Assembly: GCA_017396465.1 (NCBI GenBank)
Contig: JAFQLU010000049.1
Coordinates: 1-42,424 of the forward strand
Origin: Clostridia bacterium
GTDB lineage: Bacteria; Bacillota; Clostridia; UBA1381; UBA9506
Reading direction: 5' to 3'
Length of the DNA stretch: 42,424 bases
Under the pieces are notes generated by a model that saw nothing but the letters and a program-made list of their open reading frames with translations, did no database searches and was not told the origin of the DNA. Position numbers and translations under genes: made by a program. Below, piece by piece: positions 1 to 42,424 of this stretch; position 1 is the first letter of the stretch; every line of letters begins with the position of its first letter.

Positions 1-3000
1 AAAAAACTGGCATCATTATCTCAGGAAGCACGTCAATGCTGGCTGGATCATTTAGATGCAGGCAGAAGAACGGAGTACATCACAGCAGACTGCTACTATG
101 CGGCGGCTTCGAATGATACGTATTTCCAGCCTCCTGCGGTGATGAAAACCGTAAACGAAATAGCGGGAAACACCAATCAGGTGTTTGCGCCCAATAATAA
201 TCATGCAGTCTTGATTCCCGGCGGAACCACCGGTGTGGACGGTGCAGGATCTCCTGCAGGTTGCAGAATGATGCCGCACTACTTTAACACCGTGCTGAAG
301 GAACAAGCAGAAGAACCCTTCCCCAAGGTAACATACGGCTCCACAAGCCTCAAAGACGACGGATTCCACGTGACAGCAAATATCACGGCTTCCGAAACCT
401 ATCCTGTTACCTCGGCAACACTTTACTACAGCGACAAAGCAGCAGAGTGGACAAACCGAGAATGGAAAGCGGTTCCGGCGACTATTTCCGGAAACACAGC
501 ATCTGCAACCATACCCAAAGAAGCACTCTCCGTTACGAACGAATTTTATATGCTGGTATCCGATGAACGTCCTGTTGTAACAAAAGTGCCTGCCGTAACG
601 GAAAGCGCAGGCGTTTCCGCAAGTACCCTGATTTACACAGCTCCCACCGTTGGGGCTGACGAAATCACCGTGGATATCATAAGCCAGAACGCAGACAGCG
701 TAAACGTTGGCGCAGGTGACGGTAAAACCTACCGCCAGTTCTTCGCAGGCTGCACAGCAAACTACACCGTAGTTGCACCCTCTGCCGGTATGTACACGGT
801 GCATATGAGCGTGGGTACCGTTTCCGATGTTTCCTATAACATGTTTGTAAACGGTATATACTGCGGTAGTGGCGTCATCGCAGGCTCGGGCGATAGCTCC
901 TACCCCAGAGAAGACAGAATCTTAACGGTTCAGCTTCCTCTAAATGCAGGCGAAAATGTCATCACCTATCAGGGTGTGGAAAATAACATGAATGCATACA
1001 ACATCATTTTAAAGCCCGCAGGAGAAAACACCACAAAAGCTTTGGCGGATTCCTTAGGCTTTACCGCGGAATCCGGCAATATCTCAAAACGAAACAGCGC
1101 AGGCAAGGATTTAGCCGATGGCGAAGCACTTGCTAGCTTCGTTCTGTGGGGCGGCACCGTGACTTACACCGTAAACGCTCCTAAAGACGGCTATTATTCT
1201 TTAGAAGCATTGGTTGCAACGGGCGGCGGCACCAAAACCGTAACGCTGACAGCAAACGAAATTTCTACGGCATCCGATGTTGCCACCAAAAACTGGAACA
1301 AAGAAGTTGCAAAAATCGGCACGGGCATTGCCCTGAAAAAAGGTGAAAACACGGTGACATTAACCGCAAACGGCCTGTGGATGTTTGGAGACGGCTTGTG
1401 CTTCACCTACGAAAACGAATGGGCAAGACCGTTATCTGTTGACATCCTGAGCGCCGATACCGTAAAATACGGTAACACCCGCACCGATGCGGCAAACCAG
1501 GTGCTTTTTGCAAACAGCTCCATGGCATGGGATATTGATGTATCCTACGATGGCCTTTATACCTTAGACGGTATGTTGGCAGGCGCGGCGAACGCCTCTG
1601 CTACCTTAGCAGTATGGATTGACGGCGTACAGACGGTAAAAGAAAACCCGATTACCTTTGGTGCAACAGCCTATAAAAAAGAAGCACACACCGTGGCAAC
1701 CGATATTCCGCTGACCGCAGGTAAGCACACCATCCGTGTGGCAAACCGTGCCGGTACTGTGATGATATATAGCTTGAATCTTTCTAAAACTGCAGAATAC
1801 ACCCCGGGTGGATATGCGGCATTTGCTCCTGATGTGAATGAAGAAGTAATCGGAAATCCTTCGGCTGTTGTAAGCCCCGGTGTTGATAACATCATGCGGT
1901 CGCAGGTGTGGTTCAATGCAGGTTACACATGGCATGCCAATCTTGCGGCAGGTTCTTATAAAGTAACCCTTCTGGGCGTGACATCGGAAGCTTATCCCGG
2001 CAAGGCAAAGCTTACAGTAGACGGTGAAACTGTTGCGGATAATTGCATTATTTCCAACAACGGATACGCAACGGATGCTGAAGCAGTGAAAGGCACTTTT
2101 GCAGAAAATCAATTAATCGGTTCTCTGCAGATTGCAGAATCCGGCGAACATACCTTCACACTTTCCAGCGTGAACCAGAATAAATTCTATTATTTCAGAA
2201 GATTGATTGTAGAACGGATCGGAGATATCCGACCTGACATCATTGAAGTGTTTGATGCAAACGGCAACAAAACAGAAGATGCAAAAGCCGGAGTGCTTAC
2301 TGTGAAAGCAAACTTTTTCGAAGAGCATGAAGGCACTGCCGCAACGCTTTATATTGCAACTTATAAAGGCGGTGCGCTGACAAAAGCTGTTTCTGCCAAT
2401 CGCACCACCGAAAGCTATGTGGAAAAAGACATCACCGTCATCGAGGGCGAAACCGTGAAAGCTTTCCTGTGGAACAGCGTTTCCTTTGCGCCTCTTTGCA
2501 AACAGGTGATGCTTCGCCCTGTGAATATCAATCCGTTTGCAGAGGATGATGAAATCAACGTCGTATTCTTAGGCGGCTCCATTACCTTTGGTTCCGGAAC
2601 AACCGATTTTTCCAAATCCTATGCAAGCTTAACGGGTGCATGGCTCAAAGAAACCTACGGAGCAGATAAGGTAAACTGTTATAACGAAGGTGTTCCCGGA
2701 ACGCCTTCCAACTATGGACTTTTGCGTTTGCAACGAGATGTCATCAGCCATAACCCCGATTTGGTGTTTGTGGAATTTGCGGTAAACGATGGTGGCAGAG
2801 ATTCCCGTTCAGACGTGGAGGGTATTGTGAAAATGTTGCAGGATTGCCCCACAAAACCCTACATTGTGTTCCTCTATACCACCAATGCAACATACACCAC
2901 GCCGTTGCAGGGCTTTGGGGAAATTGCGGCGTATTATGATATTCCGTCCATCAACTTAAAGGACGTCTTATATGCCGAGCTCAAGGGGAAAAATCCCAAG

Positions 3001-3558
3001 GATGAAGGCTATTTTGCAGATACAGTACACCCGACAAATATCGGACATGCATTTTATGCAAAAACCATCACCGATAGCCTTGCCACCGGAAGATACTATA
3101 GAAAACCGGCTGTGAAGAATGGTACCATCATGGCAGGCAGCAGCGGCGTTTCCACCACATTCCTGCCGCTTACCGATGACAGCGTTGAGGTAACCGGCAC
3201 ATGGATTCCCGACGTGATTTCACCCGCATGGTCTCACGATAAAGACATTTCCTACGTGTATTCCTCCATGGTGGGTGACAAACTCTCCTTTACAACGGAA
3301 GGCTCTATCTTAGGTATTGAGTTCGGTTACAATAAAAACGCTATGAAATTTGAAGTTTGGGTAGACGGTGTAAAACGCATGACCGTTGACCCCTACTACG
3401 CAATCGAAAGCAACCAGTTAATCTGTGACGCAACCTCTATCACGTTTGCTCTTTCCGAGGGCACACACAACGTGGAAATCATCACCGTGGATAACGAACG
3501 GGGCGGAAACAGCGAGCTGACACTTTACAGCGTGGTATACGGCTCTTATACATCTTAA
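1..3558 (+). CDS. Secreted-type multi-domain carbohydrate esterase, 5' partial (alpha/beta hydrolase end + CBM-like modules + SGNH domain)
   Basis: The reading frame is open from the first base, so the true start and any signal peptide lie upstream; 1185 residues are visible. Residues 1-95 look like the end of an alpha/beta hydrolase of acetyl-xylan-esterase or prolyl-oligopeptidase type, with a candidate catalytic Asp in DTYFQPP (D39) and His in NNNHAV (H68). A beta-rich linker (about 97-200) follows, then about four beta-sandwich modules resembling CBM6/35 (about 220-340, 343-470, 475-598, 599-740), then a module at 742-842 shared with two other proteins here. Residues 850-1035 are an SGNH/GDSL hydrolase: GGSIT (S860), VNDGG (N929), DTVHPT (D1007, H1010). 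A beta-rich tail ends the protein. Likely role: deacetylation of plant polysaccharides outside the cell. Two esterase folds in one chain is unusual. Substrate is inferred. Confidence 0.8.
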   Translation, partial: KKLASLSQEARQCWLDHLDAGRRTEYITADCYYAAASNDTYFQPPAVMKTVNEIAGNTNQVFAPNNNHAVLIPGGTTGVDGAGSPAGCRMMPHYFNTVLKEQAEEPFPKVTYGSTSLKDDGFHVTANITASETYPVTSATLYYSDKAAEWTNREWKAVPATISGNTASATIPKEALSVTNEFYMLVSDERPVVTKVPAVTESAGVSASTLIYTAPTVGADEITVDIISQNADSVNVGAGDGKTYRQFFAGCTANYTVVAPSAGMYTVHMSVGTVSDVSYNMFVNGIYCGSGVIAGSGDSSYPREDRILTVQLPLNAGENVITYQGVENNMNAYNIILKPAGENTTKALADSLGFTAESGNISKRNSAGKDLADGEALASFVLWGGTVTYTVNAPKDGYYSLEALVATGGGTKTVTLTANEISTASDVATKNWNKEVAKIGTGIALKKGENTVTLTANGLWMFGDGLCFTYENEWARPLSVDILSADTVKYGNTRTDAANQVLFANSSMAWDIDVSYDGLYTLDGMLAGAANASATLAVWIDGVQTVKENPITFGATAYKKEAHTVATDIPLTAGKHTIRVANRAGTVMIYSLNLSKTAEYTPGGYAAFAPDVNEEVIGNPSAVVSPGVDNIMRSQVWFNAGYTWHANLAAGSYKVTLLGVTSEAYPGKAKLTVDGETVADNCIISNNGYATDAEAVKGTFAENQLIGSLQIAESGEHTFTLSSVNQNKFYYFRRLIVERIGDIRPDIIEVFDANGNKTEDAKAGVLTVKANFFEEHEGTAATLYIATYKGGALTKAVSANRTTESYVEKDITVIEGETVKAFLWNSVSFAPLCKQVMLRPVNINPFAEDDEINVVFLGGSITFGSGTTDFSKSYASLTGAWLKETYGADKVNCYNEGVPGTPSNYGLLRLQRDVISHNPDLVFVEFAVNDGGRDSRSDVEGIVKMLQDCPTKPYIVFLYTTNATYTTPLQGFGEIAAYYDIPSINLKDVLYAELKGKNPKDEGYFADTVHPTNIGHAFYAKTITDSLATGRYYRKPAVKNGTIMAGSSGVSTTFLPLTDDSVEVTGTWIPDVISPAWSHDKDISYVYSSMVGDKLSFTTEGSILGIEFGYNKNAMKFEVWVDGVKRMTVDPYYAIESNQLICDATSITFALSEGTHNVEIITVDNERGGNSELTLYSVVYGSYTS

Positions 3559-3559
3559 A

Positions 3560-3877
3560 ACAGTTTGAAGCGAAGCATTAGCTTCGCTTCAAACTGTCGA
3601 AAAAGGCAGGTCTACCGCAAGCAAGTATTTCCAAAAGTGAAGCTATGTAATAATAGGAAAAAGATATTTCTAACAAATAATGGTACGGTTTTCTCGATGA
3701 AAACCGTACCATTGCTTTCTTCTGCCGAACACAAACTCTACCGGACCATCGTACGCTAACGAATTTGTGTTCGCCAAATATCCCTACCTTTTGTCGAAGT
3801 CTGCCTCCGGCGTGTCGAAGCTTTTACCCACAGGGTACACCGTCGACACGCTGAAGCAAAGATTAGCTTCGCTTCTT
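3560..3877. repeat. Intergenic element with nested inverted repeats
   Basis: This gene-free stretch holds four separate inverted repeats: a 17-bp perfect stem with ATTA loop (3560-3576/3581-3597), a 15-bp perfect stem with TCGAT loop (3679-3693/3699-3713), CGAACACAAA and its complement (3726-3735/3764-3773), and GCGTGTCGA and its complement (3810-3818/3843-3851). The motif ending ATTAGCTTCGCTTC occurs at both ends (3567-3590 and 3853-3875). The first hairpin directly follows the esterase stop codon and could act in 3'-end formation, although no T-tract follows it. The arrangement suggests a MITE-like or REP-like intergenic repeat; copy number cannot be judged from one window. Confidence 0.6.
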
Positions 3878-3880
3878 TTA

Positions 3881-3909
3881 TTGACTTTACAAGGCATCGG
3901 TGCTATACT
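3881..3909 (+). promoter_or_regulatory. Sigma-A promoter of SGNH esterase gene
   Basis: TTGACT, 17-bp spacer, TATACT, placed about 18 bp before the start codon, so the leader is very short. The -35 box starts just outside the inverted-repeat element. Confidence 0.75.
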
Positions 3910-3927
3910 TGTATTGAGGTGAAATCG

Positions 3928-4971
3928 ATGAAAATTTCAGAGCTGGATAAAAATATGAAAATTGATTCAAATATTCACGAGCCGGGGATCGTCTTTCGAC
4001 ATATGGATGAAGAGCCATTTGAGGTTTTGGGTGTAACGCGGTATCAGGACCATTATATCCGCATGGATGCTGATGTGGCAAAATCTCTGAAAACCGGTGT
4101 ATACGATTTGGCACAGCATACCTCCGGCGGCAGAGTCCGTTTTATGACCGATTCGGAATATATTGCCCTTTCCTGCAAAGTGCCGCAGTCGAACAATATG
4201 TATCATGCCACACGTGCTATGCAGTCGGGCTTTGACCTGTATGCCGACGGCATATTTCGATATGTGCTTGCCTCTCGTGAGGGGGATCACATTCATAAAT
4301 ATGAAGGAATTGTTCACTTTGGCGAACGGAAAATGCGGGAGATTGTGATCAACATGCCCCTCTATAACTCGGTAAATGATTTGTATATCGGTCTGGAGGG
4401 AGATTGCAAGGTTTGTGCCTGCAAGCCCTATGAAAAAAAGATGGTGTTCTATGGATCGTCCATCACACAGGGCGGATGCGCTTCACGACCGGGAAACTGC
4501 TACACATCTATTGTTGCCCGCAAGATGGGTTGGGATTATCTGAACCTTGGCTTTTCCGGTAACGCAAAGGGGGAACAGATTATGGCAGAGTATATCGCTA
4601 AGCTTCCCATGGACCTTTTTGTGATGGATTATGACCATAATGCGCCCGATGCAGCGCATCTTCAGAATACCCACAAGCCCTTTTTTGATACCATCCGCAA
4701 AAAGCGCCCCGAGCTTCCCATCCTGATTCTGACGATGCCGGATCATTTAAGAATCGATGATGCGCACTTAAGAACTGCGGTGGTATATGATACATACCTG
4801 CAGGCGAAAAAAGCCGGAGATGAAAATGTGTATTTTATCAGCGGTGCCGAAATGATTGGAAAATACGGCTACGATAGCTGCTTCGTGGATGGATGTCATC
4901 CCACGGATATGGGATTTTTCCGCATGGCGGAAGCGGTTTTAAAGCAGCTTGACAGAATCGGATTAAAATAA
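3928..4971 (+). CDS. SGNH/GDSL-type esterase with GxDLY N-terminal domain
   Basis: This is a 347-residue cytoplasmic-looking protein with no signal peptide. The N-terminal half is a beta-sandwich with the SGFDLY signature of the GxDLY domain that precedes many carbohydrate SGNH esterases. The C-terminal half is the hydrolase: GSSITQGG with catalytic Ser (S178), NLGFSGN, DYDHNAPD supplying the oxyanion Asn, and DGCHPTDMG with the catalytic Asp/His (D321, H324). It probably removes acetyl or other acyl groups from sugars. ATG is chosen over an upstream in-frame GTG because that GTG lies inside the ribosome site TGAGGTGA. The gene is monocistronic: its own promoter precedes it and a terminator follows. 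It follows the larger SGNH-containing esterase, suggesting related substrates outside and inside the cell. Exact substrate is unknown. Confidence 0.85.
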   Translation: MKISELDKNMKIDSNIHEPGIVFRHMDEEPFEVLGVTRYQDHYIRMDADVAKSLKTGVYDLAQHTSGGRVRFMTDSEYIALSCKVPQSNNMYHATRAMQSGFDLYADGIFRYVLASREGDHIHKYEGIVHFGERKMREIVINMPLYNSVNDLYIGLEGDCKVCACKPYEKKMVFYGSSITQGGCASRPGNCYTSIVARKMGWDYLNLGFSGNAKGEQIMAEYIAKLPMDLFVMDYDHNAPDAAHLQNTHKPFFDTIRKKRPELPILILTMPDHLRIDDAHLRTAVVYDTYLQAKKAGDENVYFISGAEMIGKYGYDSCFVDGCHPTDMGFFRMAEAVLKQLDRIGLK

Positions 4972-4995
4972 AGACCTGCGCAATTTCATAAAAAT

Positions 4996-5030
4996 AACGG
5001 TGTGGAATTTTCCACACCGTTTGTTGTTTT
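4996..5030. terminator. Bidirectional rho-independent terminator
   Basis: A 12-bp stem (AACGGTGTGGAA and its complement) with T-rich tails on both strands sits between the convergent esterase gene and dapB. Confidence 0.85.
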
Positions 5031-5048
5031 GTTTTAAACTGTTGTTTT

Positions 5049-5807
5049 TTATACCATATCCGCAAACAAATCGTCCATCGAGTAGAACCCTTTGGGCTTG
5101 CCGCACATAAACAGCGCTGCGCGGACAGCGCCTTGCGCAAACACTTCGCGGGATGTGGCGCTGTGGGACAGGGTAATCAGCTCATCGGGGCCGGCAAATA
5201 AAACATCATGCTCGCCAACGATGGTGCCACCGCGAATAGCGTGCAGGCCGATTTCGTTTTTCTCGCGCTGCTTTCTCACGCTGTGTCTGTCATACACATA
5301 TTCCGGCGCGCACTTTAAGCTGTCGGAAATGGCATCGGCAATGGCAAGTGCGGTGCCGCTGGGGGCATCTAACTTGCGGTTGTGATGCTTTTCGATGATT
5401 TCGATATCGAATTTGTCTTCCAAAATCACCGCCGCCTGCTTTGCAAGGCGGATTAAAAGGTTAATGCCCAAAGACATGTTTGCGGAGAAAAATACGGGGA
5501 TATCGCTTGCCGCCTCTTTCATTTCTGCGCGCTGGTCTTCAGAAAGACCGGTGGTTGCAAAAATAACGGGCAGTTTTTTTGCTTTTGCAAAGGAAACGAG
5601 AGATGCAAAGTTAGAAGGGTGCGAAAAGTCGATGATAACATCCACATCTTCCGTTACTGCGCTAAACTCGCTATAAACGGGATAACCGCATTCACCGGAA
5701 GCCAAATCCACACCGCAGACAATCTCTGCGTTTTCTGTTTCAGAAACAATCTGGGTAATGGCTTTTCCCATACGGCCTAAACAGCCGCTTAATAAAATCT
5801 TCGTCAT
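5049..5807 (-). CDS. dapB: 4-hydroxy-tetrahydrodipicolinate reductase
   Basis: The 252-residue product reduces 4-hydroxy-tetrahydrodipicolinate with NAD(P)H in the diaminopimelate/lysine pathway, feeding both lysine and peptidoglycan. The N-terminal Rossmann motif is GCLGRMGKAI, and the family active-site block HHNRKLDAPSGTA is intact with the catalytic His pair and Lys. Length matches the bacterial family (about 250-270). It is the last gene of asd-dapA-dapB, 17 bp after dapA, with ribosome site AAGGAG. Control should come from the lysine riboswitch upstream of asd. No anomaly seen. Confidence 0.96.
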   Translation of the reverse strand: MTKILLSGCLGRMGKAITQIVSETENAEIVCGVDLASGECGYPVYSEFSAVTEDVDVIIDFSHPSNFASLVSFAKAKKLPVIFATTGLSEDQRAEMKEAASDIPVFFSANMSLGINLLIRLAKQAAVILEDKFDIEIIEKHHNRKLDAPSGTALAIADAISDSLKCAPEYVYDRHSVRKQREKNEIGLHAIRGGTIVGEHDVLFAGPDELITLSHSATSREVFAQGAVRAALFMCGKPKGFYSMDDLFADMV

Positions 5808-5824
5808 AAAGCGCGCTCCTTACC

Positions 5825-6709
5825 TCAGATTAAGCCGCATTCAGCCATGGCATTTTTGAGAACGGCAAGATTCTTTTCTTCCATTTCGCATAAGGGCAGA
5901 CGAAGCATGCCGCCGCAGAGTCCCATCAGGTTCATAGCTGTTTTAACGGGGATGGGGTTCACGTCGATAAACAGGGCATGAATCAGGTTGAGGTAATCCA
6001 TCTGCAACTTGAAGCTGCCTGCTACATCGCCGTCAAAGAATTTCTGACACAGGTCATGAGTTTCTTTGGGGCATACGTTGGAAAGAACGGAGATAACACC
6101 CTTGCCACCTAAAGAGAGCAGGGGAACAATCATATCGTCATTGCCGGAATACACATCAATTTCGGGAACATCGTGCACTAAATCGGTCAGGTAAGCGATA
6201 TCGCCGCTTGCTTCTTTCACGGCAACAATCTGGTCAGCCTTTGCCAGTTCCTTGATGGTTTCGATTTTATAGTTCATACCGGTTCTGCCGGGAATGTTGT
6301 ATAAAATGATGGGCAGATTTGTCTTTTCCATCACCTTGTCATAATGCATCATAAGACCTTTTTGTGTGCACTTGTTGTAGTAAGGTGTGGAAATCAAAAG
6401 ACCGTCTGCGCCTAAGTTTTCAGCTTCTTTGCTCAGCTCCACGCAATGTGCGGTGTCGTTACTGCCTGTGCCGGCAATTACGGGCACTCTGCCTGCGGTT
6501 TTCTTCACGGCGTATTCAATTACGCTCAGGTGCTCTTTATCGGGCATGGTAGCGGCTTCGCCGGTTGTGTCGCAGATAATTAAAGCGTCAATACTGTTGT
6601 CAATCTGAAAGTCAATGATGTTGCCCAGCGCTTCGAAGTCCACGCCGCTTTCGTTAAAAGGCGTAATCAGCGCGGTGCCTGCACCGGTAAACAGTGTGTT
6701 CTTACTCAT
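5825..6709 (-). CDS. dapA: 4-hydroxy-tetrahydrodipicolinate synthase
   Basis: The 294-residue product condenses pyruvate with aspartate semialdehyde, the committed step to diaminopimelate and lysine. It is a TIM-barrel lyase: the TTGEAATM loop, LYNIPGRTG with the catalytic Tyr (Y137) and VAVKEASGDI with the Schiff-base Lys (K165) are all present; the 28-residue spacing between Tyr and Lys equals that of E. coli DapA. The ATG before SKNTLF is chosen because AAAGGA lies just upstream; a longer in-frame TTG extension would bury that site. It lies between asd and dapB in a compact operon. Confidence 0.96.
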   Translation of the reverse strand: MSKNTLFTGAGTALITPFNESGVDFEALGNIIDFQIDNSIDALIICDTTGEAATMPDKEHLSVIEYAVKKTAGRVPVIAGTGSNDTAHCVELSKEAENLGADGLLISTPYYNKCTQKGLMMHYDKVMEKTNLPIILYNIPGRTGMNYKIETIKELAKADQIVAVKEASGDIAYLTDLVHDVPEIDVYSGNDDMIVPLLSLGGKGVISVLSNVCPKETHDLCQKFFDGDVAGSFKLQMDYLNLIHALFIDVNPIPVKTAMNLMGLCGGMLRLPLCEMEEKNLAVLKNAMAECGLI

Positions 6710-6733
6710 AACAAAACATCCTTTCTCCAATTA

Positions 6734-7738
6734 TTACAGTTCGCCGTTTGCTTCCATTTCGATGAATTTCTGTGCAATCTGAACTGCATTGGTTGCAGCA
6801 CCTTTTCTGATGTTGTCGGCAACAACCCAGAGGTTCACGCCGTTTTCAACACTTTCGTCTCTTCTGATTCTGCCAACATAGGTTTCGTTGGTGCCAACGG
6901 CTGTGCAAGCCATAGGGTATACGCAGTTTTCAATATCGTCCTGAACAACCAGACCGGGAGCAGCTTCCAGACAAGCACGCAGCTCTGCCAAATCAAAGGG
7001 TTTTTCCAGTTCTACGTTGATGGATTCGCTGTGACAGTCGAACACGGGAACGCGAACGGTGGTTGCGGTGATTTTTATGTTATCGTCGCCTAAGATTTTT
7101 CTGGTTTCGTTCACCATTTTCATTTCTTCCTTGGTGTAGCCGTTGGGAAGGAACACATCGATCTGGGGCAGACAGTTGTTGAAAATGGGATGGTTGAACT
7201 TTTTGGGAGCTTCACCGTTGATGCCGTTTTTAAGGTCATTGTAGCCGCCCAGACCTGCGCCGGATACTGCCTGATAGGTGGAGTATACAATGCGCTTGAT
7301 GCCGTATTTGAGCTGCAGGGGACGCAGAGCTACCATAGCCTGAATGGTGGAGCAGTTGGGGTTTGCAATGATGCCCTTATGCTTCTTGATATCCTCGGGG
7401 TTTACTTCCGGAACAACCAGCGGAACCTCGGGATCCATACGCCATGCGCTGGAGTTGTCGATTACCAGACAGCCTTTGGATGCGGCGATGGGCGCAAACT
7501 TTTCGCTGGTGGAGCCACCTGCGGAGAAGAGCGCGATGTCGATTCCGTCAAAGGAGTTTTCGGTTAATTCCTGCACTTCATATTCTTTGCCTCTTAATGT
7601 CAGCTTTGTGCCTGCACTGCGGGAAGAAGCCAGCAGTGTAAAACTTTCGGCGGGAAGGTCCACTTCCTCTAAAACCTTTAAAAATGTTCTACCTACCATG
7701 CCGGTTGCACCGACAATGGCAATGTTGTACTTTTTCAT
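6734..7738 (-). CDS. asd: Aspartate-semialdehyde dehydrogenase
   Basis: The 334-residue product makes aspartate semialdehyde from aspartyl phosphate with NADPH. The N-terminus has GATGMVGRTF (nucleotide binding), the catalytic Cys is in NPNCSTIQ (C129), and DCHSESINVE holds the substrate-binding and catalytic-base His region. Length fits the family. The start has a full GGAGG ribosome site. It is first in the asd-dapA-dapB operon and lies downstream of a lysine riboswitch and terminator, so it is the first gene shut off when lysine is plentiful. Confidence 0.96.
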   Translation of the reverse strand: MKKYNIAIVGATGMVGRTFLKVLEEVDLPAESFTLLASSRSAGTKLTLRGKEYEVQELTENSFDGIDIALFSAGGSTSEKFAPIAASKGCLVIDNSSAWRMDPEVPLVVPEVNPEDIKKHKGIIANPNCSTIQAMVALRPLQLKYGIKRIVYSTYQAVSGAGLGGYNDLKNGINGEAPKKFNHPIFNNCLPQIDVFLPNGYTKEEMKMVNETRKILGDDNIKITATTVRVPVFDCHSESINVELEKPFDLAELRACLEAAPGLVVQDDIENCVYPMACTAVGTNETYVGRIRRDESVENGVNLWVVADNIRKGAATNAVQIAQKFIEMEANGEL

Positions 7739-7808
7739 CTGAAAAACCTCCTACATGATATATGTAAATTTTATTTTTTACAAAGGAATGGGATTTGGTT
7801 TTTACGCA

Positions 7809-7844
7809 AAATAAAAAACCAAACCTCTTATGATAGAAGTCCGG
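7809..7844 (-). terminator. Riboswitch-controlled terminator
   Basis: On the minus strand CCGGACTTCT pairs with AGAGGTTTGG (10 bp, three G-T wobbles) around a 6-nt loop, followed by a run of Ts. It lies between the lysine aptamer and asd, the position expected for transcription attenuation. The 3' arm can alternatively pair with AAAAACCAAATCC just downstream. Confidence 0.75.
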
Positions 7845-7876
7845 CTCCGAAACATTAAATGAAACTAAGTATTTAA

Positions 7877-8066
7877 TGCGGATAGCACTCCACTGCATAT
7901 AGCACTCCACTGCTTGCAGTGACAGTTGCACGGCTGTTTACCGTACACCCAAAAACAACACTGCGAACCGTGCCGCTTTTTCGGCATTTTCCCCTTTCGC
8001 CGCAAGTTCACAGAATCATTCGCATTCTCCGATGGGCTACTGATGAAAAACGCACCTCTATCATCT
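7877..8066 (-). promoter_or_regulatory. Lysine riboswitch (L-box)
   Basis: Read on the minus strand, the conserved L-box blocks occur in order: GATAGAGGTGCG, then GTAG, then ATGATTCTGTGAA, GGCGAAAGGGGAAAA, ATGCCGAA, ACAGCCGTGCAACTGTC, the P5 hairpin CACTGCAAGCAGTG, and the closing GGAGTGCTATC. These match the Bacillus subtilis lysC leader closely. Lysine binding should stabilise P1 and allow the downstream terminator to form, switching off asd-dapA-dapB. The closing GCAGTGGAGTGCTAT is present twice in tandem (7882-7896 and 7899-7913), so there are two candidate 3' strands for P1. Confidence 0.93.
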
Positions 8067-8071
8067 ATTTA

Positions 8072-8100
8072 ATACTACCATTATTTTGCCTTCTTGTCAA
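8072..8100 (-). promoter_or_regulatory. Sigma-A promoter of the lysine operon
   Basis: On the minus strand: TTGACA, 17 bp, TAGTAT. Transcription would begin almost at the first base of riboswitch P1, as usual for this riboswitch class. Confidence 0.8.
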
Positions 8101-8140
8101 CTGCATTTTGAATAAATTATGAAATATTTGCAAAAAGGTC

Positions 8141-8169
8141 TTGCGAAAATGGTAATTTATATGTATAAT
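8141..8169 (+). promoter_or_regulatory. Sigma-A promoter of yajC
   Basis: TTGCGA, 17 bp, TATAAT. It is divergent from the lysine operon promoter; the two are separated by about 40 bp. Confidence 0.8.
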
Positions 8170-8225
8170 TATATAGAAATAACAATTCTATGATTGTTAA
8201 AAACAGAAAGGAGCGATTCTATCTC

Positions 8226-8621
8226 ATGATGGATCCCAATGCATCGGGCGGTATGGGCGGAATGATTTTATGGCTTGTAGTCATGATTGCGCTGTTTTAT
8301 TTCATGCTCATCAGACCCCAGAAGAAAAAAGAAAAACAGACAAAGGCAATGCTGGATGCTTTAAAGGTTGGCGACAGCGTTACCACAATCGGCGGTATTG
8401 TCGGTAAAGTATTAAAAATTAAGGACGATAAAGTTTGCATCGAAATCGGTGACAGAACACATAAGCATCCCATGACCATCAAGCGCGAAGCGGTTGCATC
8501 TGTTGTTCCCTGCACAAAAGAGAAAAAAGTAAAATCCGATATCGAGATTTTAGAAGAAGCAGACGAAGTTCCGCAGACTTCCGAAGTAGCAGAAGAAGCT
8601 GCAGAAACCACAGAAGAATAA
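8226..8621 (+). CDS. yajC: Preprotein translocase accessory subunit YajC
   Basis: The 131-residue product has a short Gly/Met-rich N-terminus, one transmembrane helix (about residues 11-29), the family hallmark FYFMLIRPQKKKEKQ, and the conserved core VGDSVTTIGGIVGKV. It works with SecDF at the SecYEG channel. The C-terminal acidic tail (many Glu) is longer than in typical YajC of about 100 residues. The start is placed at ATG behind AAAGGAG; an immediately following second ATG is equally possible, and a longer in-frame extension is rejected because it would precede the ribosome site. Confidence 0.93.
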   Translation: MMDPNASGGMGGMILWLVVMIALFYFMLIRPQKKKEKQTKAMLDALKVGDSVTTIGGIVGKVLKIKDDKVCIEIGDRTHKHPMTIKREAVASVVPCTKEKKVKSDIEILEEADEVPQTSEVAEEAAETTEE

Positions 8622-8640
8622 TTGTTCATAAAACGCCTTT

Positions 8641-8680
8641 TTGCCGAATATCTTATACCAACTGATATTCGGCAGGAGGT
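8641..8680 (+). promoter_or_regulatory. Hairpin abutting a ribosome-binding site
   Basis: GCCGAATATC (8643-8652) and its exact complement (8664-8673) form a 10-bp stem whose 3' arm ends directly before AGGAGGT of the next gene. There is no T-tract, so it is not an ordinary terminator. It may tune translation or protect the downstream mRNA. Confidence 0.5.
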
Positions 8681-8686
8681 TTGTTT

Positions 8687-9121
8687 ATGTACGGCGAAAA
8701 CATAAAAACGACAGAATCGGCAGGAGGTCTTCTTCCTGCGGCGACAGGCTTTGCACGCGGAACGCTGGCCGGTGCGGTGTTTACCTTTCTTGCCTTTGCC
8801 TTGTTTGCTTTTTTACTGGCTTACACGAAATTGCCCGAGCAGGCTGTTCCGGTGATTGCGGTGAGCGTGGAAGGCATCGGCGCATTTCTTTCGGGATTTG
8901 CGGCAGCAAAGGGTGCAAAAAGCCGCGGCTTTTTTACAGGACTTATTTCAGGCGTGCTCTATATGGGCATCATCTGGGTGATTTCCCTGCTTTCGGGCAG
9001 CGGAATTTCGGTGGGAAGCCATCTGTTTACCATGCTGGGTGTGTCTGCGGCAAGCGGTGCGTTGGGCGGTATCTTCGGCGTCAATACGGGATACGGCACC
9101 ACCAACCGGCGAAAACGGTAA
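8687..9121 (+). CDS. TIGR04086-type four-helix membrane protein
   Basis: The 144-residue product has four hydrophobic segments (about 23-46, 52-73, 80-102, 108-132) with Gly/Ala-rich packing faces and a basic tail (NRRKR). Such proteins are commonly found beside yajC in Clostridia and are known as the TIGR04086 family; the molecular function is not established. The ATG behind AGGAGGT (6-bp spacing) is preferred to an upstream in-frame TTG. Its position after yajC and before a terminator-like hairpin suggests co-transcription with yajC. Confidence 0.7.
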   Translation: MYGENIKTTESAGGLLPAATGFARGTLAGAVFTFLAFALFAFLLAYTKLPEQAVPVIAVSVEGIGAFLSGFAAAKGAKSRGFFTGLISGVLYMGIIWVISLLSGSGISVGSHLFTMLGVSAASGALGGIFGVNTGYGTTNRRKR

Positions 9122-9146
9122 GCGTCATACAATCGGTTTATGTTTT

Positions 9147-9176
9147 AGCGGAGCCAAAATCGGCTCCGCTGATTTT
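9147..9176 (+). terminator. Terminator-like hairpin
   Basis: AGCGGAGCC, 6-nt loop, GGCTCCGCT, then GATTTTG. The stem is strong but the T-run is short, so termination may be partial, letting transcription continue into cmk. Confidence 0.6.
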
Positions 9177-9211
9177 GCGTATAGCGAATTTACAAAAGAG
9201 GATGTGTTCGC

Positions 9212-9895
9212 ATGTTTCAGGTAGCAATTGACGGTCCCGGCGGTGCCGGAAAAAGTACGATTTCAAAGGCGGCGGCAAAGGAGCTTGGCTTCGTGTATAT
9301 TGACACGGGAGCTATGTACCGTGCGGCGGCGCTTTACTGTATGCGGCAGGGGATTGATATCAAGGAAAATCCCGAGCTGGCAGAGCAGGCGGTGGAAACC
9401 GTGGCGGTGGATATTGCCTACCGGGAGGACGGTCAGCATATTTTCTTAAACGGCGAGGATGTTTCGGAAGCCATCCGCATGCCGGAGGTTTCCATGGGGG
9501 CATCTCAGGTGTCCGCCATTCCTGCGGTTCGCGTGAAAATGGTGGAGCTTCAGAGAAATTTGGCGTCCGCAAAGCCTGTGATTATGGACGGCAGAGATAT
9601 CGGAACTCATGTGCTCCCCGATGCGCAGGTGAAGATTTTTCTGACGGCGTCAGCCGAAGTGCGTGCAAAACGCAGATTTGATGAGCTGACCGCCAAAGGA
9701 CAAGCCGTAAATTATGAGGATGTTTTAGCAGAAATGATAGAAAGAGACAGAAATGATTCCACCCGTGCCGTTTCGCCTCTGCGTCAGGCGGAGGACAGTA
9801 TTCTTTTGGATACCGGCGATATGGATTTTGAAGGTGCTCTTTCGGCAGTTCTTGCCATCATCCGTAAAAAAATGAATCAAGAGGGAGAATTGTAA
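9212..9895 (+). CDS. cmk: Cytidylate kinase
   Basis: The 227-residue product phosphorylates CMP and dCMP with ATP. The P-loop GPGGAGKS is near the N-terminus, followed by YIDTGAMYRA, MDGRDIGTHVLPDA and the lid-type sequence RDRNDSTRAVSPLRQAEDS, all characteristic of bacterial Cmk. Length matches. The ribosome site (AAGAGGA) is modest and slightly distant. The gene is one base before plsC, and the cmk-plsC-ispH/rpsA order is common in Clostridia, indicating one transcription unit. Confidence 0.96.
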   Translation: MFQVAIDGPGGAGKSTISKAAAKELGFVYIDTGAMYRAAALYCMRQGIDIKENPELAEQAVETVAVDIAYREDGQHIFLNGEDVSEAIRMPEVSMGASQVSAIPAVRVKMVELQRNLASAKPVIMDGRDIGTHVLPDAQVKIFLTASAEVRAKRRFDELTAKGQAVNYEDVLAEMIERDRNDSTRAVSPLRQAEDSILLDTGDMDFEGALSAVLAIIRKKMNQEGEL

Positions 9896-9896
9896 T

Positions 9897-10475
9897 ATGA
9901 TATATCCCGTTTTAAAATTTCTGGTTCGGTGTGTTTGCAAGCTGTTGTTTTTTGTAAAGCTTGTGAACGTGGAAAACATTCCCAAGGAAGGCGCAGCCAT
10001 TCTTGCAGGGAACCACACCAGCCTGTGGGACCCTCTGGTGCTGATTTCCTGCACCAAGCGCTCTATGCGCGCCATGGCAAAAAAAGAGCTGTTTCAGAAT
10101 CAATTTTTGAAATGCATTCTGGAAATGGCAGGTGCCTTTCCCGTGGATCGGAGCGGAAGCGATGTTGGTGCAATCAAAACGGCGCTGAAGGCTTTGAAAA
10201 ACGGCGAGATTTTTGCCATCTTTCCTTCCGGAACCCGTGTGGAAAACGAGGAAGGTGCCAGCGCAAAGGCAGGCGTCGCTTTAATTTCGTCCCGTTCCGG
10301 CGTGCCGGTGATACCCGTCCGCTTCCGTGGGGGATATCGTCCGTTTCACCGCGTGACGGTTACCTTCGGTGAGCCGATGTCTATCACACCTGCGGACGGC
10401 AAAAAAGCCACAAGCGAAGAGCTTCAGGTGTTTGCCGATGCTATCATGAAAAAAATCGACGGTCTGGGAGTGTGA
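9897..10475 (+). CDS. plsC: 1-acyl-sn-glycerol-3-phosphate acyltransferase
   Basis: The 192-residue membrane-associated enzyme acylates lysophosphatidic acid to phosphatidic acid. The catalytic HX4D motif is intact in NHTSLWD (H40, D45), preceded by a hydrophobic N-terminus, and VPVIPVRFRG gives the fourth family motif. Motif III reads FPSGTR instead of the usual FPEGTR (Ser at 111 in place of Glu), a position thought to contribute to phosphate/substrate binding. It starts one base after the cmk stop, with GAGGGAGA upstream, and ends 4 bp before the next gene. Family assignment is firm; the exact acyl acceptor is inferred. Confidence 0.9.
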   Translation: MIYPVLKFLVRCVCKLLFFVKLVNVENIPKEGAAILAGNHTSLWDPLVLISCTKRSMRAMAKKELFQNQFLKCILEMAGAFPVDRSGSDVGAIKTALKALKNGEIFAIFPSGTRVENEEGASAKAGVALISSRSGVPVIPVRFRGGYRPFHRVTVTFGEPMSITPADGKKATSEELQVFADAIMKKIDGLGV

Positions 10476-10479
10476 GGCT

Positions 10480-12477
10480 ATGGAAATAACGGTTGCAAAA
10501 TCGGCAGGCTTCTGCTTCGGCGTTGCCAGAGCTCTGGAAATGGTGGAGCAATGTGCGCAGGATAAAGAAACCACCTATCACACCTTAGGCCCCATCATCC
10601 ACAATAAGCACGTTGTGGACGAGCTGGCAGGGCGGGGCATTGCTCCCATCGAAAGCGTTTCGGAAGCAAAACCCGGCGATAACGTGATTGTCCGTACTCA
10701 CGGCGTGGGAAAAGCGGTTTACGAAGAAATGAAAAACAGGGAAATCGGGATTACCGATGTGACCTGTCCCTTTGTGAAAAAAATTCACAATATTGTGGAA
10801 AAACATTACAAAGAGGGGTACACCATTGTCATCATAGGTGACAAAAATCATCCCGAAGTGCAGGGAATTAACGGCTGGTGTGAAAACAAAGCGGTGATTC
10901 TGGGCTCTGAAGAGGAAGCAAAATCGGCAAAATTTGACGAAAAACCCCTTTGTGTGGTCTCTCAAACCACATTTATGCAAAAAATTTTCAAAAAAATCGT
11001 ATTTTTTTTAAAAAATACTTGCAATGACATACTAATATTTGATACAATATGTAGTGCGACTGAAGAAAGGCAGAATGAAGCTCATGCTCTGGCATCCGTT
11101 TCCGACATGATGATTGTGTTAGGCGGACGGAACAGTTCCAACACGCAGAAGCTGTATTCGATATGCAAAAGCGTATGCGCCGAGACTTATGTGCTGGAGC
11201 ATATCGGCGAGCTGGACGCTCAGTTGTACAACAATTCCAAAAAAGTTGGAATTACCGCAGGCGCATCTACGCCGGCGGTCATAATAAAGGAGGCAATTTG
11301 TAAGATGGAAAACTTTGAAAGCTTTGAAAGCCTGGTTGAGGAGTCTTTAAAGACTTTAAACACCGGTGACGTTGTGAAAGGAACGGTAATTGAGGTTCGT
11401 CCCAACGAAGTCATCGTTGACCTGGGCGCAAAGCAGGACGGATTTATTCCCGCAGGTGAGATTTCGGACGACCCCAACGTTACAACAGCAGACATTGTAA
11501 AACCCGGTGACGAAATCGAGGTGTTCGTTGTTCGTGTAAACGATGCGGACGGCAACATTATTCTCTCCAAGAGAAAACTGGATTCTGCAAAAACTTGGGA
11601 AGCAGTAAAAGCTGCTGCTGAAGAGGGTACTGTTTTAGAAGGGAAAGTAACAGAAACAGTAAACAAGGGTATGATTGTAGCATACAAGGGCTACAAGGTG
11701 TTCATCCCCGAATCTCAGGCAAGCGAAAGACGCGTAAGCGACCTTTCCGGTCTGGTTGGCAACGTTGTTGCATTTAAAATCATTGATATAAATGAAAGAA
11801 GAAAACGTCTGGTTGGTTCTGTAAGATCCGTACTGGAAGCTCAGAAAAAAGAACTGGAAGAAAAGTTCTGGGCAGATGCAGAAGTTGGCAAGATTTACAA
11901 CGGTGTTGTAAAATCCTTAACAAACTTCGGTGCGTTTGTTGACATCGGCGGCGTGGATGGTTTGGTTCATATCTCCGAGCTGAGCTGGAAGCACATCAAG
12001 CATCCTTCCGAAGTTGTTTCCGAAGGCGATGCAATTGAAGTGTACATCAAGGATATCAATGCTGAAACCAAGAAGATTTCTTTAGGCTTCAAAAAGGCTG
12101 AAGACAATCCTTGGGAAGTTGTAAAATCCAAGATTGAAGTAGGCGGCACAACAACAGTTAAGGTAGTTAGAATCATGCCTTACGGTGCGTTTGCAGAAAT
12201 CATCCCCGGTGTTGACGGTTTGATTCACATTTCCCAGATCGCTAACCGCAGAATTGAAAAGCCCCAGGACGAACTGGAACTGGGTCAGGAAGTGGAAGTT
12301 CAGGTAACAGAAATCGATTGGGATGCAAAGAAAATTGCACTGTCCATTCGTGCACTTTTAGCTCCTGAAGCTCCCGCTGAAGAAGCAGCTCCCGAAGTTC
12401 CTGCAGCTGAAGAAGCAGCTCCTGTAGCAGAAGAAGCTCCTGCTGAAGAAACTCCTGCTGAAGCTGACGCTGAATAA
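10480..12477 (+). CDS. ispH: Bifunctional HMBPP reductase (IspH) / ribosomal protein S1 fusion
   Basis: Residues 1-275 are 4-hydroxy-3-methylbut-2-enyl diphosphate reductase, the last enzyme of the MEP isoprenoid pathway: the three [4Fe-4S] Cys (C12 in AGFCFG, C96 in VTCPFV, C191 in DTICSAT) and catalytic Glu in HPEVQG (E126) are present. Residues 276-628 are four S1 RNA-binding domains (about 293-366, 382-452, 468-537, 555-626) with motifs such as NFGAFVDIGGVDGLVHISEL. An Ala/Glu/Pro-rich tail ends the protein. This fusion is known in Clostridia. Internally there is a consensus ribosome site before Met276 and a promoter-like sequence, so a free S1-like protein of 390 residues may also be made. 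The IspH segment at residues about 166-190 is strikingly AT-rich compared with its flanks. Confidence 0.93.
   Translation: MEITVAKSAGFCFGVARALEMVEQCAQDKETTYHTLGPIIHNKHVVDELAGRGIAPIESVSEAKPGDNVIVRTHGVGKAVYEEMKNREIGITDVTCPFVKKIHNIVEKHYKEGYTIVIIGDKNHPEVQGINGWCENKAVILGSEEEAKSAKFDEKPLCVVSQTTFMQKIFKKIVFFLKNTCNDILIFDTICSATEERQNEAHALASVSDMMIVLGGRNSSNTQKLYSICKSVCAETYVLEHIGELDAQLYNNSKKVGITAGASTPAVIIKEAICKMENFESFESLVEESLKTLNTGDVVKGTVIEVRPNEVIVDLGAKQDGFIPAGEISDDPNVTTADIVKPGDEIEVFVVRVNDADGNIILSKRKLDSAKTWEAVKAAAEEGTVLEGKVTETVNKGMIVAYKGYKVFIPESQASERRVSDLSGLVGNVVAFKIIDINERRKRLVGSVRSVLEAQKKELEEKFWADAEVGKIYNGVVKSLTNFGAFVDIGGVDGLVHISELSWKHIKHPSEVVSEGDAIEVYIKDINAETKKISLGFKKAEDNPWEVVKSKIEVGGTTTVKVVRIMPYGAFAEIIPGVDGLIHISQIANRRIEKPQDELELGQEVEVQVTEIDWDAKKIALSIRALLAPEAPAEEAAPEVPAAEEAAPVAEEAPAEETPAEADAE
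11019..11048 (+). promoter_or_regulatory. Possible internal promoter for the S1 half
   Basis: TTGCAA, 18-bp spacer, TACAAT, preceded by alternating A and T tracts that resemble an UP element. It lies inside the IspH coding sequence, about 250 bp before the internal S1 start, where base composition turns abruptly AT-rich. Confidence 0.45.
11286..11307 (+). promoter_or_regulatory. Internal ribosome-binding site and start for S1
   Basis: AAGGAGG stands 12 bp before an in-frame ATG (Met276 of the fusion), exactly at the border between the IspH and S1 parts. Initiation here would yield MENFESFESL..., which resembles a natural S1 N-terminus. Confidence 0.6.
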
Positions 12478-12492
12478 TTTTATAAGCAATAT

Positions 12493-12529
12493 AAAACGCT
12501 TTCCTGCATAGCGGGAGAGCGTTTTTTTT
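12493..12529 (+). terminator. Rho-independent terminator after ispH-rpsA
   Basis: AAAACGCT pairs with AGCGTTTT, extended inward by about five more pairs including G-T wobbles, followed by eight Ts. Confidence 0.9.
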
Positions 12530-12560
12530 GCGATACCGACAGCAAAAGATTTTTCCGTGG

Positions 12561-12589
12561 TTGCTTTTGGGCAGAGAGTGTGATAAAAT
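12561..12589 (+). promoter_or_regulatory. Sigma-A promoter of small membrane protein gene
   Basis: TTGCTT, 17 bp, TAAAAT, about 60 bp before the start codon and just after the ispH-rpsA terminator. Confidence 0.6.
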
Positions 12590-12650
12590 GAAGGCATACG
12601 AATCTCTTATCTTGATTTTCGGAAAATGGAAATGCTCGTGGGGTGATTAT

Positions 12651-12959
12651 ATGCATAGCATCATAAATACGGCATTGATGGTTTTGGTGCTGATATGCTG
12701 GATTTTGCTTATCATAAAGCTGATAATCGGCAGATGTGCAGAGGTCAGGACAGTCAAGGCAACGGTTGTGGATAAATATACGCCTGAAACGGTAACAAAC
12801 TATCCCGGCTCCTTGAAACCAAAGCGGTATATTGTTGTTTTTTCAGCAGAGGATAAAAAGCTTTCCTTTGATGTTTCGGAGTTTTCGTATGAAAGCTATC
12901 GGATTGGTGAAAAAGGAAGGCTGAAATACAAAGGAAACAGAATCATAAGCTTTCGTTAG
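12651..12959 (+). CDS. Small membrane protein, DUF2500-like
   Basis: The 102-residue product has one N-terminal transmembrane helix (about 5-27) and a small beta-rich soluble domain: TVKATVVDK, then YIVVFSAEDKKLSFDVSE, then GEKGRLKYKGNRIISF. This order (a V-x-A-x-V-V-D-K strand, a Y-x-V-x-F strand, a G-x-x-G-x-L-x-Y-x-G hairpin) resembles DUF2500-type envelope proteins of unknown function. The ATG behind GGGGTGA is chosen; longer in-frame starts would reach back over the promoter. It stands alone between a terminator and the GH2 gene. Confidence 0.65.
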   Translation: MHSIINTALMVLVLICWILLIIKLIIGRCAEVRTVKATVVDKYTPETVTNYPGSLKPKRYIVVFSAEDKKLSFDVSEFSYESYRIGEKGRLKYKGNRIISFR

Positions 12960-13070
12960 CTGACGGTCAGGTCCTGATGCGTGAGATGCTAAATAGCGCA
13001 AAGATGCCGTCCGGACCAAAATGGGTTACATCCCCTGATATTGCAAAAACATGAAAACGGAGGAAATCAT

Positions 13071-15488
13071 ATGCAGTTAAACGGCAGTTGGATATTAAAA
13101 GGCACAGATGAAAAAGGAAGCCCGATTACGCTTCCCGTAACCGTTCCCGGTTGCGTGCACACGGATTTGTGGGAGCATGGATACATCAAGGATTTATACT
13201 ATCGGGACAATTCCAAATACTACGGATGGATAGAAGATAGAAATTTCACCTATGAACGCACATTTTTAGTGGAGCAGGCAGAAAAACATGCGTATTTAGA
13301 ATTTGACGGCTTGGATACATACTGTGATATTTTCTTAAACGGCGTGAAGGTGGGAGAAGCGGAGAATATGTTTATTCCTTATGCTTTTCCGGTGGACGGT
13401 GTGCTGAAAAACGGCGAGAACACCCTTCGTGTGGAGTTTCGCTCTCCGATAGCCGAGGTGGCAGACAGACCGCCGCTTCCCGGTGTATTCACAACGGAAC
13501 GGCTTCATACCAGAAGAATGCAATGTACCTACGGATGGGACTGGGTGGATCGCTTTGTTACCCAGGGGATTTTCCGCGATGTACGGCTGACATTCCGCAA
13601 GCCCAACGAAATCGACAATGTTTATGTGTTCACAAAACGCATCACACCGTACGCCGCGCAGGTGAAGATTGAGATTGCGTTCCGCGATGTCGTGAAGGAA
13701 CAGGAAGCAGTAAGCATGGAGATTTTCGCACCGGACGGAGCATGCGTATTCTCCAAAACGCGCATGATTTTAAAAGAGGATATGGACGAAAGCGTGGATG
13801 TTGTGAATCCGCAGCTGTGGTTCCCCAACGGATACGGAGAGCAGCCGCTTTATAAGTTGGTTTTAAAAACGAAACACTCCGAAAAAGAAGTGATGTTCGG
13901 TATCCGTGAAATCACGGTTCTGCAGATAGAAGACACACCCGGAAGCGAAGAAGAAATGCTCTGCAAGACCCTTCGCGAAGACCCGTTCTTCTGCGGGCGT
14001 GACCGGAACGAAAGCGGCGCGTGCTTTACTGTTTTGGTAAACGGCGTGAAAATTATGTGTAAGGGCGGAAACTGGGTTCCCTGTGAACCGTTCCCCTCTG
14101 CGGAAACACCAGAGAAAATAAAAACGATTTTATCGCTTGCCAAGAATGCCGGCATGAATATGATAAGAATCTGGGGCGGCGGTATTTTCGAGCAGGATGC
14201 TTTATATGAACTCTGTGACCGCTTCGGTATTTTAGTCACACAGGACTTTCTGATGGCGTGCGGACAGTATCCGGAAAAGGAAGAATGGTTTATCAAGGCG
14301 CTGAACGAGGAAGCAAAATATGCGGCGCTTCGCCTGAGAAATCATCCCTGCCTTGCATGGTGGACGGGTGATAACGAAAACGGAGAATTAGGCTCGGAAA
14401 ACAAAACGGATTTTATGGGATATCTTGCGGCAACCTACGGCGCAGAGCCGGTTCTGAAGCAATACGACAGAGAACGGTATTTCTTCCCGTCCTCTCCCTA
14501 CGGCGGCGATTATTATTCATCTATCACTCGCGGTACAACCCATAACACCAACTTCCAGAGTATGGTGTATGACGAAGCATTCGACACGGATTTTAAGCAT
14601 TATCCGGAATTTTTCTCCAAAATGTTTGCTCGGTTCAGCGTGGAACAGATGTGCTTAGGTCTGCCTTTTGTATCGTCACTTTTAAACTTTATGACGGAAG
14701 AGGATATCTACGGTCCCGATACCACTATTTCCGAATATCATATGCGGGACGGCGGCGGAAAACGGTACACGCTGTTTGAAGCGGCAAACCAGATGGCAAA
14801 GCAGATGTTCGGTGATTACACGGATGGCAAAGACGGTGTGAAAAAACAGCAGATGCTTCAGACAGAATGGATTCGTCTGACGCTGGAAACCCACAGACGG
14901 CATAAGTGGTTCTCCTCCGGTATTGTATACTGGATGGTGAATGATTGCTGGCCTGCGGCAAACGGATGGTCGATTATTGATTACTACGCAAAGCCGAAAC
15001 CGGCATACTATGCGTTTCAGCGCGGTGCAAAGCCTTTGGTTTCGTCTTTGGAGAGAAAGAATGAAAAACTGCTTCTGCATATTTCAAATGACGGACTTTT
15101 GGCAGCATCGGGAAGCGCAACCGTGTTTGCATATGATGTGAAGCGTAAGACCAAAACGGTGGAAAAGGAAATTGCATTTTCTGTGGATGCCAACGAAACG
15201 GCGGCTGTAGCAGAATTTGATTTTTCGGAATTCGACAGAGAAAACACCGTGATTCTTTGCGATATGGCCTCTAATCTGGGTGAGGACCGTACCTTCTATG
15301 TAAAAGACGGATTGAGAAGTCTTGGAATCACCTATGAGGATGCAGAAATTGTTGCAGAGGATCAAGAAAGCATCACCGTAAAAGCAGAAAGCTTTATTCC
15401 GGTTGTTCTGCTGGATGTTCCGGAAATACTGGAAGAAAACTGCTTCCCCATGCTGGCAGGAGAAACAAAACGGATTATGAAAAGATAA
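13071..15488 (+). CDS. Beta-mannosidase-like glycoside hydrolase, GH2
   Basis: The 805-residue protein has no signal peptide, so it acts in the cytoplasm. The N-terminal jelly-roll domain carries the beta-mannosidase signature TVPGCVHTDLWEHGYI...YYRDN. A beta-sandwich and TIM barrel follow: IRIWGGGIFE, then WWTGDNENGEL with the acid/base Glu (E436; usually GNNE, here GDNE), then RFSVEQMCLGLP with the nucleophile Glu (E525; usual form RFxSEFGxQSxP). It likely releases mannose from beta-mannosides. The ribosome site is GGAGG. A serine esterase gene follows after 12 bp. The sequence around the nucleophile is divergent, so substrate may differ from classical beta-mannosidases. Confidence 0.88.
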   Translation: MQLNGSWILKGTDEKGSPITLPVTVPGCVHTDLWEHGYIKDLYYRDNSKYYGWIEDRNFTYERTFLVEQAEKHAYLEFDGLDTYCDIFLNGVKVGEAENMFIPYAFPVDGVLKNGENTLRVEFRSPIAEVADRPPLPGVFTTERLHTRRMQCTYGWDWVDRFVTQGIFRDVRLTFRKPNEIDNVYVFTKRITPYAAQVKIEIAFRDVVKEQEAVSMEIFAPDGACVFSKTRMILKEDMDESVDVVNPQLWFPNGYGEQPLYKLVLKTKHSEKEVMFGIREITVLQIEDTPGSEEEMLCKTLREDPFFCGRDRNESGACFTVLVNGVKIMCKGGNWVPCEPFPSAETPEKIKTILSLAKNAGMNMIRIWGGGIFEQDALYELCDRFGILVTQDFLMACGQYPEKEEWFIKALNEEAKYAALRLRNHPCLAWWTGDNENGELGSENKTDFMGYLAATYGAEPVLKQYDRERYFFPSSPYGGDYYSSITRGTTHNTNFQSMVYDEAFDTDFKHYPEFFSKMFARFSVEQMCLGLPFVSSLLNFMTEEDIYGPDTTISEYHMRDGGGKRYTLFEAANQMAKQMFGDYTDGKDGVKKQQMLQTEWIRLTLETHRRHKWFSSGIVYWMVNDCWPAANGWSIIDYYAKPKPAYYAFQRGAKPLVSSLERKNEKLLLHISNDGLLAASGSATVFAYDVKRKTKTVEKEIAFSVDANETAAVAEFDFSEFDRENTVILCDMASNLGEDRTFYVKDGLRSLGITYEDAEIVAEDQESITVKAESFIPVVLLDVPEILEENCFPMLAGETKRIMKR

Positions 15489-15500
15489 GAAGGTATTTTT

Positions 15501-16691
15501 ATGGATTTTACAAAGCTTCAGAATGCATTAGACCGGATTGTAACAGAGTACCATGCGCCCGGCGTGGATTGTCAGGTATATATCGACCATCAGCCGGTGT
15601 TCCGGTATTTTGCCGGAATGCGTGATGCGGAAAACAAAATCCCCATGGACGGAAACGAGCTGTATCTGATTTTCTCCATGACAAAAATGCTTACATGCAC
15701 AGGTGCGCTTCAGCTTCTGGAAAAAGGTGCGTATCGGCTGGATGACCCCATCAGTAAATACCTTCCGGAATTTGCACACATGAAGGTGTCTGCAAAGGGC
15801 ATGGATGCTGCGGCAGGCGCAAAGGTGGCGAGCGGCAAAGGCATGGCAGAGGCAGAGGAGCAAACGGATGTTTACGATGCCAAAACGCCGATTACCGTAA
15901 AACATCTGTTTACCATGGGCGCAGGGCTTGACTATGTTTTAAACGATGAGCCTATCAAAAACGCATTGGCGGAGGGAAAAAAGACCACCCGGGAGCTGGT
16001 GGGAGCTATGGCAGGGAAAGTACTTGGTTTTGAGCCGGGAACCAGATATCGTTACAGCTTATGCCACGATGTGCTGGGGGCTTTGATTGAAATCTGGTCG
16101 GGACAAAAGTTCGGCGAGTATATGAAAGAACACGTGTTTGATCCCATCGGTATGACACGCACCTTCTTTGGCGTTCCCAAGGACGAAGAAAGACTTTCTC
16201 AGATGGCGGCGCGGTACACCTATCAGGCGGACGGATATCCGAAAAGATTGCCCATTGAGTGCTATTTTATTCTGACGGATGCATATGAAAGCGGCGGTGC
16301 AGGCCTCACCTCCTGCACAGAGGATTATGCGCGCTTCCTGGACATGCTTGCCTGCGGTGGTGTTGCCGCAAACGGAAACCGCATTTTAAAAGAAGAAACC
16401 GTTATGCTGATGCAGAAGGATCATCTGGTAGGCGAGCAGAAAAAGGATTTTGACAATATGCGTGCCGGTTATGGCTACGGTTTAGGTGTTCGCACTCATA
16501 TCAATCCTGAAAGAAGCGGCTCCAAAAGCCCAGTGGGAGAATTCGGATGGGACGGCGCGGCAGGTGCATTTTCCATGGTGGATATCAAGCATAAAGTGTC
16601 TCTTACCTATTTTCAGCATGTGCACAACTGGGGTCTGGCATATCAGCAGGAACTGAAGGATAGTTTGTACGACAGCTTATGCGAAGAATAA
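15501..16691 (+). CDS. Serine hydrolase/esterase of beta-lactamase (class C) fold
   Basis: The 396-residue protein has the penicillin-binding-type motif SxxK in FSMTKML (S59, K62). The second motif is YSL (Y185) instead of YSN/YAN, and a late GWDGAAGAFSMVD segment takes the place of the KTG-type strand; such changes are typical of EstB-like esterases rather than true beta-lactamases. No signal peptide is seen, which argues against a cell-wall role. It is translationally close to the GH2 gene (12-bp gap), so it may remove ester groups from the same glycan. An insertion with Ala/Gly/Lys repeats (about 98-125) lies between the first and second motifs. Substrate is not determinable from sequence. 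Confidence 0.8.
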   Translation: MDFTKLQNALDRIVTEYHAPGVDCQVYIDHQPVFRYFAGMRDAENKIPMDGNELYLIFSMTKMLTCTGALQLLEKGAYRLDDPISKYLPEFAHMKVSAKGMDAAAGAKVASGKGMAEAEEQTDVYDAKTPITVKHLFTMGAGLDYVLNDEPIKNALAEGKKTTRELVGAMAGKVLGFEPGTRYRYSLCHDVLGALIEIWSGQKFGEYMKEHVFDPIGMTRTFFGVPKDEERLSQMAARYTYQADGYPKRLPIECYFILTDAYESGGAGLTSCTEDYARFLDMLACGGVAANGNRILKEETVMLMQKDHLVGEQKKDFDNMRAGYGYGLGVRTHINPERSGSKSPVGEFGWDGAAGAFSMVDIKHKVSLTYFQHVHNWGLAYQQELKDSLYDSLCEE

Positions 16692-16751
16692 ATCCGCCGG
16701 GAAGACATGGATTTTTATATAGGAAAATGTTATAATAAAGGGAGAATTATG

Positions 16752-16780
16752 TTGACTTTTGACATGCGCTATGCTATAAT
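16752..16780 (+). promoter_or_regulatory. Sigma-A promoter of xpt
   Basis: TTGACT, 17 bp, TATAAT. Only about 45 bp separate it from the xpt start, too little for a purine riboswitch with terminator. Confidence 0.8.
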
Positions 16781-16825
16781 TCACAATATAGTTACTTCTA
16801 TCTTTTTGTAATGGGAGAGAGTCGC

Positions 16826-17398
16826 ATGAAAGCTTTAGAAGATAAAATATTGAAAGAAGGCAGAGTTCTGCCGGGAAACATTTTAAAGGTGGATTGTTTT
16901 TTGAATCATCAGATAGATGTATCTTTTCTTTTAGAAATGGGAAAGGAAATCTGTGCACTTTACAAAGATGTGCCGGTGAACAAAATTTTAACCATTGAAA
17001 CATCGGGCATTCCTATTGCATTTGCGGCGGCGCAGTTTATGAACGTTCCCGTTGTGTTTGCGAAGAAAAACAAGTCGGGCAATATTTCGGACGATGTGTA
17101 TTCTTCCAAGGTAACTTCCTTCACACGGAATTATTCTTATGATGCTGTGGTGAGCAAGGATTATCTTGCACCGGAGGATCAGGTGCTGGTTATTGACGAT
17201 TTTCTGGCGAAAGGAAATGCATTAAACGGTCTGATGGATATTATTTCTCAGGCGGGGGCAACGCTTTGCGGTTGCGTGATAGCCATTGAAAAAGGATTCC
17301 AGGGCGGCGGAGACGAACTGCGGGCAAAAGGAATCCGTGTGGACTCATTGGCGATTATTGAGTCTATGACGGAACATTCTTTAGAGTTCCGTAAATAA
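16826..17398 (+). CDS. xpt: Xanthine phosphoribosyltransferase
   Basis: The 190-residue product converts xanthine and PRPP to XMP. It begins MKALEDKILKEG as in typical Xpt; the PRPP-binding loop is VLVIDDFLAKGNA, and ETSGIPIAFAAA lies in the N-terminal half. Length matches the family (about 190-195). The ATG after GGGAGAG is used; an in-frame ATG five codons upstream lies before that site. It precedes a BMP-type nucleoside transporter, giving a purine uptake and salvage unit. Unlike many Firmicutes xpt genes, no guanine riboswitch is visible upstream. Confidence 0.93.
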   Translation: MKALEDKILKEGRVLPGNILKVDCFLNHQIDVSFLLEMGKEICALYKDVPVNKILTIETSGIPIAFAAAQFMNVPVVFAKKNKSGNISDDVYSSKVTSFTRNYSYDAVVSKDYLAPEDQVLVIDDFLAKGNALNGLMDIISQAGATLCGCVIAIEKGFQGGGDELRAKGIRVDSLAIIESMTEHSLEFRK

Positions 17399-17456
17399 AA
17401 ACGACTGTAATGATAAATTACATAAAAATTTTGCCAAAAGGCAGGAGGGTAACAAA

Positions 17457-18686
17457 ATGAAAAAACTTATTTCATTACTCACCGTTGCTGCAATGTTGAT
17501 TGCATCTGTATGTATGCTTTCCGCATGCGGTGGCGAAAAAACAGAAGGCGGCGAAGCGCCTGCTGCAAATGCTGATTTTAAAATCGGCTTCATTTATTTG
17601 CACGATGAAAACTCCACTTATGACAAGAACTTCTTAGATGCTGCAACAGAAGCAACAGAAGCTCTGGGTCTTAAACCCGAACAGGTTATCTTCAAAACAA
17701 ACATTCCTGAAGGTAACGAATGCTACGAAGCAGCTGCTGACTTAGTTGACCAGGGTTGTAACGTTGTATTTGCAAACAGCTTCGGTCATGAGCCTTACAT
17801 GTTAAAGGCTGCTAAAGAATTCCCCGAAGTTCAGTTCTGTCACGCTACAGGTACCACAGCGCACACAGAAAACCTGCCTAACTTCCACAATGCATTTGCT
17901 TCCATCTATGAAGGCAGATATCTTGCAGGTATCGCTGCAGGTATGAAGCTGAACGAAATGATTGAAAGCGGTAAAATCACAGCTGACCAGGCTAAAATGG
18001 GTTACGTTGGTGCTTATACCTACGCTGAAGTTATTTCCGGTTACACATCCTTCTACCTGGGTGCAAAATCCGTTTGTCCTTCCGTTACAATGGAAGTACA
18101 GTTCACAGGCAGCTGGTATGACGAAGCTTTAGAAAAAGAAGCTGCAACAAAGCTGTTGAGCAACAAGTGCGTATTAATCAGCCAGCATGCTGACTCCATG
18201 GGTGCTCCCACAGCTTGTGAAAACGCAGGCGTTCCCAACGTTTCCTACAACGGCAGCACACAGAGCGCATGCCCCAACACATTTATCGTTTCTTCCAGAA
18301 TCGACTGGGCTCCTTACTTCAAATACATCATCGAAGCTGCACAGAAGGGTGAAACCATCGCAGTTGACTGGTGTGAAGGCTTTGAAGCAGGTTCCGTTAA
18401 GCTGACAGACGTAAATGAAGCTGTTGCTGCAAAGGGCACAAAAGAAGCAATCGAAGAAGCAAAAGCGAAGCTGATCTCCGGCGAAATCAAAGTGTTTGAC
18501 ACAACCACATTCACCGTTGAAGGCAAAGCTTTAGATTCTTACAAAGCTGACGTTGATACAGATGCTGATTACGAGAAAGATACGGAAGTTATCGCTGACG
18601 GTTACTTCCATGAATCCGAATATCGTTCTGCTCCTTACTTCGATCTGCAGATCGACGGTATCACATTGCTGAACAGCATGTTCTAA
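17457..18686 (+). CDS. BMP-family lipoprotein, nucleoside ABC transporter binding protein
   Basis: The 409-residue product has a lipoprotein signal with lipobox LSAC (C24), a short Gly/Glu/Ala linker, and a periplasmic-binding fold of the BMP (Bmp/PnrA-like) family: FKIGFIYLHDENSTYDKNF, VFANSFGHEPYM, YEGRYLAGIAAG, GYVGAYTYAEVISGYTSFYLGA. It is expected to be anchored on the outer face of the membrane and deliver purine nucleosides to the permeases downstream. GGAGGG is the ribosome site. It follows xpt by 58 bp without an evident terminator. Equivalent genes are nupN (yufN) of Bacillus or bmpA of Lactococcus. Codon use is visibly biased (GCT, GTT, CTG, AAA), suggesting high expression. Confidence 0.93.
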   Translation: MKKLISLLTVAAMLIASVCMLSACGGEKTEGGEAPAANADFKIGFIYLHDENSTYDKNFLDAATEATEALGLKPEQVIFKTNIPEGNECYEAAADLVDQGCNVVFANSFGHEPYMLKAAKEFPEVQFCHATGTTAHTENLPNFHNAFASIYEGRYLAGIAAGMKLNEMIESGKITADQAKMGYVGAYTYAEVISGYTSFYLGAKSVCPSVTMEVQFTGSWYDEALEKEAATKLLSNKCVLISQHADSMGAPTACENAGVPNVSYNGSTQSACPNTFIVSSRIDWAPYFKYIIEAAQKGETIAVDWCEGFEAGSVKLTDVNEAVAAKGTKEAIEEAKAKLISGEIKVFDTTTFTVEGKALDSYKADVDTDADYEKDTEVIADGYFHESEYRSAPYFDLQIDGITLLNSMF

Positions 18687-18697
18687 TTGCTTTTTAG

Positions 18698-18732
18698 ATA
18701 GGGCGGGGATATCTCCGCCCTATTTCGCTTTT
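18698..18732 (+). terminator. Partial terminator between binding protein and ATPase
   Basis: ATAGGGCGG, 8-nt loop, CCGCCCTAT, then TTCGCTTTT. The interrupted T-run suggests incomplete termination, as often seen after highly expressed binding-protein genes. Confidence 0.65.
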
Positions 18733-18736
18733 ACAT

Positions 18737-18784
18737 CTTTTGTCTTTCCTAAGCAAAAAGGTGTGTGCTTAGGAAAGGTAAAAG
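18737..18784 (+). promoter_or_regulatory. Long hairpin upstream of ABC ATPase gene
   Basis: CTTTCCTAAGCA pairs perfectly with TGCTTAGGAAAG, and the stem continues outward through a GT/GT internal site to CTTTT/AAAAG, giving a long rod about 25 bp before the next start codon. No T-tract follows. It may stabilise or process the downstream mRNA. Confidence 0.55.
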
Positions 18785-18809
18785 AAATTCTTTGATATGG
18801 AGAAAATGT

Positions 18810-20360
18810 ATGGAACAAAATTTTGCCCTTGAACTAAAAAATATCACAAAGACATTTGGCAGCGTTGTTGCCAACAAAAATGTATCCCTTCAGGTGAGAA
18901 AAGGCGAAATTCTGTCGATTCTCGGTGAAAACGGAAGCGGCAAAACCACGCTGATGAACATGGTTTCCGGTATCTATTACCCGGACAGCGGTCAGATGTT
19001 TATTGACGGTAACGAGGTTACCATCGCATCTCCCAAGGATGCATTCAATTATAGAATCGGTATGATTCACCAGCATTTTAAGCTGGTGGATGTGTTCAGC
19101 GCCGCTGAAAATATCGTGCTCGGTTTAGAGGACGAAAAAGGCTTCGACATGGCGAAGAACATTGAGAAAATCAACAAAATCACCGCGCAGTACGGTTTTG
19201 AGCTGGATCCTCATAAGAAAATTTACGAAATGTCCGTTTCGGAAAAGCAAACTGTTGAAATCATCAAGGTTCTGTTCCGTGGCGCAGACATTTTGATTCT
19301 GGACGAGCCTACGGCTGTGCTGACACCGCAGGAAACCGTGAAGCTGTTTATGGTTCTTAGGAACATGAGAGAAAGCGGCAAAGCGATTATCATTATCACC
19401 CATAAGCTTCACGAAGTGTTATCCCTTTCGGATAATGTTGCCGTTCTGCGTAAGGGTGAATATGTGGGAACGGTGAAAACCGCCGAGACCTCCGAATCCG
19501 AGCTTACCGAAATGATGGTGGGTAAAAAAATCTCGCTGGATATTGAAAGAAGCGAACCGGAAAACTGCGAAGACCGCCTGGTTGTGGACAGTATCAGCTG
19601 CGTAAACCGCGAAGGCGTGAAGCTTTTGGATAACGTTTCCTTCACGGCGCGCTCCGGCGAAATTCTTGGTATTGCAGGTATCGCTGGAAGTGGACAGAGA
19701 GAGCTTTTAGAAGCGATTGCAGGTCTGCAGCATTTAGATAGCGGCAGTGTGATTTATCACGATCCCAAAACCAATCAGGAAGAAAACCTCAGAGACAAAA
19801 CACCGATGGAAATCCGCCAGATGGGTGTCCGCCTTGCCTTTGTTCCCGAGGATAGATTAGGTATGGGCCTGGTAGGAAACATGGACATCGTGGACAACAT
19901 GATGCTCAGAAGCTACAAAAAGGGAAAATCCATGTTCCTGCAGAGAAAGAACCCCAAATCTTTAGCGGAAGAAATCATTGAACGCCTCGAAGTTGTTACG
20001 CCTTCTGCCGACACACCTGTCAGAAGACTTTCGGGCGGTAATGTGCAGAAAATTCTTGTAGGCAGAGAAATCGCATCGTCGCCTACGGTGCTGATGGCGG
20101 CTTATCCTGTAAGAGGTCTGGATATCAACTCCTCTTACACCATTTATAATCTTTTAAATGAACAGAAGAAAAAAGGCGTTGCCGTAATTTTCGTCGGCGA
20201 GGATTTGGACGTTTTAATTGAGCTGTGCGACCGTATCCTGGTTATTGGCTCCGGCAGAATTGCCGGCACGGTTGACGGCAGAAACACCACCAAGGAAGAA
20301 ATCGGTCTTCTCATGACCAAATCTTCCCGTGAAGAACAAGAAGGGGGTAGTGAAGAATGA
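18810..20360 (+). CDS. Nucleoside ABC transporter ATP-binding protein (two nucleotide-binding domains)
   Basis: The 516-residue product has two fused ABC domains, as in NupA/NupO and RbsA. Domain 1 has Walker A GENGSGKTT, signature SVSEKQ and Walker B ILILDEPTA. Domain 2 has a degenerate Walker A region GIAGSGQRE, a canonical signature LSGGNVQ, and a Walker B-position sequence LMAAYPVRGLD in which the usual Asp-Glu is missing; one ATP site is therefore expected to be inactive, a known trait of this subfamily that looks pronounced here. The ATG before EQNFALEL is preferred because GGAGAAA precedes it. It overlaps the first permease gene by ATGA, indicating translational coupling. Confidence 0.93.
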   Translation: MEQNFALELKNITKTFGSVVANKNVSLQVRKGEILSILGENGSGKTTLMNMVSGIYYPDSGQMFIDGNEVTIASPKDAFNYRIGMIHQHFKLVDVFSAAENIVLGLEDEKGFDMAKNIEKINKITAQYGFELDPHKKIYEMSVSEKQTVEIIKVLFRGADILILDEPTAVLTPQETVKLFMVLRNMRESGKAIIIITHKLHEVLSLSDNVAVLRKGEYVGTVKTAETSESELTEMMVGKKISLDIERSEPENCEDRLVVDSISCVNREGVKLLDNVSFTARSGEILGIAGIAGSGQRELLEAIAGLQHLDSGSVIYHDPKTNQEENLRDKTPMEIRQMGVRLAFVPEDRLGMGLVGNMDIVDNMMLRSYKKGKSMFLQRKNPKSLAEEIIERLEVVTPSADTPVRRLSGGNVQKILVGREIASSPTVLMAAYPVRGLDINSSYTIYNLLNEQKKKGVAVIFVGEDLDVLIELCDRILVIGSGRIAGTVDGRNTTKEEIGLLMTKSSREEQEGGSEE

Positions 20361-21469
20361 AAAAATTAAATGATTTTATGGTAAAAACATTCTGCAATGC
20401 TCCTTGCCATATTGCAAAACGGGACGACATTGTATGGTGGAAGGCATGGATTATCAGAATCGTTTCAGTGCTGCTTGCGTTGATTGTTTGCGGCGTTATC
20501 ACCGTTGCGCTCACGAAACTGAATCCTATCAAAATGTATATCACCATGTTTGAAGGTGCAGTCGGCACCTCGAGACTGGTGTGGAACTTATTCCAGAACA
20601 CGGCGATTCTTCTTTGTATTTCTCTTGCAGTAACGCCTGCATTTAAAATGCGCTTCTGGAACATCGGTGCAGAAGGTCAGGTATTAATCGGAGGCCTGGC
20701 AACTGCCGCCTGTATGATTTTTTTAGGCGGCAGGCTTCCCAACCCGGTGCTGATTCCCATCATGCTTGTGGTAAGTATCGTAGCCGGCAGCATCTGGGGT
20801 CTGGTTCCAGCATACTTCAAAACCAAGTTTAATTCCAATGAAACCTTGTTCACTCTGATGATGAACTATATCGCAATCCAGATTGTGGCATACTTTACGT
20901 TGGAGTGGTCGGTGCCGAAAGGCTCGGGTACGCCGAGAACCCTGGAGTTCGGTCAGCTCCCCACCCTTTTAGACCAGAAATATCTGATTAACATTTTAAT
21001 CGTTGCCGTAATTACGATTATCATGTATATTTATTTAAAATACAGCAAGCAGGGCTACGAGATTTCCGTTGTGGGTGAAAGTGAAAAAACGGCAAAATAT
21101 GTTGGTATCAACGTAAAGAAGGTTGTATTAAGAACCATGGCAATATCCGGTGCTATCTGCGGTATTGCAGGCTTTCTGCTTGTTGCCGGAACGGACCACT
21201 CCTTAAAGAGTGACACCGCAGGCGGCAGAGGCTTCACGGCAATCATGGTATCATGGCTGGCAAAATTCCATCCGGTATTCATGATTGTAACGTCCCTATT
21301 GATTGTATTTTTGGAAAAAGGCGCTTCCAAAATTTCGGAAGTGTACCGTCTGAATTCTTCTTTCTCCGATATTATAACCGGTATTATCATTTTCTTTATT
21401 ATCGGTTCGGAATTCTTTATTAACTACAAAGTGAAATTCAACAAAAAGGAAAAGGAGGCAAAAGTATGA
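20357..21469 (+). CDS. Nucleoside ABC transporter permease 1
   Basis: The 370-residue membrane protein has about nine to ten hydrophobic segments and the branched-chain/nucleoside permease (BPD_transp_2) pattern, including FWNIGAEGQVLIGG and the coupling segment GESEKTAKYVGINVKKVV that contacts the ATPase. The N-terminal 30 residues are cytoplasmic. It corresponds to NupB/NupP. Start and stop overlap with neighbouring genes by ATGA on both sides, so the three transporter genes are translated together. Confidence 0.93.
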   Translation: MKKLNDFMVKTFCNAPCHIAKRDDIVWWKAWIIRIVSVLLALIVCGVITVALTKLNPIKMYITMFEGAVGTSRLVWNLFQNTAILLCISLAVTPAFKMRFWNIGAEGQVLIGGLATAACMIFLGGRLPNPVLIPIMLVVSIVAGSIWGLVPAYFKTKFNSNETLFTLMMNYIAIQIVAYFTLEWSVPKGSGTPRTLEFGQLPTLLDQKYLINILIVAVITIIMYIYLKYSKQGYEISVVGESEKTAKYVGINVKKVVLRTMAISGAICGIAGFLLVAGTDHSLKSDTAGGRGFTAIMVSWLAKFHPVFMIVTSLLIVFLEKGASKISEVYRLNSSFSDIITGIIIFFIIGSEFFINYKVKFNKKEKEAKV

Positions 21470-22443
21470 TAGCGACAATTATTCAACGTGCAGTTATGCA
21501 GGGAACGCCTCTGCTTTTTGGCTCCACCGGTGAAATATTAACGGAAAAATCCGGTAACTTAAACCTGGGTATCCCCGGAATCATGTATGTGGGCGCCATC
21601 AGCGGCGTTGCAGGCTCTTTCCTTTATGAGCAGGCAGTTACCACTCTGAATCCGTTTCTTGCAGTATTCATTCCTTTAATCTGCTCCTTAATTGGCTCAA
21701 CGCTGATGGGACTGATTTATTGCTTCCTGACAGTAACGCTCCGCGCCAATCAGAACGTTACCGGTCTTGCATTAACCACCTTCGGTATCGGTGTAGGTAA
21801 CTTCTTTGGCGGTTCACTGATTAAGCTGGTGGATACGGATGTGCCGTCCATTTCTCTTTCGGCAACCAGTACGATTTTTAAAACCCAGCTGCCCTTTGCG
21901 GATAAATTAGGCTGGTTTGGCGATATTTTCCTTTCCTACGGATTTTTGGTTTATGTTGCTATTATCGTAGCGCTGATTTCGTCTCATGTGCTGAAAAAAA
22001 CCAGAACCGGTCTGCATTTAAGGGCGGTTGGTGAAAGCCCTGAAACGGCGGACGCAGCGGGTATCAGCGTAACAAAACACAAATATCTTGCTACCTGCAT
22101 CGGTAGTGCCATTGCAGGACTGGGTGGTTTATACTATGTAATGGATTATGCAAACGGCGTCTGGTCCAATAACGGCTTCGGTGACCGTGGCTGGCTGTCT
22201 ATTGCGCTGGTTATTTTCTCCATGTGGAGACCGTCCATCAGCATTTTTGGCTCTATCCTGTTCGGATTTTTGTATGTCATTCCCACCTACATTCCGGACA
22301 TTACGGTAAGCACCAAAAAGCTCTTTGAAATGCTTCCTTATGTTGTAACCATACTGGTGCTCGTTATCACCAGTATCCGCGACAAAAAGGAAAATCAGCC
22401 CCCCGCGGCTTTGGGACTCCCTTATTTCCGAGAAGAACGATAG
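21466..22443 (+). CDS. Nucleoside ABC transporter permease 2
   Basis: The 325-residue membrane protein is the partner permease (NupC/NupQ type), with STGEILTEKSGNLNLGIPG at the N-terminus and the coupling segment GESPETADAAGISVTKHKY. It pairs with the preceding permease as a heterodimer. AAAGGAGG is the ribosome site and the start overlaps the previous stop. A strong terminator closes the operon. Confidence 0.93.
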   Translation: MIATIIQRAVMQGTPLLFGSTGEILTEKSGNLNLGIPGIMYVGAISGVAGSFLYEQAVTTLNPFLAVFIPLICSLIGSTLMGLIYCFLTVTLRANQNVTGLALTTFGIGVGNFFGGSLIKLVDTDVPSISLSATSTIFKTQLPFADKLGWFGDIFLSYGFLVYVAIIVALISSHVLKKTRTGLHLRAVGESPETADAAGISVTKHKYLATCIGSAIAGLGGLYYVMDYANGVWSNNGFGDRGWLSIALVIFSMWRPSISIFGSILFGFLYVIPTYIPDITVSTKKLFEMLPYVVTILVLVITSIRDKKENQPPAALGLPYFREER

Positions 22444-22446
22444 CAT

Positions 22447-22481
22447 AAAGAAACGCAGTAAACTTTACTGCGTTTCTTTTT
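22447..22481 (+). terminator. Rho-independent terminator of xpt-transporter operon
   Basis: AGAAACGCAGTAAA and its complement form a near-perfect stem followed by TTTTT. Confidence 0.9.
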
Positions 22482-22487
22482 GTATAC

Positions 22488-22516
22488 TTGCTTTTTTGCA
22501 GAAAAACTGATATAAT
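22488..22516 (+). promoter_or_regulatory. Sigma-A promoter of the LamG-glycerophosphodiesterase gene
   Basis: TTGCTT, 17 bp, TATAAT, about 60 bp before the start codon and directly after the preceding terminator. Confidence 0.75.
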
Positions 22517-22574
22517 AAAAATACGGAGTAACGTATATGTATTTCGGAGACGAAAAAGAAAGAAGTGGTAAAAA

Positions 22575-25500
22575 ATGTGTTTGAAAAAAATGATGTCCTG
22601 CATTCTGGCATGTCTGATGATTGCCGCTATGGCAGTTCTGCCGGTGCAGGCGGAAACAGCCGTGCCGACAGGGTATGTCACAGACAATCTGGTTCTGTTC
22701 CTGGATGCTAACAACAACACAGGAAACGGCTACGATGCAGACGCAACAGATTGGGTGGACTTATCCGACGCTACGGGAGCCACCAAGGTGAGTACCAACG
22801 GAAACACCTGGGGTACAACGGAACGGTGCCTGGACATGAACGGGTATATCAAGCTGCCGGAAAAGGTTCGTCAGGCGATTTCCGGTGACAACTGGACAGT
22901 AGAGTTCGTGATGGAAGACTACCCGGAAACTGCGTCTGCTTCCAACATCCGAAACGTAATGGCGCTGACCGGTGACGATGCGTGGATTGCATCTTCTACA
23001 ACAAAAGGCTCAACGCCCAATGATAATTTCGTTATCTTCCAATCAGCGAATACAAGCAATCTGCGGCTGAAAATGATGGGTGCATCAACGGGAAGGGTTA
23101 TTTCCGGAAGCTATTTTGGTCCTTCCAATGCTACGGCAGTTAACGGAACGACAACAGCCATTGCCTTTGATAAGAACAATAACAGAATCGGGTGGTATTT
23201 TGACGGCAAGGCATCCTCTCTCGTATCTTTCTACGTGCAGGATACGGTGAAAGCAGACGGCTTTATTGTAAACGGAACCTATCAGACGGAAAGAAAACCG
23301 CAGGTGATTTTCGGTGCGGCAACCGACAGAGTAGCAAGCCGTGAATTTATCGGTAAGGTAAAAGCAATCCGTGTATACAGCGATGCGCTGACCGATGCAG
23401 AAAAAGCACAGAATGCCGCGCTGGACAGAACACGCTATAAAGTAGACGACGATGATGGCTATCTCAAGGACAATCTGGTTCTGCATTTAGATGCCAATAA
23501 CAACACAGGAAACGGTTTTGATGCAAACGCAACATCCTGGACAGACCTTTCCGATCCCACAGGAAACACAAAAGTTGACTTAAACGGCAATTCCTGGGGA
23601 AAAGACGAAGGCTATTTAGATTCCTATTATCTGGATGTAAACGGCTATATCAAGTTGCCGGATAAGGTGCGGCAAGCCATCAGCGGAAAAGAATGGACGG
23701 TGGAATTTATTTTAGATTCCTATCCGACCGGCACAACCTCCAATATACGAAATATTTTAGCGCTGACCGGTGATGATGAATGGATCGCATCAACAAAGAC
23801 TAAGGGTTCAACCCCAAACGATAATTTCGTTATTTTCCAGTCGGCAAACGCAAAAACCCTTCGTCTGAAAATGATGGGTGCATCGGGTGCCATCTTTAAC
23901 TATTTTGGCGTGGATGATACCGCATCTTTGGAACAAACAACAAACACAATTACATTCCATCATGATAAAAAGCAGGCTGCCTGGTACCAGAACGGTACGG
24001 CAAAATATGTGAGCGGATTCCTGCGTCAGGATACTGCAAAAACAGACGGCTTTATTGTGAATGGTACCTACCAGACCGAAAGAAAGCCGCAGGTAATTTT
24101 CGGTGCGGCAACCGATACGGTTGCAAGCCGTGAATTTATGGCAAAAGTGAGGGCGATTCGCGTGTACAGTGATGTTTTAACAGCGGATGAAATGAAAATC
24201 AATGCCGGGGCAGATGCCGGCAACTTCTATTCGGAAGACGGATCGACGCACAGACATTCCTACGCAACAGAATACTCTCAGAATGAAACAAGCCATTGGT
24301 ATGCATGTACCAAGGAAGACTGCGTATCGGCACCTTCCGAGCTGAAAGAGTTTGGCGATCACGTATACGACGGTAGCGATGATTATATCTGTAACGTGTG
24401 CGATTACACCCGTTCAACCAAAATCACCGAATCTTATGAAGTAGATATCTATGAACCGGATACGGATATTAAAACGGCGCCGATTGTGATGCAGACGGCA
24501 AATGCGGCAACGAGCGATGTTTCTTCGGAAGCAAAACGCCCCTCTGCTCTGATTTTTGACGTGAAGGCAGAAAACGGCGTACTGTATGCATATGACGGCG
24601 ACGAGAAACTGGGAGAATTTACTGCGCTTTATAAAAAGAACGGCTCAAAAGCCAATATGGGCGCAAGAATTTCCGATATGGCAACAGCAGAAGCTTTGGC
24701 AGAATGGGTTGGCAGAGACCGCATCGGAAACCTTTGGGTTATCTCGAATGATGTGGAACAGCTGGTAACCGTATCCAGCCCTAGTAAGCTGGATTTATCC
24801 GACAGAACCATCACCACAGCAGGCAATCCGGTGAAAGCCAGATATCTGCGGGTGGTAAGTGACACGAAGTATTTAGGATGTTCGGAATTTGATGTTACGG
24901 GTAAAACCGAAAGCGGCGAAACCATAGATCTTCTTCACGATGCAAACGGCAACTTAAGAACCGGCGTTGTGCTGAGCCATTCCGGTACCATTTACGATAA
25001 CGGTGCTACCATCGACTGGATTGCAAACGGCAACGAAGAAGACAGAACCTATATCGGCGGCGAAACCGGTAAAACCTACTTCCAGATTGATTTGGGAAGC
25101 GAACAAAATGTTACGGGCATTACCTACAAAATCATAGACGATGCCAAATGGAATCATTTCCGGTATCAGGACTTTAAGATTGTGCTGTCCAATGACCCGG
25201 CATTCTTAACCGGTGTTACAACCGTTATGAATATTGGTAAATTAGGCACAGAAAATACACCGGAAAACTTCCCCTTATATTTCAAAGTGGATTTGAGCGG
25301 AACGGGAACAGGATATGCAGGTGATATGAAAATCACGCCTTACATGTCCAACCTGGTGCGTGGCATAGTAGACTTCACGGGTAAAACCGTGCGTGGTCCC
25401 GGCAGAATCTCTTACGATTTCGGTACAGATGCAGAGGATATATTAGATGAGCCTGTAGGCGGTGCGTTTGCTAATAAAACACAGCAGAATTTTGAATATG

Positions 25501-27167
25501 TAACCTATAGCGCAGGCGATAAGGAAACGGTTTATGAAGCCATGAGCTGGGATGAAATATACGATGTCATGTATAGCCGTGGCTACAGAAACGCACTCAT
25601 TCCTGCCCATGTGCTGACAAAAGAACACGTACATTCCCTGCAGGGATCTTTGGTGAACGTCATCGCCCAAACCGATGCAACAACAGAAAAAGAGTTCTAT
25701 GACTTAATTACCACCGGTGTGAACGGAATCTTGTCCTCCGATTATAAAACCAATATTGCGGCGCTGGAAAGTGATGTGTTCAACGCAGGCGGCGAAAGCA
25801 TTCTGGTGCGTGGCGGCTCCGTTGTCGGACACCGTGGCGATATGGGAAATCATGACCTGTACCCCGAAAACTCGGTAGAAGCCATTGTTGCAGGTGCGCA
25901 GAGCGGTGCAGATTCTGTAGAGTTTGACGTGTATATGACCATGGATGGTTATTTGATCCTGATGCACAACAACAATATTTCCGGCTTCTTTGATTACCCC
26001 GAAGATTATACGGGAACCCGTGTGGACAGCAAAGTAACCATCACCCAGAGATACTGGAAGGGAGACTTGGAGTATCTGCAGTCTACCTATAATCCCGAAA
26101 TCGGCATGCAGCAGCTCTGGCAGCTTTATGAAGCGGTCGACACAGAATATCCTGAACTGCGTCTGCATCACGAAATCAAGGACTTCAGAACAGAAACCTT
26201 TAACCGTCTGACTTATGTTATGGAGCAATACGGCATGCGTTCGCGTTCCGACATTGTTTGCTATAATAAAGACATTATCCGTTATGCCAACGAAATGGGT
26301 ATTTCCGCACAGTTCTTAAATCTTGCGGAAGGCGAAATCGTAACAAAGGACAGCGTAAACCGCAGATACGAAACAGAAGCGCTTTATCGTCCCATCAACT
26401 CCACATGGCACACCATGTGGCAGTATATCGACACGGAATATCTGGAAGACCTGAAGCATTTCGGTCTTTCCGCATATCCCTGGGCAACATACACAGAAGA
26501 AGTAATGGACGGCTATTATGTGCAGGGCTATCAGGGCTTTACCACAGATATCGTTCACGATACAGATGATTATGTGAAGGAAATCGTGCCTTCCGTGGAT
26601 CCTTTAAGCGGCAAGGTAACTGCAAAAGCATACACGCTTTCTCACCACACGAAGAAAGGCACTTTTGACGAAAGCTCGGTAGTGGTTGAAAAATGGTGGA
26701 TTGCAGACGGAACATCAAGAGCAGATACGGAATACGATTTAGCTGATTTTGAAATCGTAGCAGTAGCAGGCCAGCCTGTTATCGACCAGACAAACAAAAC
26801 TGTCAGCGGCGGTGCAGGTGATGTGATTGCAATCCGCAGTAAGCAGGCATTAAACGGCGCTTCTTACTATGTATATTCCGACGGCTTTGATTTAGGCGAC
26901 TGCAAGGAAGGTAGCTTGAAAATTGATACAGAAAAGCATACCGTGACAGTATCGGCTAATGCAGATAGCTTCACGGAAGGTATAGCCGTTGTGGCAATTT
27001 ACAGAGACAAAGAACTGTTAGGCGCTAAAACGGTGGGTCTTTCTGAAGCTGCAGACATCAGTGAAACATTCTCCTATAGTGGAAATGCTCCTGATATAGC
27101 AAAGATTATTTTCGTAAAAGATTTGAAAAATGTAGTGCCTATGAGAGAGGCAATTGTACTGAAATAG
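22575..27167 (+). CDS. Secreted glycerophosphodiester phosphodiesterase with duplicated LamG-like domains
   Basis: The 1530-residue protein begins with a signal peptide (cleavage expected after VQA, residue 26). Residues 32-288 and 296-545 are two closely similar concanavalin/LamG-type domains (both with NTGNG, KVRQAISG, FVIFQSAN and FIVNGTYQTERKPQVIFGAA). A Cys/His-rich stretch (about 558-615, CTKEDC and CNVCDY) follows, then an F5/8-type (discoidin-like) region (about 740-905). The catalytic GDPD barrel (about 1075-1340) has GHRG (H1086), YPENS (E1098), EFDVYM (E1116, D1118) and LMHNN (H1131), all expected family residues. The end (about 1440-1530) resembles a module in two other proteins here. 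No anchor motif is visible. Likely role: hydrolysis of glycerophosphodiesters (or teichoic/phosphoglycerol substituents) at glycan surfaces; the substrate is inferred. Confidence 0.85.
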   Translation: MCLKKMMSCILACLMIAAMAVLPVQAETAVPTGYVTDNLVLFLDANNNTGNGYDADATDWVDLSDATGATKVSTNGNTWGTTERCLDMNGYIKLPEKVRQAISGDNWTVEFVMEDYPETASASNIRNVMALTGDDAWIASSTTKGSTPNDNFVIFQSANTSNLRLKMMGASTGRVISGSYFGPSNATAVNGTTTAIAFDKNNNRIGWYFDGKASSLVSFYVQDTVKADGFIVNGTYQTERKPQVIFGAATDRVASREFIGKVKAIRVYSDALTDAEKAQNAALDRTRYKVDDDDGYLKDNLVLHLDANNNTGNGFDANATSWTDLSDPTGNTKVDLNGNSWGKDEGYLDSYYLDVNGYIKLPDKVRQAISGKEWTVEFILDSYPTGTTSNIRNILALTGDDEWIASTKTKGSTPNDNFVIFQSANAKTLRLKMMGASGAIFNYFGVDDTASLEQTTNTITFHHDKKQAAWYQNGTAKYVSGFLRQDTAKTDGFIVNGTYQTERKPQVIFGAATDTVASREFMAKVRAIRVYSDVLTADEMKINAGADAGNFYSEDGSTHRHSYATEYSQNETSHWYACTKEDCVSAPSELKEFGDHVYDGSDDYICNVCDYTRSTKITESYEVDIYEPDTDIKTAPIVMQTANAATSDVSSEAKRPSALIFDVKAENGVLYAYDGDEKLGEFTALYKKNGSKANMGARISDMATAEALAEWVGRDRIGNLWVISNDVEQLVTVSSPSKLDLSDRTITTAGNPVKARYLRVVSDTKYLGCSEFDVTGKTESGETIDLLHDANGNLRTGVVLSHSGTIYDNGATIDWIANGNEEDRTYIGGETGKTYFQIDLGSEQNVTGITYKIIDDAKWNHFRYQDFKIVLSNDPAFLTGVTTVMNIGKLGTENTPENFPLYFKVDLSGTGTGYAGDMKITPYMSNLVRGIVDFTGKTVRGPGRISYDFGTDAEDILDEPVGGAFANKTQQNFEYVTYSAGDKETVYEAMSWDEIYDVMYSRGYRNALIPAHVLTKEHVHSLQGSLVNVIAQTDATTEKEFYDLITTGVNGILSSDYKTNIAALESDVFNAGGESILVRGGSVVGHRGDMGNHDLYPENSVEAIVAGAQSGADSVEFDVYMTMDGYLILMHNNNISGFFDYPEDYTGTRVDSKVTITQRYWKGDLEYLQSTYNPEIGMQQLWQLYEAVDTEYPELRLHHEIKDFRTETFNRLTYVMEQYGMRSRSDIVCYNKDIIRYANEMGISAQFLNLAEGEIVTKDSVNRRYETEALYRPINSTWHTMWQYIDTEYLEDLKHFGLSAYPWATYTEEVMDGYYVQGYQGFTTDIVHDTDDYVKEIVPSVDPLSGKVTAKAYTLSHHTKKGTFDESSVVVEKWWIADGTSRADTEYDLADFEIVAVAGQPVIDQTNKTVSGGAGDVIAIRSKQALNGASYYVYSDGFDLGDCKEGSLKIDTEKHTVTVSANADSFTEGIAVVAIYRDKELLGAKTVGLSEAADISETFSYSGNAPDIAKIIFVKDLKNVVPMREAIVLK

Positions 27168-27176
27168 AGTAAAAAT

Positions 27177-27214
27177 AAAAATCCATCCGCACATAAGTGT
27201 GGGTGGATTTTTTT
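27177..27214 (+). terminator. Rho-independent terminator of the GDPD gene
   Basis: AAAATCCATCCGCAC and a matching arm ending GGTGGATTTTT form a stem (one G-T wobble) around ATAA, with a long T-run. Confidence 0.9.
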
Positions 27215-27226
27215 CGATGCAATCAA

Positions 27227-27254
27227 AAAGACGTGCCTTTTAAGACACGTCTTT
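27227..27254 (-). terminator. Terminator of the GH36 gene
   Basis: On the minus strand AAAGACGTG pairs with CACGTCTTT, followed by TTGATTG. It lies 5 bp past the GH36 stop codon, back to back with the terminator of the convergent gene. Confidence 0.7.
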
Positions 27255-27258
27255 GGAG

Positions 27259-29115
27259 TTATATTTTATCAAAATAACATTTCACCGTTCTGTGATTTCC
27301 GGGTAGGGCAACATCAATGCCGTGTTGGTTGATTTCTTTTCCTGTCATCACGGTGCCGGAGGAAAGCTTATAGCTTGCGTTTTCGTCCACCATGGGAAAG
27401 AGTGTGACATTATCCTGGCGGATTTTGTGGGTATATACCAAGATTCTGGACTTCGTCATGGCAATATCAGTGTACTGCAAGACCAGAACTGATTCGGTGT
27501 CACACAGAATGCGGCAAACTGCCGTTTTCCAGAAGTCTCTTTCTGCCTTAAAATCTGCAATTTCCTGCTTGAACGTTTTCATCAAGTTATCTGTGAAGGA
27601 ATTCAGGTCGCAGGAAAAACTGATAGGACCGCCCAGCATAAACCCGGAGATGAAGTCCGGGAACACGGCTGCGATGCTGTTCCAGGTGGCATCGTTTGTG
27701 GCAAGGATTTTTTCCGTCAGCTCGTCACTGTCATACACGGGACCGAAATTGTCCAAAGAACGGATGGTTGCCCAACGCTCCATCCAGTTCGCCGGCATAC
27801 GGCGGATGGTGTCTTTCACGATACGGAGACCTTCGTAGGGGCTCTGGTCATCGGTGAACCAGAAACTGTCGAAATCCTTACCGTCACGGACGGACATACG
27901 CTGACCGCCGGATGCGCAGTTACACAGATACAAATCAGGATACCGCGCCTTTACTTTGGCGAGGTACTCGTTGTACCCCTCAAAATATGCGGTAAAGGCA
28001 GACTGATATTTGTCGTAGCTCAGGTCGGAGTTAAAATCAAATTTCATAAAGTCTGCGTGGAAACGGTCAATCAGCTGGCAGGTGATGTTAAAAATATGTT
28101 CTCTTGCTTCGGGATTGGCAAAATCCAGGAAATAATTTCCCTTATATTCGATGAAATAATCGGGATGAGTTTTTAGAATTTCTGCCGATTCGCCGGCGCT
28201 TTCCGGCTCCAGCCAGAAGCCAAATTTCATACCTGCCTTGTGAACCTCGTCGGCAAACTCGGCAGTTCTTCCGTAGAAGCCACCGGTCATGTTTTCTTTC
28301 CAGTCGCCACGGGTGCCCCACCAGAGACTTCCGTCGCCAAACCAGCCTGCGTCCACAACATAGTATTCCACGCCCAGCTCCTTGGCTCTGGGAATCTGCG
28401 CCATGGCAGACTCATAGTTGATTTTATCGAACTGATACATCCAGGTGTTATATAAAACAGGCATTTCCCTTCTGGGGAAATGGGTGTGACAGTAGTTATG
28501 AATCTTATAGCAGTCCAAATCCACTTTGTTTAATACATCATATGTAATCACGGTGGGAAGCGCAAAGCTTTCACCGGGCGCCAGTGTTTTGGTGAAGTTA
28601 TCCTTTAAGATACCGGCATATACTTCAATTGCCGTCAGCTCACCGCCCGCGTAGATACGACTTGCGGTCAGCTCCCATGCAGATTGTGCCAGCAGGTGAA
28701 ATGCTGTTCCGCGGTTTGTCTGATTGCTCCACAGAACCATGAAAGGTGCGGCAGAACTGGTATTTCTCACGCTTTTACAGATAGCGGAAACAGAAGTTAC
28801 CAAAGGCTGCCATGCGCCCATGCTCTCGTTCTGCCAGCCGTTATACTGGGAATACACCTCGTATTCGCCACCGTCAAACTGAAACTTCAGCTGCAGGCAG
28901 TTTAAGGTGATGTTTTTGTCGCTTGTGTTTGTAACAGATGTAGTGTATGTGCAGACACCTAAATCATCCGTTTCTGTAACGGTTTTAGCAACAACACCAT
29001 TGGTTTCAGCGGAATGTGCGTCGTCTGCTGTGGTAGCTGTTCCGCAGATTTCGCCGAAATCACCGGTGATAACCCATATATCTCTTGCATTGGTTTTATC
29101 GGTTATTTTTTTCAT
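27259..29115 (-). CDS. GH36 alpha-galactosidase-like enzyme
   Basis: The 618-residue protein lacks a signal peptide. An N-terminal beta-supersandwich is followed by a TIM barrel with VVDAGWFG, FGFWLEPE, KFDFNSD (nucleophile Asp D360; classical form KWDxNR) and CNCASGGQRMS, then FTDDQSP with the acid/base Asp (D422 or D423). The 62-residue spacing between the two catalytic Asp fits GH36. It probably removes alpha-linked galactose (or a related sugar) from imported oligosaccharides; the KFDFNSD change leaves the substrate open. It lies 57 bp downstream of an AraC-type gene on the same strand and may be co-transcribed with it. GAGGATG is the ribosome site. Confidence 0.88.
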   Translation of the reverse strand: MKKITDKTNARDIWVITGDFGEICGTATTADDAHSAETNGVVAKTVTETDDLGVCTYTTSVTNTSDKNITLNCLQLKFQFDGGEYEVYSQYNGWQNESMGAWQPLVTSVSAICKSVRNTSSAAPFMVLWSNQTNRGTAFHLLAQSAWELTASRIYAGGELTAIEVYAGILKDNFTKTLAPGESFALPTVITYDVLNKVDLDCYKIHNYCHTHFPRREMPVLYNTWMYQFDKINYESAMAQIPRAKELGVEYYVVDAGWFGDGSLWWGTRGDWKENMTGGFYGRTAEFADEVHKAGMKFGFWLEPESAGESAEILKTHPDYFIEYKGNYFLDFANPEAREHIFNITCQLIDRFHADFMKFDFNSDLSYDKYQSAFTAYFEGYNEYLAKVKARYPDLYLCNCASGGQRMSVRDGKDFDSFWFTDDQSPYEGLRIVKDTIRRMPANWMERWATIRSLDNFGPVYDSDELTEKILATNDATWNSIAAVFPDFISGFMLGGPISFSCDLNSFTDNLMKTFKQEIADFKAERDFWKTAVCRILCDTESVLVLQYTDIAMTKSRILVYTHKIRQDNVTLFPMVDENASYKLSSGTVMTGKEINQHGIDVALPGNHRTVKCYFDKI

Positions 29116-29171
29116 AGTATCATCCTCGTTTCTGTATGAAAATGCTTGGCTTTATTCTATCATAGTTTGCG

Positions 29172-29966
29172 CTATTGCGCAAGTGGAATTTTGGAAGGTT
29201 GGTTTTTCTGCAGATAATTATATGTGTAGGCAGAGGGGGACACGCCCATCAGCCGCTTGAATTCCACGGAAAAGTGTTTATAGTCCCGATACCCGCAAAG
29301 GTCGGCAACCTCCTGCAGACTGTAGTAATTAGCAAGGATTAATGCCGCAGCGTGGCGGATTCTTGCCTCAATGACGTATTGCTTGGGAGACATGCCGAAT
29401 TCCTTTTTGAAAAGCTTGCGAAAGTAGGGCTCGCTGATATAAGATTTTTTCGCTGCATCCGGCAAGGAAAAATCCTGATTCAAACAGTTTTTTCGAATAT
29501 AAGAAACGGCATCACGGATTTTGCTTGTTTCCGCATCGGGCAAATTATCCCGGTAAAAATCAGCAAAAAGGTCCTGCATGACCGAGGCGCATAAGTTTTT
29601 GTATCCCGGTTCTTTTTTGTTCCATAAATCCAGAATGTTCAGAAATTTTTTTTGGTAGTTTTCTGGATGCTCCGGCAAAAAATGCTCGATGGTGTCGGTT
29701 TGATAATTCAGCGTTTTCATGTGCACAACGACCATATGATCGTTTGATGCGGTACGGTCGTAGGTGATATGAGAAGGGACGAAGCATATAGAACCATCGG
29801 AAACGGATATCGCTTTTTTTCCGTCATCCATCACAGCGTCAGAGGAAAGGCGAAAAGAAACAGCATCAAACAAGCGATTTGTATTATGGGTGCATGAATA
29901 GGTGCTTTGCTTCAGCTCCAGCACGTCCAATATCTCAAACACAATATATTCCTGCTCGAAAATCAA
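29172..29966 (-). CDS. AraC-family transcriptional regulator
   Basis: The 264-residue protein has an N-terminal ligand-sensing half (cupin-like) and a C-terminal AraC DNA-binding domain with two helix-turn-helix units: LPDAAKKSYISEPYFRKLFK and LQEVADLCGYRDYKHFSVEFKR, ending GVSPSAYTYNY. TTG is proposed as start because GGGAGG stands 8 bp upstream; the in-frame GTG three codons earlier overlaps that site. It is divergent from the GH10 gene and upstream of the GH36 gene, so it probably activates one or both in response to a plant-derived sugar. The ligand is unknown. Confidence 0.88.
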   Translation of the reverse strand: MIFEQEYIVFEILDVLELKQSTYSCTHNTNRLFDAVSFRLSSDAVMDDGKKAISVSDGSICFVPSHITYDRTASNDHMVVVHMKTLNYQTDTIEHFLPEHPENYQKKFLNILDLWNKKEPGYKNLCASVMQDLFADFYRDNLPDAETSKIRDAVSYIRKNCLNQDFSLPDAAKKSYISEPYFRKLFKKEFGMSPKQYVIEARIRHAAALILANYYSLQEVADLCGYRDYKHFSVEFKRLMGVSPSAYTYNYLQKNQPSKIPLAQ

Positions 29967-29992
29967 GATAATCACCTCCCGGTATTAGGAGT

Positions 29993-30021
29993 ATTGTATC
30001 ATAACAGACTCGAAAAATCAA
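29993..30021 (-). promoter_or_regulatory. Promoter of the araC-type gene
   Basis: On the minus strand: TTGATT, 17 bp, TACAAT. It lies in the divergent region shared with GH10. ACCTT (30021-30025) and AAGGT (30039-30043) form a spaced inverted repeat that could be an operator. Confidence 0.6.
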
Positions 30022-30094
30022 CCTTTTCAATCGTTTTCAAGGTGGATTTTTCTTGGGATCTGTAATACAATCAAAAAAGAAAGGGGAGAGATCC

Positions 30095-31444
30095 ATGAAT
30101 AACAGAAGAAAAGTATTGGAACTGTTTGAAAGGCAAAAAATTCAGACAGAAGACAGAATTCAAAACGGAATAGAACAGCATCGCAAAGGCTTTGCGCATC
30201 TGGAAATAAAAGATAAGAACGGACAAGTGATTCCGAACGCAAAGGTGAGAGTGAATCAAACAAGTCACGCCTTTCGATTTGGTGCCAATCTGTTTATGCT
30301 GGAAGAAATGGAAACAAAAGAGAAAAACGAGGCGTATAAAAAGTATTTTGCAGATCTTTTCAATATGGCAACGTTGCCGTTTTACTGGGATGCAACAGAG
30401 CCGGAAAAGGGCAAGACAAGATATACAAAAGACAGCGAAAAGTTTTATAGAAGACCGCCCATTGATTTGTGTATAGAATACTGCGAGGCAAACGGTATAG
30501 AGCCAAGGGAACACGCCTTAGCGTACGACAGATTCTTCCCGAAATGGTTATATGATGCATCTGTGGAAGAAGTGAAACAAGCACTCGTAAAACGATGTCA
30601 GGAAATTTCTGAACGGTATCGCGATAAAATTCCGACCATTGAAGTAACAAACGAAATGGAATGGAGTGACAGCAGAACATCGTTTTATAACGAACCGGAT
30701 TTCGTGGAATGGTGTTTCAAAACCGCGGAAAAATATTTTCCCGGCAATCAGCTTGTTGTGAATGAGTGGATGGGTCTTTGCTGGGAGGATCGTTGCCGTT
30801 TTAATGATAAATACTATACGTATATTGAAAACACGTTGCTTAAAGGCGCAAGAATTGATGCGATAGGCATGCAGTTTCATACCTTCTTCCGTTTGGAGGA
30901 TGAGTATGAAAAGTCGAGACCATATTATGATCCGGATAAATTATACCGTCACATGGATTTATATGCAAACCTTGGAAAACCTCTGCAGGTGACGGAAATC
31001 ACCATTCCCGCCTACTCGAACGGCGAAGAAGATGAGCAGATTCAGGCGGAAATTTTAACATGGCTTTATAAAATCTGGTTTTCTCATCCAAATATGGAGC
31101 AGATTATTTACTGGAATCTGGTGGATGGATATGCGCATCTTTGGGATCCCGATCCGGAAGCCATCAAAGCATCCCAAGGGAATATGACTTTGGGCGAAAA
31201 CTATTATTACGGCGGTCTGATTCGTTTTGACCTGACACCGAAGCCCTCTTACTACGCCCTCAAAAAGCTGATTCAGGAAGAGTGGCACACGGAAGAAGCG
31301 ATGGAAACAGACAACGAAGGAAAAGCAATGTTTAAAGGCTTTTACGGTACATACGATGTGGAAGTGGAAAAAGACGGTGTTGTGACGACACATACCATAA
31401 ATTTCACGTCGAAGAGCAAAGAGCAGTTTGAGATTACATTGTAA
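30095..31444 (+). CDS. GH10 endo-beta-1,4-xylanase-like enzyme
   Basis: The 449-residue protein has no signal peptide, so it should hydrolyse imported xylo-oligosaccharides in the cytoplasm. A short N-terminal beta-rich segment (about 33-55) leads to the barrel with FRFGANLF, YWDATEPEKG, HALAYDRFFPKWL, EVTNEMEW (acid/base E187) and LQVTEITIP (nucleophile E301), then IIYWNLVDGYAHLW. The C-terminal 45 residues form a small beta-rich extension (GFYGTYDVEVEKDG). The ATG after AAGGGGAGAG is used. Upstream there is a good -10 (TACAAT at 30066) but a poor -35, consistent with activation by the divergent AraC-type regulator. A terminator follows directly. Confidence 0.9.
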   Translation: MNNRRKVLELFERQKIQTEDRIQNGIEQHRKGFAHLEIKDKNGQVIPNAKVRVNQTSHAFRFGANLFMLEEMETKEKNEAYKKYFADLFNMATLPFYWDATEPEKGKTRYTKDSEKFYRRPPIDLCIEYCEANGIEPREHALAYDRFFPKWLYDASVEEVKQALVKRCQEISERYRDKIPTIEVTNEMEWSDSRTSFYNEPDFVEWCFKTAEKYFPGNQLVVNEWMGLCWEDRCRFNDKYYTYIENTLLKGARIDAIGMQFHTFFRLEDEYEKSRPYYDPDKLYRHMDLYANLGKPLQVTEITIPAYSNGEEDEQIQAEILTWLYKIWFSHPNMEQIIYWNLVDGYAHLWDPDPEAIKASQGNMTLGENYYYGGLIRFDLTPKPSYYALKKLIQEEWHTEEAMETDNEGKAMFKGFYGTYDVEVEKDGVVTTHTINFTSKSKEQFEITL

Positions 31445-31450
31445 AAAGGT

Positions 31451-31479
31451 AAGGTGCAGCAAAATGCTGCACCTTTTTT
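31451..31479. terminator. Terminator between GH10 and the convergent Fe-S protein gene
   Basis: AAGGTGCAGCA, AAA loop, perfect complement, then a T-run on the plus strand. The minus-strand tail is also T-rich but interrupted. Confidence 0.88.
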
Positions 31480-31513
31480 ACTTGAATATTTTGTATTTTT
31501 TTACTGCAGAATC

Positions 31514-32581
31514 TTAATCCGGCTCTTTGTCATGCTGTTTGGAAAGGTCGTTTTGTGGTTCAGCAGATGTATTTTTCTTTGCCATAGCGCCTAACCCGCT
31601 GACAGAGGTGTTGCCGCCCTCGGTGGGTTCATAATCCGACCAATCCACGCTCCAGAGCGGTTTTCTGCGGAACGGTTTTTTGAAGGTGTTTTTCAGAACG
31701 CCTCGTTTTTCCATGTTGATCATGCAGGCACGGGTACACCCTTTTGCACCGCAAACCGCCTGCCCTGTATTATAAAGATTGGCAGGCTTATGATAAAACG
31801 GAGAATGAGAAGCCGGCTTAATATCGTCTCGTCCCTCCTGGTAGGTTCCCTTTTCACCATCCTGACACAGTTCACCGCCACGAAAAGCAATATCGCAGGC
31901 GTCACAGTCCAATTCGCCCCATTCCACTTCGTGACCTGCTAAAGTTACCTTTACGGTTTTGGTAGCGCTGATGGCGTTACCGGGACATTCTCTGACACAT
32001 GCCATACAGCGGTTACAAAGCTTGGGACCGTCATAAATGGGGTCGGGCTCTAATTCCAGCTCAGTTAAGATAACGCCCACACGCAGACGGGGACCAAATT
32101 CCGGTGTCAACAACATTTTGCTGTACCCGATTTCGCCGAGACCTGCTAAATAAGCACAAATTCTTAAATGCAGCATAATATCCGGCTGCGGCTTGCCGGG
32201 TTCTACGGGTTTGGAATAGTTTTCACGCAGATTCCCCTCGTTATCAATACCACGCCAATCACTCTGGTGACCAATGGGAATGGCTTCATATCCTGCATCT
32301 TCAATCACACGGCACATGTTAATGACAGTCATGGGAATATACATATAGGTAAGACCACCATAGCCCATAGCGGCGTAGTTGGAGAAAAACGTGCCCTCTT
32401 CAATTCCGCGAAGAGAACCTCTCATCACGCGGAATCCCATCACAATCATGCTTTTCGCTTCGGGCATAATGAATCTGGGGTCCATCTGGGGCGGAGCGCC
32501 TTCAAAACGGTCCATGGGTGCGATGCCGCAAAGGTCGGCGCCGCATTGGTATGCTAAATTTTTAATATCTTGTGCATTCAT
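31514..32581 (-). CDS. QueG-like double [4Fe-4S] oxidoreductase
   Basis: The 355-residue protein resembles the epoxyqueuosine reductase/reductive dehalogenase group. One ferredoxin-type cluster is LCNRCMACVRECP (C189, C192, C195, C199); further Cys at 226, 229, 277, 282 and 286 (LDCDACD, VCGAKGCTRAC) can supply the second cluster. The N-terminal 180 residues contain the conserved GIAPMDRF and YLAGLGEIGYSKMLLTPEFGPR. The C-terminus after residue 300 is low-complexity and hydrophilic. It is the last gene of a GH39 / GH36-like / Fe-S operon (23-bp gap), odd company for tRNA modification, so a role on a glycan-linked aromatic or methyl group is conceivable but unproven. AAGGAG is the ribosome site. 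Confidence 0.75.
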   Translation of the reverse strand: MNAQDIKNLAYQCGADLCGIAPMDRFEGAPPQMDPRFIMPEAKSMIVMGFRVMRGSLRGIEEGTFFSNYAAMGYGGLTYMYIPMTVINMCRVIEDAGYEAIPIGHQSDWRGIDNEGNLRENYSKPVEPGKPQPDIMLHLRICAYLAGLGEIGYSKMLLTPEFGPRLRVGVILTELELEPDPIYDGPKLCNRCMACVRECPGNAISATKTVKVTLAGHEVEWGELDCDACDIAFRGGELCQDGEKGTYQEGRDDIKPASHSPFYHKPANLYNTGQAVCGAKGCTRACMINMEKRGVLKNTFKKPFRRKPLWSVDWSDYEPTEGGNTSVSGLGAMAKKNTSAEPQNDLSKQHDKEPD

Positions 32582-32604
32582 GTATATTTCTCCTTGCTGT
32601 TGGT

Positions 32605-34869
32605 TTATTCAAACTTTTTATCGTCTGCGCTCTTTAAATCGTTTTCCTCTTTCATGTAACCGAAGGTAAGCGCTCCACTCCATGTACCCTTTTCATCAAA
32701 GGTGCAAGGCATACGGACAATCACTTCATTGGTTTCACCATCTTTGGCAATCATGCAATCCTGTATATTTTCAATATACATCCCCTCCGGCACATAAACG
32801 AATACGCTGCCTCGTTCTCCTGCCGGGCGTTTTGCAGATACATACAAGGTGTTATGCTCCCAATGGGATTCTGTGTCAATCTCGCCCATCAAAAGCTGCA
32901 TATCCGTTGCAATCACCTGAGGACGATTCATTTGCTTGATTAAGTGGAAAACACGTACCGTTCCCGGCTGAATGCAGACATCAAAGGTATCACAGCCGCC
33001 GCCTAAGTATTGTTCTCCCCAAAACTCCCAAACCAGAAATTCTCCCGGGAATTTCAGAGTATGACACTCTGCTTCTTTGGTAACATTAAATACGGCGATT
33101 ACAGCAGAATCCTCAAAATCATATCGGAAAATTCTTGGAGGATACCCTTCTTTGTGTGTAAACAAATCCTCGGGGCGTGCCTGAAGAGTGTGCCTCGGGA
33201 AGGTTTTCTTAATGATTGCAAGCCGATCATCCGAGATTGCCTGCATCATCTCTCCTATTATGGAAGAGCTTCCGCTCATACCGTGGATAGTTGCGCATAT
33301 CCGCGCATATTCCAAAGGAATCGGTTTATCTACCGTCAGCACATTTGCCACATCGTTGATATATAACTTTTTGTGGGTGTAGTATGATGCCATATTATAT
33401 AAAGAGCGTTCAGGACCTGTCCAGAAATCCAGCTTATTGATAACGTAAGAAGCCGGGTAGAAGAAGGAGTTGGGAGCAATTTTTCTGCCTTCTCCCATAT
33501 CGCCTGCCGTGCGAACGGCATCTACAAAACCTGCGCAATGGAAGGTCGGCCCCGAGGAGGTCAGGATAAAGGTATCTTCTCCTGCCGCTTCCCGAATGGT
33601 GCGCATGAAATTACAAAAGCTTTCTGCACCCTGCACTAATGCGGGATTTGCATGGGAAAAGGCAGGGGCAACGTCCATTTTTCCTGCGCCGACTCGGATA
33701 AAATCAACCATATAATATCGGATGCCCTTTTCTCTCCAATATGTAAATACTTTTTTAATAAATGCCAAAGATTTCGGATGCGAAGGGTCTAAACCATACA
33801 TATCCGGCCGTTTTTCCGGGGGAAGATATCTGGCATCGCCATGAGACCAGTTTTGGGAAAATACCATGAAATTTCCGTTTTCGTCCTTCAAAAGGGCGTC
33901 TTTTAATTCCTGCACCAAGTCCTCTAAATGACTGCTGATGAAAAAGGGTGCAATCCACAATCCGGGCACAAACCCTCTTTTCCGAGCCTCGGAAATATAA
34001 TGGTCTGCGCCTCCCGGGAGATTTTTTGTATTCCAGGAAAACCAATCTCCGCAGTTTCCGCCGGGAATATTTCGGATACTCAGCCAATAGGTGTTTAAGT
34101 TATATCCCTTCATTTTTTCAGCGGCTGTATCAAAAATGGAGAAAATTTCTTCTTCATCATTTTGGACATTGTCCTCACGGTAAGACCACGGAATGCCGGC
34201 AGCCCCACGAATCGGCTCACGGCAGAATACCGGTTTGATACGGTCTGCCACAATATCTGCCCAGGATTCCAGTTGCACAAAAGGAGACGAACCGCAGGCT
34301 ATGGTAAACTCTTCAAAAACCGTTGTTTTCCCGGCTGACAGCACCCATCCGCTAAAATCACCATACGCCTGAAAACCGCAAATATATCCGTCTTTCAAGT
34401 TTCTTCTGACACCGGTCAACAATCTTTGAAAACCGATAAATCCGATTTGCAAAGCAAGGTTTTCCGAATGGGAATAAAACTGAAATTTAATTTGGGATTC
34501 CTCGGGTGCATCGGGATGGTTTACGTTTAATACACGTCTTACATCCTGCCCCCGTTGTGCGACGCCCAACGCCCGTACGTCTTCCGCCTTTGCATATACA
34601 TCCGAAAAAGCATCCAATATGATGCACTTTCCCAAAGATATATCCTGCTCGGAAATATTTTCGATTTCCGATTGAATCCATATACGTTCCTCGTTTTTTT
34701 CTACCTTCCATTTCCATACAACGGAAGGAAAATAAAGGCTGAATACGTTTTCTTCCGGTTGCTCAATCCGAATGGGTGTATACAGTTTTCCCGAAATCTC
34801 TATCTTCGGAATCCAGTTTTTAAAAAGTTGTTCTATGCATAATGTATTATCAGACAACAAAATTTCCAT
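32605..34869 (-). CDS. Divergent GH36/clan GH-D glycoside hydrolase
   Basis: The 754-residue protein has no signal peptide. An N-terminal beta domain (about 1-210), a TIM barrel (about 220-560) and a C-terminal beta domain are apparent. Candidate catalytic residues are Asp in YYMVDFIRVG (D389, nucleophile position of clan D) and Asp in DAVRTAGDMGE (D457, acid/base in an RxxxD-type motif). VPGLWIAPF is the family strand-4 type motif. It is not close to classical alpha-galactosidases, so the linkage cleaved is uncertain (alpha-galactoside or another alpha-sugar). Three bp separate it from the upstream GH39 gene, and GGAGG precedes its start, so the two are co-translated. Confidence 0.7.
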   Translation of the reverse strand: MEILLSDNTLCIEQLFKNWIPKIEISGKLYTPIRIEQPEENVFSLYFPSVVWKWKVEKNEERIWIQSEIENISEQDISLGKCIILDAFSDVYAKAEDVRALGVAQRGQDVRRVLNVNHPDAPEESQIKFQFYSHSENLALQIGFIGFQRLLTGVRRNLKDGYICGFQAYGDFSGWVLSAGKTTVFEEFTIACGSSPFVQLESWADIVADRIKPVFCREPIRGAAGIPWSYREDNVQNDEEEIFSIFDTAAEKMKGYNLNTYWLSIRNIPGGNCGDWFSWNTKNLPGGADHYISEARKRGFVPGLWIAPFFISSHLEDLVQELKDALLKDENGNFMVFSQNWSHGDARYLPPEKRPDMYGLDPSHPKSLAFIKKVFTYWREKGIRYYMVDFIRVGAGKMDVAPAFSHANPALVQGAESFCNFMRTIREAAGEDTFILTSSGPTFHCAGFVDAVRTAGDMGEGRKIAPNSFFYPASYVINKLDFWTGPERSLYNMASYYTHKKLYINDVANVLTVDKPIPLEYARICATIHGMSGSSSIIGEMMQAISDDRLAIIKKTFPRHTLQARPEDLFTHKEGYPPRIFRYDFEDSAVIAVFNVTKEAECHTLKFPGEFLVWEFWGEQYLGGGCDTFDVCIQPGTVRVFHLIKQMNRPQVIATDMQLLMGEIDTESHWEHNTLYVSAKRPAGERGSVFVYVPEGMYIENIQDCMIAKDGETNEVIVRMPCTFDEKGTWSGALTFGYMKEENDLKSADDKKFE

Positions 34870-34872
34870 CAG

Positions 34873-36360
34873 TTAATCCTCCGTTTCAATCAGGTATACC
34901 GCATTTGCCGTAAGAGGGAGTTCCAATGTTTCGGTAACAGGGACCCGGGCATACACAGAAAGATTTCCTTCTGCCTTTAAGATTTTGATTTGTTCTTCCG
35001 TCAAATCGGGCGTATATCCCTTTCGTTCATATAATCTATACGGATTGTTGTGCTCTTTGTCGATACAGTATATGGTTGCGGTTTTGCCGATAGCGTCTTC
35101 AGGGAATGCGATTTTTTCTGTAATATCCGGCAAATCCTCATGGAATTTTTCAGAGCAATAGGTGAGAAAAACAGCATAATCATCTTTCTCGTTTTTGGTC
35201 GGAATCACATAAACGTTTTTATTTTCGCAGTTCGCATTCAGCAATCCTTTGTGCAGCTTTCCGCTGAGTACATGCGCATTATAGATGGGTTTTGCGAAAA
35301 AGTTCATGGTAAAAAAGTTTCGGAAGCCCGAAAAATCCGTTACCATTTCGTGCTGACCGGACAAACAGATCATCATTTTGGAAATGTTCCAGCCTTTTTC
35401 TAAAATCGTGTAAATCAACTTCACAAAATAAGCAGAATACACTTCCGTTTCCCTTGCGATGAAAGCAGGGCATTCTTCTATGTTGTAAAATCCGCAGGAG
35501 GACATTCCCCATTCATCTGCAATCAATTCCGTATCCTCAAAACCGCATTTCTTTATGGTTTCCATGATGTGTTCCTGCTGTTTCACCCAGTTTTCCACCA
35601 TGAAGCTTCCGTCAGGCGAAAGTAACGTGTATGGAGATGTGCCTGCGTAGTTGTGATACGCAATGTAGTCCAGCAGTATATTCTGTTCTTTCACGTTGTT
35701 TAAAAATATCTCTAAAAACTTCGTAATGTAGGCAAGGGCAGGGCCGCCGAAGCAAAGCTTTTCCGAAACGTGGCAGATGCCATTTGCAAAAGCGGTGTAG
35801 AGCTTGGTGTATTCTTCTGCACGGGTTTCAATAGCTTCCCGTGGCAAATCCGATAAGAAAAATTCCGGAATATCCGGCTCGTTGAAGCATTGCAAATGCC
35901 ACTTGGAAACGGTGTCCTCACCGTACCGCTCCACAATGTGCCTGGTGTATTCATAGCAGATTTCTTCCCAAAGCTTGTAGTCGGTGGGGACAGAGGTGTT
36001 AAACAGCTTTCCTTTGTATCGGGTTTTGTTTTTGCTGTTGCTGGTGGCGGCGTGCTTGTTTGTGGCAATGCACTCGGGCATAGCCGCATATGCCAAAAGC
36101 AGACTATAGCCTTTTTCCACTAAATAGTCCAGCCTTAAATCGTTTAATCTGAAGTCGTAGGCAAGCTCGCCGTTTTCGTCTAAATACACAATATCTTCGA
36201 ACATGGTGTATATGCGGACCGTGTTCACCGCGCGATCTTCTGCCATACGGTCTAAAATCTTTTTGCCCCATGCATCCTCAATGGCATCGGTGGGGTGAAA
36301 CAGACAGTTGTTCCAGAAATTCGTTTGCTGCTTGATAACGGTGCTTCCGATTTTTATCAT
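34873..36360 (-). CDS. GH39 beta-xylosidase-like glycoside hydrolase
   Basis: The 495-residue cytoplasmic protein has the (beta/alpha)8 fold of GH39: WHLQCFNEPDI with the acid/base Glu (E161) and ELIADEWGMS with the nucleophile Glu (E283). Positions and spacing are close to those of the Thermoanaerobacterium beta-xylosidase. It likely removes terminal xylose or a related pentose from imported oligosaccharides, fitting with the GH10 enzyme nearby. It is first in a three-gene operon. The -10 is TATAAT (minus strand, 36392-36397), but no -35 is present at the right distance, which suggests dependence on the divergent AraC-type activator. Confidence 0.85.
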   Translation of the reverse strand: MIKIGSTVIKQQTNFWNNCLFHPTDAIEDAWGKKILDRMAEDRAVNTVRIYTMFEDIVYLDENGELAYDFRLNDLRLDYLVEKGYSLLLAYAAMPECIATNKHAATSNSKNKTRYKGKLFNTSVPTDYKLWEEICYEYTRHIVERYGEDTVSKWHLQCFNEPDIPEFFLSDLPREAIETRAEEYTKLYTAFANGICHVSEKLCFGGPALAYITKFLEIFLNNVKEQNILLDYIAYHNYAGTSPYTLLSPDGSFMVENWVKQQEHIMETIKKCGFEDTELIADEWGMSSCGFYNIEECPAFIARETEVYSAYFVKLIYTILEKGWNISKMMICLSGQHEMVTDFSGFRNFFTMNFFAKPIYNAHVLSGKLHKGLLNANCENKNVYVIPTKNEKDDYAVFLTYCSEKFHEDLPDITEKIAFPEDAIGKTATIYCIDKEHNNPYRLYERKGYTPDLTEEQIKILKAEGNLSVYARVPVTETLELPLTANAVYLIETED

Positions 36361-36463
36361 CCTGCATCCCTCGCTTCTGTATGTTACCTTTATTATATAT
36401 TTTTTTGCTTGCTCATGGAATGCACATTGTTATGAAAAACTTGCACAATCTTCCGATTTTTTC

Positions 36464-36492
36464 TTGTTTTTCAGAAGAAGGTGTGATATACT
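36464..36492 (+). promoter_or_regulatory. Promoter of second araC-type gene
   Basis: TTGTTT, 17 bp, TATACT, in the 150-bp region divergent from GH39. The start codon is only about 17 bp downstream. Confidence 0.65.
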
Positions 36493-36509
36493 GTTTTTAG
36501 GTGATTTAT

Positions 36510-37274
36510 ATGATTCTTTCTTTGGAAAGCTTAAAAACAACATTCTTTTCTCTGTCGGATATTGACGCGTTTTTGCGTCGTCCCTCCTATCGGGAGCTGA
36601 TTGTGGAAAATCGCGGTGTAAACGGCTTTATGTATGTAAAAAACGGCAAATGTAGATATGATTTCGCCGGGCAGTCTTTTGAGATGGAAGCCGGCTCTTT
36701 GGTGTACCTGCCCTATGGCTCCTGCCACCGCATGACGGTTTTGAGCGAAGACATTTCGTTTTACTGCGTAAACTTTATCCTCACTGTGTCGGGAGAAGTT
36801 GCACTTTTTTCCGATTGCCCCGTGAAGCTTACCGACAGACTTTCCCCTGAAGTGGCGGAAGCCATTTCTGCAATGGAAACGGAGCACAGCACCGTGGTGA
36901 AAACGGAAAAGCTTTGTTTTCTTTTGTCCGCTCTGGGAAAAAGCGCCACATCGCCCCGGGCAGAAAAACTGTATCCGGCGGTGACTTATATCCACGAGCA
37001 CTTGACCGAACCTTTTTCATCGCAGATTCTGGCAGAGCGGTGCTACTTAAGCTCTGCGCAGTTTTACAATCTGTTTTTGGCAGAATATGAAATCACGCCG
37101 CTGATGTATCGAAACCGCCTGATTTTAAGCCGTGCAGAATCGCTTCTTATGCAAGAGGGCATCACCGTGAGTGAAGTGGCGGAATCCTTGGGATTTGAAA
37201 GCAACGCATATTTCAGCCGTTTTTTCAAAAAACACAAAGGGATATCGCCATCGGAATATATAAAACATCAATAA
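36510..37274 (+). CDS. AraC-family transcriptional regulator
   Basis: The 254-residue protein has an N-terminal cupin sensor (MEAGSLVYLPYGSCHRM is the typical AraC-binding strand pair) and a C-terminal DNA-binding domain with two helix-turn-helix units, LAERCYLSSAQFYNLFLAEY and VSEVAESLGFESNAYFSRFFKK, ending GISPSEYIKHQ. ATG is chosen because TAGGTGA precedes it; the earlier in-frame GTG lies inside that sequence. Being divergent from the GH39 operon, it is the likely activator of that operon. Ligand unknown. Confidence 0.88.
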   Translation: MILSLESLKTTFFSLSDIDAFLRRPSYRELIVENRGVNGFMYVKNGKCRYDFAGQSFEMEAGSLVYLPYGSCHRMTVLSEDISFYCVNFILTVSGEVALFSDCPVKLTDRLSPEVAEAISAMETEHSTVVKTEKLCFLLSALGKSATSPRAEKLYPAVTYIHEHLTEPFSSQILAERCYLSSAQFYNLFLAEYEITPLMYRNRLILSRAESLLMQEGITVSEVAESLGFESNAYFSRFFKKHKGISPSEYIKHQ

Positions 37275-37308
37275 AAAAGGCACTTTGCATTTTTGCAAAG
37301 TGCCTTTT
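37275..37308. terminator. Bidirectional terminator between araC-type gene and prfA
   Basis: AAAAGGCACTTTGCA, TTTT loop, perfect 15-bp complement. A/T runs on both sides serve both strands. Confidence 0.92.
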
Positions 37309-37314
37309 GGTATT

Positions 37315-38388
37315 TTATGCCTGTTCGCCTTTTAAAAGCTCGCTCTGGTGCGTTGTGATAAGAGCCTGAATCACCTCGTCTAAATCACCGTTTAAAACTG
37401 CCTCCAAGCGGTGGAGCGTAAGACCGATTCTGTGGTCGGTAACACGGCCCTGGGGATAGTTGTAGGTTCGGATTCGTTCACTTCGGTCACCGGTACCTAC
37501 CTGGCTCTTTCGTTCCTGGGCAATCTGCTCGTGCTGCTGACTCTGGACTAAATCATACAGTCTGGAGCGCAGGATTTTCATTGCCTTATCCTTGTTCTTA
37601 TGCTGGGATTTTTCGTCCTGACAGGAAACCACCAGCCCTGTAGGAAGATGGGTGATTCGAACGGCAGAGTCGGTGGTGTTAACGCACTGACCGCCGGGAC
37701 CGCCTGCACGGAACACATCGATTCTTAAATCATTGGCGTTGATATCCACTTCCACCTCTTCCACTTCAGGAAGCACCGCAACGGTAACGGTGGAGGTATG
37801 AATTCTGCCGCCGGATTCGGTGGAAGGAATTCTCTGCACACGATGCACGCCGCTTTCGAATTTTAACTTGGAGTATGCACCTGCGCCGTCAATGGAGAAG
37901 GAGATTTCCTTGTAGCCGCCGATATCGGTGGGGTTAGAGCTTAAGATATCGGTTTTCCAGCGGTTGGCTTCTGCATACATGGTGTACATACGGAATAAGT
38001 CGCCTGCAAAAAGCGCCGCTTCGTCGCCGCCTGCGCCGCCACGGATTTCCACAATAACGCTCTTGTCATCGTTGGGATCTTTCGGCAGAAGCAGAATTTT
38101 CAGCTCTCCGTCAATCACTTCAATTTTCTGCTTGCTTTCTTTGATTTCTTCTTCTGCAAGCTCCTTCAGCTCTTTATCCATATCGGGGTCTGCTAAAATT
38201 TCTTCGCTTTCCTCGATTGCATCTTTCAAAGCCTGATATTCTTTGTATTTTTCCACAATGGGAGCAATGTCGGACTGCTCCTTGCAAAGCTTGGCAAACA
38301 GCGCCTGGTCGGAAATAACCTCCGGGTCGGAAATCTGCTTGCTCAGCTCATTATAGCGTTCTTCGATAAACGATAATTTTTCAAACAT
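37315..38388 (-). CDS. prfA: Peptide chain release factor 1
   Basis: The 357-residue protein recognises UAA and UAG and triggers peptide release. The catalytic loop is GGPGGQCVN, and the codon-recognition region has [19 protein letters not shown], with the PxT tripeptide reading PST. Length matches RF1. The start has GAGGTG and is preceded by a good promoter. It stands alone here; the methyltransferase prmC, often adjacent, is not seen in this window. Confidence 0.97.
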
Positions 38389-38420
38389 AATCGCACCTCA
38401 ATCATCAATATAACAGAAAT

Positions 38421-38449
38421 ATTATACACTAAAAACAGGGAAAATGCAA
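38421..38449 (-). promoter_or_regulatory. Sigma-A promoter of prfA
   Basis: On the minus strand: TTGCAT, 17 bp, TATAAT, about 30 bp before the start. Confidence 0.75.
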
Positions 38450-38519
38450 CGGAAATTTTCCCGGAAATGGAATTTTGCATATATTATAGAAAATTTTCCG
38501 AAAAAAGACATGATATTTC

Positions 38520-38548
38520 TTGACTTTTCGGTAGATTTGCAATATAAT
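38520..38548 (+). promoter_or_regulatory. Sigma-A promoter of the 1048-residue secreted protein gene
   Basis: TTGACT, 17 bp, TATAAT. The -35 region is preceded by A/T-rich sequence containing GAAAATTTTC. Confidence 0.8.
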
Positions 38549-38607
38549 TTATAAAAAGGGGTAGTTCCTCTATTTTAAAAATAATTAACCGAAAGGAGTT
38601 TTTTTCT

Positions 38608-41600
38608 ATGAACACCATGAAAAAGAGCGTTTCTTTTCTTTTAACGGTTCTGATGCTGGCTGTTTCTGTTTGCATTCCTATGACTGCAATGGCAGAAGAA
38701 GCACCGGCATACACCATTGAGAAGGAAACCACACTCACCCGTTTCGTTCCTGCCGTGAAGGCGTTTGAAGCAGGTGAAACCAAATCCTTTGAATTTACCG
38801 TGGACACCACAGCAGAATATGCGCTGTTCACCAAGTCCGGAAGTGCTAACGGCCGCGGAACAACCGTATTTGCCGTAACAGAAAAAGAAACCGGCGCAGC
38901 TGTTCCTTTTTCTTACCGCGAAGATCAGGCAAATGCGGATTCCATCATAACAGGAGATTCTTATGCGCACACGCATTACGGTGCCAAGCAGTATGAACGC
39001 GTGGGTAACATCTCCGAAGTGAAGGTAACTCTTGCAGCAGGCACAACCTATGTGCTGTCTTTGACCAGAGAAGCAGAGCTGGCACAGTTTGACTATGTGG
39101 ATCTGCGTTGCCTGACCCTGCCGATTACAGGCGGAAGCCAGGAAATTGCACCGATTGACTATACAACACTGACTACCACAACATCCTCGCATGTATCCGA
39201 GCAGCTGGACTACTCAACCTGCGAGCTGTCAAACGGATACACGTTAATCGGTAACTACAATGCAGATGCTTTCTCTACCAAGTACGGCTATGTAAGAAGC
39301 TATATGATTTCCACAGGTGCTACAGCCACCTACAAGCTGGACGTGCAGAAAGAAAGCTATTACCGCGTTCGTTTTAAAACTACTACATGGAAGAGTAAGA
39401 CATCCATCAAAGAGGGTAGTGTGCACACCTTCACCGTTCCCTTTGCTGTAGATAACGAAGCGGTGAACACCTTAACCTATAGCTACACAGCTCCTTCAGA
39501 TGGTGCATCATTAGAAGCGCAGACATTATCTGCTGATGTCGTTCATTTAACAGAAGGCGAACACACCATTTCCTTCGGTCCTGCGGGAGACCCCGGTGCT
39601 TATGCATACGGTATTTTTGTGGAAGAAGTTCCGGATTATGATCCTGACGCAGTACAGACCATTGTGATTGACAAGGCGCCTGTGAAGGTTGACGATGTGT
39701 TGACACGCTTTGAATTTGTTAATCCCATTGAGGTTTCTTCCACCTCCAACAAGTATCAGATGAATTTCACGCCTACTGTGACCGGTGAGTATGCAGTGTT
39801 CCTCACAAATAACACCTCTGTAGCAAATGATTTAAATGTTGCTGTTTCTGATAGCGATGGCACAGAAGTATATAATGTAACCAAAACACTGAAAAATAAC
39901 AACTACATCCGTTTTGGCGACAATCAGTACACCGCAATTCCCATGACAGCGGGCGAAACCTATGCTATCACTTTGTCCGGCGCGACAAATGCGATTGCGA
40001 TTTCCTATCTGGATCTGCGCTGCGTAAATGCTCTGCCGATTCCCGAAGAGGGCAAATTTATGATTTCTCCCTCCGACTATTCGGCAACCACCATCGGTTC
40101 TGCCCATATGTCCCAGCAGTTTAATGCCATAGATTATAAAAATGCAGATTATCCGCTGCTTGGTGACTACATGAGCAGCAAACTGGCAAGCCCCAGAAGC
40201 AGAACAACAACAATTCATTTAGGGGACTCTGCCATTGTTACCTACAACCTGAATGTAGCAAAAGCCGGTGCATATCAGTTCACTATTCCGAATCTGACAA
40301 CATACCCCGGTTCTGCGAAAAAAGAACAGGTTGCCATGTATGTAAACGGCGGCGAATACGACATCAAGGGCTGGGAAGGCTCTGCAACAGATATCGTGTT
40401 TGACGCTTGTAACTTAAGCGAAGGTCTTAACGTTATCTCCTTCAAGAACCTGACAGTTCCTTATGTAGGTGATAATGGTACAACAGTCAAAGGTGACCAA
40501 GTTGGTTCTTATGTGAGAGCAATTTTAGTTGAGCCTGTGGAAAGCGCAAATACTACAGTTACCGTTGACGCTTCCACAGAAAAAGATACTCCTGTTCCGA
40601 TTGCAAAGGCAACAGCAGTTTCCGGCGCATTTAACTATAACACAAGCGGATACTATGAAGCTGGCGCAGGCGCATCCGTTTCCTTCGAACTGAATGTGGA
40701 AGAAAAAGGTATGTATTCCGTTTATGTGAATGCATTGATTCCTCAGCAGGGTGTAAACATCACCATTGACGGTGAGGACAGAACCTCCTATGCATATGAA
40801 GACAAGAAACAGAAAGAAAATGTTTCTGCAAGTTACACGGCTACGCATGATAAGAAGCTGTCCTACCCCGTAGAGCTGACCGCAGGCAAGCACACGGTGA
40901 CATTGACCTTTAAAAACGGTTTGGGTTGGAAGGACGATGCAATCACACAGATTACAGATGAAGATAGCTTCTTAAGCAAGCTATATAAAATTTGGGTAAG
41001 AAGAGTGGATCTCACCGCAAGTGAGACGGAAACCGTTTATCTGCGTTCCTGGGATTTTGTTTCCGAAAGCTATCTGGACGAAGCAAATGAAGACTCCAAC
41101 TGCGCAGGCTGGCTGTTCCCCCATCAGTATAACCAGGGCGGCAATGCAACCATCGGCAATTTCTCAGGCTCTCGCAATATTGTATTTATCAATAACGCAT
41201 CCGCAACTTACCGCATCAATGCTCCGAAAGCTGGTTACTATACCATAACCGCATACATCGGCGTAACTGCAGGAAATAAAAACACCTTCACAGTAACAGC
41301 CGGAGGCAAGAACTACACCGGAAGCCATGTTGGTACCGGTAAGGGTGATGCAGGCGCAGCGGTTACAGGCGTGTTCCTCACAAAAGGCGCAAACGATGTG
41401 ACCTTTAAGGCTCCTGCAACATGTAACGGAACCATGCGTATGTTCGGTATCAGCGTTGCAACCGAAAATACAGAATTTGTGAAAGTGGATGAAGGCAAAG
41501 CTTATGTTTCCACAAAGCTTGATGCAAGCTACACAGGTTCTGTTGTAGTGGCTCTGTACGGCGCAAACAAAGAACTGGTTGGCGTGAAAACAGACGCCAT

Positions 41601-41754
41601 TGAAAATGCAGATTTCTATGCAGCAGAGGTTGCATGCACAGCAGCTCCCGTTTCTGCGAAAGTTATGGTATGGAAAGATGTAGACACATCTTTTGCTCCG
41701 CTCACAAACGCGGTAGAAATCAAATCCGGCGATACAAACTGGAAAGATGAATAA
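38608..41754 (+). CDS. Secreted modular protein of beta-sandwich (CBM-like) repeats, no catalytic domain recognised
   Basis: The 1048-residue protein has a signal peptide (expected cut after AMA, residue 29). I recognise no enzyme motif. It appears to be built as A-B-A-B: A1 (about 33-175) and A2 (about 364-478) share LTRF near the start and YVDLRC/YLDLRC at the end; B1 (about 180-350) and B2 (about 480-645) share a SxHxSxQ segment and end in an EP/EV strand. Two further CBM35-like modules follow (about 647-800 and 806-950), then a C-terminal module (about 955-1048, VVVALYGANKELVG...VMVWKDVDTSFAPL) similar to parts of two other proteins here. No surface anchor is visible. Plausible role: binding of polysaccharide or cell wall. 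AAAGGAG is the ribosome site; the gene has its own promoter and terminator. Confidence 0.75.
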   Translation: MNTMKKSVSFLLTVLMLAVSVCIPMTAMAEEAPAYTIEKETTLTRFVPAVKAFEAGETKSFEFTVDTTAEYALFTKSGSANGRGTTVFAVTEKETGAAVPFSYREDQANADSIITGDSYAHTHYGAKQYERVGNISEVKVTLAAGTTYVLSLTREAELAQFDYVDLRCLTLPITGGSQEIAPIDYTTLTTTTSSHVSEQLDYSTCELSNGYTLIGNYNADAFSTKYGYVRSYMISTGATATYKLDVQKESYYRVRFKTTTWKSKTSIKEGSVHTFTVPFAVDNEAVNTLTYSYTAPSDGASLEAQTLSADVVHLTEGEHTISFGPAGDPGAYAYGIFVEEVPDYDPDAVQTIVIDKAPVKVDDVLTRFEFVNPIEVSSTSNKYQMNFTPTVTGEYAVFLTNNTSVANDLNVAVSDSDGTEVYNVTKTLKNNNYIRFGDNQYTAIPMTAGETYAITLSGATNAIAISYLDLRCVNALPIPEEGKFMISPSDYSATTIGSAHMSQQFNAIDYKNADYPLLGDYMSSKLASPRSRTTTIHLGDSAIVTYNLNVAKAGAYQFTIPNLTTYPGSAKKEQVAMYVNGGEYDIKGWEGSATDIVFDACNLSEGLNVISFKNLTVPYVGDNGTTVKGDQVGSYVRAILVEPVESANTTVTVDASTEKDTPVPIAKATAVSGAFNYNTSGYYEAGAGASVSFELNVEEKGMYSVYVNALIPQQGVNITIDGEDRTSYAYEDKKQKENVSASYTATHDKKLSYPVELTAGKHTVTLTFKNGLGWKDDAITQITDEDSFLSKLYKIWVRRVDLTASETETVYLRSWDFVSESYLDEANEDSNCAGWLFPHQYNQGGNATIGNFSGSRNIVFINNASATYRINAPKAGYYTITAYIGVTAGNKNTFTVTAGGKNYTGSHVGTGKGDAGAAVTGVFLTKGANDVTFKAPATCNGTMRMFGISVATENTEFVKVDEGKAYVSTKLDASYTGSVVVALYGANKELVGVKTDAIENADFYAAEVACTAAPVSAKVMVWKDVDTSFAPLTNAVEIKSGDTNWKDE

Positions 41755-41771
41755 AGAATAAAAACCATTTT

Positions 41772-41801
41772 AGGCGGCTCAATGAGCCGCCTGTTTTTTT
41801 T
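41772..41801 (+). terminator. Rho-independent terminator
   Basis: AGGCGGCTC, AAT loop, GAGCCGCCT, then G and eight Ts. Confidence 0.93.
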
Positions 41802-41839
41802 CGTGTGGCTGTTTTTGTCATTTTTTTTGAAAATAACTC

Positions 41840-41868
41840 TTGACAAAGAAAAAGGAAAGGCGTATAAT
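41840..41868 (+). promoter_or_regulatory. Sigma-A promoter of the trpB leader
   Basis: TTGACA, 17 bp, TATAAT: a full consensus promoter for the T-box leader. Confidence 0.9.
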
Positions 41869-41874
41869 AAATGC

Positions 41875-42150
41875 AAACAAAATAAAAAACCGTTGAGGCA
41901 GAAAAAAGGCAGATCAGGGCTTTTCTGAGCGAGTGGATGGCGGTGCGAGTTCCACAAAAGTCACCTGCGTAATATGGACTGCTAAGGGCTGTGTTAAATG
42001 CACAGACGTAAGACTCGCGTAAGAAGTCGGGAGTATGATGGTACTTCGCTAAGCGCACGGAAACCCCGTGAATCAAGGTGGCACCGCGGATATATTGTTT
42101 GTATTCGTCCTTGGCAGAATGTAGTATTCTGTCAAGGGCGTTTTTGTTTT
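41875..42150 (+). promoter_or_regulatory. T-box riboswitch, tryptophan-specific, with terminator
   Basis: The T-box sequence AAGGTGGCACCGCGG is at 42075-42089. The leader upstream shows stem I with GGTGCGAG in the distal part. TGG at 41975-41977 lies in a TATGGAC context on the 3' side of stem I and is the likely specifier codon. The T-box UGGN reads UGGC, complementary to GCCA, consistent with the G73 discriminator of bacterial tRNA-Trp. The terminator follows: a 15-bp stem (CGTCCTTGGCAGAAT, loop GTAGT, complement with two wobbles) and TTTTTGTTTT. Uncharged tRNA-Trp should favour the antiterminator and allow trpB expression. Confidence 0.92.
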
Positions 42151-42159
42151 GTGAAAGAC

Positions 42160-42197
42160 AACCTCCTTTGGCAGAAAAATACCAAAGGAGGTTTTTT
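42160..42197 (+). terminator. Second terminator-like hairpin, sequestering a ribosome site
   Basis: AACCTCCTTTGG pairs perfectly with CCAAAGGAGGTT around a 10-nt loop, then Ts. It begins ten bases after the T-box terminator tail. Its 3' arm contains AAAGGAGG, a consensus ribosome site, 9 bp before an ATG. Confidence 0.7.
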
Positions 42198-42200
42198 TAT

Positions 42201-42251
42201 ATGTTTATTCTGGCAAAACGATGGCGTGGGTATCGTGCTCTATCCCGATAA
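42201..42251 (+). CDS. Possible 16-codon leader peptide with one Trp
   Basis: An ATG 9 bp after AAAGGAGG opens a frame reading MFILAKRWRGYRALSR and then TAA, ending 44 bp before trpB. The ribosome site is buried in the preceding hairpin. Its one Trp codon and location between the leader and trpB suggest a regulatory peptide, but with only one Trp and no conservation data it may be chance. Confidence 0.25.
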   Translation: MFILAKRWRGYRALSR

Positions 42252-42295
42252 AACACAAATACAAAAATATCAAACAAATTTTGGAGGAATCAATA

Positions 42296-42424
42296 ATGAA
42301 ATACAATGATATCGACTTTACCACATACTTTAAAAACTATCCCGATGAAAAAGGCTTTTTCGGTCCTTTTGGCGGCTCCTTTGTTTCGCAGGAGCTGGAA
42401 AAGGCAATGGAAGAAATCTCGGAA
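42296..42424 (+). CDS. trpB: Tryptophan synthase beta subunit, 3' partial
   Basis: Only the first 43 codons are visible. The sequence FFGPFGGSFVSQELEKAMEEI matches the N-terminal signature of TrpB (usually YFGxFGGRFVPETLxxAL). The full enzyme makes tryptophan from indole and serine with pyridoxal phosphate. GGAGG precedes the start. The tryptophan T-box upstream supports the call. trpE-type genes are not between the leader and trpB, so this trpB may be first in its operon or stand alone. The start at ATG gives MKYNDIDFTTYF. Confidence 0.82.
   Translation, partial: MKYNDIDFTTYFKNYPDEKGFFGPFGGSFVSQELEKAMEEISE

Follow-up and report, generated by a model that had tools for sequence, protein, structure and literature searches.

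Glycoside hydrolases are hindered by the acetyl groups that hemicellulose carries, which gut bacteria clear with two esterases of different positional preference. Two esterase families that occur fused to each other, CE6 and CE1, have an SGNH fold and an alpha/beta hydrolase fold, respectively. Complementary pairs acting on acetylated mannan are described for BcCE7/BcCE25 and RiCE2/RiCE17 (PMC10492685, PMC13276840, PMC6385246); the members of each pair are separate proteins working in trans, one BcCE enzyme belongs to CE7, and its partner has its triad and oxyanion Asn placed as in RiCE17. RiCE17 itself (also RiCEX; Roseburia intestinalis, CE17, structures 6HFZ/6HH9) is a mannan 2-O-acetylesterase described as cytoplasmic, and consists of two domains, SGNH first and a CBM35-type module behind it. 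Bacteroides ovatus and Flavobacterium johnsoniae have CE6-CE1 fusions, acetyl-feruloyl esterases in which two unlike heads share a chain (PMC7110780). The CE6 head comes first there and the CE1 head last, reportedly with a 76-residue insert or none between them and with ferulate among the targets.

The window analysed here, a stretch of 42,424 nucleotides (positions 1 to 42,424 of contig JAFQLU010000049.1, Clostridia bacterium assembly GCA_017396465.1), opens with a gut-bacterial gene whose product likewise appears to carry two different esterase heads. They belong to families other than those of the CE6-CE1 enzymes and stand in the reverse order, alpha/beta hydrolase first and SGNH last, and the first is incomplete in the assembly. 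CE6-CE1 fusions and the CE7/CE25 or CE2/CE17 pairs in trans are already known; a CE7-like and a CE17-like enzyme on one chain were not found in the titles and abstract openings of the open-licence papers listed. The novelty appears to lie in the combination of known parts, not in another kind of enzyme.

Results

Gene and contig edge

Positions 1-3558 of the window (+ strand) form a single open frame of 1185 codons with one stop at its end. Base 1 is also the contig start; the gene is 5'-truncated and its N-terminus lies outside the assembly. The sequence-only reading had seen here a chain in which CBM-like modules separate two esterase folds of different type, and this is supported, one frame matching the profiles of both heads. 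A search of the organism's own genome with residues 1-382 of a relative (G003) revealed no contig end bearing the missing 5' piece, and returned the window itself, one weak match (E 0.117) and four chains whose alpha/beta hydrolases are more distantly related. One contig end that had been considered as the missing gene start was dropped, its sequence being presumably that of a lysyl-tRNA synthetase. A scan of genome contigs with the whole protein found no relative. Structure prediction, proposed earlier as a check, gave a full-chain model of pLDDT 39.9, usable only for the beta-sandwich of the hydrolase and for one linker module (M3).

A terminator-like hairpin of 16 pairs lies 3' of the gene (3678..3714, + strand), recovered by a consensus scan that found six terminator-like sites against 1.9 expected in shuffles, and the next esterase gene is therefore probably a separate transcription unit. 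This neighbour, an SGNH gene at 3919-4971, was set aside as a one-operon partner in view of both the intervening hairpin and its start, where the eye finds no leader peptide.

The N-terminal head

Within residues 1-213, an alpha/beta hydrolase is represented by its C-terminal half (1-110; 1..330, +) and by a beta-sandwich belonging to the same unit (111-213; 331..639, +), such as also ends the 432-residue relative from Persicitalea. The acid and base that had been noticed near the visible start are D39 (115-117) and H68 (202-204), 29 residues apart and invariant in all seven aligned sequences, namely the window's chain and six relatives in which the spacing is 28-30; two of these come from the same order as the window, four from other phyla. 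The conservation of D39 is partly built in because one of the search patterns for relatives contained its ND, and of the four relatives from other phyla three were picked up by that pattern alone; none of the patterns included H68. A profile search added two hydrolases, in which GxSWGG, ND and NxxH are all present. The visible chain contains no GxSxG, a motif present in 6/6 relatives. Since the Ser-to-Asp spacing is 74-76 residues in five relatives and 82 in the sixth, the nucleophile that would complete a Ser-Asp-His triad is expected some 36 residues before the contig edge.

The structure of the Persicitalea relative (L058) was modelled as an alpha/beta hydrolase (pLDDT 81.1, pTM 0.83), in which strand 183-193 ends at S194 and is followed by helix 195-206. 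Judged by homology, the first domain would survive the refutation proposed at the outset, an upstream sequence without GxSxG or a domain that is no hydrolase. Among the 50 structural matches listed, the top 21 (Z 24.5-29.8; next row Z 23.4) are all titled acetyl xylan esterase, acetyl esterase TM0077 or cephalosporin-C deacetylase, and the top 41 rows of a Foldseek search with the same model are also of the deacetylase kind. Ferulic acid esterases come further down, at Z 22.0 alongside peptidases, and CE7-type structures stand above S9 peptidases. The entry 7XMJ is labelled CE7 by its title, and the top matches other than 7XMJ, 1ODS and 6AGQ are, we assume, CE7 as well. The two latter are CE7 according to PMC13276840. 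The assignment of an alpha/beta fold nearest to CE7 structures was made on this relative, not on the window's chain.

The modelled relative shares its fold and Ser-Asp-His order with CE7 acetylxylan esterases and cephalosporin-C deacetylases (1L7A, 1ODS, 3FCY; BcCE7), at Z up to 29.8, but it carries an extra C-terminal beta-sandwich, and the CE7 motifs RGQ, GxSQGG and HE (as defined in PMC9728288) are absent from 6/6 relatives; in the window's chain the acid and base of the triad, D39 and H68, are seen. The Glu that should follow the catalytic His occurs in 0/7 aligned rows, H68 of the window being followed by A69. CE7 membership of the first head was rejected on account of these missing signature motifs. 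These hydrolases make up a candidate CE7-like family without CE7 motifs, found in Bacteroidota, Planctomycetota, Verrucomicrobiota and Clostridia.

Pfam matches of the six relatives are spread across DLH, S9, AXE1, S15 and BAAT_C, several over the cut-off and none dominant; AXE1, the CE7-type model, is the best alpha/beta-hydrolase match in one of the six, DLH or S9 being best or tied in the others. The CE1-type model Esterase, which we take to be PF00756, is absent from these matches up to E 0.01. One relative weakly matches the NCBIfam model for polyhydroxyalkanoate depolymerase, whose fold is related to that of CE1; the match reaches 19.7 bits where the cut-off is 150. Nothing specific supports reading the first head as a feruloyl esterase.

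The C-terminal head

The SGNH hydrolase domain (residues 837-1036; 2509..3108, +) matches Pfam Lipase_GDSL_2 with 58.7 bits against a cut-off of 32.9 and has a complete catalytic set, exactly at the positions first claimed: S860 (2578-2580), N929 (2785-2787), D1007 (3019-3021) and H1010 (3028-3030), all on the + strand, in the contexts GGSIT, VND and DTVHP. It is followed by a C-terminal CBM35-like module (1037-1185; 3109..3555, +) that aligns with the CBM35 of RiCE17 (6HFZ). A profile built from the window and five related chains covers residues 29-355 of the 378 of 6HFZ (E 4.1e-40); the next structure is matched at E 7.3e-12 over part of the SGNH domain. The region matching RiCE17 spans residues about 847-1164 of the window's chain and includes both the SGNH domain and the CBM35, while the window sequence alone matches RiCE17 in the SGNH part (E 1.2e-24). 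The four catalytic residues align with S41, N110, D190 and H193 of RiCE17, in the same order. Trp326, the clamp residue in the CBM35 of RiCE17, has no aligned Trp in the window's chain; its place is taken by a glutamine (about Q1139), though this loop aligns with little certainty, and the invariant Y1132 and Y1133 are near. By sequence comparison, the second head and its C-terminal module are related to RiCE17. Unlike the two-domain RiCE17, the unit here stands at the C-terminal end of a far longer chain, probably exported, that has another hydrolase head as well. A scan of viral contigs with the SGNH head found no relative.

Linker modules

The first count of modules was slightly off. Behind the sandwich of the hydrolase unit (111-213) we place four modules (216-740) and an Ig-like stretch (741-836); the CBM35-like module after the SGNH domain (1037-1185) had gone unlisted. 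M1 (216-342; 646..1026, +) is CBM6-like insofar as it weakly resembles M2 and M3 (phmmer E 0.004-0.12). M2 (343-473; 1027..1419, +) has a CBM_6 match below threshold (25.7 bits for the whole protein against a curated cut-off of 28.9, best stretch 383-458). M3 (474-600; 1420..1800, +) was modelled with pLDDT 60-83 across 511-600 and resembles CBM6E (Z 10.9) and a CBM35 (Z 10.4). The CBM6/35 beta-sandwich fold was recovered for M3 only, the models of M1, M2 and M4 being poor, and at least one linker module is thus, by its model, of CBM6/35 fold. M4 (601-740; 1801..2220, +), a low-confidence prediction, has no relative among the loci compared. The linker stretch at 741-836 (2221..2508, +), judged Ig-like by eye, matches no family, and the two relatives it has are weak ones (phmmer E 0.0009 and 0.003).

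Relatives' loci and genome context

In Persicitalea the hydrolase is a standalone gene, and the gene directly upstream matches the same SGNH plus CBM profile, ahead of the four other Persicitalea genes that do so. A full RiCE17-type neighbour occurs in one of the seven loci with a close hydrolase relative. At other such loci the hydrolase is fused to a beta-helix or LVIVD region; L062 is joined to a rhamnogalacturonase/epimerase-like domain (Pfam) and L094 to a beta-helix domain (by eye, from sequence). The relative from Geminisphaera has a GH115 gene nearby.

The window holds xylan-type genes (GH10, GH39) together with galactomannan-type ones (GH2 mannosidase-like, GH36). The genome contains one GH10 match, that in the window, one GH26 match and no GH130 match; such absences say little because the genome is estimated to be only 54.6% complete. 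Five further SGNH chains of the genome match CBM_4_9 in their N-terminal part, and for one of them the match exceeds the curated cut-off. The starts of these five chains resemble leader peptides by eye.

Discussion

With moderate confidence, and by resemblance in sequence and modelled structure, we read the chain as a probably exported carbohydrate acetylesterase of modular build, in which CBM6/35-type modules separate two serine-hydrolase heads that are independent of each other. The N-terminal head would be an alpha/beta hydrolase of CE7-like fold using D39, H68 and a Ser beyond the contig edge, and the C-terminal head a RiCE17-like SGNH domain with its CBM35-like module. Both heads look like deacetylases, by resemblance, because the modelled relative of the first is nearest to CE7-kind deacetylases and the second matches RiCE17. 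We infer that, once exported and with its nucleophile in place, the enzyme would be held on hemicellulose by the intervening modules, that both heads would be active and would remove acetyl groups from the same mannan or xylan chain, and that the deacetylated chain would thereby be opened to backbone-cleaving enzymes. Xylan, the substrate first proposed, is one option of several and is supported no better than mannan, the SGNH head resembling a mannan esterase and the window holding genes of both types. A more specific version seems to us rather unlikely: a cis fusion of a complementary mannan-deacetylating pair, exported, in which the CE7-like head would take equatorial acetyls (3-O, others) and the CE17-like head the axial 2-O, the first head founding a CE family beside CE7.

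The dual specificity initially suggested, deacetylase plus feruloyl esterase, survives in its deacetylase part. We consider it improbable that a feruloyl esterase head and an acetyl esterase head jointly attack arabinoxylan as in the CE6-CE1 enzymes, although Bacteroidetes have fusions that share out the work in this way (PMC7110780), the window holds the genome's only GH10 match as well as GH39, GH115 accompanies the Geminisphaera relative and one relative has the weak depolymerase match: the deacetylases nearest to the modelled relative reach Z 24.5-29.8 against 22.0 for ferulic acid esterases, the CE1-type model is missing from the relatives' Pfam matches up to E 0.01, and the best solved match of the SGNH head is a mannan acetylesterase. 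Unlikely as well, if less so, is that the first head has another job (e.g. on pectic side chains or peptides) or is inactive, the SGNH head alone deacetylating hemicellulose. The fusions of L062 and L094, the scattered Pfam assignments and the missing CE7 motifs point that way; against it, acid and base are conserved, the nucleophile is conserved in 6/6 relatives, and CE7-type structures outrank S9 peptidases.

The two heads could also have been joined through an assembly error near a domain boundary. Their union is known from a single contig of this 54.6%-complete assembly (an estimate), none of the other chains examined carries both heads, and no second copy of the fusion was found in the genome collection, a search in which the tool may omit the window's own or very near genomes. 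Against this, the frame is unbroken, composition is close on either side of the junction near residue 214 (GC 0.49 vs 0.50, GC3 0.46 vs 0.55), an in-frame error between domains is unlikely in itself, and M1 and M3 weakly resemble modules of the genome's own hydrolase chains (E 9e-5 and 0.0035); we regard such an error as highly improbable.

Should the chain indeed be a cis fusion of a complementary mannan-deacetylating pair, one polypeptide would do on acetylated galactoglucomannan what RiCE2/RiCE17 or BcCE7/BcCE25 do as two. Synergy from linkage is reported for the B. ovatus CE6-CE1 enzyme (PMC7110780), and synergy was reportedly not seen for BcCE7 with BcCE25 in trans (PMC13276840). The CE7-like family without CE7 motifs is a candidate uncharacterised esterase family, and having both deacetylase-type heads on one polypeptide would offer a direct test of whether physical linkage gives synergy.

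Architecture of the two-headed chain

The esterase gene occupies positions 1-3558 of the window, which are open from the first base to the stop and encode 1185 residues; since the window begins at the first base of its contig, the gene start is missing from the assembly (contig 16 of a 1.96 Mb genome in 140 contigs, completeness estimate 54.6%). A strong hairpin lies 3' of the gene. The SGNH catalytic set claimed by the sequence-only reading (S860, N929, D1007 and H1010) was recovered in full in the translated chain. From the combined analyses, the product is most likely an exported two-head acetylesterase with binding modules, in which the heads would be independent of each other and whose specificity we can only infer.

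A CE7-like first head with few relatives

Single-sequence searches with the first 190 residues, run against overlapping sets of 61, 95 and 391 genomes, matched only two other genomes, G003 (found in all three sets) and G087 (in one). A scan of named genomes with a three-row alignment gave six loci, belonging to these two Clostridia, Persicitalea, a Pirellulaceae bacterium, Geminisphaera and a Prolixibacteraceae bacterium, the frame of the last ending at its contig edge after the catalytic residues. The relatives have alpha/beta-hydrolase domains that match DLH, Peptidase_S9, AXE1 and other Pfam families modestly, AXE1 ranking top among these matches in only one of the six. In the alignment, GxSxG is present in all six relatives, and the acid D39 and base H68 are found with similar spacing in all seven rows, window included. 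The ND of D39 was part of one search pattern, so that this residue was bound to occur in three of the four new relatives; GxSxG and the catalytic H were in no search pattern. Two further hydrolases detected by profile search in genome G539 carry GxSWGG, an ND and an NxxH. We count the beta-sandwich at residues 111-213 as part of the hydrolase unit because the 432-residue Persicitalea protein terminates with the same sandwich.

The predicted structure of the Persicitalea relative was good (mean pLDDT 81.1, pTM 0.83). Among the 50 structural matches listed for it, the best 21 bore acetyl xylan esterase, acetyl esterase or cephalosporin-C deacetylase titles (Z 29.8 to 24.5), followed by an S9 peptidase (Z 23.4), and the top 41 Foldseek rows were of the same deacetylase/acetyl esterase kind. 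According to PMC9728288, the CE7 signature consists of three motifs, all of which are absent from the six aligned relatives. As the fold of the modelled relative is nearest to CE7-type deacetylases but these motifs are lacking, we call the first head CE7-like, not CE7. The same family is fused to beta-helix domains at L062 4938-8399 (rhamnogalacturonase A/epimerase-like by Pfam) and L094 9911-12514 (recognised by eye only), which may point to pectic substrates in part of the family. In another close relative, at L045 6372-9350 (+), the hydrolase is preceded on the chain by a region that barely passes the LVIVD-repeat model (20.3 bits against a cut-off of 20.2).

A second head related to RiCE17

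Searched alone, the window chain matched RiCE17 (PDB 6HFZ) at 1.2e-24 across the SGNH domain, the next chain scoring about 1e-3. A six-row profile, built from the window chain, four others encoded in its genome and one from G056, aligned with SGNH and CBM35 together, over 29-355 of 378 residues (E 4.1e-40); the next structure reached 7.3e-12 over part of the SGNH domain only. RiCE17 S41, N110, D190 and H193 align with the catalytic residues of the window's SGNH head. The RiCE17 CBM35 clamp is reported in PMC13276840 to include Trp326, which aligns with a glutamine in the window chain, an uncertain alignment since the position falls in a loop.

The modules M1-M4 between the heads (residues 216-740) are most likely binding modules. 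M3 (474-600) has a CBM6/CBM35-type fold by structural comparison of its model (Z 10.9, rmsd 2.2, 99 residues), M1 (216-342), M2 (343-473) and M3 are weakly alike (E 0.004-0.12), and M2 matches CBM_6 below the threshold. Among the loci compared, M4 (601-740) has no relative and the Ig-like stretch (741-836) two weak ones. A module akin to M2 (E 4e-7) also occurs in a 1048-residue protein at 38608-41754 (+), which has a leader-like start, only beta-sandwich modules by eye and no detected catalytic domain.

Rarity of the combination

Twenty other SGNH chains in loci L028-L047 match the window (one cut by a contig end), none of which also matches the hydrolase profile, and among frames of at least 150 residues in the compared loci only the window matches both profiles. 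The hydrolase profile itself was matched in 8 of 95 genomes of the window's order, its own included, at E values up to 1e-8 (the majority being distant matches), in two of 391 of the class sample at 1e-25 (the window's own and G003) and in two of 291 of the Persicitalea order at 1e-50, Persicitalea being one. Seven loci of 8 to 20 kb hold a close hydrolase relative (L032, L045, L058, L059, L061, L062 and L094). At the Persicitalea locus, L058, the gene directly upstream on the same strand matches the SGNH+CBM profile over 59-369 and outscores the four other genes with such a match in the 6.4 Mb genome; L062 gave a partial SGNH match (1.5e-5) and the other five loci none to this profile. The Persicitalea adjacency, a single case, supports a functional link between hydrolase and SGNH+CBM genes. 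In a 1657-residue chain from the window's order (L034 5563-10536, +), an SGNH domain at 1190-1363 is fused with an endonuclease/exonuclease/phosphatase domain at 1401-1643. A chain bearing two esterase folds is of an already known kind; a CE7-like head paired with a RiCE17-like one was not found in the titles and abstract starts of the open-licence papers searched.

Genomic surroundings

The next gene (3919-4971, +) encodes another SGNH esterase, of GxDLY/Lipase_GDSL_3 type (best solved relative 4LHS, E 2.8e-37), with no leader peptide by eye. Since the window also carries a GH2 with a mannosidase Ig domain (13041-15488), a GH36-type melibiase (27259-29115), a GH10 (30053-31444; the only GH10 match in this genome, estimated 54.6% complete) and a GH39 (34873-36360), the gene context does not choose between xylan, the substrate proposed by the sequence-only reading, and mannan. 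A 754-residue protein (32605-34869) is alpha-galactosidase-like by eye and has no Pfam match up to E 1e-4. A 1530-residue protein (22575-27167, +) contains a glycerophosphodiester phosphodiesterase domain (1086-1325) as well as an F5/8 type C match below the threshold, and a 665-residue frame (10480-12477, +) fuses LytB (IspH) to four S1 RNA-binding domains. The genome looks rich in large modular esterases: four of its chains have alpha/beta hydrolases that are more distant, and scoring 11 of 21 first-look candidates gave at least five further SGNH chains. In the same genome, at L055 7637-14720 (-), two long chains in tandem each place an alpha/beta hydrolase of AXE1 type close to the C-terminus, and one of them has a CBM_6 match just over the cut-off.

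Relation to known esterase pairs

RiCEX and RiCE2 are reported to deacetylate manno-oligosaccharides almost completely (PMC6385246), and BcCE7 and BcCE25 to achieve complete deacetylation with rate synergy absent (PMC13276840). Both are complementary pairs acting in trans, whereas the focal chain carries both heads on one polypeptide. Fused pairs on xylan are described for CE6-CE1, including a B. ovatus enzyme with intramolecular synergy (PMC7110780). The focal chain would unite the complementarity of the trans pairs with the fused-pair idea of CE6-CE1.
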